A stretch of DNA of 64,000 bases from Chitinophaga pinensis. Its GTDB lineage: Bacteria > Bacteroidota > Bacteroidia > Chitinophagales > CAMDFR01. Below the pieces are notes generated by a model. The model saw nothing but the letters and a program-made list of their open reading frames with translations, was not told the DNA's origin and ran no database searches. This document shows positions 1-64,000 of the stretch, one piece after another. The translations under genes were made by a program, and so were the position numbers. The DNA lies in assembly GCA_945897725.1 (NCBI GenBank), contig CAMDFR010000005.1, positions 62,001-126,000 of the forward strand, in the 5' to 3' direction. Within the stretch, counting starts at the first letter, position 1. Each line of letters begins with the position of its first letter.

Positions 1-2059
1 CAAACAATTTTTCATCAATCTTTAATGTGGCTGCATTTGCCTTGATATAGGACATTGCAGTAGATGCCGATTCTTTCATCACATCTCCCAACTTACCTGT
101 CAATTGCAATAAACCTTTTCCCTTACTCTTATTCGTTTCAATATATAAAATATCACCACCCACTGATGTGTAGGCTAGACCCACAGCCACTCCTGGTGGA
201 TTTGCTTCCTTATACAAATTTCTGTCATAGCGCGTTGGACCCAAAATGGTGTATAAATCTTCGGGCTTTACATCATCATTGTAGGCCTCTTCCATCACAA
301 TAGATTTTGCAACATAACGCATAGTGCTTGCCAATACTCTATCCAATTCACGCACACCACTTTCACGAGTATACTCATCGATAATGAGTTCTAAGGTCTT
401 TTTGTTAACCTTCACATCTTTCAGTTTCAAACCATGCAGTTTTCTTTGCTTGGGCACCAAATATTTTTGAGCAATCTCTAATTTTTCTTCAGTGGAATAG
501 CCCTCTAGATAGATAATCTCCATACGGTCGCGCAAAGCAGGATGTATACTCTGCAGAGAGTTGGCGGTCGCAATAAACATCACTTTAGATAAGTCATACT
601 CTAATTCCAAATAGTTATCATAAAAATGTTCGTTTTGCTCAGGATCTAGCACTTCCAATAAGGCAGAAGCAGGATCTCCTCTAAAATCATTCCCAATCTT
701 ATCGATCTCATCTAAAATAAATACTGGATTACTCGATTTTGCTTTTTTAATGGACTGAATAATTCGTCCAGGCATCGCACCAATATACGTTTTTCGATGA
801 CCACGAATTTCACTCTCATCGTGCAATCCACCCAAGGCCATACGAACATAAGTTCTATCAATAGATTCAGCAATAGATTTCCCTAAGGAGGTTTTACCAA
901 CGCCTGGAGGACCCACCAAACAAAGAATAGGCGATTTAAAATCTCCCTTCAATTTTAAAACTGCCAAATACTCTAAAATTCTATCTTTCACTTTATCCAA
1001 ACCAAAATGATCTCTGTCTAAAATCTCTTTTGCCTTTTTTAAATTGAAAGTATCTTTTGTGAGCTCACCCCAAGGCAATTCCAACATCAAATCCAAATAA
1101 TTCAATACCACGCCATACTCTGCGGCAGCAGGATTGGTTCTTTCGAGCTTTGCTAACTCTTTGTCAAAGGCTTCTTTCGCAACCATTGGAAATTGAACAC
1201 CTAATGACTTTTCTTTCAAACGTTTTACTTCCTTACCAACACCATCACCGCCCAATTCTTCTTGAATAATACGCATTTGTTGATTCAAAAAATAATCGCG
1301 TTGCTGCTTATCCAAATCGACTTTAGTTTTCGACTGTATCTGATTTTTTAATTCCAATAATTGAAACTCTTCATTCAAAAGCTCCATGCATTTAGATGCT
1401 CTTTCTTTCAAATCATTCACTTCTAAAACCATCTGTTTCTTCGCCACCTCCACATTCATATTAGACACAACAAAGTGAATCAAAAAAGTAGGATTATTGA
1501 TATTGTGCAGAATGGTAGAAGCCTCTGAAGGAATATTAGGTGATAGCTTGATAATTTGTTTAGATACATCTCTAATCGAACTAATCAATGCCTCAAATTC
1601 TTTATCATTCACATCTTTCTCATCATGCAGCATCTTTACCTTTGCTGTAAAGAATGGCTCCGTCTGCACTACTTCTTCTAACTCAAAACGTCTATTGCCT
1701 TGAATGATCACCGTGGTGCTGCCATCGGGCATTTTTAAGCGCTTCAAGATCTTAGCAATCGTTCCCACTTTGTACAAATCTCCGGCTTCAGGTTCTTCTT
1801 CACCAGGATTGATTTGCCCAACAATAGCAATAATTTTATCTTTTTTGTAGGCCTCATTTACTGCAGCGATCGACTTATCTCTACCAACCGTTATCGGCAG
1901 CACAACACCTGGAAATAAAATGGTATTTCGCAAAGGAACAATAGGCAATACTGCCGAAATATCACCATCATTTAACAGTTCTACGTCATCATCACTCAAC
2001 ACAGGTAAAAACTCTACCTCATCATCCTGTCCTTGCATTTGAAAAAAATCGTTCATCAT
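1..2059 (-). CDS. lon: ATP-dependent protease Lon (3' part outside window)
   Basis: Lon is a cytosolic AAA+ serine protease that degrades misfolded and regulatory proteins. Reading leftward from two adjacent ATG codons at 2059 and 2056, about 686 residues are visible: an acidic N-terminus, the LON substrate-binding domain (motif PLRNTILFPGVVLP), a coiled-coil region, and the AAA+ module with Walker A GPPGVGKT (near 900) and Walker B LDEID (near 700). The window edge cuts the gene at the start of the protease domain, so the catalytic Ser/Lys dyad is not visible. Family members are about 800-820 residues, so roughly 120-130 are missing. No frameshift is seen. It is divergent from comEC across about 350 bp. 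Confidence 0.95.
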   Translation of the reverse strand, partial: MMNDFFQMQGQDDEVEFLPVLSDDDVELLNDGDISAVLPIVPLRNTILFPGVVLPITVGRDKSIAAVNEAYKKDKIIAIVGQINPGEEEPEAGDLYKVGTIAKILKRLKMPDGSTTVIIQGNRRFELEEVVQTEPFFTAKVKMLHDEKDVNDKEFEALISSIRDVSKQIIKLSPNIPSEASTILHNINNPTFLIHFVVSNMNVEVAKKQMVLEVNDLKERASKCMELLNEEFQLLELKNQIQSKTKVDLDKQQRDYFLNQQMRIIQEELGGDGVGKEVKRLKEKSLGVQFPMVAKEAFDKELAKLERTNPAAAEYGVVLNYLDLMLELPWGELTKDTFNLKKAKEILDRDHFGLDKVKDRILEYLAVLKLKGDFKSPILCLVGPPGVGKTSLGKSIAESIDRTYVRMALGGLHDESEIRGHRKTYIGAMPGRIIQSIKKAKSSNPVFILDEIDKIGNDFRGDPASALLEVLDPEQNEHFYDNYLELEYDLSKVMFIATANSLQSIHPALRDRMEIIYLEGYSTEEKLEIAQKYLVPKQRKLHGLKLKDVKVNKKTLELIIDEYTRESGVRELDRVLASTMRYVAKSIVMEEAYNDDVKPEDLYTILGPTRYDRNLYKEANPPGVAVGLAYTSVGGDILYIETNKSKGKGLLQLTGKLGDVMKESASTAMSYIKANAATLKIDEKLF

Positions 2060-2408
2060 AACTTAATTTATTTTTTGTATAGCCTTGAAATCTCATAAAA
2101 CAGCTAAGATTTCTATAGCAATGGAATTCTCCAATAATTATACCATATCAAAAATACTGACAGATTCAGCAAAGTACACAAGCTTTTGTGTCATAATTGC
2201 AGTATCTAGTCTGGCTCAGTTACACACAAAGGACTTTCATCCTAAAGAGTCGCTTTCTACACTCGATAGAATAACAGTCATACACAGGCTATCATCAAAA
2301 TTGCTTTGTTGATCGCTATGCTTCAAAAAGGATGAAAAAATTTCTTGCATTCATCAAAAATTCTTACTTTTATTTTGAAGTTTCTACCTAAAACTTCACC
2401 TTACTTAC
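2060..2408. other. Divergent intergenic region between lon and comEC
   Basis: AT-rich 349-bp spacer that must hold the promoters of both divergent genes. A small open frame at 2085-2312 (75 codons, + strand) has no recognisable domain, signal peptide or homologous look and is judged fortuitous. No clear hairpin, riboswitch or full -33/-7 promoter pair was found. Confidence 0.4.
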
Positions 2409-4478
2409 ATGAAACAATTCCTATCTGAATCACCATTCATTAGGTTGTTTATTGCTTTTATTATCGGAATTCTATTGCGATACTATAGCGATATCAACTA
2501 TGCATTGGCATTGGCCATCTTTGGGTTGCTCCTATGTGTCAACCTAAGCATCTTTTTTAACATGCATCATATCGATCTTTTTAGGAGAAGATATGTTCAT
2601 GGTTTTGCCTTGTTCCTACTCATGTGCAGCACCAGTGTATTTATAAGCTCCTTAAGAGATGAGCAAGTGAGTGCTTCGCATTTTTCGCACTTCTCCACGG
2701 CTGAAGAGCAATATTGCATACTCGTGACGGATGATCCTACTAAAAACACGAGTGGAACTAGGTTTAAAGCCTCTGTGATAGCTGTGAACAAAGATTCTTT
2801 AAGCATCAAAACCCAGGGTAATATTACTGTTTATATAAATGATAGCAATGCGCTTTGCAGCTATGGCGATAGGCTCTTGTGCACTGGATCTATGAAGCCT
2901 ATTGCGGATGCGCAAAATCCATATGAATTCAATAATAGGCAATTTGCTGCCCATAAAAATATATACCAGCAACTCTGCATCCAAAAAGGGGCTTACCAAA
3001 TTGTCAAGCATCAACAAGGCGATCCGCTACTTAAACAAGTACATGACATCCGAAAATACCTAAGCGCTTGCATGGACAAAAGCATGCAAAACACCCAAGC
3101 AGCATCCGTCGCCAAAGCATTGCTCTTAGGCGACGATAACGATATCGAAAATAGCCTCATGCAAGCCTATTCAAGTTGTGGTGTCATTCATGTTTTATCT
3201 GTGTCAGGTCTTCATGTAGGTATATTTTTTATCATCATCAACTATTTATTTAGCTTCATCAAAAAGGAAGACAAAAAAATAAAATTTTTCAAAGCCATCA
3301 TCATCATATTACTTATTTGGTTTTATGCAGCTTTGTCAGGCTTCTCTCCTTCCGTCCTACGATCTGCTGTGATGCTCAGTTTTGTGGCTTTCGGAAATGC
3401 ATTATCGCGCAAAATAAGTATCTATAATTCTTTATCAGCATCCGCGGTTTTTCTACTCTGTTACCACAGTGACTATCTTTTTGATGTTGGCTTTCAGCTG
3501 AGTTATATTTCTGTATTCGGCATTATTTACCTTCAACCAAAAGTGTATCAATGCTGGTCGATTAAAAATTATTTAGGGGACAAAATCTGGCAAATGACCT
3601 CAGTGTCTATCGCTGCTCAGTTTGTAACATTTCCCCTTTCGATCTATTACTTTTACCAATTCCCAACACTCTTCTTAATAGCTAACTTACTCATCATTCC
3701 ACTAATTACTATCGCTCTCTTTGCAGGCTTTGCTTTTCTAGTCCTTTGCTCGCTACATTCAGAGGCCTTGCTCTTCTATATTGTCAAACCCTTAGAATAC
3801 ACTTTAATCATCATCAATAAATGTATTCTATGGATAGATAGCATTCCTTACAATGCCATCAAAAATATTTTTCTAAGTCCTATCGAAACCATCATCATCT
3901 ATTGCCTCTTCTTACTTTTCTTCTTTTGGTTAGAATTAAAACAGGTCAAATTATTACAGTACCTGCTCACATGCACTCTAGTATTTATGCTTTTTCTCTC
4001 CTTCGAAAAGATGAATGATTATCAAAAAACGAACCTTATCGTTTATTCTTTAAATAAAATGCAACGAATTGAAATGACGCACCAACAATACAGTCAGGTA
4101 TTCACTACTTGCCCTTTATCAGAGAATGATAGAAATTATAGTTTTCATATCAAGGCTTATCGCGTACATCATAAAGTGATGACCGAACATGAAACAATCA
4201 TAGAAAAAGGCAATTATGATATTCTTTGCAGCAACATGCATATCTTATTTTTAAATAAAAAAGATGCCCCATTAGAACAATTGTCATCTCAAAAATATGA
4301 TCTTGTCATTGTTGGCCATAATGCCATCCATAATTTTGAAATGTTTAAAAAGAATTGTCATTACAAGGCTTTGGTGCTAGACAATAGTAACAGTCTCTCT
4401 TTCATAAAAGAAGCAAATCGACAATCACTTTCATTTCATAACATCAAAACAGATAAAGCATTTGTGATGGAGTTGTAG
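2409..4478 (+). CDS. comEC: ComEC/Rec2-family competence membrane protein
   Basis: ComEC forms the inner-membrane channel for single-stranded DNA in natural transformation. The 689-residue protein has N-terminal membrane helices, a soluble DUF4131/OB-like segment (about residues 60-210), then the Competence domain with the family motif LSVSGLHVG near residue 262 and many hydrophobic helices to about residue 530. The C-terminal tail of about 150 residues does not show the zinc-binding HxHxDH motif of a metallo-beta-lactamase domain; Bacteroidota ComECs are often shorter and lack that domain. The ATG at 2409 directly precedes a hydrophobic N-terminus. It converges on the ABC transporter gene, and a bidirectional hairpin lies between them. 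Confidence 0.92.
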   Translation: MKQFLSESPFIRLFIAFIIGILLRYYSDINYALALAIFGLLLCVNLSIFFNMHHIDLFRRRYVHGFALFLLMCSTSVFISSLRDEQVSASHFSHFSTAEEQYCILVTDDPTKNTSGTRFKASVIAVNKDSLSIKTQGNITVYINDSNALCSYGDRLLCTGSMKPIADAQNPYEFNNRQFAAHKNIYQQLCIQKGAYQIVKHQQGDPLLKQVHDIRKYLSACMDKSMQNTQAASVAKALLLGDDNDIENSLMQAYSSCGVIHVLSVSGLHVGIFFIIINYLFSFIKKEDKKIKFFKAIIIILLIWFYAALSGFSPSVLRSAVMLSFVAFGNALSRKISIYNSLSASAVFLLCYHSDYLFDVGFQLSYISVFGIIYLQPKVYQCWSIKNYLGDKIWQMTSVSIAAQFVTFPLSIYYFYQFPTLFLIANLLIIPLITIALFAGFAFLVLCSLHSEALLFYIVKPLEYTLIIINKCILWIDSIPYNAIKNIFLSPIETIIIYCLFLLFFFWLELKQVKLLQYLLTCTLVFMLFLSFEKMNDYQKTNLIVYSLNKMQRIEMTHQQYSQVFTTCPLSENDRNYSFHIKAYRVHHKVMTEHETIIEKGNYDILCSNMHILFLNKKDAPLEQLSSQKYDLVIVGHNAIHNFEMFKKNCHYKALVLDNSNSLSFIKEANRQSLSFHNIKTDKAFVMEL

Positions 4479-4677
4479 TCACAACAGTATTCATTAATTC
4501 ATTATATAAAAAGCTGCGTTAGAAAATAATTCTATCCCTTGAAACTAAACAAACTTATGAATAATTAAAAGTATAAGAGACGCATTCCTGTAGGTAAGTG
4601 TTTAGGAAAGTATAATGTCAGAATATAAAACGAATCTAATTCAATCAAAGAATCTAATCAGTAAGCAACATAAAAAA

Positions 4678-4699
4678 AAGCAAGACCAGGGTCTTGCTT
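4678..4699. terminator. Bidirectional rho-independent terminator
   Basis: Arms AAGCAAGAC and GTCTTGCTT flank a 4-nt CAGG loop. A tract of eight or more A's lies on the left and T's on the right, so it can terminate both comEC (+) and the ABC transporter gene (-). It sits in the 246-bp convergent spacer, which holds nothing else recognisable. Confidence 0.85.
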
Positions 4700-4724
4700 T
4701 TTTATCTCTATGTCACTATTAAGT

Positions 4725-6518
4725 TTAAGCTGGTTCAGCTACTTTCAATCTAGCGATAATATCTTCTACTCTACCTTTTGGAATCGCATTAATCAAATCT
4801 CTCGTATATGCCTGTGCTGCATTTGCATAGATTTGGTCACTTGCGCCCATCTCCTCAATCTTTCCTTTATTCATCACCACCATTCTATCACTCATCTGTT
4901 TCACGACCGACAAATCATGCGAGATAAAAATATACGTAAATTTAAATTCTTCTCTTAATTCCATCAATAGATTCAATACCTGTGCTTGAACCGAAACATC
5001 CAACGCAGATACCGACTCATCACAAATAATAAAACTAGGTTTTAATGCTAAGGCGCGCGCTATACAAATACGTTGTCTTTGTCCACCAGAGAATTCATGG
5101 GGATATCGACTAAACTGATTTTCGTTCATATTCACACGACGCAATAACTCCAATACTTTATCCTTTCTTTCTTTCTCATTGCTGTATAACCCATGCACAG
5201 TCATTGGTTCCATAATCGCACTACCAATGGTCATACGGGGATTTAATGATGAATAAGGATCCTGGAAAATGATTTGCATCTCTTTACGCAACTCCAACAT
5301 GTCTTTGTCGCCTAACTCCAATAAATTACGTCCTTTATAAATAATCTCTCCTGAATGTGCTGGAGCCAATCTTAATATCGTTCTTCCTAAAGTGGTTTTA
5401 CCACAACCCGATTCCCCAACTAAACCAAGGGTTTCACCTTCGTACACATCAAGCGTTACATCATCTACCGCCTTTACATAATCCATCACCTTTCCAAACA
5501 TATTTTTGGTGGTGGGGAACCAAGTCTTCAGATTTTTAATCTGTAGCATTGGTGGAGCTGACATCAAACGCGCTCTACGTTTATCTGTTTCATCTTGGGT
5601 AACGGTCACCGATTCAATCGCCGTAGCCACTGTCATATCTAGTGGAATAATCACTCCATTCTCTTCTTTCATAAAATCAGCAACAGTCGGCATCTTGCTT
5701 AAACGTCTGTCTAAAGAAGGACGACAAGCCAAAAGTCCTTTAGTATATGGATGTTGAGGATTTTGGAAAATTTCTAGCACACTTCCTTGCTCCACAATTT
5801 TGCCCTTGTACATCACAATCACTTTGTCTGCTACCTCAGCAATAACCCCTAAATCATGTGTAATAAAGACCACAGAGCTATCAGCATCTTTCTTCAGATC
5901 GTTCATCAATTGAAGTATCGTTGCTTGAACAGTCACATCCAAGGCAGTAGTAGGCTCATCGGCTATCAAAATATCAGGATTGCAACTCATCGCCATCGCA
6001 ATCATCACACGTTGCTTTTGGCCACCAGATAATTGATGTGGATAGGCATTTAAAATTCTTTGAGGGTTTGGTAACTGAACCTTTTCAAACATGGCAAGCG
6101 TTCTAGTTTCCGCCTCTTTCCTACTCACTTTCTGATGCAATTGTATCGCTTCTACCACCTGATCACCACATGTAAATACCGGATTCAATGAAGTCATAGG
6201 CTCTTGAAAAATCATAGCGATATCATTGCCACGAATCGTTCGCATATCATCTTCTGAGATAGTTCTCAAATCAATCTTAGTCCCGTCTTTTTTATGATAA
6301 ATCATCTCACCTCCGGTAATCTGACCAGGAGGATTTGGAATCAAACGCATCAAGGATAAAGAAGTAACAGACTTTCCAGAACCCGATTCACCAACGATTC
6401 CAATCGTTTCACCTCTATATAAAGTAAACGACACATCGTTTACCGCTTTCACATTCCCTTCTTCGGTTTTAAACTCCGTCACTAGGTTCTTTACTTCTAA
6501 TAATATCTTTTTTTCCAT
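4725..6518 (-). CDS. Fused oligo/dipeptide ABC transporter ATPase (DppD-DppF type)
   Basis: Cytoplasmic ATPase of a peptide/nickel (Opp/Dpp) importer or related transporter, with the two usual ATPase subunits fused. In 597 residues, domain 1 has Walker A GESGSGKS (43-50), signature LSGGQKQR (163-170) and Walker B ILIADE (183-188). Domain 2 has Walker A GESGCGKT (368-375), signature FSGGQRQR (476-483) and Walker B IICDES (497-502). Both end in the NPxHPYT / AAQAYTRDL oligopeptide-type region. The second Walker B reads DES where DEP is more usual. No permease or binding-protein genes are adjacent, so the substrate cannot be deduced. Similar fused ATPases include YejF and GsiA. Confidence 0.93.
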   Translation of the reverse strand: MEKKILLEVKNLVTEFKTEEGNVKAVNDVSFTLYRGETIGIVGESGSGKSVTSLSLMRLIPNPPGQITGGEMIYHKKDGTKIDLRTISEDDMRTIRGNDIAMIFQEPMTSLNPVFTCGDQVVEAIQLHQKVSRKEAETRTLAMFEKVQLPNPQRILNAYPHQLSGGQKQRVMIAMAMSCNPDILIADEPTTALDVTVQATILQLMNDLKKDADSSVVFITHDLGVIAEVADKVIVMYKGKIVEQGSVLEIFQNPQHPYTKGLLACRPSLDRRLSKMPTVADFMKEENGVIIPLDMTVATAIESVTVTQDETDKRRARLMSAPPMLQIKNLKTWFPTTKNMFGKVMDYVKAVDDVTLDVYEGETLGLVGESGCGKTTLGRTILRLAPAHSGEIIYKGRNLLELGDKDMLELRKEMQIIFQDPYSSLNPRMTIGSAIMEPMTVHGLYSNEKERKDKVLELLRRVNMNENQFSRYPHEFSGGQRQRICIARALALKPSFIICDESVSALDVSVQAQVLNLLMELREEFKFTYIFISHDLSVVKQMSDRMVVMNKGKIEEMGASDQIYANAAQAYTRDLINAIPKGRVEDIIARLKVAEPA

Positions 6519-6615
6519 AAGTTCGATTTACAAGAATAAAGATAGTTTTAATTTACAATTTCACAAAAAGAAGAAAATTTTAGTTTTAATTTGCTTTCAA
6601 GAAACCACATTGCTT

Positions 6616-7326
6616 ATGAAAATTATTTCTTTGATTCCAGCCCGTGACGGTTCAAAAGGCATTAAAAATAAGAACTTGACAGAGATAGAAGGCAAGTCAC
6701 TTGTGGGTCATAGCATCACCCATTCACTAGAATCAAAGCTCATTCAACGTACTTTTCTTTCAAGCGATAGCGATTTAATTATTGCAGAAGGTATTAAGTA
6801 TGGCGCAGAAGTTCCCTTTGTGCGACCCGCCGAGTTAGCAGAAGACCATGTGCTAGACATCCCTGTTTTCGAGCATTTACTCGCATTTCTGAAAGAAAAA
6901 GAAAATTACATTCCTGACATAGTGGTGCACCTTCGACCCACAGCGCCTTATAGAAATCCACATTGGATCGACGAAGCCATTCAGCTCCTAATCGACCATA
7001 CTGAAGCTGATTCGGTACGCTCGGTATCAGAACCTGGTCAACATCCATATCGCGTTTTTACCCTCGACCAAAAAGGTTTTCTCGACCCCATCATGAAGGC
7101 TGAACACCCACAGCCCTATCTCTTACGCCGACAGGATTTACCCAAAATGTACTTTTACAATTGCGTCATCGATGTGACTCGTGCGAGTACTATCACCGAG
7201 CAACATTCTATGACAGGCTCAAAAATTTATCCATATATCATGGATGCCAATGATGTCATCGACATAGATACCCCGCTAGACTTAGAGTTTGCGCGATTTT
7301 ACCTCCATCAAAAGTTGAATCAATAA
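6616..7326 (+). CDS. Acylneuraminate/CMP-sugar cytidylyltransferase family (NeuA/PseF-like)
   Basis: Predicted to activate a nonulosonic or similar acid sugar with CTP to give a CMP-sugar for surface glycans. The N-terminus carries the family nucleotide-binding signature PARDGSKGIKNKN (classically PARGGSKG...KN), followed by LSSDSD, the LRPTAP substrate loop and a C-terminal acidic stretch IDIDTPLDLEFA typical of CMP-NeuAc synthetases. Length (237 residues) fits the family. ATG at 6616 was preferred over an upstream in-frame TTG at 6610. No nonulosonate synthase is adjacent; other sugar genes begin 6 kb downstream. The exact sugar (sialic, legionaminic, pseudaminic or other) cannot be told. 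Confidence 0.85.
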   Translation: MKIISLIPARDGSKGIKNKNLTEIEGKSLVGHSITHSLESKLIQRTFLSSDSDLIIAEGIKYGAEVPFVRPAELAEDHVLDIPVFEHLLAFLKEKENYIPDIVVHLRPTAPYRNPHWIDEAIQLLIDHTEADSVRSVSEPGQHPYRVFTLDQKGFLDPIMKAEHPQPYLLRRQDLPKMYFYNCVIDVTRASTITEQHSMTGSKIYPYIMDANDVIDIDTPLDLEFARFYLHQKLNQ

Positions 7327-7334
7327 TATTTTTT

Positions 7335-7418
7335 GGGTGTGCCCCCCTTGCTGAGATACAAAGCAAGGCGGTCGTGCTATACGCCTTACTTCGTGCCGGA
7401 TGCTATCACTCACACGGC
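7335..7418 (+). repeat. Structured dispersed element, copy A
   Basis: Begins 8 bp after the neuA-like stop on the same strand. Shows 5' box GGGTGTGCCC, hairpin 1 (CCTTGC / GCAAGG with loop containing ATACAAA), central GGTCGTGCTATACG, a weak hairpin 2, and 3' box TGCTATCACTCACACGG. Same architecture as the copies at 11996, 12985, 32431 and 60013. The rest of the 7327-7555 spacer is AT-rich leader of the next gene. Confidence 0.7.
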
Positions 7419-7505
7419 ATTTCGATTTATAGAAAAATAAAATGATGTATAGATTCTATGTAGTTTGCATGGACTACATGACATCCAATTGCTAGTACAA
7501 ACGAC

Positions 7506-7513
7506 TATATTTG
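7506..7513 (+). promoter_or_regulatory. Candidate Bacteroidota -7 box (TATATTTG)
   Basis: TATATTTG matches the TAnnTTTG consensus and lies 42 bp before the next start codon. No TTTG is present at the ideal 19-nt upstream spacing (only a TTG at 14 nt), so this is a weak assignment. Confidence 0.3.
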
Positions 7514-7555
7514 TAGTGATTGAGAATATCTTAAAATTGAATTTAACTCCATAAC

Positions 7556-8962
7556 ATGAAAATAATTAGTACCATTTTTATAATCGTAACTATGGCAATT
7601 ACTTCGTTTGCCCAAACTTATCAAATGCCGGCAGAGAACGAACCTCACGAAGGAACATGGTTACAGTGGCCACATCAATATGAGTATGGAATGTCTTACC
7701 GAAACAGTCTAGATTTAACTTGGGTGTCGATGACAAAAGCTTTGGTAGGCAGCGAAAAGGTGCATATTATTGCGTATAATTCAACAGAGCAAGGTAGAAT
7801 TACAGCCTTGCTTTCCGCGGCAAGTGTCAACCTAAGCAATGTAGATTTCAAATTGTGGCAAACTAATGATGTTTGGGTCAGAGATAATGGACCCATTTTT
7901 GTCAGAGATACAAGTGGAAATTTGCATCTTGAAGACTGGGGTTTTAATGGATGGGGAGGCGATTATAATTATAACCTTTGTAATACAATACCGACAAGTA
8001 TTGGAACAGCCATCAGTCTACCAGTCATTGACTTAAATGCAACTATGATACTTGAAGGCGGAGCCTACGAGCTTGACGGAAAAGGTGTCTTTTTGGCAAC
8101 CAAAAGTTCAATACTAACCCAAACAAATGCTTCAGGAGCATTAGCTATCAGAAATCCTGGCATGACCAAAACTCAAGCAGAAACAATACTTACCCAATAC
8201 ATCGGAGTTACAAAATTTATTTGGTTGGATGGTTTTCTAGGTCCAGATGACATTACGGATGCGCATATTGATGGCTTTGCAAAGTTTGCCAATGATAGCA
8301 CTTTGGTGACCATGAGCAACTCAGATTTACTTTATTGGGGACTATCATCAACCGATATCGCAACACTAAATACAGCAAGCAATGTGAGTGGAACTGCCTA
8401 TAATAAAGTATATGTACCATTGACACAGAATAATGTCGTTACTACCTTTGGAACCAATTTAGGATATAAAGGATCTTATTGCAATTACTATATTGCGAAT
8501 AATGTCATCCTTGTTCCCAACTATAGCGACCCTAATGATGCAGCAGCTAATGCGATTATTCAAGCACTGCATCCAGGGAGAACAGTAGTGGGAATTGATT
8601 GTAGAAACTTATATGAGAATGGTGGAATGGTGCATTGTGTTACGCAACAACAACCCCTTGCAGCTGCAAGCTCAAGCATTAACAACCAAATAGCAGAAGA
8701 ATATAAGATCGTTAAAAACTATCCAAATCCTTTCAATCAATCGACTAATATTGATATCTCGCTTAGCACAAATTCTAGTCTTCAGATTATTATCTTCAAT
8801 GCATTAGGTGAAAGAGTTGCTGAAACATCCAAAACTAATTATACTTTCGGTAAGCAGACTATAAACATCAAGGCAGATAACTTATTAGATGGAATGTATT
8901 ATTATCAAATAAGAGTGAATGATTTTAAAACATTAAATGGTCATATGATTGTTTCTAACTAA
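7556..8962 (+). CDS. Secreted peptidylarginine/agmatine deiminase-family protein with T9SS type A tail
   Basis: Guanidino-modifying hydrolase of the PAD_porph fold, which includes agmatine deiminases and Porphyromonas gingivalis PPAD. Residues 1-20 form a signal peptide ending SFAQ. The catalytic set is intact: Asp110 (WVRDNGP), His237 and Asp239 (DAHIDGF), Cys361 (GGMVHCVTQQQP). EGGAYELDGKG (167-177) matches the family substrate loop. From about residue 388 a T9SS type A sorting domain follows (NYPNPFNQ...GMYYYQI...), so the enzyme is exported, unlike the cytosolic agmatine deiminase of about 350 residues. Whether it acts on free agmatine/arginine or on protein C-terminal arginine is not visible. 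It is monocistronic. Confidence 0.9.
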   Translation: MKIISTIFIIVTMAITSFAQTYQMPAENEPHEGTWLQWPHQYEYGMSYRNSLDLTWVSMTKALVGSEKVHIIAYNSTEQGRITALLSAASVNLSNVDFKLWQTNDVWVRDNGPIFVRDTSGNLHLEDWGFNGWGGDYNYNLCNTIPTSIGTAISLPVIDLNATMILEGGAYELDGKGVFLATKSSILTQTNASGALAIRNPGMTKTQAETILTQYIGVTKFIWLDGFLGPDDITDAHIDGFAKFANDSTLVTMSNSDLLYWGLSSTDIATLNTASNVSGTAYNKVYVPLTQNNVVTTFGTNLGYKGSYCNYYIANNVILVPNYSDPNDAAANAIIQALHPGRTVVGIDCRNLYENGGMVHCVTQQQPLAAASSSINNQIAEEYKIVKNYPNPFNQSTNIDISLSTNSSLQIIIFNALGERVAETSKTNYTFGKQTINIKADNLLDGMYYYQIRVNDFKTLNGHMIVSN

Positions 8963-9012
8963 TGTAGTTTTACAAAACATAAAATAAAAAAATTGTCAAT
9001 CACCATTTTCAG

Positions 9013-9420
9013 ATGTCTAAAGAAGCCAGGTTTTATCGATCGGGCAAGAATGTATTTTCTAGAACTTAACGACAATGGATTATACATGATCGCACTTGGA
9101 AAAGCAACGGCGGTGACTAATGTTAGATCTAGCTTACAGCAAGTCATCGCTGCTGAAGCCATCAACTATTTTCAAGACAAATATGAACCAGAAATTGTGG
9201 CGAATGAAAAGCGCATTGCAGAAGGTCAATTAGAAACTATGAAGTCTGAAAAACATTGCTGCTTTTTGACAAAATCGCAAGTAAAAAAAATTCTTTTTCC
9301 AAAGAAGCAGATGCTTCTGTAAAAATTAAAATCAAAGGTCCCAAAGTGGATATAGCCTTGTTTGCAGATGCGGAGTATTTGAGCGAATTACAAGGAATGG
9401 AGAAAGCTTTGAAAAGTTAG
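9013..9420 (+). pseudogene. Small gene with two compensating frameshifts (unknown function)
   Basis: Three segments in two frames join into one plausible protein of about 135 residues. It starts MSKEARFYRSGKNVF at ATG 9013, continues LELNDNGLYMIALGK after removing one T from the TTTT at 9055-9058, then runs to about 9250. There, adding one A to the AAAAA run returns to the first frame and gives TLLLFDKIASKK up to a stop at 9420. Both indels are in homopolymers and cancel out, so either the gene is decaying or the assembly carries two errors. As printed, the longest continuous frame (8993-9322) yields 109 residues. No family was recognised; the predicted product is soluble, charged and alpha-rich in the middle. 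Confidence 0.6.
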
Positions 9421-9431
9421 TTCTTTAGTTG

Positions 9432-9466
9432 TGAGTTATGAGTTATGAGTTATGAGTTTTGAGTTG
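9432..9466. repeat. Short tandem repeat, 5 x 7 bp (TGAGTTA)
   Basis: Three perfect TGAGTTA units are followed by TGAGTTT and TGAGTTG, in the 153-bp spacer between the broken gene and the collagen-like gene. Noncoding; a possible slippage site. Confidence 0.9.
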
Positions 9467-9573
9467 TTCTGCTGTGTTTAGCAATCTATGAATATCAAGC
9501 ATGACTAAAAATTGCTGCGTCGTGGACAAAAAGCTATTAAAAAATGATATGCTTTGTGCTATCTCCTAACATA

Positions 9574-10704
9574 TTAATAGGCTCTAACCGCACGCACATG
9601 AAAAATTCGGCCCTTGCTATCATTGGTGATAACCGCAGTGAGATAGTGGAAATAGAATATGCTGGTGGTAGAGTATTCTGTGCTGCTCCAGTATCGCTCT
9701 GCTGCAAATTGAGTGGCCCCAGAAATTTGCGATAATGTTCTACCTACGTCGACATAATTAGCCCAAATCTTATTCAACTCCTGAATAGAAGGCAAATACC
9801 AATCGCTCTGTCCGCCATTGGTCGAATTATAACATAACAAAGCAGCACTGCTCGAATGACCTGCTTGTGCCATCACCGCATTACTATTGCTTAAACCATC
9901 CCAAACGCTTTGTGCACCGGCACCAATTAAGGTGGCGGTAACATTGCTCCATGCATAGGCAGCGCTAAGATCTGTTGCATCAACCACTAAGCCGTGTTCA
10001 ACGCCTAATGTATCTTTCCATACATCAAAAACAACACCTCCTCCATATGGCTCACCAATAAAGTGAACAAAACCTCCACTCCCACTTGGACCTGCTGGAC
10101 CTGTGGCTCCTGTGGCACCTGCTGGACCCTCTGGACCTGCAGCTCCTGTCGCACCTGTTGGACCCGCTGGACCTGTCGCACCAGTTGGACCCGCTGGACC
10201 TGTCGCACCTGTTGGACCCGCCGGACCTGTTGCACCTGTTGGACCTGCTGGACCTGTTGCGCCAGTCAAGCCTGTAGCACCCGTTGGACCTGCTGGACCA
10301 GCTGCACCGCTTGCACAATATAAAGCATAGGGGACACTCATTAGTTGATTGGTACCCACAATAGCATAGCTAGTGCCGCCTGCGGGGTCAGTTTCTGTTT
10401 TTATAAAGTAAGGTCCTACTGCCCAATTAATCATAGCAAATGACCCTGTTACAACAGTTCCTGTGCCTATTTCTAAACTTACAAGTCCATTGACATTGGT
10501 GGTTCGAGTTTGGGTTTCTACATATACTGGGGTACCACTCGACGAACCTTGCAATATACTGATGCGCATCCCTACAAGGGAGGATCTTACCAAAGCATTC
10601 GTGCTATTGCGAATAACGGCTTGATAACTCATTTTTTGAGGGGCCTGCGCAAGTCCAATGACACTTATCAATAATCCTACTAGGATCGAATAAATCTGCT
10701 TCAC
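9574..10704 (-). CDS. Exported collagen-like protein with C-terminal DUF1566 (Lcl-type) domain
   Basis: Likely surface or extracellular fibrous protein. The 376-residue product has a signal peptide (1-19, ending GLAQ), an N-terminal beta domain with the Bacteroidota motif [13 protein letters not shown], then 26 uninterrupted Gly-X-Y triplets (about 133-210, mainly GPAGPTGAT) and a C-terminal DUF1566/Fib_succ_major-like domain ([28 protein letters not shown]). GPT/GPA-rich triplets suit triple-helix formation without hydroxyproline. It lacks its own T9SS tail. The gene follows the small T9SS protein gene by 4 bp, so the two are almost certainly cotranscribed; this pairing recurs in Bacteroidota. 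Confidence 0.9.
10075..10308 (-). repeat. Collagen triplet repeat (26 Gly-X-Y codon triplets)
   Basis: Repeats at DNA level, mostly of 27 nt (GPA GPT GAT). The skewed composition opens long spurious frames on both strands here, which should not be annotated as genes. Confidence 0.92.
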
Positions 10705-10708
10705 AATG

Positions 10709-11197
10709 TTAGTTTTTAATGACCTTAAATGTTTTTAATTCCTTGCCTTGGCAACTTACTTTTAAAAAATAAATATCACTTGATAATAATGACATATCAA
10801 TGGTTTCAGTGGCACTAGTTATTTTTCTACTTTCAATGATTGAACCCTCTATATCCACTAGTTGAAAGATTACATCTTGCCAATTGTCATATTCAATGTG
10901 TAACTGTAGAAAATCGGAGATTGGGTTGGGGTAGGCATCCACTACTAAATGCACCAAGTCATTTTCTACTCCCGCTACAATATAAAATTCATAAGGTTGC
11001 TGCACGCCTTGTGCCACACTTCCATCATTTCCTATGATAGTGGTATAGACGACTTGTCCAACCGAATAAGCCACTGAACCTCCCGTGCTCAATGCATCTC
11101 CACCTGCTGCTGTGGTGGCTTGTTGTGCCTGTGTAGAACTCAGCCATAGCAGACATCCTGCAAACATTGCTATGCATTTTCTATAATGACTGTTCAT
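10709..11197 (-). CDS. Small secreted T9SS type A sorting-domain protein
   Basis: 162-residue exported protein. Signal peptide to about residue 24 (STQAQ), a short Gly/Ser-rich segment with SVGQVVYTT and QGVQQPYEF, then a T9SS type A sorting domain ([14 protein letters not shown] ... [21 protein letters not shown]). There is little apart from the export signals, so it may be a structural partner or surface anchor. The stop lies 4 bp before the collagen-like gene. This small-protein/collagen-like couple is a known arrangement in Bacteroidota; no enzymatic function is suggested. Confidence 0.85.
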
Positions 11198-11357
11198 ATT
11201 ATTTTCTTTTTCTTATATCACTGCGCCAATAATGTATGGATCGAACTTCTCTTCTCAAAAGTATTGTTTTTTTTATTTTCATTCCCCTTTTGCACATGAA
11301 CATAATATTAAATTTAAAAGCACATGAATTCAAAATCCTTGACGGGTGGCTGTTCAT

Positions 11358-11386
11358 TTGGCGCGAGTGTTTTCCACTCGTGACCC
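11358..11386 (+). repeat. Palindromic REP-like element (type 1), copy 1
   Basis: TTTGGCGCGAGTG-TTTTC-CACTCGTGACCC: a 6-bp hairpin (CGAGTG / CACTCG) inside a longer conserved frame. Repeated at 11441, 12087, 12144 and (reverse) 12330. It lies in the 11198-11493 spacer, which holds no supported gene. Confidence 0.75.
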
Positions 11387-11440
11387 AATTCCGTGGTGGG
11401 TGGCTCATCCGACAAATTCATGAAAATATTATCAACTTCA

Positions 11441-11470
11441 TTTGGCGCGAGTGTTTTTCACTCGTGACCC
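11441..11470 (+). repeat. Palindromic REP-like element (type 1), copy 2
   Basis: TTTGGCGCGAGTG-TTTTT-CACTCGTGACCC, near-identical to copy 1, 83 bp away in the same orientation; the paired layout is typical of REP/BIME arrays. Confidence 0.75.
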
Positions 11471-11493
11471 TAATCCTTGACTGTCATCAACGC

Positions 11494-11808
11494 TTACGCC
11501 TTATCCTTAATCGATCGTAAAAGTGTATGATCAATATAAAAAGTGCCGAATGGAATAAAGCAAGCCAACACTATTTTCCAAGTGGTCTCTTTGAATTTCC
11601 AAGCTTGCTCCGATCCAACACGAAAAGTACTGATCAGAAAAAGAATAAAAATAGCGCCATGTATGGGTCCTACCGTTTTTGAAACGATTGGATTGTCAAA
11701 CAAATATTTCATTGGTACAGCAAGAAAAACTAAGATTAAAAGGGTAATTCCTTCTAAGAAACCAAGAATGCGCATCTGTCCAATTTTTGTTTTTAATAAA
11801 TGTTTCAT
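11494..11808 (-). CDS. DUF3817 family integral membrane protein
   Basis: 104-residue membrane protein with three hydrophobic helices. It matches the DUF3817 pattern: MRILGFLEGITLLILVF near the start, a PMKYLF motif after helix 1, and VGPIHGAIFILFL in helix 2. Homologues occur widely in bacteria (YdzA type) but function is unknown. It stands alone, flanked on both sides by palindromic repeats. Its stop codon lies about 20 bp beyond a REP-type array. Confidence 0.82.
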   Translation of the reverse strand: MKHLLKTKIGQMRILGFLEGITLLILVFLAVPMKYLFDNPIVSKTVGPIHGAIFILFLISTFRVGSEQAWKFKETTWKIVLACFIPFGTFYIDHTLLRSIKDKA

Positions 11809-11995
11809 TTTAACTAAAATAAGGTTTGTCTATGATTATTGAAAGGTCTATCGTAAGGCTTCTATAATTGTTTTCATTTCGATATGCCTGTAGGTTAACA
11901 AATATAGGGCATTTGCAAAAAAATAAGACGTCTAGTTTTTGAAGACAAGTCTTTGTATCGCAAATGCATTGATGAATGAATGTTTGCGATAATTT

Positions 11996-12077
11996 GGGCA
12001 TGCCAGCAAGCAAATACAAAGGCTTGCTGTCGCGCTATTCGGCGCTACATGGTAGCTGCCTGCTATCGCTCATGCGG
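11996..12077 (+). repeat. Structured dispersed element, copy B
   Basis: 5' box GGGCATGCC, hairpin 1 CAGCAAGC / GCTTGCTG with loop AAATACAAAG, centre TGTCGCGCTATTCG, hairpin 2 GCTAC-ATG-GTAGC, 3' box TGCTATCGCTCATGCGG. The stems differ in sequence from copies A, C, D and E but still pair. Confidence 0.75.
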
Positions 12078-12086
12078 AGCTCTTAG

Positions 12087-12114
12087 TTTGGCGCGAGTAT
12101 TTCCACTCCTGCTT
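12087..12114 (+). repeat. Palindromic REP-like element (type 1), copy 3 (degenerate)
   Basis: TTTGGCGCGAGTA-TTTC-CACTCCTGC: same frame as copies 1-2 but with two stem mismatches. It begins 10 bp after element B. Confidence 0.55.
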
Positions 12115-12143
12115 AACTTTAGCGTTTAACTTTAGTGCTTAAC

Positions 12144-12172
12144 TTGGCGCGAGTGTTTTTCACTCGTGCTTA
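12144..12172 (+). repeat. Palindromic REP-like element (type 1), copy 4
   Basis: TTGGCGCGAGTG-TTTTT-CACTCGTGCTTA; intact CGAGTG / CACTCG stem. Confidence 0.7.
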
Positions 12173-12329
12173 TCTTGCCTTCCATTTTCTATAACAAGCT
12201 TGTGATGCCTTTATCAAAAAATAAAAGAAAAAATCCTTCTTTCTCAAAAGCATTTGCTTGCGATAGATTTATTTTGAAAGATGAAAAGAAGCTGCATTGC
12301 AAATGCAGACGAGGGGGTTTATCATGGAA

Positions 12330-12357
12330 GGCACGAGTGTAAAACACTCACGCCAAA
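12330..12357 (-). repeat. Palindromic REP-like element (type 1), copy 5 (inverted)
   Basis: Read on the minus strand: TTTTGGCGTGAGTG-TTTTA-CACTCGTGCC. Opposite orientation to copies 1-4, forming a head-to-head arrangement with copy 4. Confidence 0.7.
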
Positions 12358-12413
12358 ATGCGAAAAAAAAGCATTGATAAACGAATGCTTGCGTGAGATT
12401 GGTTGGACTTTCC

Positions 12414-12791
12414 TTATTCTTTTGATTGGAACAATGCTATTCTATTCCCTTCCGTGTCTTCAATCTCTGCCACAAATCCAATCCCATTATCCGTTTTTGG
12501 ATACAGAATTTGGCCACCGCATTCAGTAGCCAATTTCAATGTATCATCAATGTTTGAAGTCTTGAAATAGATCAGCACTCCGTCTTTGGTTGGTATGTAA
12601 ATTTCTCCTTTCGCCAAGGCACCTGTAATTCCTGAGTTTTCTTCAGCAAAGGGGAACAAGGCCATTTCATTGTTGTCGATGATCTCTTTGCTAAATTCAA
12701 AATTGAATACTGTCTGATAGAACTGAATTGATCTGTCCATATCATTGACAGGAATTTCAAAATAAATAACTGGGTTTGATTTTTTAGACAT
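12414..12791 (-). CDS. VOC (glyoxalase/bleomycin resistance) family protein
   Basis: 125-residue single vicinal-oxygen-chelate domain protein; such proteins bind small ligands or catalyse isomerisation/ring cleavage. Seen: FEIPVNDMDRSIQFYQTVF (beta-alpha-beta opening), the second half DDTLKLATECGG, and a terminal EIEDTEGNRIALFQS strand with the usual metal-position Glu. The start MSKKSNPVIYF at 12791 was chosen because upstream in-frame codons up to 12908 read as non-conserved hydrophobic sequence. Its substrate is unknown. It is not in an operon. Confidence 0.85.
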   Translation of the reverse strand: MSKKSNPVIYFEIPVNDMDRSIQFYQTVFNFEFSKEIIDNNEMALFPFAEENSGITGALAKGEIYIPTKDGVLIYFKTSNIDDTLKLATECGGQILYPKTDNGIGFVAEIEDTEGNRIALFQSKE

Positions 12792-12984
12792 CCATTTAGC
12801 TTTTTTAGTTTCGTAATTGAGTAATGATATGCAAGTTCTGTAAGCATCAAGAACTTTTACTATCAAAATAATAGAAACACAAATGTAAAAATTAGAACTA
12901 CAAATCATCTAAATTTCCTCTTTGCGATATAAGCAATATATATCATTCATTCCTTTTGGTTAAAATCTTGTTTTGGACTCAAAT

Positions 12985-13066
12985 CCCGCCTAAGCGATAG
13001 CAGGCAGTACCATGTACGCCGTATAGCGTGGTGACCAAGGGTGTTCTTAACCTTGGGCATAGGCCC
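12985..13066 (-). repeat. Structured dispersed element, copy D
   Basis: On the minus strand: 5' box GGGCCTATGCCC, hairpin 1 CCAAGG / CCTTGG, centre GGTCACCACGCTATACG, hairpin 2 GTAC-ATG-GTAC, 3' box TGCTATCGCTTAGGCGGG. It occupies the 348-bp spacer (12792-13139) between the VOC gene and the divergent oxidoreductase gene. That spacer also has a -7-like TAAATTTG at 13115-13122 without a matched -33. Confidence 0.75.
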
Positions 13067-13139
13067 TTAACATCAATATTTAGGAAGAAATGGGGAATGC
13101 TGTTTGGAATCTATTAAATTTGCTTAAAATATAAGGAGA

Positions 13140-14309
13140 ATGAGAATATTGGTGGTAGGTTCTGGCATGTATGTCACTGGGCGCAAAGGCACGGGCAATG
13201 GAACTATTCTGGCTTCGTTGATTCAATTGGCCAAACAGCAAAAGCTGAGTGAAATGGTGATTGTTTCAAAATCAGCGACAAGTGCATTACATGTAGAGGA
13301 AGCCACTGCGAATATTTCAGCACGTTTGGGTTATAAAGCGAATGTCCGATTTGTAGCCATACCAGATGAGTTGAGCGATCTTGCTTTATTAGTAAAAGGG
13401 GAAAGCTTTGATGCAGCGATTGTTTCGGTGCCTGATCATTTGCATTATGCTTATGTCAACTTTTGTATCAGTGCCAAAATTCCTACTTTGGTGGTGAAGC
13501 CTTTGACGCCAACTTATGAGGAAGCAAAGTCTTTAATTGAATTGAGCGAAAGCGCTAAAGTATACGGTGCTGTTGAGTTTCATAAGCGTTGGGATGAATC
13601 GAATTTATATGCAAAGCGTGTATTGAAAGAGGGCAAAATTGGTGCCTTAAATTATATTCAAGTTGATTATAGTCAGAAGATAAAAATACCTACAGAAATT
13701 TTTAAAGGCTGGAGCGACCAAACCAATATTCTACAATATTTAGGGATACATTATATCGATTTAATTTATTTTTTAACGAGCTTCACTCCTATTCGTGTGT
13801 CAGCTTATGGCACTAAGAAAACATTGATTGCAAAAGGGATTGACACTTATGATTCGATTCATGCTTTTATCGAATGGCAAAATCCTCATGATGCAAAAGA
13901 TAAATTTATTTCTATCATCAACGCCAATTGGATTGATGCGAATAGCGGTGCAGCGATGTCTGACCAAAAGATAAAATTTATCGGGACAGAAGGTCGATTG
14001 GAATGTGATCAAAAAGATCGTGGTATTGAATTGGTAAACGAACATGGAGGTGTGCAACTGATCAACCCTTATTTCTCTGAATATTTACCGGGTGATGATG
14101 GGCATGAAACATTGAATGGATATGGCTTTAAAAGCATCGAGAGATTTGTATTGGATGTGATAGACTTACAAAATAATGCGGTTTCTTTTGAGCATTTAAT
14201 TGCGAATCGTCCTTCTTTTCGTTCAGCTTCAATTTCAACTTTAGTAAGTGATTTTGCCAATCAAAGTCTGGCTCAGAACGCCGCATGGGTGGACATTACA
14301 AAAAAATAA
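13140..14309 (+). CDS. Gfo/Idh/MocA family NAD(P)-dependent oxidoreductase
   Basis: Predicted sugar (or cyclitol) dehydrogenase of 389 residues. The Rossmann start is MRILVVGSGMYVTGRKGTG (less regular than the usual GxGxxG), followed by VSVPDHLHYAY and the family's catalytic-lysine strand VVKPLTPTYEEA (equivalent to EKP). The substrate-domain helix is GAVEFHKRWDESN, and the histidine loop is LGIHYIDLIYFL. A near-consensus AAGGAG precedes the ATG at 13140. It heads a co-directional run; the next gene begins 16 bp after its stop. Its position beside other sugar genes suggests a role in nucleotide-sugar synthesis, but the substrate is not readable. Confidence 0.85.
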   Translation: MRILVVGSGMYVTGRKGTGNGTILASLIQLAKQQKLSEMVIVSKSATSALHVEEATANISARLGYKANVRFVAIPDELSDLALLVKGESFDAAIVSVPDHLHYAYVNFCISAKIPTLVVKPLTPTYEEAKSLIELSESAKVYGAVEFHKRWDESNLYAKRVLKEGKIGALNYIQVDYSQKIKIPTEIFKGWSDQTNILQYLGIHYIDLIYFLTSFTPIRVSAYGTKKTLIAKGIDTYDSIHAFIEWQNPHDAKDKFISIINANWIDANSGAAMSDQKIKFIGTEGRLECDQKDRGIELVNEHGGVQLINPYFSEYLPGDDGHETLNGYGFKSIERFVLDVIDLQNNAVSFEHLIANRPSFRSASISTLVSDFANQSLAQNAAWVDITKK

Positions 14310-14325
14310 AATAAGGAAAATTAGT

Positions 14326-15360
14326 ATGGTACTATTAGATAATGAAGGCCTGAGTGCGAAAATGAAAGCGGTTTTTTTATCGCATGGATTAAATACTGAC
14401 TCGACGAATCATGCCGTTGATTCTATGATACAGACTTCTTTGCGTGGGGTAGATTCGCATGGCATCAATTTATTTCCGCATTATGTTCGCTCGGTAGATA
14501 GTGGACGTATCAATAAAAATCCATCATTTGCATTGAACAAAACAGCTGTTTCTTCAGCCATATTAAATGCTGATGCAGCGATCGGTCATCATGCTGGTGC
14601 TGTAGGAATGGATCATGCCATTGCGATGGCGAAAGAGACTGGCATGGCTGCGGTGAATGTAATGAACTCTTCGCATTTCGGTGCTGCGGCTTATTTTGGT
14701 TTACGTGCCGCGAAACAAAATTGTCTTGGTTTTGCCTTTACCAATGCAGATGCTTTGGTGAAAGCGCATAATGGAAAGAGCTCATTTTTTGGTACGAATC
14801 CTATTTGTTTTACGGCACCTTTGAATGATGAAGAACCTTTTTGTTTGGACATGGCGACTTCTTTAATCTCTTGGAATAAGGTAAAAAATTATAGAATAAA
14901 AAATCAGGAATTAGAAACAGGATGGGCCTATGACAAAGAAGGCAATCCAGTGACGAACCCACACGATGCAGCGAGCTTAAGACCTGCAGCTGATTATAAA
15001 GGTTTTGGTTTGGGGATGATGATAGATATTTTATGTGCTGTTTTGGTGGACGGTGTAATGGGTAAAGATATGTTGCCCATGTTCACTTCTCCAGCTGAAG
15101 CACAACGAAAAGTTGGTCACTTTTTTATGGCCATTGACATCGAAAAATTTCAAGACCCGACCAATTTCAAGAATTATTTGACAAGTGTGGTGGAGCGTAT
15201 CAGAGCCATGGAAGCCTTGGAAAATCAAAGGATGATGGTGGCGGGTGATCCAGAAAAAATTGCATTTGCGCATAGAAAAGTAAACGGCATTCCTATGGAA
15301 GACCAAGTATTTGAAGAATATTTAAAAATAGATTCATTGTTTCAAAGCACAGTGATATAA
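14326..15360 (+). CDS. Malate/L-lactate dehydrogenase (Ldh2) family oxidoreductase
   Basis: NAD(P)-dependent 2-hydroxyacid or related dehydrogenase of the LDH2/MDG2 superfamily (sulfolactate, ureidoglycolate and diketogulonate reductases share the fold). Seen: SLRGVDSHGINLFPHYV, SSHFGAAAYFGLRAA, FTNADALVKAHNGKSSFFGTNP in pieces, LDMATSLISWNKV and DYKGFGLGMMIDILCAVL, all in family order. The start was placed at ATG 14326 behind AAGGAAAA; an upstream in-frame ATG at 14248 lies inside the preceding gene. Length 344 fits. The 16-bp spacing shows it is cotranscribed with the Gfo/Idh gene, so the two dehydrogenases may act on the same intermediate. Confidence 0.88.
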   Translation: MVLLDNEGLSAKMKAVFLSHGLNTDSTNHAVDSMIQTSLRGVDSHGINLFPHYVRSVDSGRINKNPSFALNKTAVSSAILNADAAIGHHAGAVGMDHAIAMAKETGMAAVNVMNSSHFGAAAYFGLRAAKQNCLGFAFTNADALVKAHNGKSSFFGTNPICFTAPLNDEEPFCLDMATSLISWNKVKNYRIKNQELETGWAYDKEGNPVTNPHDAASLRPAADYKGFGLGMMIDILCAVLVDGVMGKDMLPMFTSPAEAQRKVGHFFMAIDIEKFQDPTNFKNYLTSVVERIRAMEALENQRMMVAGDPEKIAFAHRKVNGIPMEDQVFEEYLKIDSLFQSTVI

Positions 15361-15371
15361 GCCTCGATTGT

Positions 15372-16565
15372 ATGAAAAAAGTATTGGTAGATATCGTTAA
15401 CTTTAATGCTGATGCCTCTTGCTTGGCAAGCGCCAAATGGTTGTCTTACCTAGAAGGTGGCGAATCATCTGTCTTGTTTGCATGGTTGAATAACTACGTG
15501 AAGGATCAGAAAAAAGTATCTCTTGGTTTTACTGGTGCTACCATTAGCGATATCAAATCATTCAATCCAGAAGCAATTGCGTTGATTAATGCGCATAAAG
15601 ATTTGTTTGAGATTATTTTGCGTCCCTATTCGCATGACATGGGTTTATTACGCTCTACCAAAGGCTTTGAAGAAAATTTAAAAATTGGGATCAATGTTAT
15701 AGAACAAGAGTTTGGAACTTATACTCCCTATTATTTACCACCAGAGTTTATGCTGACGAATGAGCAATTATATCTTTTATCAGCATCGAATATCAAAGGC
15801 ACCTTTATCAAACCATTGCGTTTTAACAAAGAAATCAAATCGCGTATCCCTACAGTGCCTTATTATATCAAAGGTTTGTATGATAGTACGCTTGAATGTA
15901 TCTCATTCAACGAGTTCTCTTATCATGCCTATTTAAAAAGCATACAGCTGTTTGACAATACCTGGAATGAGTTGATTTTATCGCAAGAAGAAGATTTGAT
16001 TTTCTCTTGGAGAGATGGTGAAAGTTCTTTCTTTTTGAATGATACAGCTTTGCGAGAAGGGCATTGGTTAGCGAATGAAAGTAATGAAATCGAAAGATGT
16101 TTTTTAAGAGATAGTCTGCCGAATATTAGCTTTATTAAAAATGAAGCATTAGCAGAAAACGCTTATCACTATTATCCTGTGCATTCGATTACTCCTTGGA
16201 TGCGAGAGATGAAGATGATGGGATTTATATCGAGATTACAACAATTAGAAACTCGTATTGAGCAATTTAGTTTTGCAGAAAAATGTTGGTGGTTGCAAGT
16301 GATTAATTCAGATATTTTATCTGCCATAGAAAAAAATTCACCTTTGATACATATCAAGTCTAATGTTGATTCTAGTGCTACTGAAGAGTATTATATCTGG
16401 CGCAGTGAAAGAGGTATGGAAGGGGAAGAGATATTGAGTATGCTTGAGTTTGGGATAAATTCTTTGCATATACAAGACTATCTTAAAAATTGTTCAGCTC
16501 CGCATATGATTAAGTTGAATGCAAGGGTGAATTATTTGCAAGGTTTGATGAGTGGGGGTTTGTAG
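15372..16565 (+). CDS. Putative GH57/NodB-like barrel protein
   Basis: 397-residue cytosolic-looking protein without signal peptide, 11 bp downstream of the Ldh2 gene. The N-terminal half resembles the (beta/alpha)7 barrel of GH57 hydrolases and polysaccharide deacetylases: FEIILRPYSHDMGLL, then a run ending YYLPPEFMLTNEQLYLLSA and NIKGTF. The PPE-containing strand resembles the conserved glutamate strand of GH57 enzymes. The C-terminal half is not recognised. Possible roles are trimming or remodelling of a glycan intermediate, or a new sugar-modifying enzyme. The assignment rests on pattern only; an unknown family is the alternative. Confidence 0.45.
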   Translation: MKKVLVDIVNFNADASCLASAKWLSYLEGGESSVLFAWLNNYVKDQKKVSLGFTGATISDIKSFNPEAIALINAHKDLFEIILRPYSHDMGLLRSTKGFEENLKIGINVIEQEFGTYTPYYLPPEFMLTNEQLYLLSASNIKGTFIKPLRFNKEIKSRIPTVPYYIKGLYDSTLECISFNEFSYHAYLKSIQLFDNTWNELILSQEEDLIFSWRDGESSFFLNDTALREGHWLANESNEIERCFLRDSLPNISFIKNEALAENAYHYYPVHSITPWMREMKMMGFISRLQQLETRIEQFSFAEKCWWLQVINSDILSAIEKNSPLIHIKSNVDSSATEEYYIWRSERGMEGEEILSMLEFGINSLHIQDYLKNCSAPHMIKLNARVNYLQGLMSGGL

Positions 16566-16576
16566 TTTTGCTAGCA

Positions 16577-16672
16577 CTAGGTTTGTGTCTTTTATACACC
16601 CTAGGTTTGTGTCTTCACAAACCTATATTTGATGATACCTTTTTTCCCTAGGTTTGTGTCCTCACAAACCTA
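16577..16672. repeat. Palindromic repeats (type 2), three copies
   Basis: CTAGGTTTGTG-TCTTC-ACAAACCTA hairpins at 16601-16625 and 16648-16672 (TCCTC loop), and a decayed copy at 16578-16600 ending ATACACC. Arms TAGGTTTGTG / CACAAACCTA are perfect in the intact copies. A further copy is at 16921. The 562-bp spacer 16566-17127 has no supported gene; the 108-codon frame at 16654-16980 runs through repeats. Confidence 0.8.
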
Positions 16673-16766
16673 TAATTGATGATACTTTCTGTGAATCTAT
16701 TAAATCAATTTTCACTAGATTGAGTAGCCACATCAGTCTCAGGAAGTTTTTTTTATCAATGTTGCC

Positions 16767-16792
16767 TTACTTTTTCCTTGATGAAAAAGTAA
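16767..16792. repeat. Inverted repeat TTACTTTTTC-N6-GAAAAAGTAA
   Basis: Perfect 10-bp arms around a CTTGAT loop, followed by CAAAAAATCAAGG. Hairpins of this AAAGTAA-type are common as dispersed repeats in Bacteroidota spacers. It might also act as a transcription terminator for the upstream operon. Confidence 0.6.
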
Positions 16793-16920
16793 CAAAAAAT
16801 CAAGGGCCGATAGCCATCGGCCTAAAACTCTATTGCGTTTTAAGCACCTACCCGCTGAGGGCCGTCCTTCGTTCCATAGCGTGTTTTTTTAGGCTTACTT
16901 TTGTAGATAGAAAATACGCC

Positions 16921-16945
16921 CTAGGTTTGTGTCTTCACAAACCTA
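16921..16945. repeat. Palindromic repeat (type 2), further copy
   Basis: CTAGGTTTGTG-TCTTC-ACAAACCTA, identical to the copy at 16601-16625. Confidence 0.8.
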
Positions 16946-17127
16946 TATTTAACGGTTATCTCAGAGCAATTATAAATTAATTTTATGCTGTTTTTAGGTG
17001 CTTATTTTGATACAACCTGTCAGGTGATAACACATGATAAGGCGAATCAATCATGAGGAAAGTTTCCTCTAGCATTACATCTCCACTTCATCCATTGACA
17101 GCAACACGAAAAACCTTATATTTACAG

Positions 17128-18102
17128 ATGAAAAAGACAATACTGGTAACGGGTGGGGCAGGATTTATTGGAAGTCATCTGATAGATTCATTATTGCTTA
17201 ATCCCAATCATCATGTCATCTGCATCGATAATTTTGATCCCTTCTACGCTGTAGAGCAAAAGAAATTGAATATTGAAGCGCATTTTAAATCACCAAATTA
17301 TCGCTTCATTGAACTAGACATCACCGATAAAGTGACTTTGAACGAAAGTTTGATAGATGTTGCAAATATAGACACAGTGGTGCATATCGCTGCCAAAGCT
17401 GGTGTTCGTCCAAGTATTCAAAACCCATATGCTTATCAAATTACCAATATCGTAGGTACGCAAAATATCATGGACATTGCCGTAGAAAAAAACACCAAAC
17501 AATTCGTTTTTGCCTCTTCCAGCAGTGTGTATGGCATCAATCCAGAATATCCATGGTCTGAAAAAAACAATGTCTTGATGCCTATTAGTCCTTATGCATC
17601 AACCAAAGTGGGTGGCGAATTGATGGGTTATACTTTTTCACATTTATACAAAATCAGATTCATCGCTCTACGATTCTTCACGGTTTTCGGACCACGTCAA
17701 CGGCCCGATTTAGCAATCCATCAATTTTGTAAAAAGATTATGGCCGACGAAAACATCAATGTATATGGCGATGGTTCTACATTGCGCGATTATACTTATG
17801 TGGGTGATATTGTGAAAGGGATAGAAGCTGCGATGGCTTATGATAAAAGCATCTATGAAATTATCAATATCGGTAATAATCAACCTATCAAATTAAGTGC
17901 ATTGATAGATGAAATCGAACATGTCTTGGCTAAGAAAGCAAAGATTAATCATTTGCCAGAACAGCCGGGTGATGTACCCGTTACGTATGCAAGCATCGAT
18001 AAGGCAAAAGCATTATTGGGCTATCATCCTGATACTAGCTTAGAAGAAGGCATACGACAATTCGCAGCATGGATGCAAACCTCTAACTATTACAAATCAT
18101 AA
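17128..18102 (+). CDS. NAD-dependent epimerase, UDP-glucuronate 4-epimerase-like
   Basis: Extended short-chain dehydrogenase (324 residues) that interconverts nucleotide sugars in the cytosol. Seen: NAD-binding GGAGFIGS (9-16), VHIAAKAGVRPS, a catalytic SPYASTK (YxxxK, about residue 155-160), and RFFTVFGPRQRPD followed by IHQFCKKI, a hallmark of UDP-glucuronate/galacturonate 4-epimerases. ATG at 17128 was chosen: MKKTILVTGG is the canonical N-terminus, while upstream in-frame sequence from 17053 is non-conserved. The next gene starts 2 bp after the stop. Probably supplies UDP-GalA or a related sugar for the glycan made by this locus. Confidence 0.88.
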   Translation: MKKTILVTGGAGFIGSHLIDSLLLNPNHHVICIDNFDPFYAVEQKKLNIEAHFKSPNYRFIELDITDKVTLNESLIDVANIDTVVHIAAKAGVRPSIQNPYAYQITNIVGTQNIMDIAVEKNTKQFVFASSSSVYGINPEYPWSEKNNVLMPISPYASTKVGGELMGYTFSHLYKIRFIALRFFTVFGPRQRPDLAIHQFCKKIMADENINVYGDGSTLRDYTYVGDIVKGIEAAMAYDKSIYEIINIGNNQPIKLSALIDEIEHVLAKKAKINHLPEQPGDVPVTYASIDKAKALLGYHPDTSLEEGIRQFAAWMQTSNYYKS

Positions 18103-18104
18103 GC

Positions 18105-18911
18105 TTGTCTATCTTTAAATCCATATTGCCCCCTTTTCTGTATCAAGGCTTGCTTAGTTTGTATAGACAAGTGAACAAAGATCGCTTTTTGTTTTGGGAA
18201 GTGTTTGGTGGCGATTGGAAAACGGCCGCCAAGCAATGTAGTGGCTATGAAGAAAGTTCAATCTTAGAAAAAGTAAAAGACGCTACCGCTGCTGTTATAG
18301 CAGGCAAAGCAGCCTACGAAAAAGATGCTGTTCTATTTGAAAAAGCAGCCATTCATTGGCCTTTAGTAGCGTCCTTACAACATGTATTCGCGCAAAAAAA
18401 TCAATTAGGTGTTGTAGATTTTGGTGGTGCATTAGGTAGTACTTATCATCAACATAAAACAATCTTCAATCGTTTTCATTCCTTTCATTGGACGGTAGTG
18501 GAACAAGAAAATTATGTAACATGCGGCAAAGAAAATTTTACGACTGAACAATTAAGCTTTGAATATGATATAGCAAGTGCAACAAAACTGAGCACTGATA
18601 TGATTCTTTTTTCTTGCGTCTTGCATTATTTGGAAGACCCATTTTATTTTATTCAACAAGCGATTGATGCTAAAATTCCTTATCTGATAATCGATAGTAC
18701 TCCTTTTAGTAATGCGGTGCAGAAAGACATTCAGACCATTCAATACGTTCCTTCTAAAATATACAAAGCGAAATATCCTTGTTACATTTTTGCTGAAAAT
18801 CCTTTTATGCAAAAGCTTTTAAAAAGTTATACTTTGATTTGGGAATGGGACAATCAAATAGAAATTAATATTCCATGTCGCTATAAAGGCATGCTACTTC
18901 AATTAAAATAA
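18105..18911 (+). CDS. TIGR04325-type putative methyltransferase
   Basis: 268-residue SAM-dependent methyltransferase-like protein of the LIC12133/TIGR04325 group, typical of O-antigen and glycan loci. Seen: GDWKTAAKQCSGYEE followed by ILEKVKDAT and AAYEKDAVLFEK (the group's N-terminal signature), a SAM-binding strand VVDFGGALGSTYHQH, and LFSCVLHYLEDPF. Only a TTG start is available (TTG TCT ATC at 18105), 2 bp after the epimerase stop; the next in-frame ATG would remove the SAM site. Translation is therefore probably coupled. The substrate, presumably a sugar hydroxyl or carboxyl, is unknown. Confidence 0.8.
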   Translation: MSIFKSILPPFLYQGLLSLYRQVNKDRFLFWEVFGGDWKTAAKQCSGYEESSILEKVKDATAAVIAGKAAYEKDAVLFEKAAIHWPLVASLQHVFAQKNQLGVVDFGGALGSTYHQHKTIFNRFHSFHWTVVEQENYVTCGKENFTTEQLSFEYDIASATKLSTDMILFSCVLHYLEDPFYFIQQAIDAKIPYLIIDSTPFSNAVQKDIQTIQYVPSKIYKAKYPCYIFAENPFMQKLLKSYTLIWEWDNQIEINIPCRYKGMLLQLK

Positions 18912-18918
18912 TGCTGCT

Positions 18919-19863
18919 ATGAAAGATATCATCAGAGAGATTTCACAAAGAAAAGAGATACAAGAAAAACCACCAGTCTTGATAGACATTGGAGCTTCTA
19001 AAGAATTGAATCCTGCTTGGAAAAGTATTGCTCACTTCTGCATTGGTATTGCCTTTGATGCCGATGATAGAGATTTTAATTTTATTGAAAAAGAAAGTTC
19101 TGAATTCAAAAAATTATATATCTACAATTGTATCGCTTCTGATAAAAATAATAAGACCAAACAAAAATTTTATCTAACTAAAAGTCCTTATTGCTCGAGC
19201 ACACTGCACCCTGACAATAAACGATTAGAGACTTTTTCATTCTCACCATTATTCGAGGTGGAAAAAGAAATCGATTTGAATACCGTTACCTTAGAAGGCA
19301 TCTTATCTGAAATCAATATCAATTATGTAGATTGGTTTAAAGCAGACACCCAAGGAACCGATTTACGGTTGTTTTGCAATCTTCCAGAAGCAACACAAAA
19401 AGCAGTGGTGATGGCTGAATTTGAGCCCGGTATTATTGATGCCTATCAAGGTGAAGACAAGATGATTGATGTTTTTCAATACATGAGAAATATGCCCTTT
19501 AAGCTTGCCGATATCACTGTAAAAGGAGCTGTACAAATGCCTTTCAACGATTTCAAAGAATTATTCGCTAGTAAATTTTTACAGAAGGTAGCCAATCATA
19601 CCTTGAAAACTACACCGGGTTGGAGCGAAATGGTTTTTATCAATAGCTTCGAAAACGCAGATACACGTAGCTTTTTATTAGGATGGTTATTCGCGAGTAT
19701 ACAAGGTTGCCATAGCTTGGCATTTTCGATTGCACAGCAAGGCTTTCAACAACATAAGGATGCCTTATTTAATAAGATGATGCAACATTCAAAGTCAATG
19801 ATAAAGAGCGAAATCTATAGCTTTTCTACCTTCTTTAAGTTGATTAAATTGGCTTTAAAATAA
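18919..19863 (+). CDS. FkbM-family methyltransferase
   Basis: 314-residue methyltransferase-fold protein. LIDIGASKELNPAW is the SAM-binding strand and VDWFKADTQGTDLRLF (compare IDxLKIDVQGxE) is the FkbM/Methyltransf_21 signature; VMAEFEP follows as the next strand. FkbM proteins O-methylate sugars or polyketides, and in glycan clusters often cap chains. A C-terminal stretch of about 60 residues (LGWLFASIQGCHSLAF onward) is outside the catalytic fold and unrecognised. It starts 7 bp after the TIGR04325 gene and is followed by the glycosyltransferase after 4 bp. Two methyltransferases in series suggest a multiply methylated glycan. Confidence 0.8.
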   Translation: MKDIIREISQRKEIQEKPPVLIDIGASKELNPAWKSIAHFCIGIAFDADDRDFNFIEKESSEFKKLYIYNCIASDKNNKTKQKFYLTKSPYCSSTLHPDNKRLETFSFSPLFEVEKEIDLNTVTLEGILSEININYVDWFKADTQGTDLRLFCNLPEATQKAVVMAEFEPGIIDAYQGEDKMIDVFQYMRNMPFKLADITVKGAVQMPFNDFKELFASKFLQKVANHTLKTTPGWSEMVFINSFENADTRSFLLGWLFASIQGCHSLAFSIAQQGFQQHKDALFNKMMQHSKSMIKSEIYSFSTFFKLIKLALK

Positions 19864-19867
19864 TTGT

Positions 19868-20869
19868 ATGAGCGCTACTGAAACATTGCATTTCTGCACC
19901 TTATTCGACAAGAACTATATGAGTAGAGGCATTGCGATGTATCAATCTTTGCTAGCGCATGAAGCAAATTTTCATTTATACATTTTTGCTTTCGATGATC
20001 TTTCTAAAATTGCCCTCGATAAAATGCAACTTGAGAAGGTCACCATTATCTCTTTGCATGAATTTGAAGATGAATCCTTACTCAAAGTGAAGCCGACAAG
20101 AACACGTGGAGAATACTGCTGGACCAGCACTTCATCCACCATATGGTTTTGCCTTCAGCATTTTAATTTGCAAAACTGTACTTATCTAGATGCTGATTTA
20201 TATTTCTTTCAATCTCCAAGAGTGTTGGTCAATGAAATGCCGGCAGATAAGCATGTCATGATTACCGAACATCGATATACTTCCTATTATGACCAATCGA
20301 AAGCATCAGGAAAATATTGTGTTCAGTTTATGTACTTCGATAATAGCCCCGAATCTATGCAGGTGCTCAAACATTGGCGAAATCAATGTCTCGAGTGGTG
20401 CTTCAATAGAATTGAAGATGGTAAATTTGGTGATCAAAAATACCTTGATACATGGACTAAGGAATTTGATTGTGTATTTGAATTAAAAAATCTTGGCGGC
20501 GGTTTGGCACCTTGGAACATTCAACAATATGATTTTGTTGCACAAGATGGAAAACTACTAGGCACAGAAAGAAAATCTCAGCACCCATTCGAAGCTATTT
20601 TTTATCACTTTCATGGACTAAAATTTTATGACCATGGAGGATTTATATATAGTCCTAATACCTATGCCCTCTCACAAAAAATTAAAAGTCAGTTTTATGA
20701 GTCCTATATCAAGGCCTTAGAAGCATCAAAAGTATTGATATTGAAGAGTAACGAGGCTTTCGACCCTCACGGCAGTAGCTCCTCAAAAACTTATTTTAAA
20801 GATAAATATTTAAAGGGTAAATTTGCTTATATAAAGAGTAATTTTATTCATCGATTCTTGAAAGCTTAG
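19868..20869 (+). CDS. GT8-like glycosyltransferase
   Basis: 333-residue GT-A-fold transferase. FCTLFDKNYMSRGIAMYQSL is the nucleotide-binding opening, as in GT8 and related lipopolysaccharide transferases, and YLDADLYFF contains the DxD metal motif. The later KFGDQKYLDTW and FYHFHGLKFY match the GT8 acceptor-side DQ and H-F-H-G elements. No signal peptide or transmembrane helix; likely peripheral at the inner membrane. The 4-bp spacing from the FkbM gene shows one operon. Donor and acceptor are unknown. Confidence 0.82.
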   Translation: MSATETLHFCTLFDKNYMSRGIAMYQSLLAHEANFHLYIFAFDDLSKIALDKMQLEKVTIISLHEFEDESLLKVKPTRTRGEYCWTSTSSTIWFCLQHFNLQNCTYLDADLYFFQSPRVLVNEMPADKHVMITEHRYTSYYDQSKASGKYCVQFMYFDNSPESMQVLKHWRNQCLEWCFNRIEDGKFGDQKYLDTWTKEFDCVFELKNLGGGLAPWNIQQYDFVAQDGKLLGTERKSQHPFEAIFYHFHGLKFYDHGGFIYSPNTYALSQKIKSQFYESYIKALEASKVLILKSNEAFDPHGSSSSKTYFKDKYLKGKFAYIKSNFIHRFLKA

Positions 20870-20909
20870 TTCTATAGCAAGCCAAAAGATAGACCTAAAA
20901 ATTAAAAAC

Positions 20910-21278
20910 TTGGCACAGCTCATTCAATTAAAAACGCATACAGATAAACGAGGTCAACTGACCGTAGTGCAGGACGAAATTCCTTTTGATGTGTTGCGTA
21001 CATACTATATACAAGGTGTTCCTGATACTACTATTCAGCGTGGTGGACATCGACATAAAAAATCATGGCAGGCTTTGATCTGTTTAAGCGGTTCCTGCGA
21101 AATTTATAATAATGATGGCATCTCTGAAAATATATTTACGCTCAATAGTCCCGACATATGCTTAATCCTTGAACCTAAGGACTGGCATACCATGCAACAG
21201 TTTAGTAAAGATGCTGTCTTATTAGTATTTGCATCTACCAAATATGATGTAGATGATTATATTGATCAACCTTATTAG
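20910..21278 (+). CDS. FdtA/QdtA-like dTDP-4-oxo-6-deoxyhexose 3,4-ketoisomerase (cupin)
   Basis: 122-residue cupin that moves the keto group from C4 to C3 of dTDP-4-keto-6-deoxyglucose, preparing for 3-amination. Seen: THTDKRGQLTVVQ at the N-terminus, the family hallmark RGGHRHKKSWQALICLSG with the catalytic His pair, and LEPKDWHTMQQFS. The start is TTG at 20910; no in-frame ATG lies upstream. FdtA (Fuc3N) and QdtA (Qui3N) differ in stereochemical outcome and cannot be separated by eye. The DegT aminotransferase 44 bp downstream is the expected next enzyme. The rmlA/rmlB genes for the precursor are not in the window. Confidence 0.82.
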   Translation: MAQLIQLKTHTDKRGQLTVVQDEIPFDVLRTYYIQGVPDTTIQRGGHRHKKSWQALICLSGSCEIYNNDGISENIFTLNSPDICLILEPKDWHTMQQFSKDAVLLVFASTKYDVDDYIDQPY

Positions 21279-21322
21279 GAAACGACATCAGAAAACAAGG
21301 ATGGCTTCAAATAAATGAATAA

Positions 21323-22441
21323 ATGATGAAGAATATCGATTACGAAAACTTATATCACCTTAATAAACCTTATCTAGAGCAATACAAACAAAGCTTTTCG
21401 GACGTGTTAGATAGTGGATGGTTTATCCTCGGCAAAAAAGTAGAAGCCTTTGAAAAAGAATTTGCCGCTTATCTGAAAGCACCTGAATTTATTGGCTTAG
21501 CCTCTGGTTTAGATGCCTTAGAGTTGCCCTTGATTGCCATGGATTTTCCTGAGCCTTCAGAAGTCATCGTACCCTCCAATACCTATATCGCTACCATCAA
21601 TGCTATTATCAACACAGGTCATACGCCCGTTTTTGTAGAACCAGATATGTTGACTTACAATATTGATCCGAAAAAAATTGAAGAGAAAATCACTTCAAAA
21701 ACAAAAGCAATCATGATTGTACATCTCTATGGAAAGCCTTGTGAGATGGACGATATAATGGCCTTATGCAAAAAACATGATTTAAAATTGATTGAAGACT
21801 GCGCACAAAGTCATGGTGCTATGTACAAAGAGAAAATGACTGGAACCTTTGGCCAAGTTGGTGCTTTTAGTTTTTATCCAACAAAGAATCTTGGTGCCTT
21901 GGGTGATGGCGGAGGCATGGCTGTCAACGATTTGAGCTTATATCAATCTTTAAAAGCGTTGAGAAATTACGGTTCGCATATCAAATACCATAACGAATTT
22001 ATTGGCTACAATTCTAGATTAGATGAGATTCAAGCAGCTTTTTTGTCGATCAAGTTAAAACAATTAGATAGCATCAATGGGCATAAGCAAAAGTTAGCGG
22101 CCTTATATCTAAAGCATTTAAAAAGCGATTTTATTTTGCCTACTGTAAACGATCATTCGTCTCATGTGTTCCACATATTTGCGATTAGACATGAAAGAAG
22201 AGATGAATTAAAAGATTATTTGTTGCAACATTTTATCAAAACAGAAATTCATTATCCAATTGTACCTTGTGAACAAATCTCTATTAAAAATCATTTTGCA
22301 AAACATCAAATGAACTTAGACCCGAACGATTTTGTACTAGCAAAAGAAATACATCAAACAGAATTGAGTTTGCCTTGTTCCGCCATTCATAGCGAAGAAG
22401 ATATTATGCATGTGATAGAAGTGATGAATCAATTCAACTAA
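21323..22441 (+). CDS. DegT/DnrJ/EryC1/StrS sugar aminotransferase (FdtB/QdtB-like)
   Basis: PLP-dependent enzyme that aminates a keto-sugar nucleotide. Of 372 residues: a substrate/PLP loop LASGLDALEL, VPSNTYIATINAI, the PLP-ring Asp in IEDCAQSHGA (about 159) and the Schiff-base Lys188 in SFYPTKNLGALGDGG, then NYGSH...YNSRLDEIQAAFL, all canonical. Following the FdtA-like isomerase it should convert dTDP-3-keto-6-deoxyhexose to a 3-amino sugar (Fuc3N or Qui3N). An acetyltransferase (FdtC type) to finish Fuc3NAc is not seen nearby. Start at 21323 or the adjacent ATG at 21326. The next gene begins 12 bp on. Confidence 0.9.
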   Translation: MMKNIDYENLYHLNKPYLEQYKQSFSDVLDSGWFILGKKVEAFEKEFAAYLKAPEFIGLASGLDALELPLIAMDFPEPSEVIVPSNTYIATINAIINTGHTPVFVEPDMLTYNIDPKKIEEKITSKTKAIMIVHLYGKPCEMDDIMALCKKHDLKLIEDCAQSHGAMYKEKMTGTFGQVGAFSFYPTKNLGALGDGGGMAVNDLSLYQSLKALRNYGSHIKYHNEFIGYNSRLDEIQAAFLSIKLKQLDSINGHKQKLAALYLKHLKSDFILPTVNDHSSHVFHIFAIRHERRDELKDYLLQHFIKTEIHYPIVPCEQISIKNHFAKHQMNLDPNDFVLAKEIHQTELSLPCSAIHSEEDIMHVIEVMNQFN

Positions 22442-22453
22442 ATAGTTTTCAGC

Positions 22454-23230
22454 ATGAAATTACATTTCAATATCAATGATAAAGCGGTAAGATTATTTAT
22501 TATTCTCGCTGCATTTTTTATTGCGAATGTATTTATTGCCGAATTTGTTGGTGTCAAAATTTTCTCATTAGAATCGACCATCGGTATCAAAAAATTCTCT
22601 TTTAGCTTTTTTGGCAAAGACAATCTAGGCTTTGATTTGACGGCTGGTGTATTGCTTTGGCCGATTGTATTTATCATGTCAGATATCATCAACGAGTACT
22701 TCGGTAAACGGGGCGTAAAACTACTCTCCTACTTAGCAGCCATTTTGATTGCTTATGCTTTCATTATGTTTTATGGTGCCATGAAATTGCCAGCAGCAGA
22801 TTGGTGGCCAACATCAAATATTCAAAGAGGCGTGCCCGACATGAATAACGCTTTTAAAGGGGTATTCGGTCAAGGACAATGGATTATCATTGGCTCTATC
22901 GTTGCTTTCCTTATCGGTCAAATACTTGATGTGGCAGTCTTTCACTCTATCAAATTAAGAACAGGCGAAAAATTTTTATGGCTCAGAGCCACTGGTTCAA
23001 CTTTGATTTCGCAATTTGTCGATAGTTTTGTGGTCTTATTTATTGCCTTCTATATTGGTAATAATTGGGATTGGCGTTTGGTTCTTGCCATCGGTACGAT
23101 GAATTATATCTATAAATTTACAGTGGCGGTTTTACTCACTCCAGCCTTGTATTTAGTACATCGTTTGATCGACAATTACTTGGGAAAAGAGTTATCTGAA
23201 CACTTGATGGAAGAGGCTGCCAAGCAGTAA
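22454..23230 (+). CDS. Queuosine precursor transporter (YhhQ/VUT family)
   Basis: 258-residue inner-membrane protein with about six helices that imports preQ0/preQ1 for tRNA queuosine synthesis. Family landmarks: LLWPIVFIMSDIINEYFGKR (N-terminal signature) and LRATGSTLISQFVDSFVV in the C-terminal half. Although only 12 bp after the aminotransferase gene, its role is unrelated to glycans, so the operon junction may be incidental. No queuosine genes or preQ1 riboswitch were seen in the spacer. Confidence 0.88.
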   Translation: MKLHFNINDKAVRLFIILAAFFIANVFIAEFVGVKIFSLESTIGIKKFSFSFFGKDNLGFDLTAGVLLWPIVFIMSDIINEYFGKRGVKLLSYLAAILIAYAFIMFYGAMKLPAADWWPTSNIQRGVPDMNNAFKGVFGQGQWIIIGSIVAFLIGQILDVAVFHSIKLRTGEKFLWLRATGSTLISQFVDSFVVLFIAFYIGNNWDWRLVLAIGTMNYIYKFTVAVLLTPALYLVHRLIDNYLGKELSEHLMEEAAKQ

Positions 23231-23409
23231 AAATATATTCCTAGCCTTATTCATTCAATAATCTTCTCGAGAAAGAAATTAGATACCGGCAAAATTTACG
23301 CAGGCTTCTATCAAAACCATTCATTTCAATAACAATCCTTAGAATGGGAACAAAGCTTTAAAAGTCAAGCATTCTATTGACAGTATAAACGCTTTTCGTG
23401 CAGGTTATT

Positions 23410-24489
23410 CTAATAAACAAATGGAATAATTCTATAGGGTACTTTCTTTAGATATTCCTCCCACAGTTTACCATATTTTAGGGCACATCGTTTATCATCA
23501 TCCATCTGACGAGGAAACAACAATACCACATAATACAAAGGATAGAGCCAAGGCCATATCAAGAATGGATGGCCAACACATAGCGCAATGCCAATAGCCA
23601 TTCCAATTTCTCCTAGATAATTGATGTGTCGGCTGAGTCCCCAAAAACCGCCTACTAACAAGGTTTTATTTCCATCAGTAATGGTCTTCGGTTTCATTCC
23701 TAAAAAAACTTTAGTAGGGTCTTTCTTAAAAAAATACTTCTGCAAATTTGCCCCTCGAGATAGGCTCCAACTTACAAAGAAAACAACAGCGAATAACACT
23801 AATACATAAGGAGGAAAATGCGTGGGAGCAAGGTCTACCGTAGACCATAAAGGAATAGAATAAAAATAGGGATAGAAAGCTATGCACCCCCAACCAAGTT
23901 TAAATCCTACACGTTCTGCAAACAAATCGTAGGTATACAAATGAATCTCTTCAAAAGTGAGATAATCTATAAGAAAAAAAGTAAGAAGGCCTGCCGCTAA
24001 AAAAATGCCTGAGGAGGCCTCCGCACCAAAATGTATGTGATGGTAGGCTGCAAAACTTAGCACATTTAACTCAAGCATGATGGCACCCACCAAGTATAAC
24101 CACATTTTTGCATCAATTCTGCCACCCCATAATTGTGGATTTTCTAAACGTCCTAAATAGAAATCGGCAAAAAAGGAGGACTTCACAGGAGCATAAGGCA
24201 TCACCAATATCAATGAAAAAATCAATCCAAATACAATAGCTCCAATAGCACCATACCATCTGTACTCATAAAGCCAATCCCATCGAAGGTAACCGCTATA
24301 ACATAGGCCAATCCATAGGAGGAGCATAACAAAGAATACCAATATTCCATTCAGTCTGTACCGCAACTTTTCATCAGAATTTTCTTTTGTTACATAACCA
24401 ATCACCCAACGTCCCGGCAATAGTGCATTGAGAACAGTGATAAAAAGATAAATGACAGCTGGTGCTAAAAAACCAAGTATTTTTTCCAT
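23410..24489 (-). CDS. ERG4/ERG24-family sterol reductase homologue
   Basis: 359-residue polytopic membrane protein (about nine to ten helices) resembling delta-14/delta-24(28) sterol reductases and the lamin B receptor. The C-terminal half carries the family features: GFWGLSRHINYLGEIG (NADPH/sterol region) and the terminal DDKRCALKYGKLWEEY followed by KVPYRIIPFVY, a near-diagnostic ERG4/ERG24 ending. No sterol synthesis genes (squalene epoxidase, oxidosqualene cyclase) are present in the window. It may act on host or dietary sterols, on hopanoids or on another isoprenoid; this cannot be decided from sequence. Its stop lies 180 bp from the stop of the convergent YhhQ gene. Confidence 0.85.
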   Translation of the reverse strand: MEKILGFLAPAVIYLFITVLNALLPGRWVIGYVTKENSDEKLRYRLNGILVFFVMLLLWIGLCYSGYLRWDWLYEYRWYGAIGAIVFGLIFSLILVMPYAPVKSSFFADFYLGRLENPQLWGGRIDAKMWLYLVGAIMLELNVLSFAAYHHIHFGAEASSGIFLAAGLLTFFLIDYLTFEEIHLYTYDLFAERVGFKLGWGCIAFYPYFYSIPLWSTVDLAPTHFPPYVLVLFAVVFFVSWSLSRGANLQKYFFKKDPTKVFLGMKPKTITDGNKTLLVGGFWGLSRHINYLGEIGMAIGIALCVGHPFLIWPWLYPLYYVVLLFPRQMDDDKRCALKYGKLWEEYLKKVPYRIIPFVY

Positions 24490-24618
24490 AATGACGCTTC
24501 AATGTTTTGATAAAGATATGTAATTTAGCTTGATCTAGACGAAAGACATACCTATGCCTTTGCAATGCAAGTACAAAATTTATCGAATCAATTCTTTAGC
24601 TATAGAGTGTTACACAAT

Positions 24619-24645
24619 AAAGCCAGCTCTTGTGAAGCTGGCTTT
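24619..24645 (-). terminator. Rho-independent terminator after the Spo0M-like gene
   Basis: Arms AAAGCCAGCT / AGCTGGCTTT with a 7-nt loop, followed on the minus strand by TTTATT. It lies 22 bp past the Spo0M-like stop and upstream of the sterol reductase gene. Confidence 0.75.
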
Positions 24646-24666
24646 GTTAATTTTTATCAGAATATA

Positions 24667-25092
24667 CTAAAGGATAAAGATATCTGTTGACTTAGAAGGA
24701 TCTAATCCTGGACAATCAGCTGATACTTTAATTTGATGCGCATAAGGATGACCAGAATTCATCGCACCTGTAGATACGGGTAATTCAAATTCAACTTCCA
24801 TCGTTGCACCTGCTGTAATCACTTCGTCATTCTTAGGAATTTCAACTTTGTTTACCGTGGTTTTGATTTTGTTATCTACTGTTTTGTTCAAAGAATCACT
24901 CCATTCTCTTCTTGTTAAAATTTCTATGTGTTCAATTAAGAATGACTTTACAGGCACTTCTCTTGAACCTCCCGTTAATATTGCTTTTCCTTTGATGCTA
25001 TCACCTCTTCTTATCTGTGTAGTTTGAAGCGTGAAGTCCATTTTTGGTTGACCAATACCAACCATTGCTTTTATTTTGTCGAAAAATCCCAT
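24667..25092 (-). CDS. Spo0M-like arrestin-fold protein
   Basis: 141-residue cytosolic beta-sandwich protein matching the N-terminal domain of Spo0M: MGFFDKIKAMVGIGQPKMDF opens as Spo0M does (FFxK...VGIGxxKVD), followed by QIRRGDSIKGKAILTGG and the beta-strand pattern EVEFELPV. Bacillus Spo0M is about 250 residues and regulates sporulation or envelope stress; this protein has only one arrestin-like domain. Non-sporulating Bacteroidota carry such proteins with unknown function. Monocistronic, with its own terminator. Confidence 0.75.
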   Translation of the reverse strand: MGFFDKIKAMVGIGQPKMDFTLQTTQIRRGDSIKGKAILTGGSREVPVKSFLIEHIEILTRREWSDSLNKTVDNKIKTTVNKVEIPKNDEVITAGATMEVEFELPVSTGAMNSGHPYAHQIKVSADCPGLDPSKSTDIFIL

Positions 25093-25563
25093 GTGTTTGT
25101 GTTTTTAGTTTTATGATTAATATTACAATTATAATATTTTTTATTGAAAAAAAAAGATTTTTAGCACTAATTTATTCATTTATAATAGCTTGAAATCAAC
25201 ATATTGCTAAAACACTAAACAGGCCTGGCACTTTTCCAAAATATAGCATTGATCATGGCACCTAATGCTCATTATAGTTTGATAAATACAGCCCCTAGCA
25301 GATAGATTCGAAGGCAAAACCGCGCTTTAAAAATTGCTTGTAAAGCTCTCAAGTTTTCAATAAAATTCACCATTTTATAGCCCTGCTCTATGGCTCTTAC
25401 TTTCCAAATGCCGTTGCACTATATCTGAGTAAAAAGAAACGGACGCCACTTTAGGTATTGATGACAAGAATACTACTTACCCAACCAGAGGTGCAGATGA
25501 AGGTATCTATTTTCAGTATAGAAAATGAATTCGGTAAATAAGAGACTTTTAATACCCAAGATT
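25093..25563. other. 471-bp spacer, possible gene remnant
   Basis: No intact gene. A 31-codon open stretch at 25433-25528 (+) ends ADEGIYFQYRK-stop and looks protein-like, but it has no start and an in-frame stop just before it. It may be the tail of a decayed gene. The region 25115-25200 is AT-rich and may hold the Spo0M-like promoter. Confidence 0.35.
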
Positions 25564-28500
25564 TTATCGAATCATGACCATTTTTCCAAAGCCTTTCTTG
25601 AAAAACTTATCAGCTACGGTTTCCATATGCTCTATCTTTTCATCATTAATGGAGGTAACCACTCTGTAGAAATAGACTCCATTTCCTAGTGGATCACCGT
25701 AAGAATCACGACCATCCCATGCATATTCTGTAAGATTTCTTCCTATGGTAATGGGTCCTATCTCATCTTGCGAAATTTCTTTCACCACTTTTCCACTCTG
25801 ACTTAAGATTTGAATTTTAAAGAAGGTGGGTAAAGTATACCCTGTTAAAGTGAAAACAAATCTTGTTGATGTAGTGAAGGGATTTGGATAATTCAATACA
25901 TTGGTGATGCTTGATTTATTAATAACTTCAAAAGAAATTCTATAATCTTTCATATGCGATTTGTTACCACTTCTATCCTTATCTGTCACTATCAATTCAT
26001 AAGTTCCATCCGTTGTTAGAACTGGTTTTATTTCAACTCTAGCTTTATTTTCAACATTCAGTCTTGAATTGTCTGCAGGAATAAAAGTCGTTATAAAATT
26101 ATCATAATTCATCCGATGCAACATACCGTCTGGATATTTCAAATTAATTTCTAAAAGTGAGGTATCATCCAAAGCCAAGAACTTACTTTCGTCCTTCAAA
26201 GAAATTAATATTTCTGGACGAGCACTCACCAAATCCCCATTCAGAATATGCCGTCCATCAAAAGTAACGTCTAACAATGGATTTACTTTATCCTTGTCAA
26301 CATGAAACTTCATCAATGCATAATTATTAAAATGATATTGCTCCAATTGGTCATTTGCTGGATTAATTTCTACCACTAAAAAATTATCTCCAATAAGGTT
26401 AGAGCCAAAAGTATTTAACTCATACTTAAATGTCATGGTATCTAATCCATGCAAAGAATCTTGACGAGCTAATGATACATTTGCGTTTCTTGTGGCATCT
26501 TCAAGATCATATTTAATCAACAAACTATCCATATCAATATCTTCAATACTTTCTACACCACATCGAATGGTCAACATGTTTCCTTGTTGGAGGGTATCTC
26601 TATCGATAGAATAAAACAAAGAAGGATTAATGGCTGCTTCAGGTGCCTTTTTGTATAAGACTCTCCAATAATCTGGCTGTGTCGGCGTTCTGTTTGTAGT
26701 ATCTGATGTATGATATTTCAACTTTATATATGGATATGCTGTGGCACTGATGGTATTAATAAAAGTGTCCAAGGCAGTGGTGGTAAATAAACTTGTTTCA
26801 TACCCCGCAGCATCAACACCTATTAACTCCATACTTTCCTGATCGTAGTTAGGTACATCTAGACTAAAATGTCTCCAATGTACACTACCCCATTCAATTG
26901 CTGGACCGATGTCTGGAGAGCTAAAGGTCCCTGTATTCCAAAGTCCATTGATAACAATTTTCTGATTCACCACTGAACTCCAGTTTAAACCATGTTGTTC
27001 GACCGGAACATAAGATGAAACTCCTTTCTGTGTAAAAAACACCCACGGCGCATCCACTGCTCCACTCGTCAAATCTATGAGCGAAATAGCTCCTAAAGCA
27101 AAAAATTTACTTTTTAGAGTCACATCCCATGAAGTATAAAGCGGTTTACTCATAGAATACACACCAATATAAAAACCATCAGGAATAGAATCAATAAAAT
27201 TACTGATCACCTCCGACCAAGGTATACCCAAAGTAGGATGAATTCCTGTTGTTCTAAATGTAAATGCGTACTGATTCCAATTGTGATAAGAACAATGATA
27301 ACTGCCATAAGAGGCATTATAGTTGCTACCTGGATTGGGAATACTAGCCCACGGCAATCCCGTTGCGGGATCAATCACAAATATATTGAGGCCATAGCTT
27401 GCACCACAGCCAATCATTCTAGCAGCATGTTGCTGTGCACCATTAATCTTCCATTCAATTAAATGCCAATCCAAAGGTCCGCCATACCCCTCCCATAAAC
27501 CAGTATTTAATTCAATCTCTTTTAGATCTGGAACAAATTTTAGGGTACGAGTAGTGTCTACATAAAGATTAGAATAATCATCTTTCAGCCATTGGTGATA
27601 ATGAGATTGATTCCATCCCGGATATTCATTATTGATAAAAATAAAGGAGGAATAATGCCATGCATAAGAGGAAGTTGATGAAGTTGAATCCTGACTCACA
27701 CGCCAGTAATACACTGTGCTATCTGCAAAGGTAATGCTTGGATTAAAGTGGACTACTCCACCAGATTGAAACTTCCGTAATTGCATCTTTATTGGACTAT
27801 TGAATAATTCAGTAGTATCAATCTCGTATAAGTACCATCGAGAGCTTGCAAAAGGATTTACAGTACTTGCTTTGAAAGTAATATTCTGCTTTGGCACTAT
27901 AGCAAATTCATATGGATAAATCGGCAGAATATCCTCACTCTGAATATTCGTTGAAACACCATTTAAAATATAGTTATTGGTTTCAGATAGCTCATCAGTC
28001 ACCTCATCATCAGCATCCACATACAAACTGAATTGATTAATTCCCAAACCTGCTGTTCCCGAAATGAGCGTGGGTAATCTAAAAGTAATGGTATCCTTGA
28101 ATAAGGTTGCTGCTACCCTTTTTCTATAGAGCGTCTGCGAACCATCACCTAAAATTCTTGTAAGATCAATTGCATAAGTATCCACAATGGCCTTTCCTAA
28201 ATTTGTTACCACAATTTTAACTTCAAAAGTATCTACACTTGCTGTGATCACTGGTGGATTGAAGTACACTCGTGAGGGCGTAATCATATAGTCCGGCTGA
28301 CCATAGCAATTTAATTTGATGGCAGGATCTCCATGTAGGGTCAATTCATGCGCTATCATTTCATTAAAGATATAAGCGCTTGCTCTCATATCGCTGACGC
28401 AATGCTGAATAATTTTCCCAATACCTTTCCCATAATCTGTTTTCGACAAATGAGTATAAAAGGACGTTGCATAGACGTTTAAGGCGGAAGATAGAGATAA

Positions 28501-30600
28501 TCCACTCGTTGAAAAAAACGCAATCGCTCCTTTTTGCGGCACTAAAACATAGCGTTCACTAATGCCTGGAGCATTATTAAATAAATAACCCGAATAGCAA
28601 CCATTCGAATAAATGACAGGATACTTTCCCACATTAGAATAGTTTTCTGGTTCATCAATACTTAAATCAAAAGTACCAGGAGCAGCATGTCCAAAAAAAG
28701 TAAGCAATGAAATCCCCGTATCTACTCTTGCCTTCAAATAGGCCGTAGCTGCATAATCAATCGGTTCACCACTAGTCTTAAAAAAAGAGTTCACATGCGC
28801 ACCAAAAGAATCTTTTTCTATAATAGTTTTATAGGAGTTCAAATAAGATTGATACACCAATTGTTCTGGTAATTCTACACCACCTCCTAAATGAAGGATT
28901 TCTTTTTGCCATTCCTTTTTTTCAATGGTTTGATAAGGATCACCTACAGTATTTTGTTCAGATTCATACTGCCTCACCTTATCCAAATAATATTTTACTT
29001 CAATAGGGTTTTCTGTACTCAACCTACCAGTTGGAATTCGTGGAGTATAGTCTGCATAAGTTCCTGTGAGCATCACATCACTTCCCGGATTACCAAAGGT
29101 TGGAATCAAACATTGATTATATGCTGCCGTACTTGACCTTACATCATTATACTCCCTACCCTTACCAATCAGAAATAAATATTTTGGTTTGATGGTCCAA
29201 CGATCCATCACATAAGAAGTAAAATTGCGAAAACACAAAGGAGATTTGTATACCCCATAACCAAACTGTTCGTAAAGCTGATTAATATCAATGGTTCTCG
29301 CATAGAAAGCACCAGTTGAGGAGGAGGCTGCATCACGATATTTCCTGTATTCTTCTACCCAATTATTTCCTAAACCGTCATCATACAACGATGTATCAGA
29401 TACAATGATATAATCGCCTTGATTGGATAAAGAATTCAAGTCAACAAAATTGACTGGCGTAAGACTAGCTATGGTGGTATAATCTACAGCATTATCGCTA
29501 CGCAGATAGAAGCTATGCGCCTGCGATGAAGCAGGAATGGAGAACTTCAGCAATCCTCCAGCTAATACACCAACCATTCTTTGACCATTGCTTAGGTCGA
29601 ACAGTACTGGGTTCGTACTCCTATTATTAAAATTAGATATCTCAATGTACTTTCTAGCTCCGCCATCTATCGTAAATTTATATTTACTAAGACCTTCGAA
29701 ATTGAATAATTTGGGATAGGTAATTTCAAAATTACTGATGGCATTTCTGTCATTATCTAAATCTGCTGCAGTAGTGGCAATCACATTACTAGCAGCCAAA
29801 ACTGATATTGGAACATCCTTATCAAATCGAAAAAGATTGTATCCCGACTTCAGACTATCCATTAAATTGGTGCCACCATTTAGGTCAATAATTAAATGAT
29901 GATTATTGATAGATTTAGAAAAAACCAAGCCTTTCACATTTGCTGTTGTTGGACCGGAAGTATAAATATTAGGCGTGAGTACTGTTACATTGCTGGTCGT
30001 ATTTAGAAAATCAGGACCAATGGGACCTTCTCCCATGTCAAAAGAAGCATTATAAAAACTTGAACCACTAACATTATATGCCCGACCATAAGAAAATGAA
30101 CTACTTAAAATCTGACGAACAGTACTCATATAATAATTTTCTACCGGAGGCAATGATGTCATATCATTGATGGTTGTGGTAAATCTTGGATTACTTGAAG
30201 AGGCATTATAGGTCAGATAATAGGCCGCTTTGGATGTAAATAGACTCGAGTACTTTGTCAATTGATAACTAGAGTCTTCAAAAAGCGGTGTTTCCATCTC
30301 TCCTCGATTAATATCCGCATAAAACTCTATATAGTCTGTGCTTGAAAAAAGACCACTATTACTCACGTAAATCGGAATATTCTTACCATTATTATACATC
30401 GTTAATCTACTGCCATTGATAGCACTAAATCCCGGTATAGAAGCATTTAAAACAGCATAAGGAATGCGATACATCCCTTCGGCAGCAATGGTAATTTTAT
30501 AATAAGGTTGTGCATAATTAATCCACTCATTTCCATAAGTCTGGGCTCTCGACGCAAGTAGGCTAACGCATAAACAGAGTAAGAGTAAAATTTTCTTCAT
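25564..30600 (-). CDS. porU2: PorU2-type C25 (gingipain-family) cysteine peptidase / putative T9SS sortase
   Basis: 1,678-residue exported protein. Signal peptide (1-20, ending SRAQ), an N-terminal beta-rich prodomain, then a peptidase C25 domain from about 395 to 760. The His/Cys dyad is visible: His638 in TFFGHAAPG and Cys668 in YSNGCYSGYLF. CARDB/Ig-like beta modules follow (VVTNLGKAIVDTYAIDL; DSLLIKYDL), and the C-terminal 110 residues form a FlgD/T9SS-type domain (VLNYPNPFTTSTRF ... NGVYFYRV). PorU, the classic T9SS sortase, has the same peptidase but is about 1,150 residues; longer versions next to a PorV homologue are named PorU2. It may cleave the CTD of a subset of cargo. Transcribed with porV2, 21 bp upstream. 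Confidence 0.85.
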   Translation of the reverse strand: MKKILLLLCLCVSLLASRAQTYGNEWINYAQPYYKITIAAEGMYRIPYAVLNASIPGFSAINGSRLTMYNNGKNIPIYVSNSGLFSSTDYIEFYADINRGEMETPLFEDSSYQLTKYSSLFTSKAAYYLTYNASSSNPRFTTTINDMTSLPPVENYYMSTVRQILSSSFSYGRAYNVSGSSFYNASFDMGEGPIGPDFLNTTSNVTVLTPNIYTSGPTTANVKGLVFSKSINNHHLIIDLNGGTNLMDSLKSGYNLFRFDKDVPISVLAASNVIATTAADLDNDRNAISNFEITYPKLFNFEGLSKYKFTIDGGARKYIEISNFNNRSTNPVLFDLSNGQRMVGVLAGGLLKFSIPASSQAHSFYLRSDNAVDYTTIASLTPVNFVDLNSLSNQGDYIIVSDTSLYDDGLGNNWVEEYRKYRDAASSSTGAFYARTIDINQLYEQFGYGVYKSPLCFRNFTSYVMDRWTIKPKYLFLIGKGREYNDVRSSTAAYNQCLIPTFGNPGSDVMLTGTYADYTPRIPTGRLSTENPIEVKYYLDKVRQYESEQNTVGDPYQTIEKKEWQKEILHLGGGVELPEQLVYQSYLNSYKTIIEKDSFGAHVNSFFKTSGEPIDYAATAYLKARVDTGISLLTFFGHAAPGTFDLSIDEPENYSNVGKYPVIYSNGCYSGYLFNNAPGISERYVLVPQKGAIAFFSTSGLSLSSALNVYATSFYTHLSKTDYGKGIGKIIQHCVSDMRASAYIFNEMIAHELTLHGDPAIKLNCYGQPDYMITPSRVYFNPPVITASVDTFEVKIVVTNLGKAIVDTYAIDLTRILGDGSQTLYRKRVAATLFKDTITFRLPTLISGTAGLGINQFSLYVDADDEVTDELSETNNYILNGVSTNIQSEDILPIYPYEFAIVPKQNITFKASTVNPFASSRWYLYEIDTTELFNSPIKMQLRKFQSGGVVHFNPSITFADSTVYYWRVSQDSTSSTSSYAWHYSSFIFINNEYPGWNQSHYHQWLKDDYSNLYVDTTRTLKFVPDLKEIELNTGLWEGYGGPLDWHLIEWKINGAQQHAARMIGCGASYGLNIFVIDPATGLPWASIPNPGSNYNASYGSYHCSYHNWNQYAFTFRTTGIHPTLGIPWSEVISNFIDSIPDGFYIGVYSMSKPLYTSWDVTLKSKFFALGAISLIDLTSGAVDAPWVFFTQKGVSSYVPVEQHGLNWSSVVNQKIVINGLWNTGTFSSPDIGPAIEWGSVHWRHFSLDVPNYDQESMELIGVDAAGYETSLFTTTALDTFINTISATAYPYIKLKYHTSDTTNRTPTQPDYWRVLYKKAPEAAINPSLFYSIDRDTLQQGNMLTIRCGVESIEDIDMDSLLIKYDLEDATRNANVSLARQDSLHGLDTMTFKYELNTFGSNLIGDNFLVVEINPANDQLEQYHFNNYALMKFHVDKDKVNPLLDVTFDGRHILNGDLVSARPEILISLKDESKFLALDDTSLLEINLKYPDGMLHRMNYDNFITTFIPADNSRLNVENKARVEIKPVLTTDGTYELIVTDKDRSGNKSHMKDYRISFEVINKSSITNVLNYPNPFTTSTRFVFTLTGYTLPTFFKIQILSQSGKVVKEISQDEIGPITIGRNLTEYAWDGRDSYGDPLGNGVYFYRVVTSINDEKIEHMETVADKFFKKGFGKMVMIR

Positions 30601-30621
30601 GAAAATGTTTTTTAAAATTAT

Positions 30622-31740
30622 CTATCTAGTGGGATTCGTCGCTTTCTTATCCTTCTTATTAAATCCTAAATGCAATGAAATCACATGCGAGTATAAGGCA
30701 TCCGATTTATCTCCGATATCTGTATATGCATAATCTACGCGAACAATACCTTTATACCCAAGACCAGCACCAATGTTGGGTTGAAAAGTGGTAATTTTTT
30801 TTCCGGTATCATCCGTGCTTTTTTGAATGTTGCCAATGCCTGTTCTTAGATAAATAATATCTACAAAACTTACTTCGAGTCCTGCATTCAAATCCATACT
30901 TACCTTATCAGATTTTACCAAAACATTACGCATGCCATCTGTCGTAAAATTTACATCCACCTCTGGTTGAATTTTAAATATTTTTTTAAACTGATACTCA
31001 TAAGAAAATCCCAACCAAAGTTGTGGAGTGGCAATTTCTAGTGTATTCAAGGGCAACTCATTACCAGTGTTAAGCAATACTTGTTTTTCTGCATCTGTAA
31101 ATTTAAATTTCCATGCAGTGAAGGTAGATGTCAAATCTCTTCCCATAAAACCAACCCTGAAACCTTTGATTCGATATTGTAAGCCAACATCTATACCGAA
31201 GCCAATAGCATTGGCAAATGTGCCAACTTTTCTAATCACTACTTTAGGACTCACACCGATCGCAAATTCCCCTTTCTTTATAGCATTTATTTTTTGCGCA
31301 TAATGTAAAAAAAGCCCATAATCACCAACAGAGAAGGAACGGATATTATTGTAATCAATACTTCCATCTGCGTTATATAAGTTTAATGTATTCGGTATAT
31401 CATCAACTCCAAATCGTATAAAAGTTAGGCCCAAGGTTCTAGATTTATCCATAATCGGAAAAGCTGCAGATACATAATCGTATTTTGCAATCCCCGCAAA
31501 GTATTCTGCATGCATCGCCGACAATTGAATATTATTATTCACAAAAGCGAGACCAGCCGGATTATAATAACCACTTGTTACGTCACTCACTGATGCAATC
31601 TGCGCATTCGACATGGCTAAACCTCTTGCACCAATGCCTATATTCAAATAATCATTAGAATATTTACGAACAGTTTGGGCACTTAAACAACCAACTGTCA
31701 ACAATAGTAGACTTAAAACAATTCTTTTCTTAATGGTCAT
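30622..31740 (-). CDS. porV2: PorV/PorQ-family outer membrane protein (PorV2)
   Basis: Outer-membrane beta-barrel of the FadL-like PorV/PorQ family, which shuttles T9SS cargo to the sortase. Signal peptide ends CLSAQ. Typical features: NIGIGARGLAMSNAQIASVS (family opening), GYYNPAGLA, alternating strands, and VRVDYAYTDIGD...HVISLHLGF, the characteristic C-terminal strands. Length is 373 from ATG 31740; a TTG at 31746 is in frame but unnecessary. It overlaps the end of the upstream AcpH-like gene by 11 bp and precedes porU2 by 21 bp, so the three form one transcript. Partnership with PorU2 is inferred from adjacency and from known PorU-PorV complexes. Confidence 0.85.
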   Translation of the reverse strand: MTIKKRIVLSLLLLTVGCLSAQTVRKYSNDYLNIGIGARGLAMSNAQIASVSDVTSGYYNPAGLAFVNNNIQLSAMHAEYFAGIAKYDYVSAAFPIMDKSRTLGLTFIRFGVDDIPNTLNLYNADGSIDYNNIRSFSVGDYGLFLHYAQKINAIKKGEFAIGVSPKVVIRKVGTFANAIGFGIDVGLQYRIKGFRVGFMGRDLTSTFTAWKFKFTDAEKQVLLNTGNELPLNTLEIATPQLWLGFSYEYQFKKIFKIQPEVDVNFTTDGMRNVLVKSDKVSMDLNAGLEVSFVDIIYLRTGIGNIQKSTDDTGKKITTFQPNIGAGLGYKGIVRVDYAYTDIGDKSDALYSHVISLHLGFNKKDKKATNPTR

Positions 31741-32401
31741 ATTCAACTAATTTTATGTGCATTTCATGCAATATATTTTCCCATTCCAAGGCAACAATTC
31801 CTACACAAGTATCAATCTGTTCAAGTATGACTTCTTTTTCATAATCGTTTGCAGAAAAATGAATCCTCTTAAAACATATATAACCTAACGCTTGAAACAG
31901 ATTTTCATTGCTGTTTAGCAAGAACGCAAACCTTCGCGTTTTAAAGTTATCAAATCTACTGATAAAATTATTATCTTGATAGTTTATTTTCTTTAGAAAA
32001 ATATTTAAGATTTCAATATCTATCTCATCGAGTTCACTATAAAATTGAGTAGCCTTTTCTGGATTGGACTCAACCAAAAATTTATCAATCAATAGCTCTA
32101 CCAAAACATGGGCAATAAAAAAACTTCTTGGAATTTTAAAACTTGAATTTGAAGTCAACACAAGAGTCAATTGCTTCGTTAACTCATGAAAAATTTCCAG
32201 GTTATGAAAAACACGATCTGTCTTTAAGTGAAATGCAACGCCTGCAATCATTTCCTCCTCCTGCACCGTATAAATACAATCAATACTTTTTTGCTTATTG
32301 AGCTTCGTAAAACCAGGAATTAAATCAGGCAATAAAACGCCTAAAGTATAGTATGGGCTATCATTTTGGTAGGCTAATTGATAATGGGATAAAAAATTCA
32401 T
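31730..32401 (-). CDS. ACP phosphodiesterase (AcpH)-like protein
   Basis: 223-residue alpha-helical cytosolic protein. The opening MNFLSHYQLAYQND and GVLLPDLIPGF, followed by GVAFHLKTDRVFHNLEIF and FIAHVLVELLIDKFL, resemble the HD-like AcpH family, which removes 4'-phosphopantetheine from acyl carrier protein. Metal ligands expected there (His6, Asp in LLPD, His/Asp in FHLKTD) are visible. Enzymes of this group are divergent, so the substrate is uncertain. The stop overlaps the start of porV2 (TATGACCATTAA junction), implying coupled translation. Structured element C lies 30 bp before the start. Confidence 0.6.
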   Translation of the reverse strand: MNFLSHYQLAYQNDSPYYTLGVLLPDLIPGFTKLNKQKSIDCIYTVQEEEMIAGVAFHLKTDRVFHNLEIFHELTKQLTLVLTSNSSFKIPRSFFIAHVLVELLIDKFLVESNPEKATQFYSELDEIDIEILNIFLKKINYQDNNFISRFDNFKTRRFAFLLNSNENLFQALGYICFKRIHFSANDYEKEVILEQIDTCVGIVALEWENILHEMHIKLVEYDH

Positions 32402-32430
32402 ACAACAAAGAAACGAAGAAATTTCCTATT

Positions 32431-32513
32431 GGGCGTGCCCCCAGCACAAATACAAAGATGCTGGTATCAGGCTCTCTGCTGTACAAGGTACAGCTACCGA
32501 TCCTTCACGCAGC
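32431..32513 (+). repeat. Structured dispersed element, copy C
   Basis: 5' box GGGCGTGCCC, hairpin 1 CCAGCA / TGCTGG with loop CAAATACAAAGA, hairpin 2 CTGTAC-AAG-GTACAG, 3' part CCGATCCTTCACGCAGC. It fills the spacer between tyrS (ends 32530) and the AcpH-like gene (starts 32401), opposite to the direction of both. Confidence 0.7.
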
Positions 32514-32529
32514 TTCAGCCATCACTTGT

Positions 32530-33813
32530 CTATGCTTCTACGCTAACCAAATAATAGTTTTTCTTACCTCTTTGAACGAGCATAAATCTATCGCAAAGCA
32601 GCATATCAGCAGTAATAGTATCTTCTGCTTTTACTTTCTCTTTATTTATGGAAATAGCATTCTCACTTAAGCTCCTTTTGGCTTCGCCTTTTGAAGTAAA
32701 AATACCTGTTTTTTCACTCAAAAAATCAATGATATGAATTCCATTTTGGATGTCTTTTAGGTCGCAAGAAAACCTAGGAACACCATCCAATTCAAGCCAA
32801 TCTGTGCTTGTCAGACTCAATACATCGGCCCTACTTGCATTTCCAAACAATAGGTTGGTTACTTGAATGGCTTTTGCTGTATCTTCTGGAGAATGTACCC
32901 TACTCGTAAATTCACTGGCTAACTCCTTTTGCAACATCCTAAGATGCGGAGCAGATTCATGTGCTGCTGTAAGCGATTCTATGTCTGATTGCGATTTTAA
33001 TGTAAAAATCTTGATGAACTTTTTTGCATCTTCATCACTCACATTCAGCCAAAATTGATAAAACTGATAAGGAGAAGTTTTCCTTCTGTCTAGCCAAACA
33101 TTGTTTCCTTCACTTTTGCCGAATTTAGTTCCATCGCTTTTAGTGATAAGTGGTGCAGTGAGTGCAAAGGCTTCTCCGCCAGACTTCCTTCTGATTAATT
33201 CCGTTCCTGTAACAATGTTTCCCCATTGATCGCTTCCACCCATCTGCAGTTTACAGTTCATGTTTTGATTTAACCAGTAAAAATCATATCCCTGCACCAA
33301 CTGATAGCTAAACTCTGTAAAGGACATGCCTGTTTCTAATCTATTCTTCACAGAATCTTTACTCATCATGTAACTCACTGTAATATGCTTGCCTACATCT
33401 CTTATAAACTCTAGAAAAGAAAAGTTTTTAAACCAATCATAATTGTTAACCACTTGAGCAGCATTGGCTCCACAATCAAAGTCTAAAAACTTCTCTAACT
33501 GTTTCTGAATACCTGCCAAATTAAGATTGATCTGCTCAATGGAAAGTAGGTTCCTTTCATCTGACTTTCCTGAGGGATCACCAATCATACCAGTAGCACC
33601 ACCAACTAATGCTAATGGTTTATGACCCGCCCTTTGCAAATGCATCAATAACATGATCGGTACCATATTGCCAATCGTCAAAGAATCAGATGTGGGGTCA
33701 AACCCCACATATCCCGTAATCATTTCTTTGGATAATAACTCTTCTGTTCCTGGCATGATATCTTGTAATAATCCTCGCCAACGCAACTCTTCTACTAAAT
33801 TCATCGTTTTCAT
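32530..33813 (-). CDS. tyrS: Tyrosyl-tRNA synthetase
   Basis: Class I synthetase charging tRNA-Tyr. 427 residues from ATG 33813 (alternative ATG 33804, [11 protein letters not shown]; an upstream TTG at 33834 is unlikely). Visible: [17 protein letters not shown] (HIGH region, here T-I-G-N), [28 protein letters not shown], the tyrosine-binding [18 protein letters not shown] (KMSKS loop), and a C-terminal S4-like RNA-binding domain ([14 protein letters not shown]). The HIGH variant lacks both histidines. The gene is divergent from the first adhesin with only 78 bp between starts. Confidence 0.95.
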
Positions 33814-33891
33814 TTGAGATGCAAATTTATGCAATCTTATTCAAAATATTATTTTAACAATTATATTGTTGGAAACGCAGTAATTTAGCAA

Positions 33892-36800
33892 GTGGATCGT
33901 CTAAACTATTTAAAGATTTTATTTTCCTTGGTAAAGTTGCTCAGAAAACTACTTTTTTTAATTGTACTTGTTTTACTTAGTTGTTTCGAGGCATCTGCAA
34001 CGCATATTGTTGGAGGTGTGATAAACTATGTATACCTAGGAGGGAGTACCTATAGAGTTACCATGAGAATTTATAGAGACTGCTCAAGTTCTACTGATTT
34101 TGATGGCATTGGTAGAAGTCCTGATGCACTTTTAGGTCTTTTTTACGAAAGTACCAATGTTCTTGCTCGTACCTATGACTTAGGTGCTCCTGTGGTCACG
34201 TCAGTAATTCCTACCATAACCAATCCTTGTATGTCTACAACTGGTGTATGTCTTGAAGAAGGAGTTTATACAACTGACATCACTGTTCCTAATAGTACTT
34301 CTGCATTCTATCTTAGTTATGTAAGATGTTGTAGAAATAGTTCCGTCACCAATATAGTGGGAGCAGGTACGGTTGGTGCCACCTTCACTGTGAGAATACC
34401 GCCCTATGGTGCAACACCAAATAGCAATCCAGTCTATAATGCTTTCCCTCCTGTTTATATTTGTCAAAATGCACCTTTAGTTTTTAATCATTCGGCTACT
34501 GACGCAAATGGTGATTCCTTATATTATGAACTGTGTAATCCCTTTTTAGGTGGTTCAACCCTTTCTCCATCACCTGGTCCAAGACCAGCACCCTACACAC
34601 CTTTGACATTTCTTGCACCATATACTGCGACAGACCCACTAGGTTCAAGCCCACCGCCAGCGGTGGCTTTAACTATAGATCCGGCTACAGGCGTTCTGAC
34701 GGGTACTCCTCCTACGCTTGGTCAGTTTACTGTCGGCATTTGTGTTCATGAATTTAGGGGAGGTATTGAACTCTCATCTACGATGCGTGATTTTCAATTC
34801 AATGTAGTAAATTGTCCTTTCCCTACAAGTAATATACCTAGTTCTGCGATCGATCCTTTGACAGGAGTAGGAACTTTCTCTACAAATTGTGATAACTATA
34901 CTGTACGATTTACAAATTCTAGTTCTGGAGCAACACGCTATCATTGGGATTTTGGCGTTGCTTCACTGACTACAGATACCTCTAACCTCACGAACCCTAC
35001 CTATGTTTATACCGATACTGGAACCTATTTAGTAACATTGGTGGCATACAATGCACTTGGCTGTTTTGATACTACTTATGCTTATGTGAAAGTCTATCCA
35101 GGTCTGATTCAAGACTTTAATTTCACAAATGAATGTGTGGATACAACGGTCCAATTTTATGATGCTTCATATACTCCCTTTGGAGTGATTAATTATTGGC
35201 GTTGGACCTTTGGAGATGGTGGCACTAGCCTACTGCAAAGTCCTAGTCATCTCTATGCTTCACCAGGTGCATATACTGTTAACCTTCAAGTAAAAACTGA
35301 TAAGGGTTGTGATAAAAATATTTCTAAAAGGATTGTGATAGACCCTAAACCAATTCCAAACTTCATAAATGATTCCTCCTGTATCAATTCACCAGTCGCC
35401 TTTACCAATACGACAACCATTAGTAGCGGATCTATAGCCTACTATGATTGGAATTTTGGAGATGGATCTCCTCATACTAGTACAAGAAATACAACACACA
35501 CATACGCGCTGACGGGTACCTACAATGTAACATTAATCGTTCGCTCGGATAGTGGATGTATGCAACAAATCACCAGAGCAGTAACTATTTTTCCACGTCC
35601 AATAATTACTACTAGTAGAGACACTACCATATGTCCCGGAACAAGTACTCAAATAGCTGCCAGTGGAGGTCTGAATTATTACTGGACGCCAGCAACAAGG
35701 CTTAGCAATACCAGAATTGCAAACCCAATTGCAAATCCTTTAGTGAATACGACCTATAGAATTACCATCTCTGATGCGAACAGGTGTCAGAGTTTTGATT
35801 CTGTAACAGTGAATTTATTCATCAACAACACTAACTTCAACTTTACGAATGAGTGCAAAGATACGCTTGTGCAATTCAACGATCTGTCTACCAGCACTGG
35901 TGGGATAATAAATCAATGGAGATGGAGCTTTGGGGATGCAACAACGGCTAGCATTCAAAATCCTTCTCATCTTTATTCAAGTGTTGGATTGTTTTCGGTT
36001 AAACTTGTTATAACAACAGATATCGGATGTAAGGATAGTACTACTAAAACGGTCAGAATTTATCCAATTCCTCGACCTGGTTTTATTAACGATAGTACCT
36101 GTATCAATAGTGCTGTTTATTTTAGAGATACAACCAGATATTACTTGATTGGAGATACAATTAATAGTCGTGTATGGAGTTGGGGTGATGGTTCACCAAA
36201 CACGATTGGACCATCCACTACAAGTCACGCATACACCACTAGCGGTACTTTTCCTGTCACGCTAACCGTGAGAACTGATAGTGGATGTACTCAATTTATC
36301 ACTAGAAATATTGTGATTCATCCGAGACCTCTCATCACAACAAGCAATGATACTTTTATTTGTCCGGGCAGTAGTACACAAATTGCTGCGGCTGGTGGTG
36401 TTAATTATGTCTGGTCTCCTCCCACACGTTTAAGCAATACAAGAATTGCCAATCCGATAGCCAATCCTACTTCAAACATCACATACTATGTAACGGTAGC
36501 CGATACAAATCGTTGCCAAAGTTTTGATTCTGTCAAGGTAAATCTATACATCAACACACCTAATTTTTCCTTTACAAATGAGTGCAAAGACACTGCAGTA
36601 GCGTTTTTTGATTTATCTACAACTACAGGAGGTACTATCAATCAGTGGAATTGGACGTTTGGAGATGCGGCCACTTCGGCAATCCAAAATCCTAGTCATC
36701 TTTATGGGGCTGCAGGACTATTTAATGTGAAGTTGATATTCACAAGCGATCGAGGATGTAAAGACAGCACTACCAAAACTGTGAGAATTTATCCAATCCC

Positions 36801-39663
36801 AAATCCAGGCTTTATCTATGATAGTACCTGTTTAAATAGTTCAGTTTATTTTCTTGACACTTCTCATTACTATTATTCTGGGGACTCCATTCAAAGTAGA
36901 ACTTGGTCATGGGGTGATGGATCAAGTCCAACATATACAATGAGTAACACCAATCATACTTATACTGCATCAGGTGCTTATAATGTAGTTTTAACGGTAA
37001 GAAGCGATAGTGGATGTACACAAAGTACAATGCGTTCTGTTTTCGTAAACCCTTTACCAACAATTGTTTTAACCCCTGATACGATAATTTGTCCTAACAC
37101 GACTATACAACTCTTAGCTGTTGGTGGAACTAATTTTTATTGGAAAGCGAACCTCAGTTTAAACGATACTACAATTAACAACCCTATCGCTAGTCCACCT
37201 TCGAAAACCACCTATTATGTTAGAGTAAAGGATGTAAATAGATGTCAGAATAGCGATTCAGTAACCATTGATTTATATAGATTATCTCCAGTAAGTGCTG
37301 GTATAGATACGTCGGTATGTTTAAACCCTAGCAGTTTTAGAGACAGCGTGCACTTGAATGCTAGTGGTGGGGTTTCTTACCTATGGGTGCCTTCATACAA
37401 CATCTCTAATGTTAATATTGCTAATCCATGGGCATCGCCAGATACCGCCACCAATTATACGGCAAAGATTGGCGATATAAATGGATGTTTTCAATATGAT
37501 ACAGTCTTGGTCTCTGTCCTTGATCCTACCTTAGATTTACTTACGGCAAAAGACACCTTTTTATGTAAAAATGATACGATTCAAATACGTGTCATTGAAC
37601 AAGGAGTATCAGAATATACGTGGTCACCGGCTGCACATATTAGTAGCACTTCCATAAGAAGCCCATATTTCTATCCTACCGATACTGCCACCTATTTTTT
37701 AACTGTGATAAACTACTGCTATACCAAAAGAGACACCATGAAATTTAACGTGTACCCTTTGCCAATTGTACGTTTCACAACTGATACCACCTGTATTAAT
37801 TCTGCCGTAAATTTCACTAATTTATCTATAGGTAATATTCGCAGTTGGAGTTGGAATTTTGGTGATGATTCTGTTTCAAATCTACAAAACCCAATTCACA
37901 CCTATTCAAGTGCTTTAAATTATTCTGTTCGATTAATAGATACTACTACCTTGGGTTGCTACGATTCTTTAACAAGAACGATCACCATTCATCCTCGACC
38001 GCTCATTAGCATAACACCTGATACCAATCTTTGTCCTGGTGAGTACACTTCGCTTTTAGCCTCAGGCGGTAGTAGATATTTTTGGAGTCCTGCCTCACAA
38101 TTAAGCAACGATAGTATTCCTAACCCTACAACAACAATTCTTAGTAATGGAAATTACAACTTAACTGTAGCAGATTTAAATAGTTGTCAAAACTATGATT
38201 CTGTAAAAGTCAGTTACTATTTTTTAAATCCTGACTTTTATTTTCAGGATGAATGTATCGATACCGCTGTTCAATTTGCGGATAGCACACAGACTGATGC
38301 AGGTGTTGTAAATGTTTGGAGATGGATTTTTGATGATGGTATCACTTCGAACATAGAGAATCCGGCACATAGATATACAATTCCTAAGAGCTACAATGTT
38401 ATGTTGTATGTTAGGACCTCTGAAGGTTGCGACACTTCTATAACCAAAGTAGTAACTATCTTCCCTCTACCTTCACTAAATATTCCAAGATACGACTCGA
38501 TTTGTGTGGGGGAAAGTTATCAGATAAATGCAGACTCACTTTTGAAGTATGTTTGGGACCCAAATCCAACATTGACACCCTGGAATACTTTCAATCCTAT
38601 TGCAAATCCTATCACAACTACCAATTATTTTGTAACACTTACAGATTCTCACTTTTGTGTAAATAGAGATTCATTTAGACTGAAGGTGAATTTATTGCCA
38701 AATGTAAATATAAGTGCACCACCAATAGTACTTTGCAGAGGAAACAGCTATCAGCTGAATGCGACGACTACAGCAGGAAGTTACCTATGGCACCAAGGTA
38801 CTGCGCTTGATGATAGTACAATTCTTAATCCAATATTATCACTTACAGACTCAGTTACATATTGGTTTCAAGTCACGGACTATCATGGTTGCACAAACTA
38901 CGATACAGTAACCTTAAATGTCCAGCAACCTGTTCTTGCAGAAGCTTTTCAAGACAGCACTATTTGCAGAGGTAACCAAGTACAATTGGTAGCGGATGGT
39001 GGAAAGTATTTTTCTTGGACTCCTAATTTGTATCTAACGAACGCATCAATAAAAAGTCCTGTAAGCACTCCTGATTCAAGCATAACATATATTATTCAGG
39101 TTTCTAATGATTGCTTTTCTGACGATACAAGTATAACTATCATCGTAAATCAACTACCAATAGCAAATGCTGGACCGGATAATACTATTTATCGAAACCA
39201 AAGCACCACTTTAAGTGGAAGTGGTGGATTGAGCTATTCTTGGACACCAGACAATTATTTAAATAGACCTTTCGAGGCAATGACGGTTGCATCGCCAATG
39301 TATACAACACGATATGTGCTGCAAGTCACCGATATTAATGGATGCATTTCTTATGACTCTGTTTGGATATATGTTGACGGGCAAACAATTCTTCTACTGC
39401 CTACCGCTTTTTCACCTGATGGAAATGGCGTAAATGATATTTTTAGAATCACTAAATGGTTAAATATTCTATCACTAGAAACTTTTGAAATTTATAATAG
39501 ATGGGGGGAAATGGTTTTTTCTACTTCTGACATTAATGCCGGTTGGGACGGTACTTTTAATGGACGGGAACAACCACTTTCAGTGTATTCATGGATCGTG
39601 AAAGCGAGAGACTATGAAGGGAATGATGTTGTCAAAACAGGCAATGTTACCTTGCTAAGATAA
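33892..39663 (+). CDS. Giant PKD-repeat T9SS type B surface adhesin, paralogue 1
   Basis: 1,923-residue secreted SprB-like surface protein. A signal peptide (ending CFEASA) is followed by the Bacteroidota N-terminal domain THIVGGVINY...MRIYRDCSSS (to about 300), then about nine PKD domains recognisable by W-x-FGDG motifs, alternating with GGxxYxWxP / NRCQxxDSV Ig-like modules. Two exact 243-residue units lie in the middle. The C-terminus (LLPTAFSPDGNGVND ... FEIYNRWGEMVF ... GWDG) is a type B gliding-motility-associated sorting domain. Start: GTG 33892 opens the frame, but TTG 33928 (giving VKLLRKLLFL) aligns with the paralogue's start. A near-identical gene follows 80 bp later. Predicted role: adhesion or gliding. 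Confidence 0.88.
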   Translation: MDRLNYLKILFSLVKLLRKLLFLIVLVLLSCFEASATHIVGGVINYVYLGGSTYRVTMRIYRDCSSSTDFDGIGRSPDALLGLFYESTNVLARTYDLGAPVVTSVIPTITNPCMSTTGVCLEEGVYTTDITVPNSTSAFYLSYVRCCRNSSVTNIVGAGTVGATFTVRIPPYGATPNSNPVYNAFPPVYICQNAPLVFNHSATDANGDSLYYELCNPFLGGSTLSPSPGPRPAPYTPLTFLAPYTATDPLGSSPPPAVALTIDPATGVLTGTPPTLGQFTVGICVHEFRGGIELSSTMRDFQFNVVNCPFPTSNIPSSAIDPLTGVGTFSTNCDNYTVRFTNSSSGATRYHWDFGVASLTTDTSNLTNPTYVYTDTGTYLVTLVAYNALGCFDTTYAYVKVYPGLIQDFNFTNECVDTTVQFYDASYTPFGVINYWRWTFGDGGTSLLQSPSHLYASPGAYTVNLQVKTDKGCDKNISKRIVIDPKPIPNFINDSSCINSPVAFTNTTTISSGSIAYYDWNFGDGSPHTSTRNTTHTYALTGTYNVTLIVRSDSGCMQQITRAVTIFPRPIITTSRDTTICPGTSTQIAASGGLNYYWTPATRLSNTRIANPIANPLVNTTYRITISDANRCQSFDSVTVNLFINNTNFNFTNECKDTLVQFNDLSTSTGGIINQWRWSFGDATTASIQNPSHLYSSVGLFSVKLVITTDIGCKDSTTKTVRIYPIPRPGFINDSTCINSAVYFRDTTRYYLIGDTINSRVWSWGDGSPNTIGPSTTSHAYTTSGTFPVTLTVRTDSGCTQFITRNIVIHPRPLITTSNDTFICPGSSTQIAAAGGVNYVWSPPTRLSNTRIANPIANPTSNITYYVTVADTNRCQSFDSVKVNLYINTPNFSFTNECKDTAVAFFDLSTTTGGTINQWNWTFGDAATSAIQNPSHLYGAAGLFNVKLIFTSDRGCKDSTTKTVRIYPIPNPGFIYDSTCLNSSVYFLDTSHYYYSGDSIQSRTWSWGDGSSPTYTMSNTNHTYTASGAYNVVLTVRSDSGCTQSTMRSVFVNPLPTIVLTPDTIICPNTTIQLLAVGGTNFYWKANLSLNDTTINNPIASPPSKTTYYVRVKDVNRCQNSDSVTIDLYRLSPVSAGIDTSVCLNPSSFRDSVHLNASGGVSYLWVPSYNISNVNIANPWASPDTATNYTAKIGDINGCFQYDTVLVSVLDPTLDLLTAKDTFLCKNDTIQIRVIEQGVSEYTWSPAAHISSTSIRSPYFYPTDTATYFLTVINYCYTKRDTMKFNVYPLPIVRFTTDTTCINSAVNFTNLSIGNIRSWSWNFGDDSVSNLQNPIHTYSSALNYSVRLIDTTTLGCYDSLTRTITIHPRPLISITPDTNLCPGEYTSLLASGGSRYFWSPASQLSNDSIPNPTTTILSNGNYNLTVADLNSCQNYDSVKVSYYFLNPDFYFQDECIDTAVQFADSTQTDAGVVNVWRWIFDDGITSNIENPAHRYTIPKSYNVMLYVRTSEGCDTSITKVVTIFPLPSLNIPRYDSICVGESYQINADSLLKYVWDPNPTLTPWNTFNPIANPITTTNYFVTLTDSHFCVNRDSFRLKVNLLPNVNISAPPIVLCRGNSYQLNATTTAGSYLWHQGTALDDSTILNPILSLTDSVTYWFQVTDYHGCTNYDTVTLNVQQPVLAEAFQDSTICRGNQVQLVADGGKYFSWTPNLYLTNASIKSPVSTPDSSITYIIQVSNDCFSDDTSITIIVNQLPIANAGPDNTIYRNQSTTLSGSGGLSYSWTPDNYLNRPFEAMTVASPMYTTRYVLQVTDINGCISYDSVWIYVDGQTILLLPTAFSPDGNGVNDIFRITKWLNILSLETFEIYNRWGEMVFSTSDINAGWDGTFNGREQPLSVYSWIVKARDYEGNDVVKTGNVTLLR
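35836..36564 (+). repeat. 243-residue repeat unit, adhesin 1 copy 1
   Basis: 729-nt unit beginning at the FNFTNEC codon series: one PKD (NQWRWSFGDA), one PKD (SRVWSWGDGSPN) and one Ig-like module (TTSNDTFICPG...NRCQSFDSV). The next unit starts exactly in register. Confidence 0.9.
36565..37293 (+). repeat. 243-residue repeat unit, adhesin 1 copy 2
   Basis: Begins FSFTNECKDTAVAFFDLS; same module order as copy 1 and the same 729-nt length, ending just before SAGIDTSVC. Confidence 0.9.
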
Positions 39664-39743
39664 CTTGTAAGCCATAAGCGCATTGATATTAAAATGCATT
39701 GGATGTTAGTTGTTACGAATTTATTATCTTTGGGTATCTAGAA

Positions 39744-42700
39744 ATGAAAAAGTTTAGAAAATTATTTTTAACGTTCCTCTTCCTTTGTGTGGTCTCATCC
39801 GCTTCGTTCGCAAGTCATATTGTGGGTGGAGTAATTAACTATCAACGAATCAGCGGAAGAACCTATCTAGTAACATTAAAAATTTATCGAGATTGTTCAA
39901 GTTCAACAGGATTCGACGTAAATCCAAGCATTGGTATCTTTGATGAGCTTACAAATGTCCGCGTATCCATTTTCTATGTCGCTTCACCACGAATAACAAG
40001 AGTAGATCCAGTCATCACCAATCCTTGCCTTGCTGCTTCAGCCGTTTGTATTGAAGAAGGAATTTATGTAGATACCATTACTTTGCCCACAGGTAATCGT
40101 TCCTATTACTTAAGCTATTCAAGATGTTGTAGAAATAGTTCTGTAACCAACCTTACAACACCAGGAAGTGTAGGAATGTCACTTTCAGTGAGAATACCAG
40201 CCGCAGATTCTATACCGAATAGTAATCCCATTTATAATACCTTTCCACCGGTCTATATATGTCAGAATACACCAGTGGTGATTAACTACTCTGCGTCAGA
40301 TGCTGATGGAGATTCCTTATATTATCAGCTTTGTAATCCCTATGCAGGAGGGAGTATAGGCTCACCAATGCCTCTACCAGGTCCATTACCATTTACACCA
40401 CTCACATACGTTGTACCATATTCATCTCTAGATCCTTTAGGTTCGAGTCCAGCGCCGGCCATTGGCATGTCTATAGAACCTAGCACTGGGGTGCTCACCG
40501 GTACTCCACCAACTGTCGGTCAATTTGTAATGCCAGTTTGTGTGAGTGAGTTTCGTTCAGGTGTTTTCTTGTCAACAACCATGAGAGACTTTCAAATTAA
40601 CGTTATTCCATGTCCTGTTCCTTTTGCTTTCATTCCAAGTTATAATATTGACCCATCCACAAGAATTGGGACATTCGCCCTCAATTGTACAGGCAATACC
40701 ATTAATTTTTTGAATGGCAGTACTGGAAGCACCTATTATCATTGGGACTTTGGTGTTAATTCTATCGATTCTGACACCTCTAATGTGATCACCCCTACTT
40801 TTACATTCCCGGATACTGGAAGATATTTGGTCACTTTGGTAGCTTATAATTCGGCTGGTTGTCTGGACTCCACGGCGGCTTATGTTAACATTTACCCAGG
40901 ACTTATTGCTGATTTTTTATCTTCTACGTATTGCATAGATTCCTCGGTTAGATTCTTGGATCAGTCTATCTCACCTCCTGGACCTCTAACTTCTTGGAAA
41001 TGGTATTTTGGGGATGGCGATAGCAGTGTGCTCAAAAATCCGACACATCACTATGCAAGTACAGGTAGCTATAATGTACGTTTGAATATTATAAACAATA
41101 TTGGATGCGATACTTCCATATCAAAGTCAATCACAATCTTTGCGCAACCAAATCCAAATTTCACGGTAGATTCAACCTGCTTGAATGCTCCTGTGCGCTT
41201 TAGCAATACTAGTACCATTAGCTCAGGAACCATTAGCAGTTACGATTGGAATTTCGGTGATGGATCCTCCCGTTCTTCTTCTACAAGTCCTGTGCACACC
41301 TACTCTTCAGTTGGTTCATTTACGGTAACCTTAACCACAGTTTCTGACAGTGGATGTGTTAAATCAAGATCTAAAACGATTGTGATCCATGCTTTACCGG
41401 TTGTTACAACTAGCCCAGATACCATTTTCTGTACGGGTAGCTTAGGAGCCCAACTTTCTGCCTCCGGTGGAGTTTCCTATCTGTGGACACCATCCTCGAG
41501 TCTGAGTAGTGCTTTTGTTTCAAACCCATTAGCCACACCACTTATTAATACGGTGTATATTGTGAGCGTTGGTGACACTAATAGATGTCGAAATACCGAT
41601 TCAGTAATAGTTAATATCGCCACCTTAACTCCAAACTTTTTATTCACAAACGAGTGTTTAGATACCGCAGTAGCGTTCATAGATACTTCTACCTCCTTTG
41701 GTTCATTTATCACTCAATGGAAATGGAGTTTTGGTGACCTCACAAATTCCATCTTATCCAATCCTTCTCATGCATACTCTTCAGTTGGTTTATACAATGT
41801 GAAGTTAGTATTAACAAGTAATAAAGGTTGCAAAGACAGCATAACAAAGGAAGTACGAATTTATCCAATTCCTCATCCAGGTTTTACATTTGATAGTACT
41901 TGTATCAATAGTCCCATAATATTTACAGACACCACTCGTTATTTTCTAACAGGCGACACCATCATGAGTCGCATTTGGGCATGGGGTGATGGTACACCAA
42001 ATACAGTTGGGCCAATGAATCCAACCCATACCTATAGAACTGCGGGAATATATAATGTTAGCTTAACCGTTAGAACGGATAGTGGATGCACCCAATATAG
42101 TACCAGAAATGTTATTGTACATCCACGACCAAATATAAGCACAAGTAGGGATACCTCTATTTGCCCTGGTAGTGTAACTCAAATTGCTGCAAGTGGCGGC
42201 GTGAGTTATTTATGGTCCCCATCAACCAACCTAAGTAGCACAAGCATTGCGAATCCAATTTCGAATACATTATCGAATATCACTTATCAAGTCAGAGTGG
42301 CTGATACCAATAGATGTCAAAATTTTGATTCTGTTGCCATAAATATTTTTGTAAACACACCAAACTTCAATTTCAACAATGAATGTTTAGATACTGCAGT
42401 ACAGTTTAACGATTTGTCAACCACAACAGGAGGTTCTGTGAGTCAGTGGTATTGGACATTTGGAGATGCTGACACTTCCATAGTTCAAAATCCACTGCAC
42501 CTTTATCCGACCTCTGGATTTTATAACGCAAAATTGGTCATCACAACAGACAAAGGATGCATGGATAGCATCACAAAAACAGTAAGTATTTATCCTATTG
42601 TCAACCCTGGCTTTACCTTTGATAGTTCCTGTGTTGGAAAGTTGGTTTCTTTTTTAGATACCACTCACTACTTTTATAGTTCAGATTCTATTGTGAGTAG

Positions 42701-45700
42701 AACTTGGGATTGGGGTGACGGAACCCCCAATACCATTGCTAATCCATCCCCAAATCATCTCTACGCGACAGCTGGTTCTTATCTTGTCTCGCTGATCGTT
42801 AGAAATGACAGTGGATGTACGCAGTCCTTTACTAGGAATGTATTGATTCATCCATCACCCACCATTTTGACTAGTAGTGATACTTTCATTTGTCCGGGTA
42901 GTAATACACAAATAAGTGCATCAGGTGGAGTAGCTTATTTTTGGTCACCTTCTACAAGTTTGAGTGATTCAAGTATATCAAATCCTACATCCAACACCTT
43001 GTCAAACATAACATACCGAGTACTTGTAGCTGACTCTAATAGATGTCAAGCAACAGATTCTATAAGTGTTGAGTTGTATCGCAACAATCCTGACTTTACA
43101 TTTACGAATGAATGTTTGGATACTTCTGTTCAGTTTTTTGATTTGTCGAACAGTACAGGAGGATTGATAAATAAATGGAACTGGAATTTTGGTGATGGGA
43201 CAATCGATAGCATACAAAATCCTTCTCATTTATATGCTTCAGCAGGTACCTACAACACAAAAATAATTTTCACTACAATTGAAGGCTGTATGGATAGCAT
43301 CGACAAAGTCGTAAGAATATATCCTATTTCAAATCCTGGTTTTATCTATGATAGTGCTTGTATTAATGAACCTGTTTTTTTTAGCGATACTTCCAATTAT
43401 TTCTATGGAGGGGATAGTATTCAAAGTAGAGTTTGGTCACTAGGTGATGGCTCACCAAATATCACGGGATCGGCTTCATTTAATCATACCTACGCATCCG
43501 CAGGCAATTATTCAGTGGTTTTGACAGTTAGAAATGATAGTGGTTGTACTCAAAAGATAACCCGCTCTGTTTATGTAAATCCCTTACCACTCATAAATTT
43601 GACGGGTGATACAACTATCTGTCCAAATCAATCATTACAATTATTTGCTTTTGGTGGTGTAAGTTTTTCTTGGCGAGTAAATAGTACTTTAAGTGATACC
43701 GCTATTAATAATCCTATTGCCTCACCGATAGGTAATAGTTTGTATTATGTTACAGTAATTGATACTAACCGCTGTAAAAACAATGACTCAGTAAGTGTCC
43801 ATATTTATACTTTAAATCCAGTGAGTGCTGGTTTAGATACTTCGGTGTGTTTGAGTCCAACAAGTTTCTTTGATAGTGTGCAACTAAACGCAAGTGGTGG
43901 CAGCAGATATCTTTGGACGCCTAATTATAATATTTCGAATGATAGCATCTCTGATCCTTGGGTATCACCTGATATTAATACCGATTATTCGGCAAGGATA
44001 ACAGACATTAATGGATGCATTCAATACGATAGTGTTAGGGTGGTGGTGTTGGATCCAGCACTTGATTTATTGACAGCTAAAGACACTTTCCTATGCAAAA
44101 ACGATACGATTAAAGTGAGAGTGATTGATCAAGGTGTTGAAGGATATACTTGGAGTCCAATTTTAGGATTAAGTAACCCATCGATAAGATCACCTTATTT
44201 TTTCCCAACAGATACCTCTACCTATTTCTTAAATGTTTTGAACTATTGCTACACAAAAAATGACACGATGAAATTCAATGTATATCCATTACCTATTGTC
44301 AACTTCACACTGGATACTACCTGTATTAATTCACCTGTCGATTTTACCGACCTATCATCTTCTAATGTGCGTAGTTGGAATTGGAGTTTTGGTGATGGCT
44401 ATAATGACTCGATTCAAAACCCAACACACACCTATACTTCTTCAGGTAGTGTGCTTGTGCGCTTGATAGACACCACCAATCTTGGTTGCTACGATTCTTT
44501 GAGCAGATCCATCACTATTCATCCTATACCAATTACAAATCCGCTGAGAGATACAATATTATGTCAGAATAAATATGCCAACTTTCAGTCATCTGGAGGG
44601 ATCACTTACTTTTGGAGTCCTGCTGCAGATTTGGATAATCCATCAAGTTCTAACCCAACCACTACTGTACTCACCAATGGAATATATACTGTTACAGTTG
44701 CTGATATAAATAAATGCCAAGCGTTTGACACGGTACTTACAACCTATAATTTCTTATTCCCAAGACTTTATACCGAAAATAAATGCCTAGATAGCTTGGT
44801 AAGCTTCATAGATAGTTCTACAACAAATACTGGAATAATTAATGTTTGGAATTGGAATTTTGGGGATGGTAACACTTCAACAATTCAAAATCCTTTTCAT
44901 TTGTATGGTAGTCCTGGAGTCTTTAATGTTACCATGTATATCGAAAATTCAAGTGGTTGCGATACATCAATCTCAACAAATATTGAAATTTATTCCTTAC
45001 CAAAATTACCCTATGACAATGACACCATTTGCCTAGGAGACCGGTATCAAATAATATCAGATTCAAACTATAGACATCTATGGACCTATAATCCAACACT
45101 ATCAACACTCACAACTTATAATCCAATTGCAAATACTTCTACAAGCACCAATTATTATGTCACACTTACCGATACACATTTTTGTATCAATGAAGATACC
45201 TTTAATCTACAAGTAAACTTAAAGCCTAGCATCCGTATAAGCTTGACTGATCCTTATTTTTGTACGGGTGATTCAATCACGCTATATGCAATAAGTACAG
45301 CAAGTAAAATTGTATGGAATAATGGTAGTAGCTTAAGCGATAGTACTATTTTTAATCCAATTGCATATCTTAACGATACCATTACCTATAAGGTTAGAGT
45401 GGAGGATGGTGCTGGATGTTTTAATATCGATAGTACTACATTGATTGTAGAACAAAAAGTCATCGCTATTGCCTTCATGGATACAATGATCTGTAGAGGA
45501 TCAGAGTTACATTTATCTGCTGATGGTGGAAAATACTATGATTGGACACCAACAACATATCTGCAAGCATCTACTTTACAGATGGTTAGAAGTAGACCAG
45601 ACTCCTCTATTATCTATACGGTTAATGTCTCGAACGATTGTTTTAGTGACGATACTTTCATATCTATTTTTGTCAATCAATTACCGCTAGCCTATGCAGG

Positions 45701-46190
45701 ACCTGATGTTTCAATTTATCGAAATGAAACGGCAAACCTACTTGCAAGTGGAGGAATTAGTTACAGTTGGTTTCCGGATAATTCTTTAAGCACTCCTTTT
45801 AGTCAGTCTACAATTGCCTCACCATTTTACAATACTAACTATATTGTTTGGGTGACAGACTCGAATGGTTGTACAGCCTTTGATACCGTATTGGTAGAAG
45901 TTATTGCCAATACTGTGTTACTAATGCCAACGGCTTTTTCACCTGACGGCAATGGTATAAACGATGTTTTCAGAATCAGTAAAACATTAAATATGGAACA
46001 GCTTATTTCTTTTGAGATCTATAATCGTTGGGGAGTTAAAGTATTCGAAACAAGCGATATCAATCAAGGATGGGACGGCAACTTCAAAGGTCGTGAACAG
46101 CCAATGTCTTCATTTACCTGGATTATTAAAGCCAAGGATTATGATGGTTTGGATATATTAAGATCAGGCATTGTTACGTTGTTGCGTTAG
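39744..46190 (+). CDS. Giant PKD-repeat T9SS type B surface adhesin, paralogue 2
   Basis: 2,148-residue paralogue of the preceding gene, co-linear with it. Signal peptide MKKFRKLFLTFLFL ... SFASH, N-terminal SHIVGGVINYQRI / LKIYRDCSSS domain, about eleven PKD domains (YHWDFGVN, TSWKWYFGDG, SSYDWNFGDG and so on), Ig-like modules with paired cysteines, and a type B sorting domain (LLMPTAFSPDGNGIND ... FEIYNRWGVKVF). It carries three 243-residue units where paralogue 1 has two, which explains its greater length. ATG 39744 was chosen over an upstream in-frame TTG (39699). No PorP/SprF-family gene, the usual partner of type B cargo, follows; purL converges downstream. Confidence 0.9.
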   Translation: MKKFRKLFLTFLFLCVVSSASFASHIVGGVINYQRISGRTYLVTLKIYRDCSSSTGFDVNPSIGIFDELTNVRVSIFYVASPRITRVDPVITNPCLAASAVCIEEGIYVDTITLPTGNRSYYLSYSRCCRNSSVTNLTTPGSVGMSLSVRIPAADSIPNSNPIYNTFPPVYICQNTPVVINYSASDADGDSLYYQLCNPYAGGSIGSPMPLPGPLPFTPLTYVVPYSSLDPLGSSPAPAIGMSIEPSTGVLTGTPPTVGQFVMPVCVSEFRSGVFLSTTMRDFQINVIPCPVPFAFIPSYNIDPSTRIGTFALNCTGNTINFLNGSTGSTYYHWDFGVNSIDSDTSNVITPTFTFPDTGRYLVTLVAYNSAGCLDSTAAYVNIYPGLIADFLSSTYCIDSSVRFLDQSISPPGPLTSWKWYFGDGDSSVLKNPTHHYASTGSYNVRLNIINNIGCDTSISKSITIFAQPNPNFTVDSTCLNAPVRFSNTSTISSGTISSYDWNFGDGSSRSSSTSPVHTYSSVGSFTVTLTTVSDSGCVKSRSKTIVIHALPVVTTSPDTIFCTGSLGAQLSASGGVSYLWTPSSSLSSAFVSNPLATPLINTVYIVSVGDTNRCRNTDSVIVNIATLTPNFLFTNECLDTAVAFIDTSTSFGSFITQWKWSFGDLTNSILSNPSHAYSSVGLYNVKLVLTSNKGCKDSITKEVRIYPIPHPGFTFDSTCINSPIIFTDTTRYFLTGDTIMSRIWAWGDGTPNTVGPMNPTHTYRTAGIYNVSLTVRTDSGCTQYSTRNVIVHPRPNISTSRDTSICPGSVTQIAASGGVSYLWSPSTNLSSTSIANPISNTLSNITYQVRVADTNRCQNFDSVAINIFVNTPNFNFNNECLDTAVQFNDLSTTTGGSVSQWYWTFGDADTSIVQNPLHLYPTSGFYNAKLVITTDKGCMDSITKTVSIYPIVNPGFTFDSSCVGKLVSFLDTTHYFYSSDSIVSRTWDWGDGTPNTIANPSPNHLYATAGSYLVSLIVRNDSGCTQSFTRNVLIHPSPTILTSSDTFICPGSNTQISASGGVAYFWSPSTSLSDSSISNPTSNTLSNITYRVLVADSNRCQATDSISVELYRNNPDFTFTNECLDTSVQFFDLSNSTGGLINKWNWNFGDGTIDSIQNPSHLYASAGTYNTKIIFTTIEGCMDSIDKVVRIYPISNPGFIYDSACINEPVFFSDTSNYFYGGDSIQSRVWSLGDGSPNITGSASFNHTYASAGNYSVVLTVRNDSGCTQKITRSVYVNPLPLINLTGDTTICPNQSLQLFAFGGVSFSWRVNSTLSDTAINNPIASPIGNSLYYVTVIDTNRCKNNDSVSVHIYTLNPVSAGLDTSVCLSPTSFFDSVQLNASGGSRYLWTPNYNISNDSISDPWVSPDINTDYSARITDINGCIQYDSVRVVVLDPALDLLTAKDTFLCKNDTIKVRVIDQGVEGYTWSPILGLSNPSIRSPYFFPTDTSTYFLNVLNYCYTKNDTMKFNVYPLPIVNFTLDTTCINSPVDFTDLSSSNVRSWNWSFGDGYNDSIQNPTHTYTSSGSVLVRLIDTTNLGCYDSLSRSITIHPIPITNPLRDTILCQNKYANFQSSGGITYFWSPAADLDNPSSSNPTTTVLTNGIYTVTVADINKCQAFDTVLTTYNFLFPRLYTENKCLDSLVSFIDSSTTNTGIINVWNWNFGDGNTSTIQNPFHLYGSPGVFNVTMYIENSSGCDTSISTNIEIYSLPKLPYDNDTICLGDRYQIISDSNYRHLWTYNPTLSTLTTYNPIANTSTSTNYYVTLTDTHFCINEDTFNLQVNLKPSIRISLTDPYFCTGDSITLYAISTASKIVWNNGSSLSDSTIFNPIAYLNDTITYKVRVEDGAGCFNIDSTTLIVEQKVIAIAFMDTMICRGSELHLSADGGKYYDWTPTTYLQASTLQMVRSRPDSSIIYTVNVSNDCFSDDTFISIFVNQLPLAYAGPDVSIYRNETANLLASGGISYSWFPDNSLSTPFSQSTIASPFYNTNYIVWVTDSNGCTAFDTVLVEVIANTVLLMPTAFSPDGNGINDVFRISKTLNMEQLISFEIYNRWGVKVFETSDINQGWDGNFKGREQPMSSFTWIIKAKDYDGLDILRSGIVTLLR
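41637..42365 (+). repeat. 243-residue repeat unit, adhesin 2 copy 1
   Basis: Begins FLFTNECLDTAVAFIDTS; 729 nt; two PKD domains plus one Ig-like module. Confidence 0.9.
42366..43094 (+). repeat. 243-residue repeat unit, adhesin 2 copy 2
   Basis: Begins FNFNNECLDTAVQFNDLS; exactly 729 nt and in register with copy 1. Confidence 0.9.
43095..43823 (+). repeat. 243-residue repeat unit, adhesin 2 copy 3
   Basis: Begins FTFTNECLDTSVQFFDLS; 729 nt, ending before SAGLDTSVC at the same site as the last unit of adhesin 1. Confidence 0.9.
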
Positions 46191-46350
46191 ATTACTTTTG
46201 AACGGCAAATGATGACAATGAAGTTTTCCAGTTTACAGCATTGAATAAAAAGCACCAAGCGATAAGGATTTCTTTACTTACTTTCAAAAAATTCTTCAGC
46301 AAAGATAAGCAGAACAAAAGCCTAATGGTCGCTATCCTATTTGAGAGTTA

Positions 46351-48585
46351 CTATCTATTAATTTCATTTCCAATTGCTTCATCATACAATTTTTTCCAAT
46401 CAGAAAGATGACCCCAATCCATGGATTTAAGTTGTATTTTTTCCTTTAAAACCTTTCCGATAAATACATTTTTCTGATTCGAATTCTTTAACAATGTTTC
46501 AAAAGCCTCCTGATTTTTTGGATCAATACTAAGCACCACTCTGCTTTGACTTTCACCAAACAAAAAGGCATCCTCGCGAACATCTGCATCATAACATATT
46601 TCAAAGCCTTTGTTACCAGCCATTGCACTTTCCAACAGTGTAATAAATAGACCTCCCTCACTAACGTCGTGCATGCTTTTCGCTAGCTTTGCATCATTAA
46701 TTAAATGAAGCGTTTGTTGCAGTTGGAATTCTTCATTCAAATCGAAATATGGACAGGAAGAATCTTCCCTCTTCATTATTTGAACTAAATATTGTGATGA
46801 ATGAATATCTTCCCTTGAAACTCCTAGCAGATAAATATAATCTCCCTCATTTTTAAAATGAAGCGTCATTTTTGATTCAATATTCTTGAGTAAACCTAGC
46901 ATCCCAATGGTTGGCGTTGGAAACACTGCACCACCATCATTTGACTGATTATAAAAGCTAACATTGCCACCGGTTACAGGCGTTTCGAACATAGTACAAG
47001 CCTCTCCCATGCCTTTAATTGCATGTACAAATTGCCAGTATACCTCAGGATTATTGGGATTTCCAAAATTCAGGCAATTTGTTACACCACTGGGCGTACC
47101 TCCACTACATGCAATATTTCTAGCAGCTTCAGCCACCGCTATCATCGTCCCTTTATAAGGATCAGCGTAAATATATCTGGAGTTACAATCAACCGTCAAG
47201 GCCAAGCATGTTTCTGTTCCTTGTATCCTAACAATTGCAGCATCACTTTTTTCATTAACATTGGTATTTGCGATCCCTACCATTGAGTCATATTGCTCAT
47301 ACACCCACTTTTTTGATGCAATATTGGGTAATTGCACCAACTGTTTTGCAATACTTAGCAAATCGCTTGGAATCGACACAGAATTTATATCAAATGACTT
47401 TAGAGATTGAAAATATGCTGGCTCTGAATATGGCTTATCATATACAGGCGCACCGCCGCCTAAGACCAAAGATTCTGCTGGCACCGAAGCCACTAAAACA
47501 TCATTCATATAATAATTCAAAATACCTGAATCAGTGACCTCACCAATTATAGCGCAATGCAGATCCCATTTATCGAAGACAGCCTCTACCAATTTTTCTT
47601 TGCCTTTTTCAACAACAATAAGCATTCTCTCTTGACTTTCAGATAAAAGAATTTCCCATGGTTTCATATTCTTTTGACGGGTAGGAACCTTATCCAACCA
47701 TATATTCATTCCATGTTCACCCTTAGCACTCATTTCTGAGGTTGAGCAAGTGATGCCGGCAGCTCCCATATCTTGCATTCCAATAACAGCACCCGTTTTT
47801 ATTACTTCAAGTGATGCCTCTAATAATAATTTTTCTTGAAAAGGGTCACCCACCTGAACCGCAGGTAAATCATTAATCGATTCTTTAGATATGTCTTTGG
47901 AGGCAAATGCAGCACCGGCAATACCATCCTTACCAGTTGATGAGCCAACAATATATACTGGGTTTCCAACACCATAGGAGGTTGCAGAAACTGTTTCATT
48001 TTTCTTTACAATTCCAACAGACATGGCATTGACCAAAGGATTGGTTTGATAGCATGCATCGAAATAAACTTCACCAGCAACAGTTGGTACACCAAAGGCA
48101 TTCCCATAGTCTCCAATACCTTTCACAACACCTTTTAATAAATGCTTTGTTTTATCATCCGTAAGCAATCCAAATCGTAAGGAGTTTAATTGTGCAATCG
48201 GCCTAGCACCCATTGTAAAAATATCTCGATTGATACCACCAACTCCAGTAGCCGCTCCCTGATAGGGTTCCAGCGCAGATGGATGATTATGGCTTTCAAT
48301 TTTGAAGGCACATCCTAATCCATTACCAATGTCGACTAATCCTGCATTTTCTTCACCTGCTTCTACCAATAAATGCTTACCACTTCTTGGCAATGTTTTT
48401 AGATACTTGATTGAATTTTTATAAGAACAATGCTCACTCCACATGACGGAATAAATAGATAGTTCATTAAAATTTGGTATTCTTCCAAGTACTTCAATAA
48501 TTTTCTCGTATTCCGAAGAAAGCAAACCAAGTTCTATGGCGGTTTCTACAGTAGTAGTTTCATGTATGGCACTTAAATTTGTCAT
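46351..48585 (-). CDS. purL: Phosphoribosylformylglycinamidine synthase subunit PurL
   Basis: Cytosolic purine-synthesis enzyme that converts FGAR to FGAM with ATP and glutamine-derived ammonia. At 744 residues it is the small PurL, which needs PurQ and PurS partners (not in the window). Motifs: NFNELSIYSVMWSEHCSYKN, the ATP/FGAR-binding ESHNHPSALEPYQGAATGVGG, GDPFQEKLLLEASLE, QDMGAAGITCSTSEM, GVTNCLNFGNP and PVTGGNVSFYNQS. It starts 2 bp after the flippase stop and is probably cotranscribed. The 160-bp spacer after the converging adhesin holds no clear terminator. Confidence 0.96.
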   Translation of the reverse strand: MTNLSAIHETTTVETAIELGLLSSEYEKIIEVLGRIPNFNELSIYSVMWSEHCSYKNSIKYLKTLPRSGKHLLVEAGEENAGLVDIGNGLGCAFKIESHNHPSALEPYQGAATGVGGINRDIFTMGARPIAQLNSLRFGLLTDDKTKHLLKGVVKGIGDYGNAFGVPTVAGEVYFDACYQTNPLVNAMSVGIVKKNETVSATSYGVGNPVYIVGSSTGKDGIAGAAFASKDISKESINDLPAVQVGDPFQEKLLLEASLEVIKTGAVIGMQDMGAAGITCSTSEMSAKGEHGMNIWLDKVPTRQKNMKPWEILLSESQERMLIVVEKGKEKLVEAVFDKWDLHCAIIGEVTDSGILNYYMNDVLVASVPAESLVLGGGAPVYDKPYSEPAYFQSLKSFDINSVSIPSDLLSIAKQLVQLPNIASKKWVYEQYDSMVGIANTNVNEKSDAAIVRIQGTETCLALTVDCNSRYIYADPYKGTMIAVAEAARNIACSGGTPSGVTNCLNFGNPNNPEVYWQFVHAIKGMGEACTMFETPVTGGNVSFYNQSNDGGAVFPTPTIGMLGLLKNIESKMTLHFKNEGDYIYLLGVSREDIHSSQYLVQIMKREDSSCPYFDLNEEFQLQQTLHLINDAKLAKSMHDVSEGGLFITLLESAMAGNKGFEICYDADVREDAFLFGESQSRVVLSIDPKNQEAFETLLKNSNQKNVFIGKVLKEKIQLKSMDWGHLSDWKKLYDEAIGNEINR

Positions 48586-48587
48586 CT

Positions 48588-49859
48588 TTATTTTTTTTGA
48601 TACAGTGTTTTAATTTCTTTTTTAATAAGGATAAAATCAATTTTCCCTATCATATAATCTGAAAGTTTAAAGTTATTCATTTTATGAAAAAATAGTAAAA
48701 GAATAATGGAGCCAGATGTAAAAGCCAGTGTGGATGTAAAGGCTGTGCCACTCATCTCGTAACGTAAAATAAGGAGGTAACCAAACAATATGGCAAAGAA
48801 AGCACCAGCAGAAGAGGCAATCAGATTTACATAAACCATTCCTTTACCAGAAAAATAAGCACTTAAGACTATAAAAATATTAAACATAAAAGTACCAGGT
48901 AATTGCCATTTCATGTATGTCTTTAGAAGGGCATATTGCTTTCCAAATACAAACATGTAAACCTGATCTGGTAAGGCGCAAAAGATGATTATCATTACTA
49001 AAGTAAAGATGAGTGAAGCTTTTAAAAGCTCTAAGGTTAAGAGGCTACTATATCTATCGTTGTTTTGATTGGATATTTTAACATATGATATGGTAGCTGA
49101 ACTTCTAGAGAATATCCAAAAAGCTTCCAAAATAGAAAGACCAATAGAGTAGATACCTAGGCTAACTTTACCCTCAAATCTAAACAATAAAAACACACTG
49201 AAGCGCAACATGATAAATTGCATAAAATCAAACAACTGATATTGAAATCCTGTATAGATCATCGTCTTGACTTCTGCAATATCAATTTTAAAAGTATAGG
49301 TTTTCAGATATTCATATGAGAAGTACAAAGAGCATAAAAGCGTAAAAATGGAGGATAAATACAATGCAATAATATAAGAACTTATCGCTACTCTGTTGAA
49401 TCCATAAATTAAAAGCATTAAAAAAGCTACATTCAAAAACACTTGTAAAATGCTAAGGAAATTATAAGTTTTAACTTTCTGTTTTGCTAGCAAAGTTATT
49501 TGAAACAAATTAATCAAAGACTGAATGAAGGTTAACAGACAAAGGTGAAATACATACTCAAAATTAAAACCGAAAAACAATGAAATGAAAACGTATTGGA
49601 TCGAAACTATAAAAAAGGACCAAAAAAAAGAAATGGTATAAACAGTACTAAAGTTATTTTTTGCCAGCGTATAAACCAAAACCTGATTACCAAATAAATT
49701 TGCAAAGTAAAGTGTACACGTAATAATTGTGACGATAAAAATGGACTCACCCTTTCCAGCAGCTCCAAGCACTCGTGCAATAACCAATGCCAAAATTAAA
49801 TTTAAAATGGTGCTAAAAATCCTTGTGATAAAAGTATTTAGAAAAAGTAAGGATATCAT
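48588..49859 (-). CDS. Polysaccharide (oligosaccharide) flippase, Wzx/MATE-like
   Basis: 423-residue inner-membrane protein with about 12-14 hydrophobic helices, few charges in the membrane core, and the MOP-superfamily opening FLNTFITRIFSTILNLILAL followed by RVLGAAGKGE. Flippases of this group move lipid-linked sugar units across the inner membrane for O-antigen, capsule or A-LPS assembly. It lies 26 kb from the glycan locus and its direct neighbour is purL, so a partnership with that locus is only a guess. Start ATG 49859. Confidence 0.8.
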   Translation of the reverse strand: MISLLFLNTFITRIFSTILNLILALVIARVLGAAGKGESIFIVTIITCTLYFANLFGNQVLVYTLAKNNFSTVYTISFFWSFFIVSIQYVFISLFFGFNFEYVFHLCLLTFIQSLINLFQITLLAKQKVKTYNFLSILQVFLNVAFLMLLIYGFNRVAISSYIIALYLSSIFTLLCSLYFSYEYLKTYTFKIDIAEVKTMIYTGFQYQLFDFMQFIMLRFSVFLLFRFEGKVSLGIYSIGLSILEAFWIFSRSSATISYVKISNQNNDRYSSLLTLELLKASLIFTLVMIIIFCALPDQVYMFVFGKQYALLKTYMKWQLPGTFMFNIFIVLSAYFSGKGMVYVNLIASSAGAFFAILFGYLLILRYEMSGTAFTSTLAFTSGSIILLLFFHKMNNFKLSDYMIGKIDFILIKKEIKTLYQKK

Positions 49860-49956
49860 TATTTAGCAAAAATAAATAATCTGATTCAGAAATAAAGGAA
49901 GGAGTTGTAAACAAGTGTTAGAGATTCAAATTTTAAAAGAAAAATTATGGAAATCA

Positions 49957-49987
49957 TTTGTTTTTTCATCTAAACTTAGTAACTTCG
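49957..49987 (+). promoter_or_regulatory. Bacteroidota-type promoter (TTTG-N19-TAACTTCG)
   Basis: -33 TTTG at 49957-49960 and -7 TAACTTCG at 49980-49987 (one mismatch to TAnnTTTG) with the ideal 19-nt spacing. Predicted start is about 20 bp before the ATG at 50015. Confidence 0.6.
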
Positions 49988-50014
49988 TATTAACCATAAA
50001 AAAATCAAAAGACC

Positions 50015-50899
50015 ATGATTCATTTTACCAAAAAAGCCGTCATTGCATGCTCATTGCTTGCCATTTCAACATCATTTTTTGCTCAGTCTGCTCATTCAAA
50101 TGTTTACAAACCCATTCCAAAAGATGTCTTACCTATCGTAAAACATACAAAGGTATTATCACTAAACGACATCGCTAAAACCAATTTCACAGGTGAATAT
50201 AGCGGTCAACGTTTTCAATACACAGATAATAAAAAAGCTATTTTAAGAAGTTATACGTATACCATGAATATCATTCAAAATGGTTCAAATGTCAGCGGTA
50301 CAACGACCATTACATCTGACAATGGTGATTATGGGATCATCAAACTCAGAGGCATGGTGATTGAAGACAAACTATACTTTGAAGAATACGAAATTATAGA
50401 TCAGAAAAAATCTGATGATGCACTATGGTGCTTTAAGATTGGAGAACTTCAAATGGGTAAGCATCAGCAAAACACCGTTATCTATGGCCCTACAAATAGC
50501 TATACTTCCATTTATTATAGCCCTTGCAGTGGAGGATACACTATGCTAGAAAAAATAAATAGCAATGAAGAGCCTTCAACTATCATAAAAAAGCAACAAG
50601 GCCCTGATAAAGAAATCACCAATGTTAGCGAAGAAAATAAGTTTGGACTCACGATTTATCCAAATCCATTCAGCACTGAAACCAACATTTCGTATACCCT
50701 TGAGAAAGAGGCTAAAGTTCTCATAGAATTATATGATATTAATGGAGCACTTCTTAAAACTGTTTCACAAGAGGTTCAGTCTGCTGGAAATCATACGACC
50801 ACCATCAATGGAAGTAGCCTAGCGGGTGGAGTTTATGTGATTAAAATTTCAATAGATGGTCTTGTATCTTCTAAGCAAATCATAAAAACAAATAATTAA
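50015..50899 (+). CDS. Secreted T9SS type A sorting-domain protein of unknown function
   Basis: 294-residue exported protein: signal peptide ending SFFAQ (about residue 24), a central beta-rich domain of about 150 residues with TGEYSGQRFQYTDN and MNIIQNGSNVSGTTTIT (a lipocalin-like, up-and-down pattern), and a T9SS type A domain (LTIYPNPFSTETNISY ... GGVYVIKISIDG). No catalytic motif was recognised. It has its own predicted promoter and a strong terminator, so it is monocistronic. Confidence 0.85.
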   Translation: MIHFTKKAVIACSLLAISTSFFAQSAHSNVYKPIPKDVLPIVKHTKVLSLNDIAKTNFTGEYSGQRFQYTDNKKAILRSYTYTMNIIQNGSNVSGTTTITSDNGDYGIIKLRGMVIEDKLYFEEYEIIDQKKSDDALWCFKIGELQMGKHQQNTVIYGPTNSYTSIYYSPCSGGYTMLEKINSNEEPSTIIKKQQGPDKEITNVSEENKFGLTIYPNPFSTETNISYTLEKEAKVLIELYDINGALLKTVSQEVQSAGNHTTTINGSSLAGGVYVIKISIDGLVSSKQIIKTNN

Positions 50900-50921
50900 T
50901 AAATAAACCTATCTAATTAAG

Positions 50922-50949
50922 GCCCTCCCGAAGAAGGAGGGCTTTTTTT
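50922..50949 (+). terminator. Rho-independent terminator
   Basis: GCCCTCC / GGAGGGC stem, loop CGAAGAA, then seven T's. It separates the T9SS gene from nth, which starts 10 bp later. Confidence 0.92.
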
Positions 50950-50958
50950 ATCTTCCAT

Positions 50959-51573
50959 ATGAATAAGAAAGAAAGAACTTCCTTCGTTATAGAAACACTG
51001 CAGCAGCTTTACCCAGAAACGCCTATTCCACTCGACCATTCTGATGCTTATACACTTCTGATTGCTGTCTTAATGTCCGCGCAAAGTACTGATGTAAGTG
51101 TAAACAAAGTCACTCCTGCCCTCTTTAAGCTTGCTGCCACACCTGAGAAAATGTCAAAGTTATCCCCCGAAAAAATACTTTCGATCATCAAAACGGTTGG
51201 ATTAGCTCCCGGTAAATCGAGGAACATTCAACAACTATCACAGATCTTAGTGGAGAGACATCAAGGTAAGGTGCCCCAAACCTTTGAAGAATTAGAAGCC
51301 TTACCGGGTGTTGGACATAAAACAGCTTCGGTAGTCATGAGTCAAGCCTTTGGCGTGCCGGCCTTTCCTGTTGATACACATATTCACCGACTGCTTTATC
51401 GTTGGAAGCTTAGCAACGGATCGACTGTTGAACAAACAGAAGCCGACGCCAAAAGACTATTCCCCATGGCATTGTGGAATACCTTACATTTACAAATTAT
51501 CTTCTTTGGAAGAGAATACTGCAAAGCAAGAGGACACGAAAGTAACCAATGTCCAATTTGTTCAAAAATCTAA
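50959..51573 (+). CDS. nth: Endonuclease III (DNA glycosylase/AP lyase)
   Basis: 204-residue base-excision repair enzyme removing oxidised pyrimidines. The helix-hairpin-helix LPGVGHKTASVV carries catalytic Lys121, and the catalytic Asp139 is in FPVDTHIHR. At the C-terminus the iron-sulfur region reads C188...C198-PI-C201 and the protein ends three residues later. The canonical pattern is C-x6-C-x2-C-x5-C, so the spacing differs and a fourth Cys is lacking. The gene overlaps the next reading frame's ATG by one base (TAATG). Confidence 0.93.
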   Translation: MNKKERTSFVIETLQQLYPETPIPLDHSDAYTLLIAVLMSAQSTDVSVNKVTPALFKLAATPEKMSKLSPEKILSIIKTVGLAPGKSRNIQQLSQILVERHQGKVPQTFEELEALPGVGHKTASVVMSQAFGVPAFPVDTHIHRLLYRWKLSNGSTVEQTEADAKRLFPMALWNTLHLQIIFFGREYCKARGHESNQCPICSKI

Positions 51574-51578
51574 TGCAT

Positions 51579-52418
51579 ATGAAACCACACTTATTTTTTA
51601 CATTTCTGATTCTGTTTACACTGTTTCAAGGAAAGGCACAAAACGCCACGAATGGCAAGGAATTTAATATCGTCAGTGATGATGTTACGCTTTATGGAAA
51701 AGAGTATGGAAAAGGAGAACCAGTTATTTTATTACATGGAGCCATGGTGGATATTGATGATTGGGAAAATCAGATACCAGCTCTAGCAACACGTTATAGA
51801 GTAATTGTTTTTGACAGCAGAGGACATGGTAAATCATCTTTTACGGACAAACCAATGAGCTATCAGCTTATGTCAGATGATTTGCTAAATGTGATGCGTG
51901 AGCTAAAAATTGATAGTGCAAGTTTCATTGGATTTGGAGATGGCGGAAATATCTTAATTGAATTAGCAATCAATCATCCTGAAAAAATTAAAAAAATGAT
52001 TTTGATAGGTGCCAATTTGAAACCAACACCTGATGCGGTTTATCCTTATTTTCTTCAAAAAGTGAAGGACTGGGATTTGGATAAAATGACGCTACTTTTA
52101 AAATCGAGATTCATAGGGAATCCAAATCCAGAGCTACTAAACACTTTTGCCAGAAGAATGCAATTTATGCTATTAAATGAGCCTAAATGGGAACTTAAAG
52201 ACATGAGTCAAATTGCAGTTCCTACACTCGTTATGGCTAGTGATTATGGTTTGGTCACCGTCCGCCATTCTTTTGATATTTTCGAAAATTTACAAAATGC
52301 TAATTTATGTGTTATTCCTGGTTCAAAACATTACAGCATCAAAGAAAAGCCGGCATTGGTCAATACTGTTATCATGGACTTTTTGAATCAACGATTCGAG
52401 AAAATTGCTCGCTATTAG
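51579..52418 (+). CDS. Exported alpha/beta hydrolase-fold protein lacking the nucleophile Ser
   Basis: 279 residues from ATG 51579 (signal peptide MKPHLFFTFLILFTLFQGKAQ region; another in-frame ATG at 51573 overlaps the nth stop). Alpha/beta hydrolase features: VILLHGAMVDIDDW (oxyanion strand), VFDSRGHGKSS, the nucleophile elbow, an Asp in VMASDYG (about 222) and a His in GSKHYS (about 251). The elbow reads IGFGDGGN, so Gly (about residue 120) stands where G-x-S-x-G needs Ser; related proteins have GFSDGG or GWSDGG. It may be a non-catalytic binding protein, or use another mechanism. Confidence 0.8.
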   Translation: MKPHLFFTFLILFTLFQGKAQNATNGKEFNIVSDDVTLYGKEYGKGEPVILLHGAMVDIDDWENQIPALATRYRVIVFDSRGHGKSSFTDKPMSYQLMSDDLLNVMRELKIDSASFIGFGDGGNILIELAINHPEKIKKMILIGANLKPTPDAVYPYFLQKVKDWDLDKMTLLLKSRFIGNPNPELLNTFARRMQFMLLNEPKWELKDMSQIAVPTLVMASDYGLVTVRHSFDIFENLQNANLCVIPGSKHYSIKEKPALVNTVIMDFLNQRFEKIARY

Positions 52419-52468
52419 ATTGTTTGGTACGTGATTTGATCAACCATAAATATACCCACTAGCATATC

Positions 52469-53059
52469 ATGAACGTTTTTTTTAGGTTTTTAGTTATTCT
52501 CCTCATTTCGGACCTAAGTCTTTTTGCGCAGGGCATATCCAAGACGAGTAATCCGCCAATAGTAAAGTACGATAGTTCTGTTATTTATGGGGGTACCTTC
52601 CCTGCGGTTACCTTATATTCAAATGACTTAGAACAATACAAATACAATCTTTTGAAACGTCGTGTTCAAAAAATTTATCCTTATGTGGAACAAGGCAAAA
52701 AGATTTTAATTGAAATGTCGAGAAATGAAGAAGTATCGAAGAAGAAGGAACATAAAAAATATGTTAGAAGTACAGAAGAAGAACTGAAAAAGAAATTTGA
52801 GGACGAACTAAAGAATCTTACCATCAATGAAGGATTGGTCCTTGTGAAGCTCGTGAATAGAGAAACGGGAAACAATTGTTATAACCTTATTAAAAATTTA
52901 AAGGGTAGCGTGAATGCCTTTTTCTGGCAACAAATTGGAAAACGCTATGGATACGATTTAAAACAAGAATACATTGCAAAAGAAAATAGGGAACTGGAAC
53001 AAGCGATAGAAGACCTTCAAGAAGGTGGCTTAGTACCAATGTTAAGCAGAAAAAAATAA
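52469..53059 (+). CDS. DUF4294 family protein
   Basis: 196-residue Bacteroidota-specific protein: signal peptide ending LFAQ (about 20), then a charged helical region rich in Lys/Glu (EEVSKKKEHKKYVRSTEEEL, likely coiled coil) and the family core FEDELKNLTINEG ... LVNRETGNNCYNLIK ... NAFFWQQIGKRYGYDL. Function unknown. It lies 50 bp downstream of the hydrolase on the same strand and converges on the DUF1571 gene with 27 bp between stops. Confidence 0.85.
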   Translation: MNVFFRFLVILLISDLSLFAQGISKTSNPPIVKYDSSVIYGGTFPAVTLYSNDLEQYKYNLLKRRVQKIYPYVEQGKKILIEMSRNEEVSKKKEHKKYVRSTEEELKKKFEDELKNLTINEGLVLVKLVNRETGNNCYNLIKNLKGSVNAFFWQQIGKRYGYDLKQEYIAKENRELEQAIEDLQEGGLVPMLSRKK

Positions 53060-53086
53060 GCTACCCGTTTTCATTGAGAAGATCAA

Positions 53087-53938
53087 TCAAAATCCATATC
53101 CTTTGAATTCCTTGGTAAATTCATCTATTGCAAAAGCTGGATTATATTTCACTTCCTGAAATTCATACTTCTCAAATAAACCAATTTCATCATACATTTC
53201 TATTCCAATTGCGTGTAAACTAATTTTGTCTATATAGATAATGGCTTTCTTGGCAAAGGCCGTTGGTATTTCAATGACTTTACCTGCCTCAAAATCTGAA
53301 TAATCGGATACATTTTTGTTATGATATACAATTAAAAATTCTGATATTTTTTTTTGATTGGCCAACGAATACAAGGATTCTTTGTCTTTGAGTACATATT
53401 TGACATACCCAAAATCATCATCGTTTAAAGTCATTCTATAGCACAATCGATCATTGAATAAAATATCCGATTCTACCTTAGCCATAACATCAAAATTGGC
53501 TCCTAACTGATTTTTTATCGAGTTGAGAAGATCCACTGAATACCTAAATCCTCCTTCAATAATGGTGTGGTGTTGATCCTTACGCATCATACCACCTAAA
53601 GGATCAAGTTTCATATCTGGGATAAATTTACCTGCATTTAAAACCGATACTTTACCATACTTAGCAGGATTGTATAAGACCTCAACTCCATTGTTTTTTT
53701 CTGCAAGTATCTTCATATATACCGAATATGGATTCACCATTACTTTATTCAATGATTTCCCGTAATGATAGGTATTATCCAATTTCCGCTCCTTTGTGAC
53801 CATTGTAAATTGATAGCTCTTCACCTTGGCAACAGCTTCAACCATTTTATTGATGAGTGCCGATCCAGTGATGGCTTGACTAAATAAGGATGAAAATGAT
53901 AGACAACAGATCATCGATATGGAAAGATATTTTTTCAT
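53087..53938 (-). CDS. DUF1571 family exported protein with internal LysM-like segment
   Basis: 283-residue exported protein. Signal peptide ends SLFSQ (about 21). The body resembles DUF1571/LolA-like beta domains: MVEAVAKVKSYQFTMVTKERKLDN, NPYSVYMKI, and NDRLCYRMTLNDDDFGYVKY. Between about residues 185 and 230 sits ESLYSLANQKKISEF...VIEIPTAFAKK, which matches a LysM peptidoglycan-binding repeat (SLxxIA...N..SDYSDFEAGKVIEIP). This suggests periplasmic lipid or lipoprotein binding with a cell-wall tether. The gene follows the Mpo1-like gene by 6 bp. Confidence 0.72.
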   Translation of the reverse strand: MKKYLSISMICCLSFSSLFSQAITGSALINKMVEAVAKVKSYQFTMVTKERKLDNTYHYGKSLNKVMVNPYSVYMKILAEKNNGVEVLYNPAKYGKVSVLNAGKFIPDMKLDPLGGMMRKDQHHTIIEGGFRYSVDLLNSIKNQLGANFDVMAKVESDILFNDRLCYRMTLNDDDFGYVKYVLKDKESLYSLANQKKISEFLIVYHNKNVSDYSDFEAGKVIEIPTAFAKKAIIYIDKISLHAIGIEMYDEIGLFEKYEFQEVKYNPAFAIDEFTKEFKGYGF

Positions 53939-53944
53939 AGAGTA

Positions 53945-54424
53945 TTAATAAGGAATACCAACTTTGAGGTAAATAAAATGCAATAACCATGCTGGCCCAA
54001 TCATCAAAAATTGCAGATCTTTTAGGAAGGAAGGTTTTTTTCCCTCTATCTTATGACCATAGAATTGTCCAAGCCAAGCAACAAAAAAAATTATAAAAGA
54101 AATCCCGAACATCTGAATATGATCATGATTCAACAACTGAAACAAATAATAATTACCTATAACTAAACCCAGACTAATAATCAGAAAACCAATAAACAAT
54201 GGAATGGAGAGTCTTAGATAATAAACTAAAGAAACAAAAATAAGAATCGAACCTACGCTAAGCCAACCATTCAAAAAATCTCTTGGAAAAGGAATACTCC
54301 ATAGAAGACCAACCAAACTATACATAATCAGTGGAATACAAACCCAATGAATCGCTTTATTTAAATTATTCTGGTGACTTTCACCATATTCTTGGAGCAA
54401 TAAATCAATTTTTCTTGCCATCAT
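53945..54424 (-). CDS. Mpo1-like (DUF962) membrane protein
   Basis: 159-residue four-helix membrane protein of the DUF962/Mpo1 family; yeast Mpo1 is an Fe(II)-dependent dioxygenase that alpha-oxidises 2-hydroxy fatty acids. Signature: YGESHQNNLNKAIHWVCIPL at the N-terminus, and FVAWLGQFYGHKIEGKKPSF followed by LQFLMIGPAWLLHF. The conserved His residues proposed as metal ligands are present. It starts MMARK at 54424 or 54421. It leads a two-gene unit with DUF1571. Confidence 0.85.
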   Translation of the reverse strand: MMARKIDLLLQEYGESHQNNLNKAIHWVCIPLIMYSLVGLLWSIPFPRDFLNGWLSVGSILIFVSLVYYLRLSIPLFIGFLIISLGLVIGNYYLFQLLNHDHIQMFGISFIIFFVAWLGQFYGHKIEGKKPSFLKDLQFLMIGPAWLLHFIYLKVGIPY

Positions 54425-54469
54425 ACATTACTAAGTACGAATAAATATACTCTTTTTATTCCAATAAAA

Positions 54470-54499
54470 AAACGCAATACAGCATGCTGTATTGCGTTT
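54470..54499 (-). terminator. Perfect 30-bp palindrome, terminator
   Basis: AAACGCAATACAGCA followed by its exact reverse complement, with A/T tracts on both sides. It lies 20 bp after the stop of the T9SS gene at 54519 and just upstream of the Mpo1-like start. Confidence 0.85.
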
Positions 54500-54518
54500 C
54501 AATATTGAAGTTTAACAA

Positions 54519-55364
54519 TTACTGCACCACAAATCTGATAGCAGTGATTTTGTCTAGATGCTTTAGTGTGATGATGTAGTTACCTTTTGCAAAACTAGAA
54601 ACATCCAATTTCACTTGATTATCGCCAGCTGATACTGAAACTTCACCACTATATACTACTGATCCTATTAAATTAGTGATCATCAAGCTATAGTTTTCGC
54701 TCAAATCTGCATCAAAAGAAAGTGTTACATTTGATTGGGCTGGATTAGGAAAAATCGTGATTCCTTGGATAGAGGTATTTACATTAGAAATACCTACAGT
54801 GGTATTGCAAGAGGAAATCTTATTTGCGCTAGAACCTGTAGCAGTATCAAGCGCCGCACAAGTACCTCCAGCTGCTTTTACGCGAAGCCAATATCTAAAG
54901 TCAAGAGGTGGAGAGTTTAAACTTCCAATCGAAGAAAGATCTTTAGAGTTGCCTTCAATACCCAATGGTATATCCGGTGTGCCATATACTTTACCATAAA
55001 CCTTCATTTGATATTGACCAGCAGGATCTGCGGTAACTCCTGTAAAGTTGATACATGCTGCCTCATTATTAAGCAAGGCTCTGTTGTTTGGATATTTAAT
55101 GGCATAAGAGATACCACATGGCACATTACTGACAGAATCAATGATTAAAGAGTCAATAGTGTAACTACCACCAGGACCTGCTGTATTAAAATTTTTAATG
55201 GTCAAAACGGCACCAGTTAGATTCACACCTTGTTCAGCACATGCAAAGGTGCTAGGTGTTGGATACAATCCAGGTACAGACACTGTAAAATCAGGTGTAC
55301 ACTGCGCTTGAACTCCTACAAAGCTGATGGCAACAAGTGAAAGCGAAAGAATTAATTTTTTCAT
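54519..55364 (-). CDS. Secreted T9SS type A protein, paralogue a
   Basis: 281 residues: signal peptide ending VGVQAQ (21), a Cys-containing beta domain (CTPDFTVSVPGLYP, SVSNVPCGISYAIKY, ACINFTGVTADPAGQYQMKV), then a T9SS type A domain (ITIFPNPAQSNVTLSF ... GNYIITLKHLDKI). The central domain is shared with the next two genes to the right. No catalytic residue is recognisable. An intrinsic terminator lies 26 bp before its start codon, so it is probably expressed by partial read-through from the gene at 55446. Confidence 0.85.
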   Translation of the reverse strand: MKKLILSLSLVAISFVGVQAQCTPDFTVSVPGLYPTPSTFACAEQGVNLTGAVLTIKNFNTAGPGGSYTIDSLIIDSVSNVPCGISYAIKYPNNRALLNNEAACINFTGVTADPAGQYQMKVYGKVYGTPDIPLGIEGNSKDLSSIGSLNSPPLDFRYWLRVKAAGGTCAALDTATGSSANKISSCNTTVGISNVNTSIQGITIFPNPAQSNVTLSFDADLSENYSLMITNLIGSVVYSGEVSVSAGDNQVKLDVSSFAKGNYIITLKHLDKITAIRFVVQ

Positions 55365-55390
55365 AATTTTATTTTTTTTGAGTGAATAAA

Positions 55391-55423
55391 AAAACCCTTA
55401 TTTGATCAATAAATAAGGGTTTT
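55391..55423 (-). terminator. Intercistronic terminator
   Basis: AAAACCCTTATTT / AAATAAGGGTTTT, 13-bp arms with loop GATCAAT, followed on the minus strand by a T tract. It lies between paralogues b and a, only 26 bp before the start of a. Confidence 0.85.
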
Positions 55424-55445
55424 ACAGATCTTTTTTTGATAGGTA

Positions 55446-56288
55446 CTATTTATTTAAAATAAATTTCTTGGTCATAGAATTTTTACCATCTTTTATGGTA
55501 AAGAAATAGATGCCATTATTTAATGATTTAGTGTTTAAATTCACTTGGTTGTCACCAGCGTTCACTTCTACTTTTTCACTAGACATGATTTCACCAATTG
55601 TATTAGTGATGATGGTTTCATAAGAACCACTGTTATCAGAACTGAAAGTCACTACTGAATGCTCAGTTACAGGATTTGGTGCAATTTCAAAAGAAGTGAA
55701 TGCATTCGTTACTTTCGCAATTCCAGTAAAGTCATTCGTTCGACAAGATGATGTTTTATTTACGGCAGTCCTGCTAGTGTCTATTGGCGCGCAAGTACTT
55801 GAAGAAGCACCTACTCTAAAGAATACTTCAAATGCTGATCCTAAGCCTGGGATTAAACTTGCATCAGGATAAGTTCCAGAAATCAAACTAGTACTTATTG
55901 TTACTGCTATTTTAAGTTTGTATTGGCCAGCTGGGTCAGAAGTAGTTCCTGCAATTTTCATACATCCTCTAGCTGGAACTGTTGGAGTGGTAACGTAGGT
56001 TCTATCAGCTCTATCAAAGCCATAACCAATACCACATGGTAAGTTACTGATTGAATCCACACGAATAGAATATACATGCACTGTAGTCGATAAACTAGTA
56101 ATGTACACTGAATCTGGTGCATAAATCTGAATCGTTTGGTCATAGGCATTTCCAGCACTTGCACAAGGAATTGAATCGCCCAAAGGAGATAAGCCTAATA
56201 CGGTGTTTGAAAAGTCTGGACTACACTGTGCATTAGATTTCATTATAAAAAGAAAGCTAAGCATGCTTAGAGTAAAAAGTTTTTTCAT
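55446..56288 (-). CDS. Secreted T9SS type A protein, paralogue b
   Basis: 280 residues from ATG 56288 (MKKLFTLSMLSF...SNAQ signal peptide; upstream in-frame ATG codons to 56354 add non-conserved sequence). Central domain: CSPDFSNTVLGLSP, SISNLPCGIGYGFDR, CMKIAGTTSDPAGQYKLKI, parallel to paralogue a. The C-terminal T9SS type A domain has FEIAPNPVTEHSVVTF and NNGIYFFTIKDGKNS. Function unknown; perhaps a surface ligand-binding module. Confidence 0.85.
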   Translation of the reverse strand: MKKLFTLSMLSFLFIMKSNAQCSPDFSNTVLGLSPLGDSIPCASAGNAYDQTIQIYAPDSVYITSLSTTVHVYSIRVDSISNLPCGIGYGFDRADRTYVTTPTVPARGCMKIAGTTSDPAGQYKLKIAVTISTSLISGTYPDASLIPGLGSAFEVFFRVGASSSTCAPIDTSRTAVNKTSSCRTNDFTGIAKVTNAFTSFEIAPNPVTEHSVVTFSSDNSGSYETIITNTIGEIMSSEKVEVNAGDNQVNLNTKSLNNGIYFFTIKDGKNSMTKKFILNK

Positions 56289-56397
56289 TGTTAATTTATG
56301 GTTTATATATTTTAAAATCAATGTAAATATACCAAACATTATAGAGGGTATCATATCAATCTACAAAAAAATATTCACCTTACACTTGTTGAAAACT

Positions 56398-56431
56398 AAG
56401 AAGGTGAAGCCAACCGAGACTTCACCTTCTT
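56398..56431 (-). terminator. Rho-independent terminator
   Basis: AAGAAGGTGAAG / CTTCACCTTCTT, 12-bp arms with a 10-nt loop, T-rich on the minus-strand 3' side. It ends the transcript of the 56454-58307 gene. Confidence 0.85.
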
Positions 56432-56453
56432 ATTCTAATTCAAAAATAGTTTT

Positions 56454-58307
56454 CTATTGAATAATAATTTTTCCTGATGAGGAAGAGCGTTTTGAAACTA
56501 CATGAAGAAAGTACAATCCTTTCTCTAAAGACGATAAATCGATTTGTTTCGTATAGGCGCCTTTAAAATTATTCAGGTTCTCAGTATAGACAATATGACC
56601 AACCACATCTACGATGCTTATCTCATAATTGTCTTTTTGTGTAACATCAAATTTAACCATGAAATTTCCTTCACTTGGATTAGGATAAATAGATAACACT
56701 GATGTAGATTGGGTGACATCATTGATTCCAGAAACCACTATGGCAGAAGAAGTAGCACCACATCTTGGAAGACCTGGATTAAAAATATGACAAGTATAAG
56801 CACCGTCGCCAACATAATTCAAGACCACACCATGCTCGCCCGGAATTAATACTCCGTCTTTGTACCACTCTACCGTATAACCTGGACCTGGGTAATTTGT
56901 GTTTGCTATCTGACCCGGTGCAACCACTGCTATGGATACGTTAGACACATTGCTAAACATGGTTAGTGCAGATGCATCTGAGCTTGTAGAACAACCAGTT
57001 GCTGCATTTTGAATCGCTACTGAATAAACGCCAGTTGCTGTAGCACGAAGAAATGAGTCATTGGCTAATGCAATATCAACCCCATCTTTTTTCCACTGAA
57101 AACTATAGCCCATTCCATAATTTACTGTAATGAGGGCAGTATCACCAGTACAAATACTATCATCTGAAATAGAAGTAATACCCGGTGCTGGTAAATCATT
57201 AATATTTAAAGAAACAGTGTCGTAAAATATTTGGTAAGGAACAGTGTCAAACTGAACCTGAATAGAATTGGATCCTGAAATATAATTTACATTGCCCAAT
57301 CTAACAGGTAATTTATCAGTTATCACCAAATCATTAGGATCTAATCCAAACAATGAGCCATCGATATCTGTTAAGGTAAATCCAATGGTATCTGTTCCTG
57401 GAGGAATGGTATCTCTTAATCCTGTCCATTCTGGAGCATTATTATTAGAAATTTCTGAAGTCGAATAACTAGTAGTGGTATTTTGAAAAACAAAGTCAGG
57501 TGAATATGGCCAACCAGCATACAACTCACCTGCGTCTCCACTCCATCTACCACCGTCTGTACTATTTACTTTCACTCTTATCAATCGGTATGCATATAAG
57601 GTTGTTTTTAGAGATGCGCGATAGGCAGTACCTGAAGGAAGATAGGTTTGAATGGTTGGATCCTTTAGGGTAGAAGTATTACCATTGCCAAATGTCCAAG
57701 CATATTTTACAGGATTCGTAGCAGAACTTATTGTAGCGTGAAAAGTTAAGTCTGTTGTATCACAAAAATTAACACCACCAGGTGTATAGTTAAAACTTGC
57801 AACACCACCTGCGGTATCAGGCAAAATTCTAACCGTGGTAGTATAGGTTTGAGCTTCTCCATAACGATCTCCCACACCACTTACATTGACGTCTGCTAGG
57901 ATGAATACGGTTAAGGTATACAATCCTGGTATTAAAGGGGTACCACAAACTCTTAAAGCGCCTAATTCATCTCCAGAACTTGGGTGATAGACACAACTTG
58001 GAATATTACATGCAAAATCTAGTCCAAGAGGCAATCCACCAATACCGTTGATGTGAATATTTAACAAGGTCACAGTTGCAACGATAGGGGTCGTAATATC
58101 AACACTTGGAGGCATCACAAAACTGACGTCTTGAGAATAGGGATGACCTGCCATACCTTGTGGCAATGAATCCTTGCAAATACCTCCACCAGAGGAGATT
58201 AACGAGGAATAGCAAACAGAATCAACTACTGCTCCAGAACACTGAGCATAAGAAGAACCATAGCTGATTAAAGAAAGGCATAAGAATAAGGAGAGAATTT
58301 TTTTCAT
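56454..58307 (-). CDS. Secreted T9SS type A protein with PKD and Ig-like modules, paralogue c
   Basis: 617 residues: signal peptide ending SYAQ (22), an N-terminal domain related to paralogues a and b (GIGGLPLGLDFACN, LRVCGTPLIPGLYTLTV), a PKD domain (VKYAWTFGNGNTSTLKDP, about 200-290), and a jelly-roll-like region. Two Ig-like modules follow (ICTGDTALITVNYG...YSFQWKKDG; YTVEWYKDG), then a T9SS type A domain (LSIYPNPSEGNFMV ... KGLYFLHVVSKR). Probably a surface binding protein. A strong promoter-like pair lies 137 bp upstream of its start. Confidence 0.88.
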   Translation of the reverse strand: MKKILSLFLCLSLISYGSSYAQCSGAVVDSVCYSSLISSGGGICKDSLPQGMAGHPYSQDVSFVMPPSVDITTPIVATVTLLNIHINGIGGLPLGLDFACNIPSCVYHPSSGDELGALRVCGTPLIPGLYTLTVFILADVNVSGVGDRYGEAQTYTTTVRILPDTAGGVASFNYTPGGVNFCDTTDLTFHATISSATNPVKYAWTFGNGNTSTLKDPTIQTYLPSGTAYRASLKTTLYAYRLIRVKVNSTDGGRWSGDAGELYAGWPYSPDFVFQNTTTSYSTSEISNNNAPEWTGLRDTIPPGTDTIGFTLTDIDGSLFGLDPNDLVITDKLPVRLGNVNYISGSNSIQVQFDTVPYQIFYDTVSLNINDLPAPGITSISDDSICTGDTALITVNYGMGYSFQWKKDGVDIALANDSFLRATATGVYSVAIQNAATGCSTSSDASALTMFSNVSNVSIAVVAPGQIANTNYPGPGYTVEWYKDGVLIPGEHGVVLNYVGDGAYTCHIFNPGLPRCGATSSAIVVSGINDVTQSTSVLSIYPNPSEGNFMVKFDVTQKDNYEISIVDVVGHIVYTENLNNFKGAYTKQIDLSSLEKGLYFLHVVSKRSSSSGKIIIQ

Positions 58308-58443
58308 ATTAAAAATGATTTAAAGGTTGATTGAATTTTGGTGTTGATTTATTGATTTACGATTTAATATTCACTGTTACGAATGATTACATGAGTCTAT
58401 CTTCAAAAGCTAAGTCTTGTTTCATGACGACCCCTTTTGACTC

Positions 58444-58474
58444 CAAAGCTACAATATAATATCTGAATTGCAAA
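58444..58474 (-). promoter_or_regulatory. Bacteroidota-type promoter (TTTG-N19-TAGCTTTG)
   Basis: On the minus strand, -33 TTTG (58474-58471) and a perfect -7 TAGCTTTG (58451-58444) are separated by exactly 19 nt. This points at the 56454-58307 gene with a leader of about 130 nt. It lies in the 293-bp divergent spacer. Confidence 0.65.
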
Positions 58475-58600
58475 ATGATGACCATTTAAGATTTTTGAGA
58501 TAAATTGATGACTAGGAGGGCAACCCCTTAAACAAAATAAGCGTCTTCTTTATGAAAATAAATATAACTTTACGCATCAATTTTAAACAAATCTATTATT

Positions 58601-59875
58601 ATGAAACAAAAACATTTACTCTTAGCATCGATTATTATCCTTAGTACCTTAGTATCAAAGGCACAGATTTTAAATAATACTCTAGATAATTGGGCACTTA
58701 AAACCACAAGCTTAGCTGCTTTCCCTCCAGTGATTCCAGGAGAAACACATACATATAATGATCCTATTGAATGGAGTACAAGCAATCAAGCCACTACCAA
58801 TAGTGCCTTAGGAAACGCTAGCTATGCAACACAAGATACCATTGTTAAATACGAAGGATATTCAAGTGCTCGTTTAGAAAGTAATGAAATTACCATTCCA
58901 TTAGTTGGAAGTTTTGTTATCCCAGGTCTTCTTGTAAATGGTAACTTTGTGATTGACCCTGCTGCATTTGCATCTGCTGGTGGTTTAGATCCTTTTAGTG
59001 TGCCTGGTTCTGGCAGTAGAGTTACTGGTCCAAAACCATCTAAATTTGTTGGATACTTCCAATACAATGGTGTAAGTGGTGATAGCTGTGAAATTGTGGC
59101 TGCATTGGTTACTTCTACAAGAACAGAAGTAGCAAGAGCAAGATTTACCTATAGCGGAACCACTAGCGGATTTGTATATTTTGAAGCTCCTTTTCAATAT
59201 GTTTCATGTGACCCTGTTGATACCATGATTATTATTGCTTCATCGTCACCTTTTAGCAGTGGACCTGGTTCTGGTTTTGATGGCTCAGTACTTTGGATTG
59301 ATAGTCTTGGTTTTTCGACAACACCAACAGTGAATGTACCTCCTCTAGTGGTAAACGACAATGTAACCACTACAAAAAATGTCCCAGTTACAACCACTAC
59401 ATTATTATCAAATGACGTCGATTGTGAAGGAACTACCTTAAGTTTAACCTCTGTGAGTGTGTTACCTTTGCATGGTTCCGCTACAGTTGCTGGAAATGAT
59501 GTAACCTATATTCCAACCTTAAACTATTTTGGTGCAGACCAGTACACTTATGTTGTAAGTGATGGAGGTGGGGCAAGTGCAACGGGGGTCGTTGACATCG
59601 TTGTAAATGATAATGTTGGCATTGACGAAGTATCAAATACACAAATTCTTACTTTCCCAAATCCTGCCAATACACAGTATACATTCAATGTTAGCAACAA
59701 GCAAATATCTTCGTACAAAATGATGGATATTGCTGGAAATACGATCATGGTAGGAAAAGCTACTAGCGGAAATAACAGCATCGAAACTTCTTCTTTTACA
59801 AATGGTATATATATCTTAACTATCTACAATAATAATTCAATAGTAGGCACTGTAAAAGTGAATATCCAACACTAG
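58601..59875 (+). CDS. Secreted T9SS type A protein with Ig-like (cadherin-type) domain
   Basis: 424 residues: signal peptide ending SKAQ (about 22), an N-terminal PCMD-like/carbohydrate-binding beta sandwich (ILNNTLDNWA, VKYEGYSSARLES, FVGYFQYNGVSGDSCEI, VLWIDSLGF), an Ig-like/VCBS-type domain at about 250-345 (VNDNVTTTKNVPVT, LLSNDVDCEG, YFGADQYTYVVSDG), then a T9SS type A domain (LTFPNPANTQYTFNV ... NGIYILTIYNN). The N-terminal sandwich pattern is typical of Bacteroidota glycan-binding or adhesion proteins; its ligand is unknown. Divergent from paralogue c and with its own terminator. Confidence 0.86.
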   Translation: MKQKHLLLASIIILSTLVSKAQILNNTLDNWALKTTSLAAFPPVIPGETHTYNDPIEWSTSNQATTNSALGNASYATQDTIVKYEGYSSARLESNEITIPLVGSFVIPGLLVNGNFVIDPAAFASAGGLDPFSVPGSGSRVTGPKPSKFVGYFQYNGVSGDSCEIVAALVTSTRTEVARARFTYSGTTSGFVYFEAPFQYVSCDPVDTMIIIASSSPFSSGPGSGFDGSVLWIDSLGFSTTPTVNVPPLVVNDNVTTTKNVPVTTTTLLSNDVDCEGTTLSLTSVSVLPLHGSATVAGNDVTYIPTLNYFGADQYTYVVSDGGGASATGVVDIVVNDNVGIDEVSNTQILTFPNPANTQYTFNVSNKQISSYKMMDIAGNTIMVGKATSGNNSIETSSFTNGIYILTIYNNNSIVGTVKVNIQH

Positions 59876-59895
59876 AATTAAATAGACTAAATATA

Positions 59896-59925
59896 AAAAC
59901 CCTTCACAAATGAAGGGTTTTTTTA
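59896..59925 (+). terminator. Rho-independent terminator
   Basis: AAAACCCTTCA / TGAAGGGTTTT with loop CAAA, followed by a T run, 21 bp after the stop. Confidence 0.92.
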
Positions 59926-60012
59926 TGCCCTATTTTACAAGACAATCAACTTCGTGACCAAAAGATAATCGGATTACAAAAACAAATAAAAAGTATGGTT
60001 GATAGAACAATT

Positions 60013-60115
60013 TGCGCAAGGGACAGAAAGCAGTACCTCGTACTGCAAATGGCCCGACAGCGGCAGACCAGAATTATTGCCTTATTGTCGATTATGACCT
60101 GCCGTTGATGCGCCC
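60013..60115 (-). repeat. Structured dispersed element, copy E
   Basis: On the minus strand: 5' box GGGCGC, long hairpin 1 (CGGCAG / CTGCCG), centre TGTCGGGCCATTTG, hairpin 2 GCAGTAC-GAG-GTACTGC, 3' box TTCTGTCCCTTGCGCA. It begins 7 bp after the stop of the YcxB-like gene, on the same strand. It is the longest copy (103 nt) because of an expanded first hairpin. Confidence 0.7.
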
Positions 60116-60122
60116 AACCTAT

Positions 60123-60620
60123 TTACTTAATATTGCACTTCAAGTTATGCTCCATGGCAATGCCTTTCATCAGATCGAAGAGGTAAATTTTGTCGACTTC
60201 ATCCACTGTTTCAAGTGAAACATAATAAGCCGTTACTCTTGTGTTGTATAGAACAAGGAAATTATTGACATGCGCTATTTTGAGAATATTTTTCCAGTCG
60301 GTGGAGAAGAAAAAAGACTGACCGCCAATAATAAACTTGTCTGCAGAAATTTCAACTTCTGTAGGCTCCTGAATGGCTGCCGAAGTTTTATAAGCATGTA
60401 AAATATTTCTGTACATCAAAAATGGAATGAGCACTATGTATAAAATGACTCCTGGCAACAAAAATGTATAATCCATGGTACCGTATAAATTATAACCCAG
60501 CATGGCTAAGATGAAAATAAAAAACAAAAATCTGATGCCCCAATTTTTTAGCAATGTCCGAAGTTGAACATGGATAAAATCACTTTTTTTAATTTCATTT
60601 CTGATGATGATACTTTTCAT
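60123..60620 (-). CDS. YcxB-like membrane protein
   Basis: 165-residue protein with two central hydrophobic helices (WGIRFLFFIFILAMLGYN; FLLPGVILYIVLIPFLMY) and a C-terminal soluble domain: VEISADKFIIGGQSFFFSTDW, then IAHVNNFLVLYNT. This order matches the YcxB-like family. Function unknown. ATG 60620 follows a spacer of 147 bp from der. Structured element E starts almost at its stop. Confidence 0.65.
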   Translation of the reverse strand: MKSIIIRNEIKKSDFIHVQLRTLLKNWGIRFLFFIFILAMLGYNLYGTMDYTFLLPGVILYIVLIPFLMYRNILHAYKTSAAIQEPTEVEISADKFIIGGQSFFFSTDWKNILKIAHVNNFLVLYNTRVTAYYVSLETVDEVDKIYLFDLMKGIAMEHNLKCNIK

Positions 60621-60767
60621 CCGATTGACTTAAAGAGGTTAAAGAAAAAGCTAAATGATGCTGTATTGTCCTTTTACATTTCAATCAAAAAAGGCTAATG
60701 ATGCATCTTTAATTGAGATGCCCTTGGCCTCTTTAAATATATTCAAATACTTGCTGAGCAAAGAAAA

Positions 60768-62072
60768 TTAGCTTTCTCTGAAAAACATATTCAAGACAAC
60801 ACCAGTAAAATCATATTTCTTTCTAAAGAATTTTTCTAAGAAATTTTTGTAGGAATCTTGAATGTATTTAGGATGATTGCAAAAGAAAATAAAGGTTGGT
60901 GTTTGCGCTGGTATCTGCGTTACATACTTAATGCTCACCATCTTTCCTTTTAAAGAAGGAGGTGGTTGTATGGCTAATGCTTCCTCTAATAAATTATTTA
61001 AAACAGAAGTTGTCACTTTCGTTTTTCTCTTTTCACAAATTTCTAATGCTAAATCAAGACCCTTTAAAATCCTTTGTTTTTCGTGCACAGAAGTAAAAAG
61101 AATGGAAATATCGTTATGCGGTTTTAATTTCTCTTTCAATGCAATTTCCCAATCTCTTGCTGTATTGGTTTCTTTGACAATCAAGTCCCATTTATTCACC
61201 AACATCACAATGCCTTTACCTTTGGTATGAGCCAATCGAAAAATAGCTAAATCTTGTTGTGTAAGACCTACCGTAGCATCAATCATCAGGATACAAACAT
61301 CGGATTCGTCGATAGAATTGATGGAACGAATCGTACTGTAGAATTCAAGATTCTCATGAACATTTGCTTTCTTTCGCAAGCCCGCCGTATCAATCAACAT
61401 AATATCTTTGTTGAATTTGGTAAAACGTGTATGCACCGAATCGCGAGTGGTACCAGCAATTTCGGTCACAATATTTCTATCTTCACCGATGAAAGCATTT
61501 ACGATAGAGGATTTCCCAACATTCGGCTGACCGATAATCGCAATTTTAGGAATATCTAATTGTTCCCACTCTTCGTCAGGTTTAATTTTAAATGAGATCG
61601 CATCCATCATATCACCAGTGCCAGAGCCACTCATGGCTGCGATAAAGAAATTATCCTTAAAACCTAGACGGTAAAACTCATTCGCATCTAATTGACGGCT
61701 ATTATTATCTACTTTATTCACTACCACGAAAACGTCTTTCTTGCTTCTTCTGAGTAGCTTGGCGACATCATCATCTAAGTCTGTGATACCTGTGATAACA
61801 TCCAGTACAAACAAAATGATGTCTGACTGTGAAATTGCTATTTGCACTTGTTCTCTAATCGCTTTTTCAAAAATCTCATCGCTATGCGCGACAAAACCAC
61901 CAGTGTCTATGACATTGAACTTTTTGCCACCCCATTCACTTTCTCCATAAATTCTGTCTCGTGTCACCCCACTCACGTCATCTACAATTGACTTCTTTTC
62001 TCCAATCAAACGATTGAAAAGAGTAGATTTTCCTACATTCGGACGACCAATAATTGCTACTGTAAAACCCAT
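60768..62072 (-). CDS. der: Ribosome biogenesis GTPase Der
   Basis: 434-residue double GTPase (EngA) that acts in 50S subunit assembly. Two G-domains in tandem: first P-loop GRPNVGKS (9-16), DTGG (56-59), NKVD (119-122); second P-loop GQPNVGKS (181-188), DTAGLRKK, NKWD. A C-terminal KH-like domain follows (PPPSLKGKMVSIKYVTQ, TFIFFCNHPKYI). Length and motif order are canonical. No partner gene is adjacent. Confidence 0.97.
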   Translation of the reverse strand: MGFTVAIIGRPNVGKSTLFNRLIGEKKSIVDDVSGVTRDRIYGESEWGGKKFNVIDTGGFVAHSDEIFEKAIREQVQIAISQSDIILFVLDVITGITDLDDDVAKLLRRSKKDVFVVVNKVDNNSRQLDANEFYRLGFKDNFFIAAMSGSGTGDMMDAISFKIKPDEEWEQLDIPKIAIIGQPNVGKSSIVNAFIGEDRNIVTEIAGTTRDSVHTRFTKFNKDIMLIDTAGLRKKANVHENLEFYSTIRSINSIDESDVCILMIDATVGLTQQDLAIFRLAHTKGKGIVMLVNKWDLIVKETNTARDWEIALKEKLKPHNDISILFTSVHEKQRILKGLDLALEICEKRKTKVTTSVLNNLLEEALAIQPPPSLKGKMVSIKYVTQIPAQTPTFIFFCNHPKYIQDSYKNFLEKFFRKKYDFTGVVLNMFFRES

Positions 62073-62242
62073 TTTTATATTTCCTTTTAAACAATCAAAA
62101 TCAATTGTTTACTAATTGAAAGGCAAAGGTAAAGATTTAAGATGGATTATTCTGTTTATAATGACGAATAAAGCCTTTGAATAGGTTGAAAAAGAAGTCT
62201 TTTCAAGCGTATAAAGTCTTTCTTTAGCAAAGAAAAGCTATA

Positions 62243-63253
62243 TTATAAATGCTTCAAAAATGCCATCGTATCTACATTATCGGCATAATCACTTAAAGAG
62301 GGGCTTTGAGAGCTACCCAAAGGAAGGACTGCAACGGTAGCTAGAGCAAAGTCCGCAAGCACACATTGAATTTGATCTTGGTGTAAGGAAATATCTGCTG
62401 CTACTTCATCCAAATTATTATAAAATTGATAATGCAGTTCAGCAATGCGCGAGGCAAAACTGCTATCTTCCCTCAACATGCAGAAATCATTGGCCAAATG
62501 AGGCGTAGCATTCATCAACAGCAAGGTCCGATTGTAATCATAATTGTTCATGAATTTAGAATGCTGATGTAAGAATTCATATTTCTTAAAGTGTGGAAAC
62601 AATATGGTTAGATCATATCCTCTGGGAACATACAACTTCGACACATTTCTGCATCCCAAACCGAAAAACATAAAAATATCAACTGCTAATTTTTCTAACT
62701 GAGTGGCTGATTCATCACCATTTAAAATGGCAACTGAGTTTCTATTTTTCCTTAGTATAGAAGGGATGGATTTAAAATAATACTCAAAGTATCTATTGCT
62801 ATTGTCGCTTCCAGTTGCAATAACCGCATCCACATTTTTTAAGGTTTGCACCATAGACATCTGTTCCTTGAGACCAGTATCAAAATCTCCTAATATTTGA
62901 AGAAAATAAAGCATCAATACCTCATCTTTACTCGACAACTTCACTTGTATGTGAAAGCCTTGGATATAAGCACAGATAAAATCGTGTATGCCAACCAGAG
63001 GAATATTTCCAGCCATGATGATTCCAATACTTTTGCCTCCGCTCCTCTCCTCAAAATTATATTTTGTGAGCCAAGAATTGAGCTTTGCTTCATTCAAATA
63101 AGTGTCAACAATGGCATCGATGGAAGCCATGATAAAATCTAGGGTAAACCATTGATTTTTGGCTTTTGCAAACAAATAGGTCTCATTGTCAATTGTATTT
63201 TGTTGCTTCAGGCGAAGCCCTGTATTCACTAAATTACTTATTCTATTCGGCAT
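62243..63253 (-). CDS. LuxC-type acyl-CoA reductase
   Basis: 336-residue member of the LuxC/aldehyde dehydrogenase superfamily common in Bacteroidota; reduces acyl-CoA or acyl thioesters to aldehyde with NADPH. Visible: IGIIMAGNIPLVGIHDFI (nucleotide-binding region), VIATGSDNSNRYFEYYF, and FGLGCRNVSKLYVP with presumed catalytic Cys201. The gene is divergent from ddl with a 97-bp spacer. Its physiological product (fatty aldehyde for wax or plasmalogen-like lipids) is not known. Confidence 0.82.
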   Translation of the reverse strand: MPNRISNLVNTGLRLKQQNTIDNETYLFAKAKNQWFTLDFIMASIDAIVDTYLNEAKLNSWLTKYNFEERSGGKSIGIIMAGNIPLVGIHDFICAYIQGFHIQVKLSSKDEVLMLYFLQILGDFDTGLKEQMSMVQTLKNVDAVIATGSDNSNRYFEYYFKSIPSILRKNRNSVAILNGDESATQLEKLAVDIFMFFGLGCRNVSKLYVPRGYDLTILFPHFKKYEFLHQHSKFMNNYDYNRTLLLMNATPHLANDFCMLREDSSFASRIAELHYQFYNNLDEVAADISLHQDQIQCVLADFALATVAVLPLGSSQSPSLSDYADNVDTMAFLKHL

Positions 63254-63350
63254 GTGTATATCTTGTATTTTATGGCGACCTTTCTATATCGAAATTTGCA
63301 ATAAGCAAAAGAAACGAACGTTTTATTATTGATTCAATCCATGCAAAGTT

Positions 63351-64000
63351 ATGACAAAAAGTAGAATAGCAGTATTAACAGGCGGATATAGTGCAGAAGC
63401 CAATATCTCCTACAAAAGTGCCGCCACCGTAATCAATCATTTAGATAAAAATTTGTTCGACACTTATCTCATCGACATCTCCTCCAATAGATGGGCCTAT
63501 ATCGATGATGAAAAACAAGCATTCATCATAGACAAGAACGACTTTAGCTTCACAAAAAACAATCAAAAGACGCAATTTGATTTAGTGTTTTTCGCATTGC
63601 ATGGCACCCCAGCTGAAGATGGCAAAATTCAAGGCTATTTTGATATGCTAGGCATCAAATATTGTGGCACCAATATGATGGAGATGGCATTGAGTTTTGA
63701 TAAAGCAGCGACAAAAAAATATTTAAAAAGCAGCAATATTCTAATGGCAGATAGCTTCTTGTATTATAAGACGGAGCAGACTTCCCACATTGTGGACCAT
63801 ATTTCCAAGCACCTCAGCATGCCTGTTTTTGTGAAACCAAACAAAAATGGTTCTAGCTATGGCGTCACCAAAGTGAGCAAAGTAGAAGAGCTAGAAGCGG
63901 CTGTGGTCAATGGCTTCGAATTCGACGACGAACTGATTGTAGAGGCCTTCATATCTGGGAGAGAAATGACTTGTGGGGTCTATCAATTGAATGGAGTGCT
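63351..64000 (+). CDS. ddl: D-alanine--D-alanine ligase (3' end outside window)
   Basis: Cytosolic ATP-grasp enzyme joining two D-alanines for peptidoglycan precursors. About 216 residues are visible from ATG 63351: RIAVLTGGYSAEANISYKSA (N-terminal domain), DLVFFALHGTPAEDGKIQGY, LDMLGIKYCGTN region with ALSFDKAATKKYL, and the ATP-binding MPVFVKPNKNGSSYGVTKV, then VEAFISGREMTCGVYQL. The window ends before the Mg-binding and omega-loop part; the family runs to about 325-350 residues. No frameshift so far. Confidence 0.95.
   Translation, partial: MTKSRIAVLTGGYSAEANISYKSAATVINHLDKNLFDTYLIDISSNRWAYIDDEKQAFIIDKNDFSFTKNNQKTQFDLVFFALHGTPAEDGKIQGYFDMLGIKYCGTNMMEMALSFDKAATKKYLKSSNILMADSFLYYKTEQTSHIVDHISKHLSMPVFVKPNKNGSSYGVTKVSKVEELEAAVVNGFEFDDELIVEAFISGREMTCGVYQLNGV

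Follow-up and report, generated by a model that had tools for sequence, protein, structure and literature searches.

The window analysed here is a stretch of 64,000 nucleotides (contig C5:62001-126000) from the draft genome, 2.59 Mb in 50 contigs, of a freshwater Bacteroidota bacterium. It holds two co-linear genes on the + strand, gene A (33892-39663, 1923 aa) and gene B (39744-46190, with its ATG at 39744, 2148 aa), separated by a gap of 80 bp; the ORF calls agree with the coordinates given for them in a preliminary description of this DNA. The pair is bounded on the - strand by tyrS (32530-33834, PF00579), the upstream synteny anchor, and by purL (46351-48585), the downstream anchor of the lineage that carries both genes. 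Shortly before tyrS and the gene pair, positions 25564-31746 encode a PorU-like C25-family peptidase (1678 aa) and a PorV2 homologue, and PorV2 also lies near tyrS in a related genome, G001. On the contig that carries genes A and B, but beyond the window, a 2499-aa frame (G000:C5:23106-29600) contains many PKD domains. Promoter-like matches did not exceed their frequency in shuffled sequence, and terminator-like matches (14, against a mean of 6.2 in shuffles) were located within coding sequence. A literature search found no description of this gene pair.

Domain spacing gives both products one architecture: an N-terminal domain, a PKD domain, n modules of the order PKD-PKD-Ig, the series Ig-Ig-PKD-Ig-PKD-Ig-Ig-Ig-Ig, and a C-terminal domain that is the type B signal of the type IX secretion system (T9SS), with n equal to three in A and four in B. 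Hydrophobic N-termini are visible in both translations. The type B sorting domain (CHU_C/TIGR04131) was identified by profile matches at 39397-39660 in A and 45924-46187 in B, both + strand, with TIGR04131 scores of 45.9 and 43.8 bits (cut-off 35) and CHU_C scores of 54.0 and 54.4 (cut-off 27), respectively. These matches support the export of A and B as predicted T9SS type B cargo. Large surface adhesins, SprB among them, work through the T9SS type B pathway (TIGR04131/CHU_C cargo of Bacteroidota), and T9SS type B PKD/Ig-repeat proteins resemble A and B in having the C-terminal sorting domain behind long PKD/Ig arrays. A and B have the stalk-domain array that characterises fibrillar adhesins, with nine (A) and 11 (B) PKD_4 domains plus Ig-like domains. 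Pfam gives only PKD, CHU_C and PKD-overlapping ChitinaseA_N in the two proteins, and no recognised adhesive domain, in which they differ from that class of cargo. Thus, the name adhesin used in the preliminary description is a hypothesis about their function, put forward from sequence.

The N-terminal domain of gene A, referred to as the HIVGG domain (33979-34851, + strand), is conserved in the order. Its 29-member alignment contains an invariant Cys, and its model has a pLDDT of 89 and a pTM of 0.87. A fold search of the PDB with this domain gave zero matches at E<=1e-3, and a He_PIG match was found below threshold only. Tandem gene pairs occur at 15 of 70 loci of the HIVGG-type family (L029, L079, L084, L085, L091, L096, L102, L103, L105, L107, L109, L112, L115, L119 and L122); duplication in tandem seems to have happened repeatedly in the family, and a functional pairing of the tandem genes is possible. 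In addition, two members of the family (L094:1759-7101 and L098:8950-14277) have a 243-aa superperiod made of three Ig-like domains of ~81 aa.

The modules of both genes lie on the + strand and are contiguous. In gene A, module 1 occupies 35116-35835 (720 nt), module 2 occupies 35836-36564 (729 nt) and module 3 occupies 36565-37293 (729 nt). In gene B, module 1 occupies 40914-41636 (723 nt), followed by module 2 at 41637-42365, module 3 at 42366-43094 and module 4 at 43095-43823, each of 729 nt. Protein autocorrelation was strongest at an offset of 243 in both genes. The preliminary description had placed unit starts at 35836 and 36565 in A and at 41637, 42366 and 43095 in B, with steps of exactly 729 nt and a last unit ending just before SAG(I/L)DTSVC in each translation, all of which was borne out. 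Its counts of two and three units need to be raised to three and four, since it overlooked an older module, 720 or 723 nt long, just upstream of each array, which has the same PKD-PKD-Ig order and is placed by the module tree. It had also described the flanks as equal in length to within a few codons; this holds for the C-terminal flanks (789 and 788, one codon apart) but not for the N-terminal flanks (648 and 631, 17 codons apart).

The 729-nt unit is exact in length and not in sequence. The five units named in the preliminary description (modules 2-3 of A and 2-4 of B) share 58-65% identity at the DNA level and 53-68% at the protein level. The longest exact match is 17 bp between modules of any one gene and 16 bp in the window, and fourfold-degenerate sites agree about as often as chance predicts (~0.30), not just between units but between orthologues as well, indicating synonymous saturation. 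Tandem Repeats Finder reported no array, which is uninformative given its period limit of 500 nt and the divergence of the units. Unit identities no higher than those between unrelated PKD modules had been named in advance as grounds for doubting a common origin. This is not what was observed: in gene A, domains at equivalent positions across modules are 47-76% identical, compared with 31-38% for the two types of PKD within a module. Downstream of the array in gene A, a PKD-Ig-PKD block (37765-38484, + strand) may represent an older copy, in permuted order, of the three-domain period of the array, to judge from a weak signal in autocorrelation (offset ~557 aa), domain order and identities. It has no counterpart in the ~1200-aa paralogues.

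The comparison covered four genomes of the genus, one per species, namely that of the window and G001, G002 and G003; all are draft assemblies, those of the relatives being MAGs. G001 carries both genes in the order tyrS-A-B-purL, as in the window, with tyrS on one side and purL adjoining the end of its gene B on a second contig. Its gene B is split over the two contigs. G001 A has three modules, like A of the window, and G001 B has three, one fewer than B of the window. G002 and G003 instead have a single gene with two modules, which encodes 1681 aa in G002 and is divided between two contigs in G003, in the order tyrS, one ORF of ~295 aa, the single gene and pckA. The ~1200-aa paralogues located elsewhere have one module.

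In the module tree, first modules form one group, including module 1 of A, and last modules form another, which includes module 3 of A (support for this clade, 97/97) and module 4 of B. Interior modules are confined to genes A and B, in the window as in G001, and those of A and B fall in one group. Because they form one group and are restricted to the two-gene lineage, the third module is most likely older than the duplication that gave A and B. The C-terminal flank tree has A and B as sisters with G002 and G003 outside (99/99), while the N-terminal flank tree gives the branching order of A, B and G002/G003 without resolution. Possibly the gene duplication is older and was followed by loss in G002 and G003. 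On the preferred order, with the third module older than the gene pair, the preliminary description was right to propose both whole-gene duplication and gain or loss of units, which are indicated by synteny and by the module counts across relatives, but in an order that differs from this one.

The interior modules are hybrids. In sliding comparisons of identity their left side is closest to the last module and their right side to the first module, with the switch point within the second PKD and the right part consisting of the Ig domain. A changepoint test with column permutation was significant for module 2 of A (p=5e-5), module 2 of G001 A (p=5e-5), modules 2 and 3 of B (p=2e-4 and p=1.5e-4) and module 2 of G001 B (p=0.012), and for none of ten first and last modules. 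Partial trees place the left part with last modules (100/99) and the Ig part with first modules (98/96), although the AU test alone did not reject a grouping of interior with last modules for the Ig part (p=0.07). If a two-module array undergoes unequal in-register crossover, the resulting hybrids are expected to be last-like on the left and first-like on the right, which places the breakpoint in the second PKD. In module 2 of A, the inferred crossover interval is 36085-36309 (+ strand, alignment columns 86-160), with breakpoints after columns 86, 118 and 159 under three scorings. We infer from these patterns that the hybrid interior modules are the mark of in-register unequal crossover. With a breakpoint inside the second PKD, the piece that was duplicated would be a circular permutation of the unit, and not the PKD-PKD-Ig triple itself as had been proposed.

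Module 2 of G001 B shares derived states with module 2 of B by 5:1 on its left and with module 3 of B by 7:1 on its right (Fisher p=0.026, for a split chosen post hoc and few sites; changepoint p=0.12), which suggests that G001 B lost one module through the same crossover process. Gene conversion between A and B was considered as the dominant process and rejected, because each gene pairs with its G001 counterpart (A with A, B with B) in the two flanks as well as in the first and last modules. In module 2 of G001 B, the second PKD contains a local stretch that resembles A (identity up to 0.90), but it was not significant (p=0.46). With units at synonymous saturation and no exact match over 17 bp, the comparison of identities within and between the genes that had been recommended for detecting gene conversion revealed no recent exchange or conversion. 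Dating of the crossover from fourfold sites failed, as orthologues too are saturated.

Other explanations of the hybrid pattern and of the module counts were considered. Selection by neighbouring domains, in the absence of recombination, could give interior modules a hybrid look, because the first PKD of an interior module follows an Ig and its Ig precedes a PKD. Inside the array itself this context is confounded with descent. The single-module paralogues separate them: context predicts that these should resemble first modules on the left and last modules on the right, but their scores are near neutral (PKDa 0.03/-0.05/0.14, Ig -0.01/-0.05/-0.01), and only their last four residues track context (break after column 243 in p0 and p3). 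Context therefore accounts for the linker and not for the domains, and we regard it as an unlikely source of the hybrids. The genome of the window has 71 PKD_4 matches, which might have supplied domain blocks for independent insertion into the array. However, the modules of the genus form one clade relative to those of another family of the order (100/100), and the interior modules group with the first and last modules of their own array, in trees built from PKD-PKD-Ig modules; such an origin is highly improbable. The three-module arrays of that other family may represent separate expansions or have been homogenised.

The remaining explanations concern copy number. Repeat collapse or expansion can distort counts in draft assemblies, and every genome here is a draft, with G001 B on two contigs. 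Collapse is implausible given that modules of a gene share no exact stretch longer than 17 bp, which is less than the word length assemblers commonly use, and the contig break in G001 falls beyond the third module; an artefact can be almost entirely discounted. An active length switch of the Periscope type, in which the array gains or loses units between close strains by recombination, would agree with the variation in whole-unit number between orthologues (four in B here, three in G001 B). Periscope Proteins (SasG, Rib, Sgo_0707) are likewise proteins whose length is set by the number of folded stalk units, with whole units gained or lost, but the published class has highly identical repeats whose number varies between close strains; adjacent SHIRT domains are 82-100% identical, and high DNA identity has been proposed to drive recombination (PMC8201768, PMC9704523). 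The tandem folded repeats of A and B lack such DNA identity (58-65%, longest exact match 17 bp, fourfold sites at chance), they are saturated, and their counts differ between species. A switch of this kind is very unlikely at this locus. Since the copies are saturated, they form a slow species-level ladder left by ancient in-register recombination, not a live, phase-variable length switch. The mechanism of length variation originally suggested thus stands on an evolutionary scale, and not as strain-level switching.

A single module is modelled by AlphaFold2 as all beta (pLDDT 90.6), and its best PDB fold match is the neck of GhpA, grappling hook protein A of Aureispira sp. CCB-QB1 (E 6.5e-11, TMq 0.68). 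At the sequence level, parts of the stalk and of the C-terminal region of A and B also match GhpA weakly (total E 1.1e-31). In contrast to A and B, GhpA has 5898 aa. The matches are scattered and confined to PKD/Ig stalk and C-terminal stretches; no full-length homology extends beyond stalk and sorting domains, and the N-terminal domain of A and B has no match to GhpA. This likeness supports a stalk role for A and B and not membership among the grappling hook proteins. Duplication of several domains together, in the middle of an array, has been described in repeat proteins (Bjorklund et al. 2006, PMC1553488), and the modules of A and B are a case of this kind. What differs here is that the crossover position can be narrowed to the second PKD and its timing set against that of the gene duplication.

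Taken together, A and B are probably tandem T9SS-exported multi-domain stalk proteins whose length grew by whole three-domain steps through in-register crossover. An ancestor with one PKD-PKD-Ig module would have given rise to a two-module gene, a state retained in G002 and G003. Unequal in-register crossover between first and last modules would then have inserted a third, hybrid module, with its left part from the last module, its right part from the first and the switch in the second PKD. Tandem duplication of the whole gene would have followed, giving A and B, and a second crossover would have added the fourth module of B, while G001 B probably lost one module again. The step of 729 nt would have stayed constant despite synonymous saturation because crossover at homologous positions preserves reading frame and domain register. 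In a working model of the product, the type B sorting domain would hold a rod that carries the conserved N-terminal domain outward from the outer membrane, and every step would lengthen this rod by three beta-sandwich domains.

This is a real, well documented and ordinary example of stalk-protein growth. The locus provides a clean natural record of such growth in bacteria, a ladder of one, two, three and four modules over paralogues and species, in which the hybrid modules mark the crossover and give the order of events relative to the gene duplication. It also calls for caution, because exactly spaced repeats do not count as evidence that a length switch is active, and the DNA identity of units needs to be checked. 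Superunits of the PKD-PKD-Ig type expanded in A and B and, perhaps separately, in another family of the order (G007, G028 and G052), and in L094 and L098 three Ig domains of 81 residues make up a period of 243 residues. A three-domain superunit of ~240 residues as the preferred growth step of the HIVGG/T9SS stalk family is a tentative and somewhat doubtful generalisation; if true, it would indicate that stalk growth is constrained by structure or by secretion.
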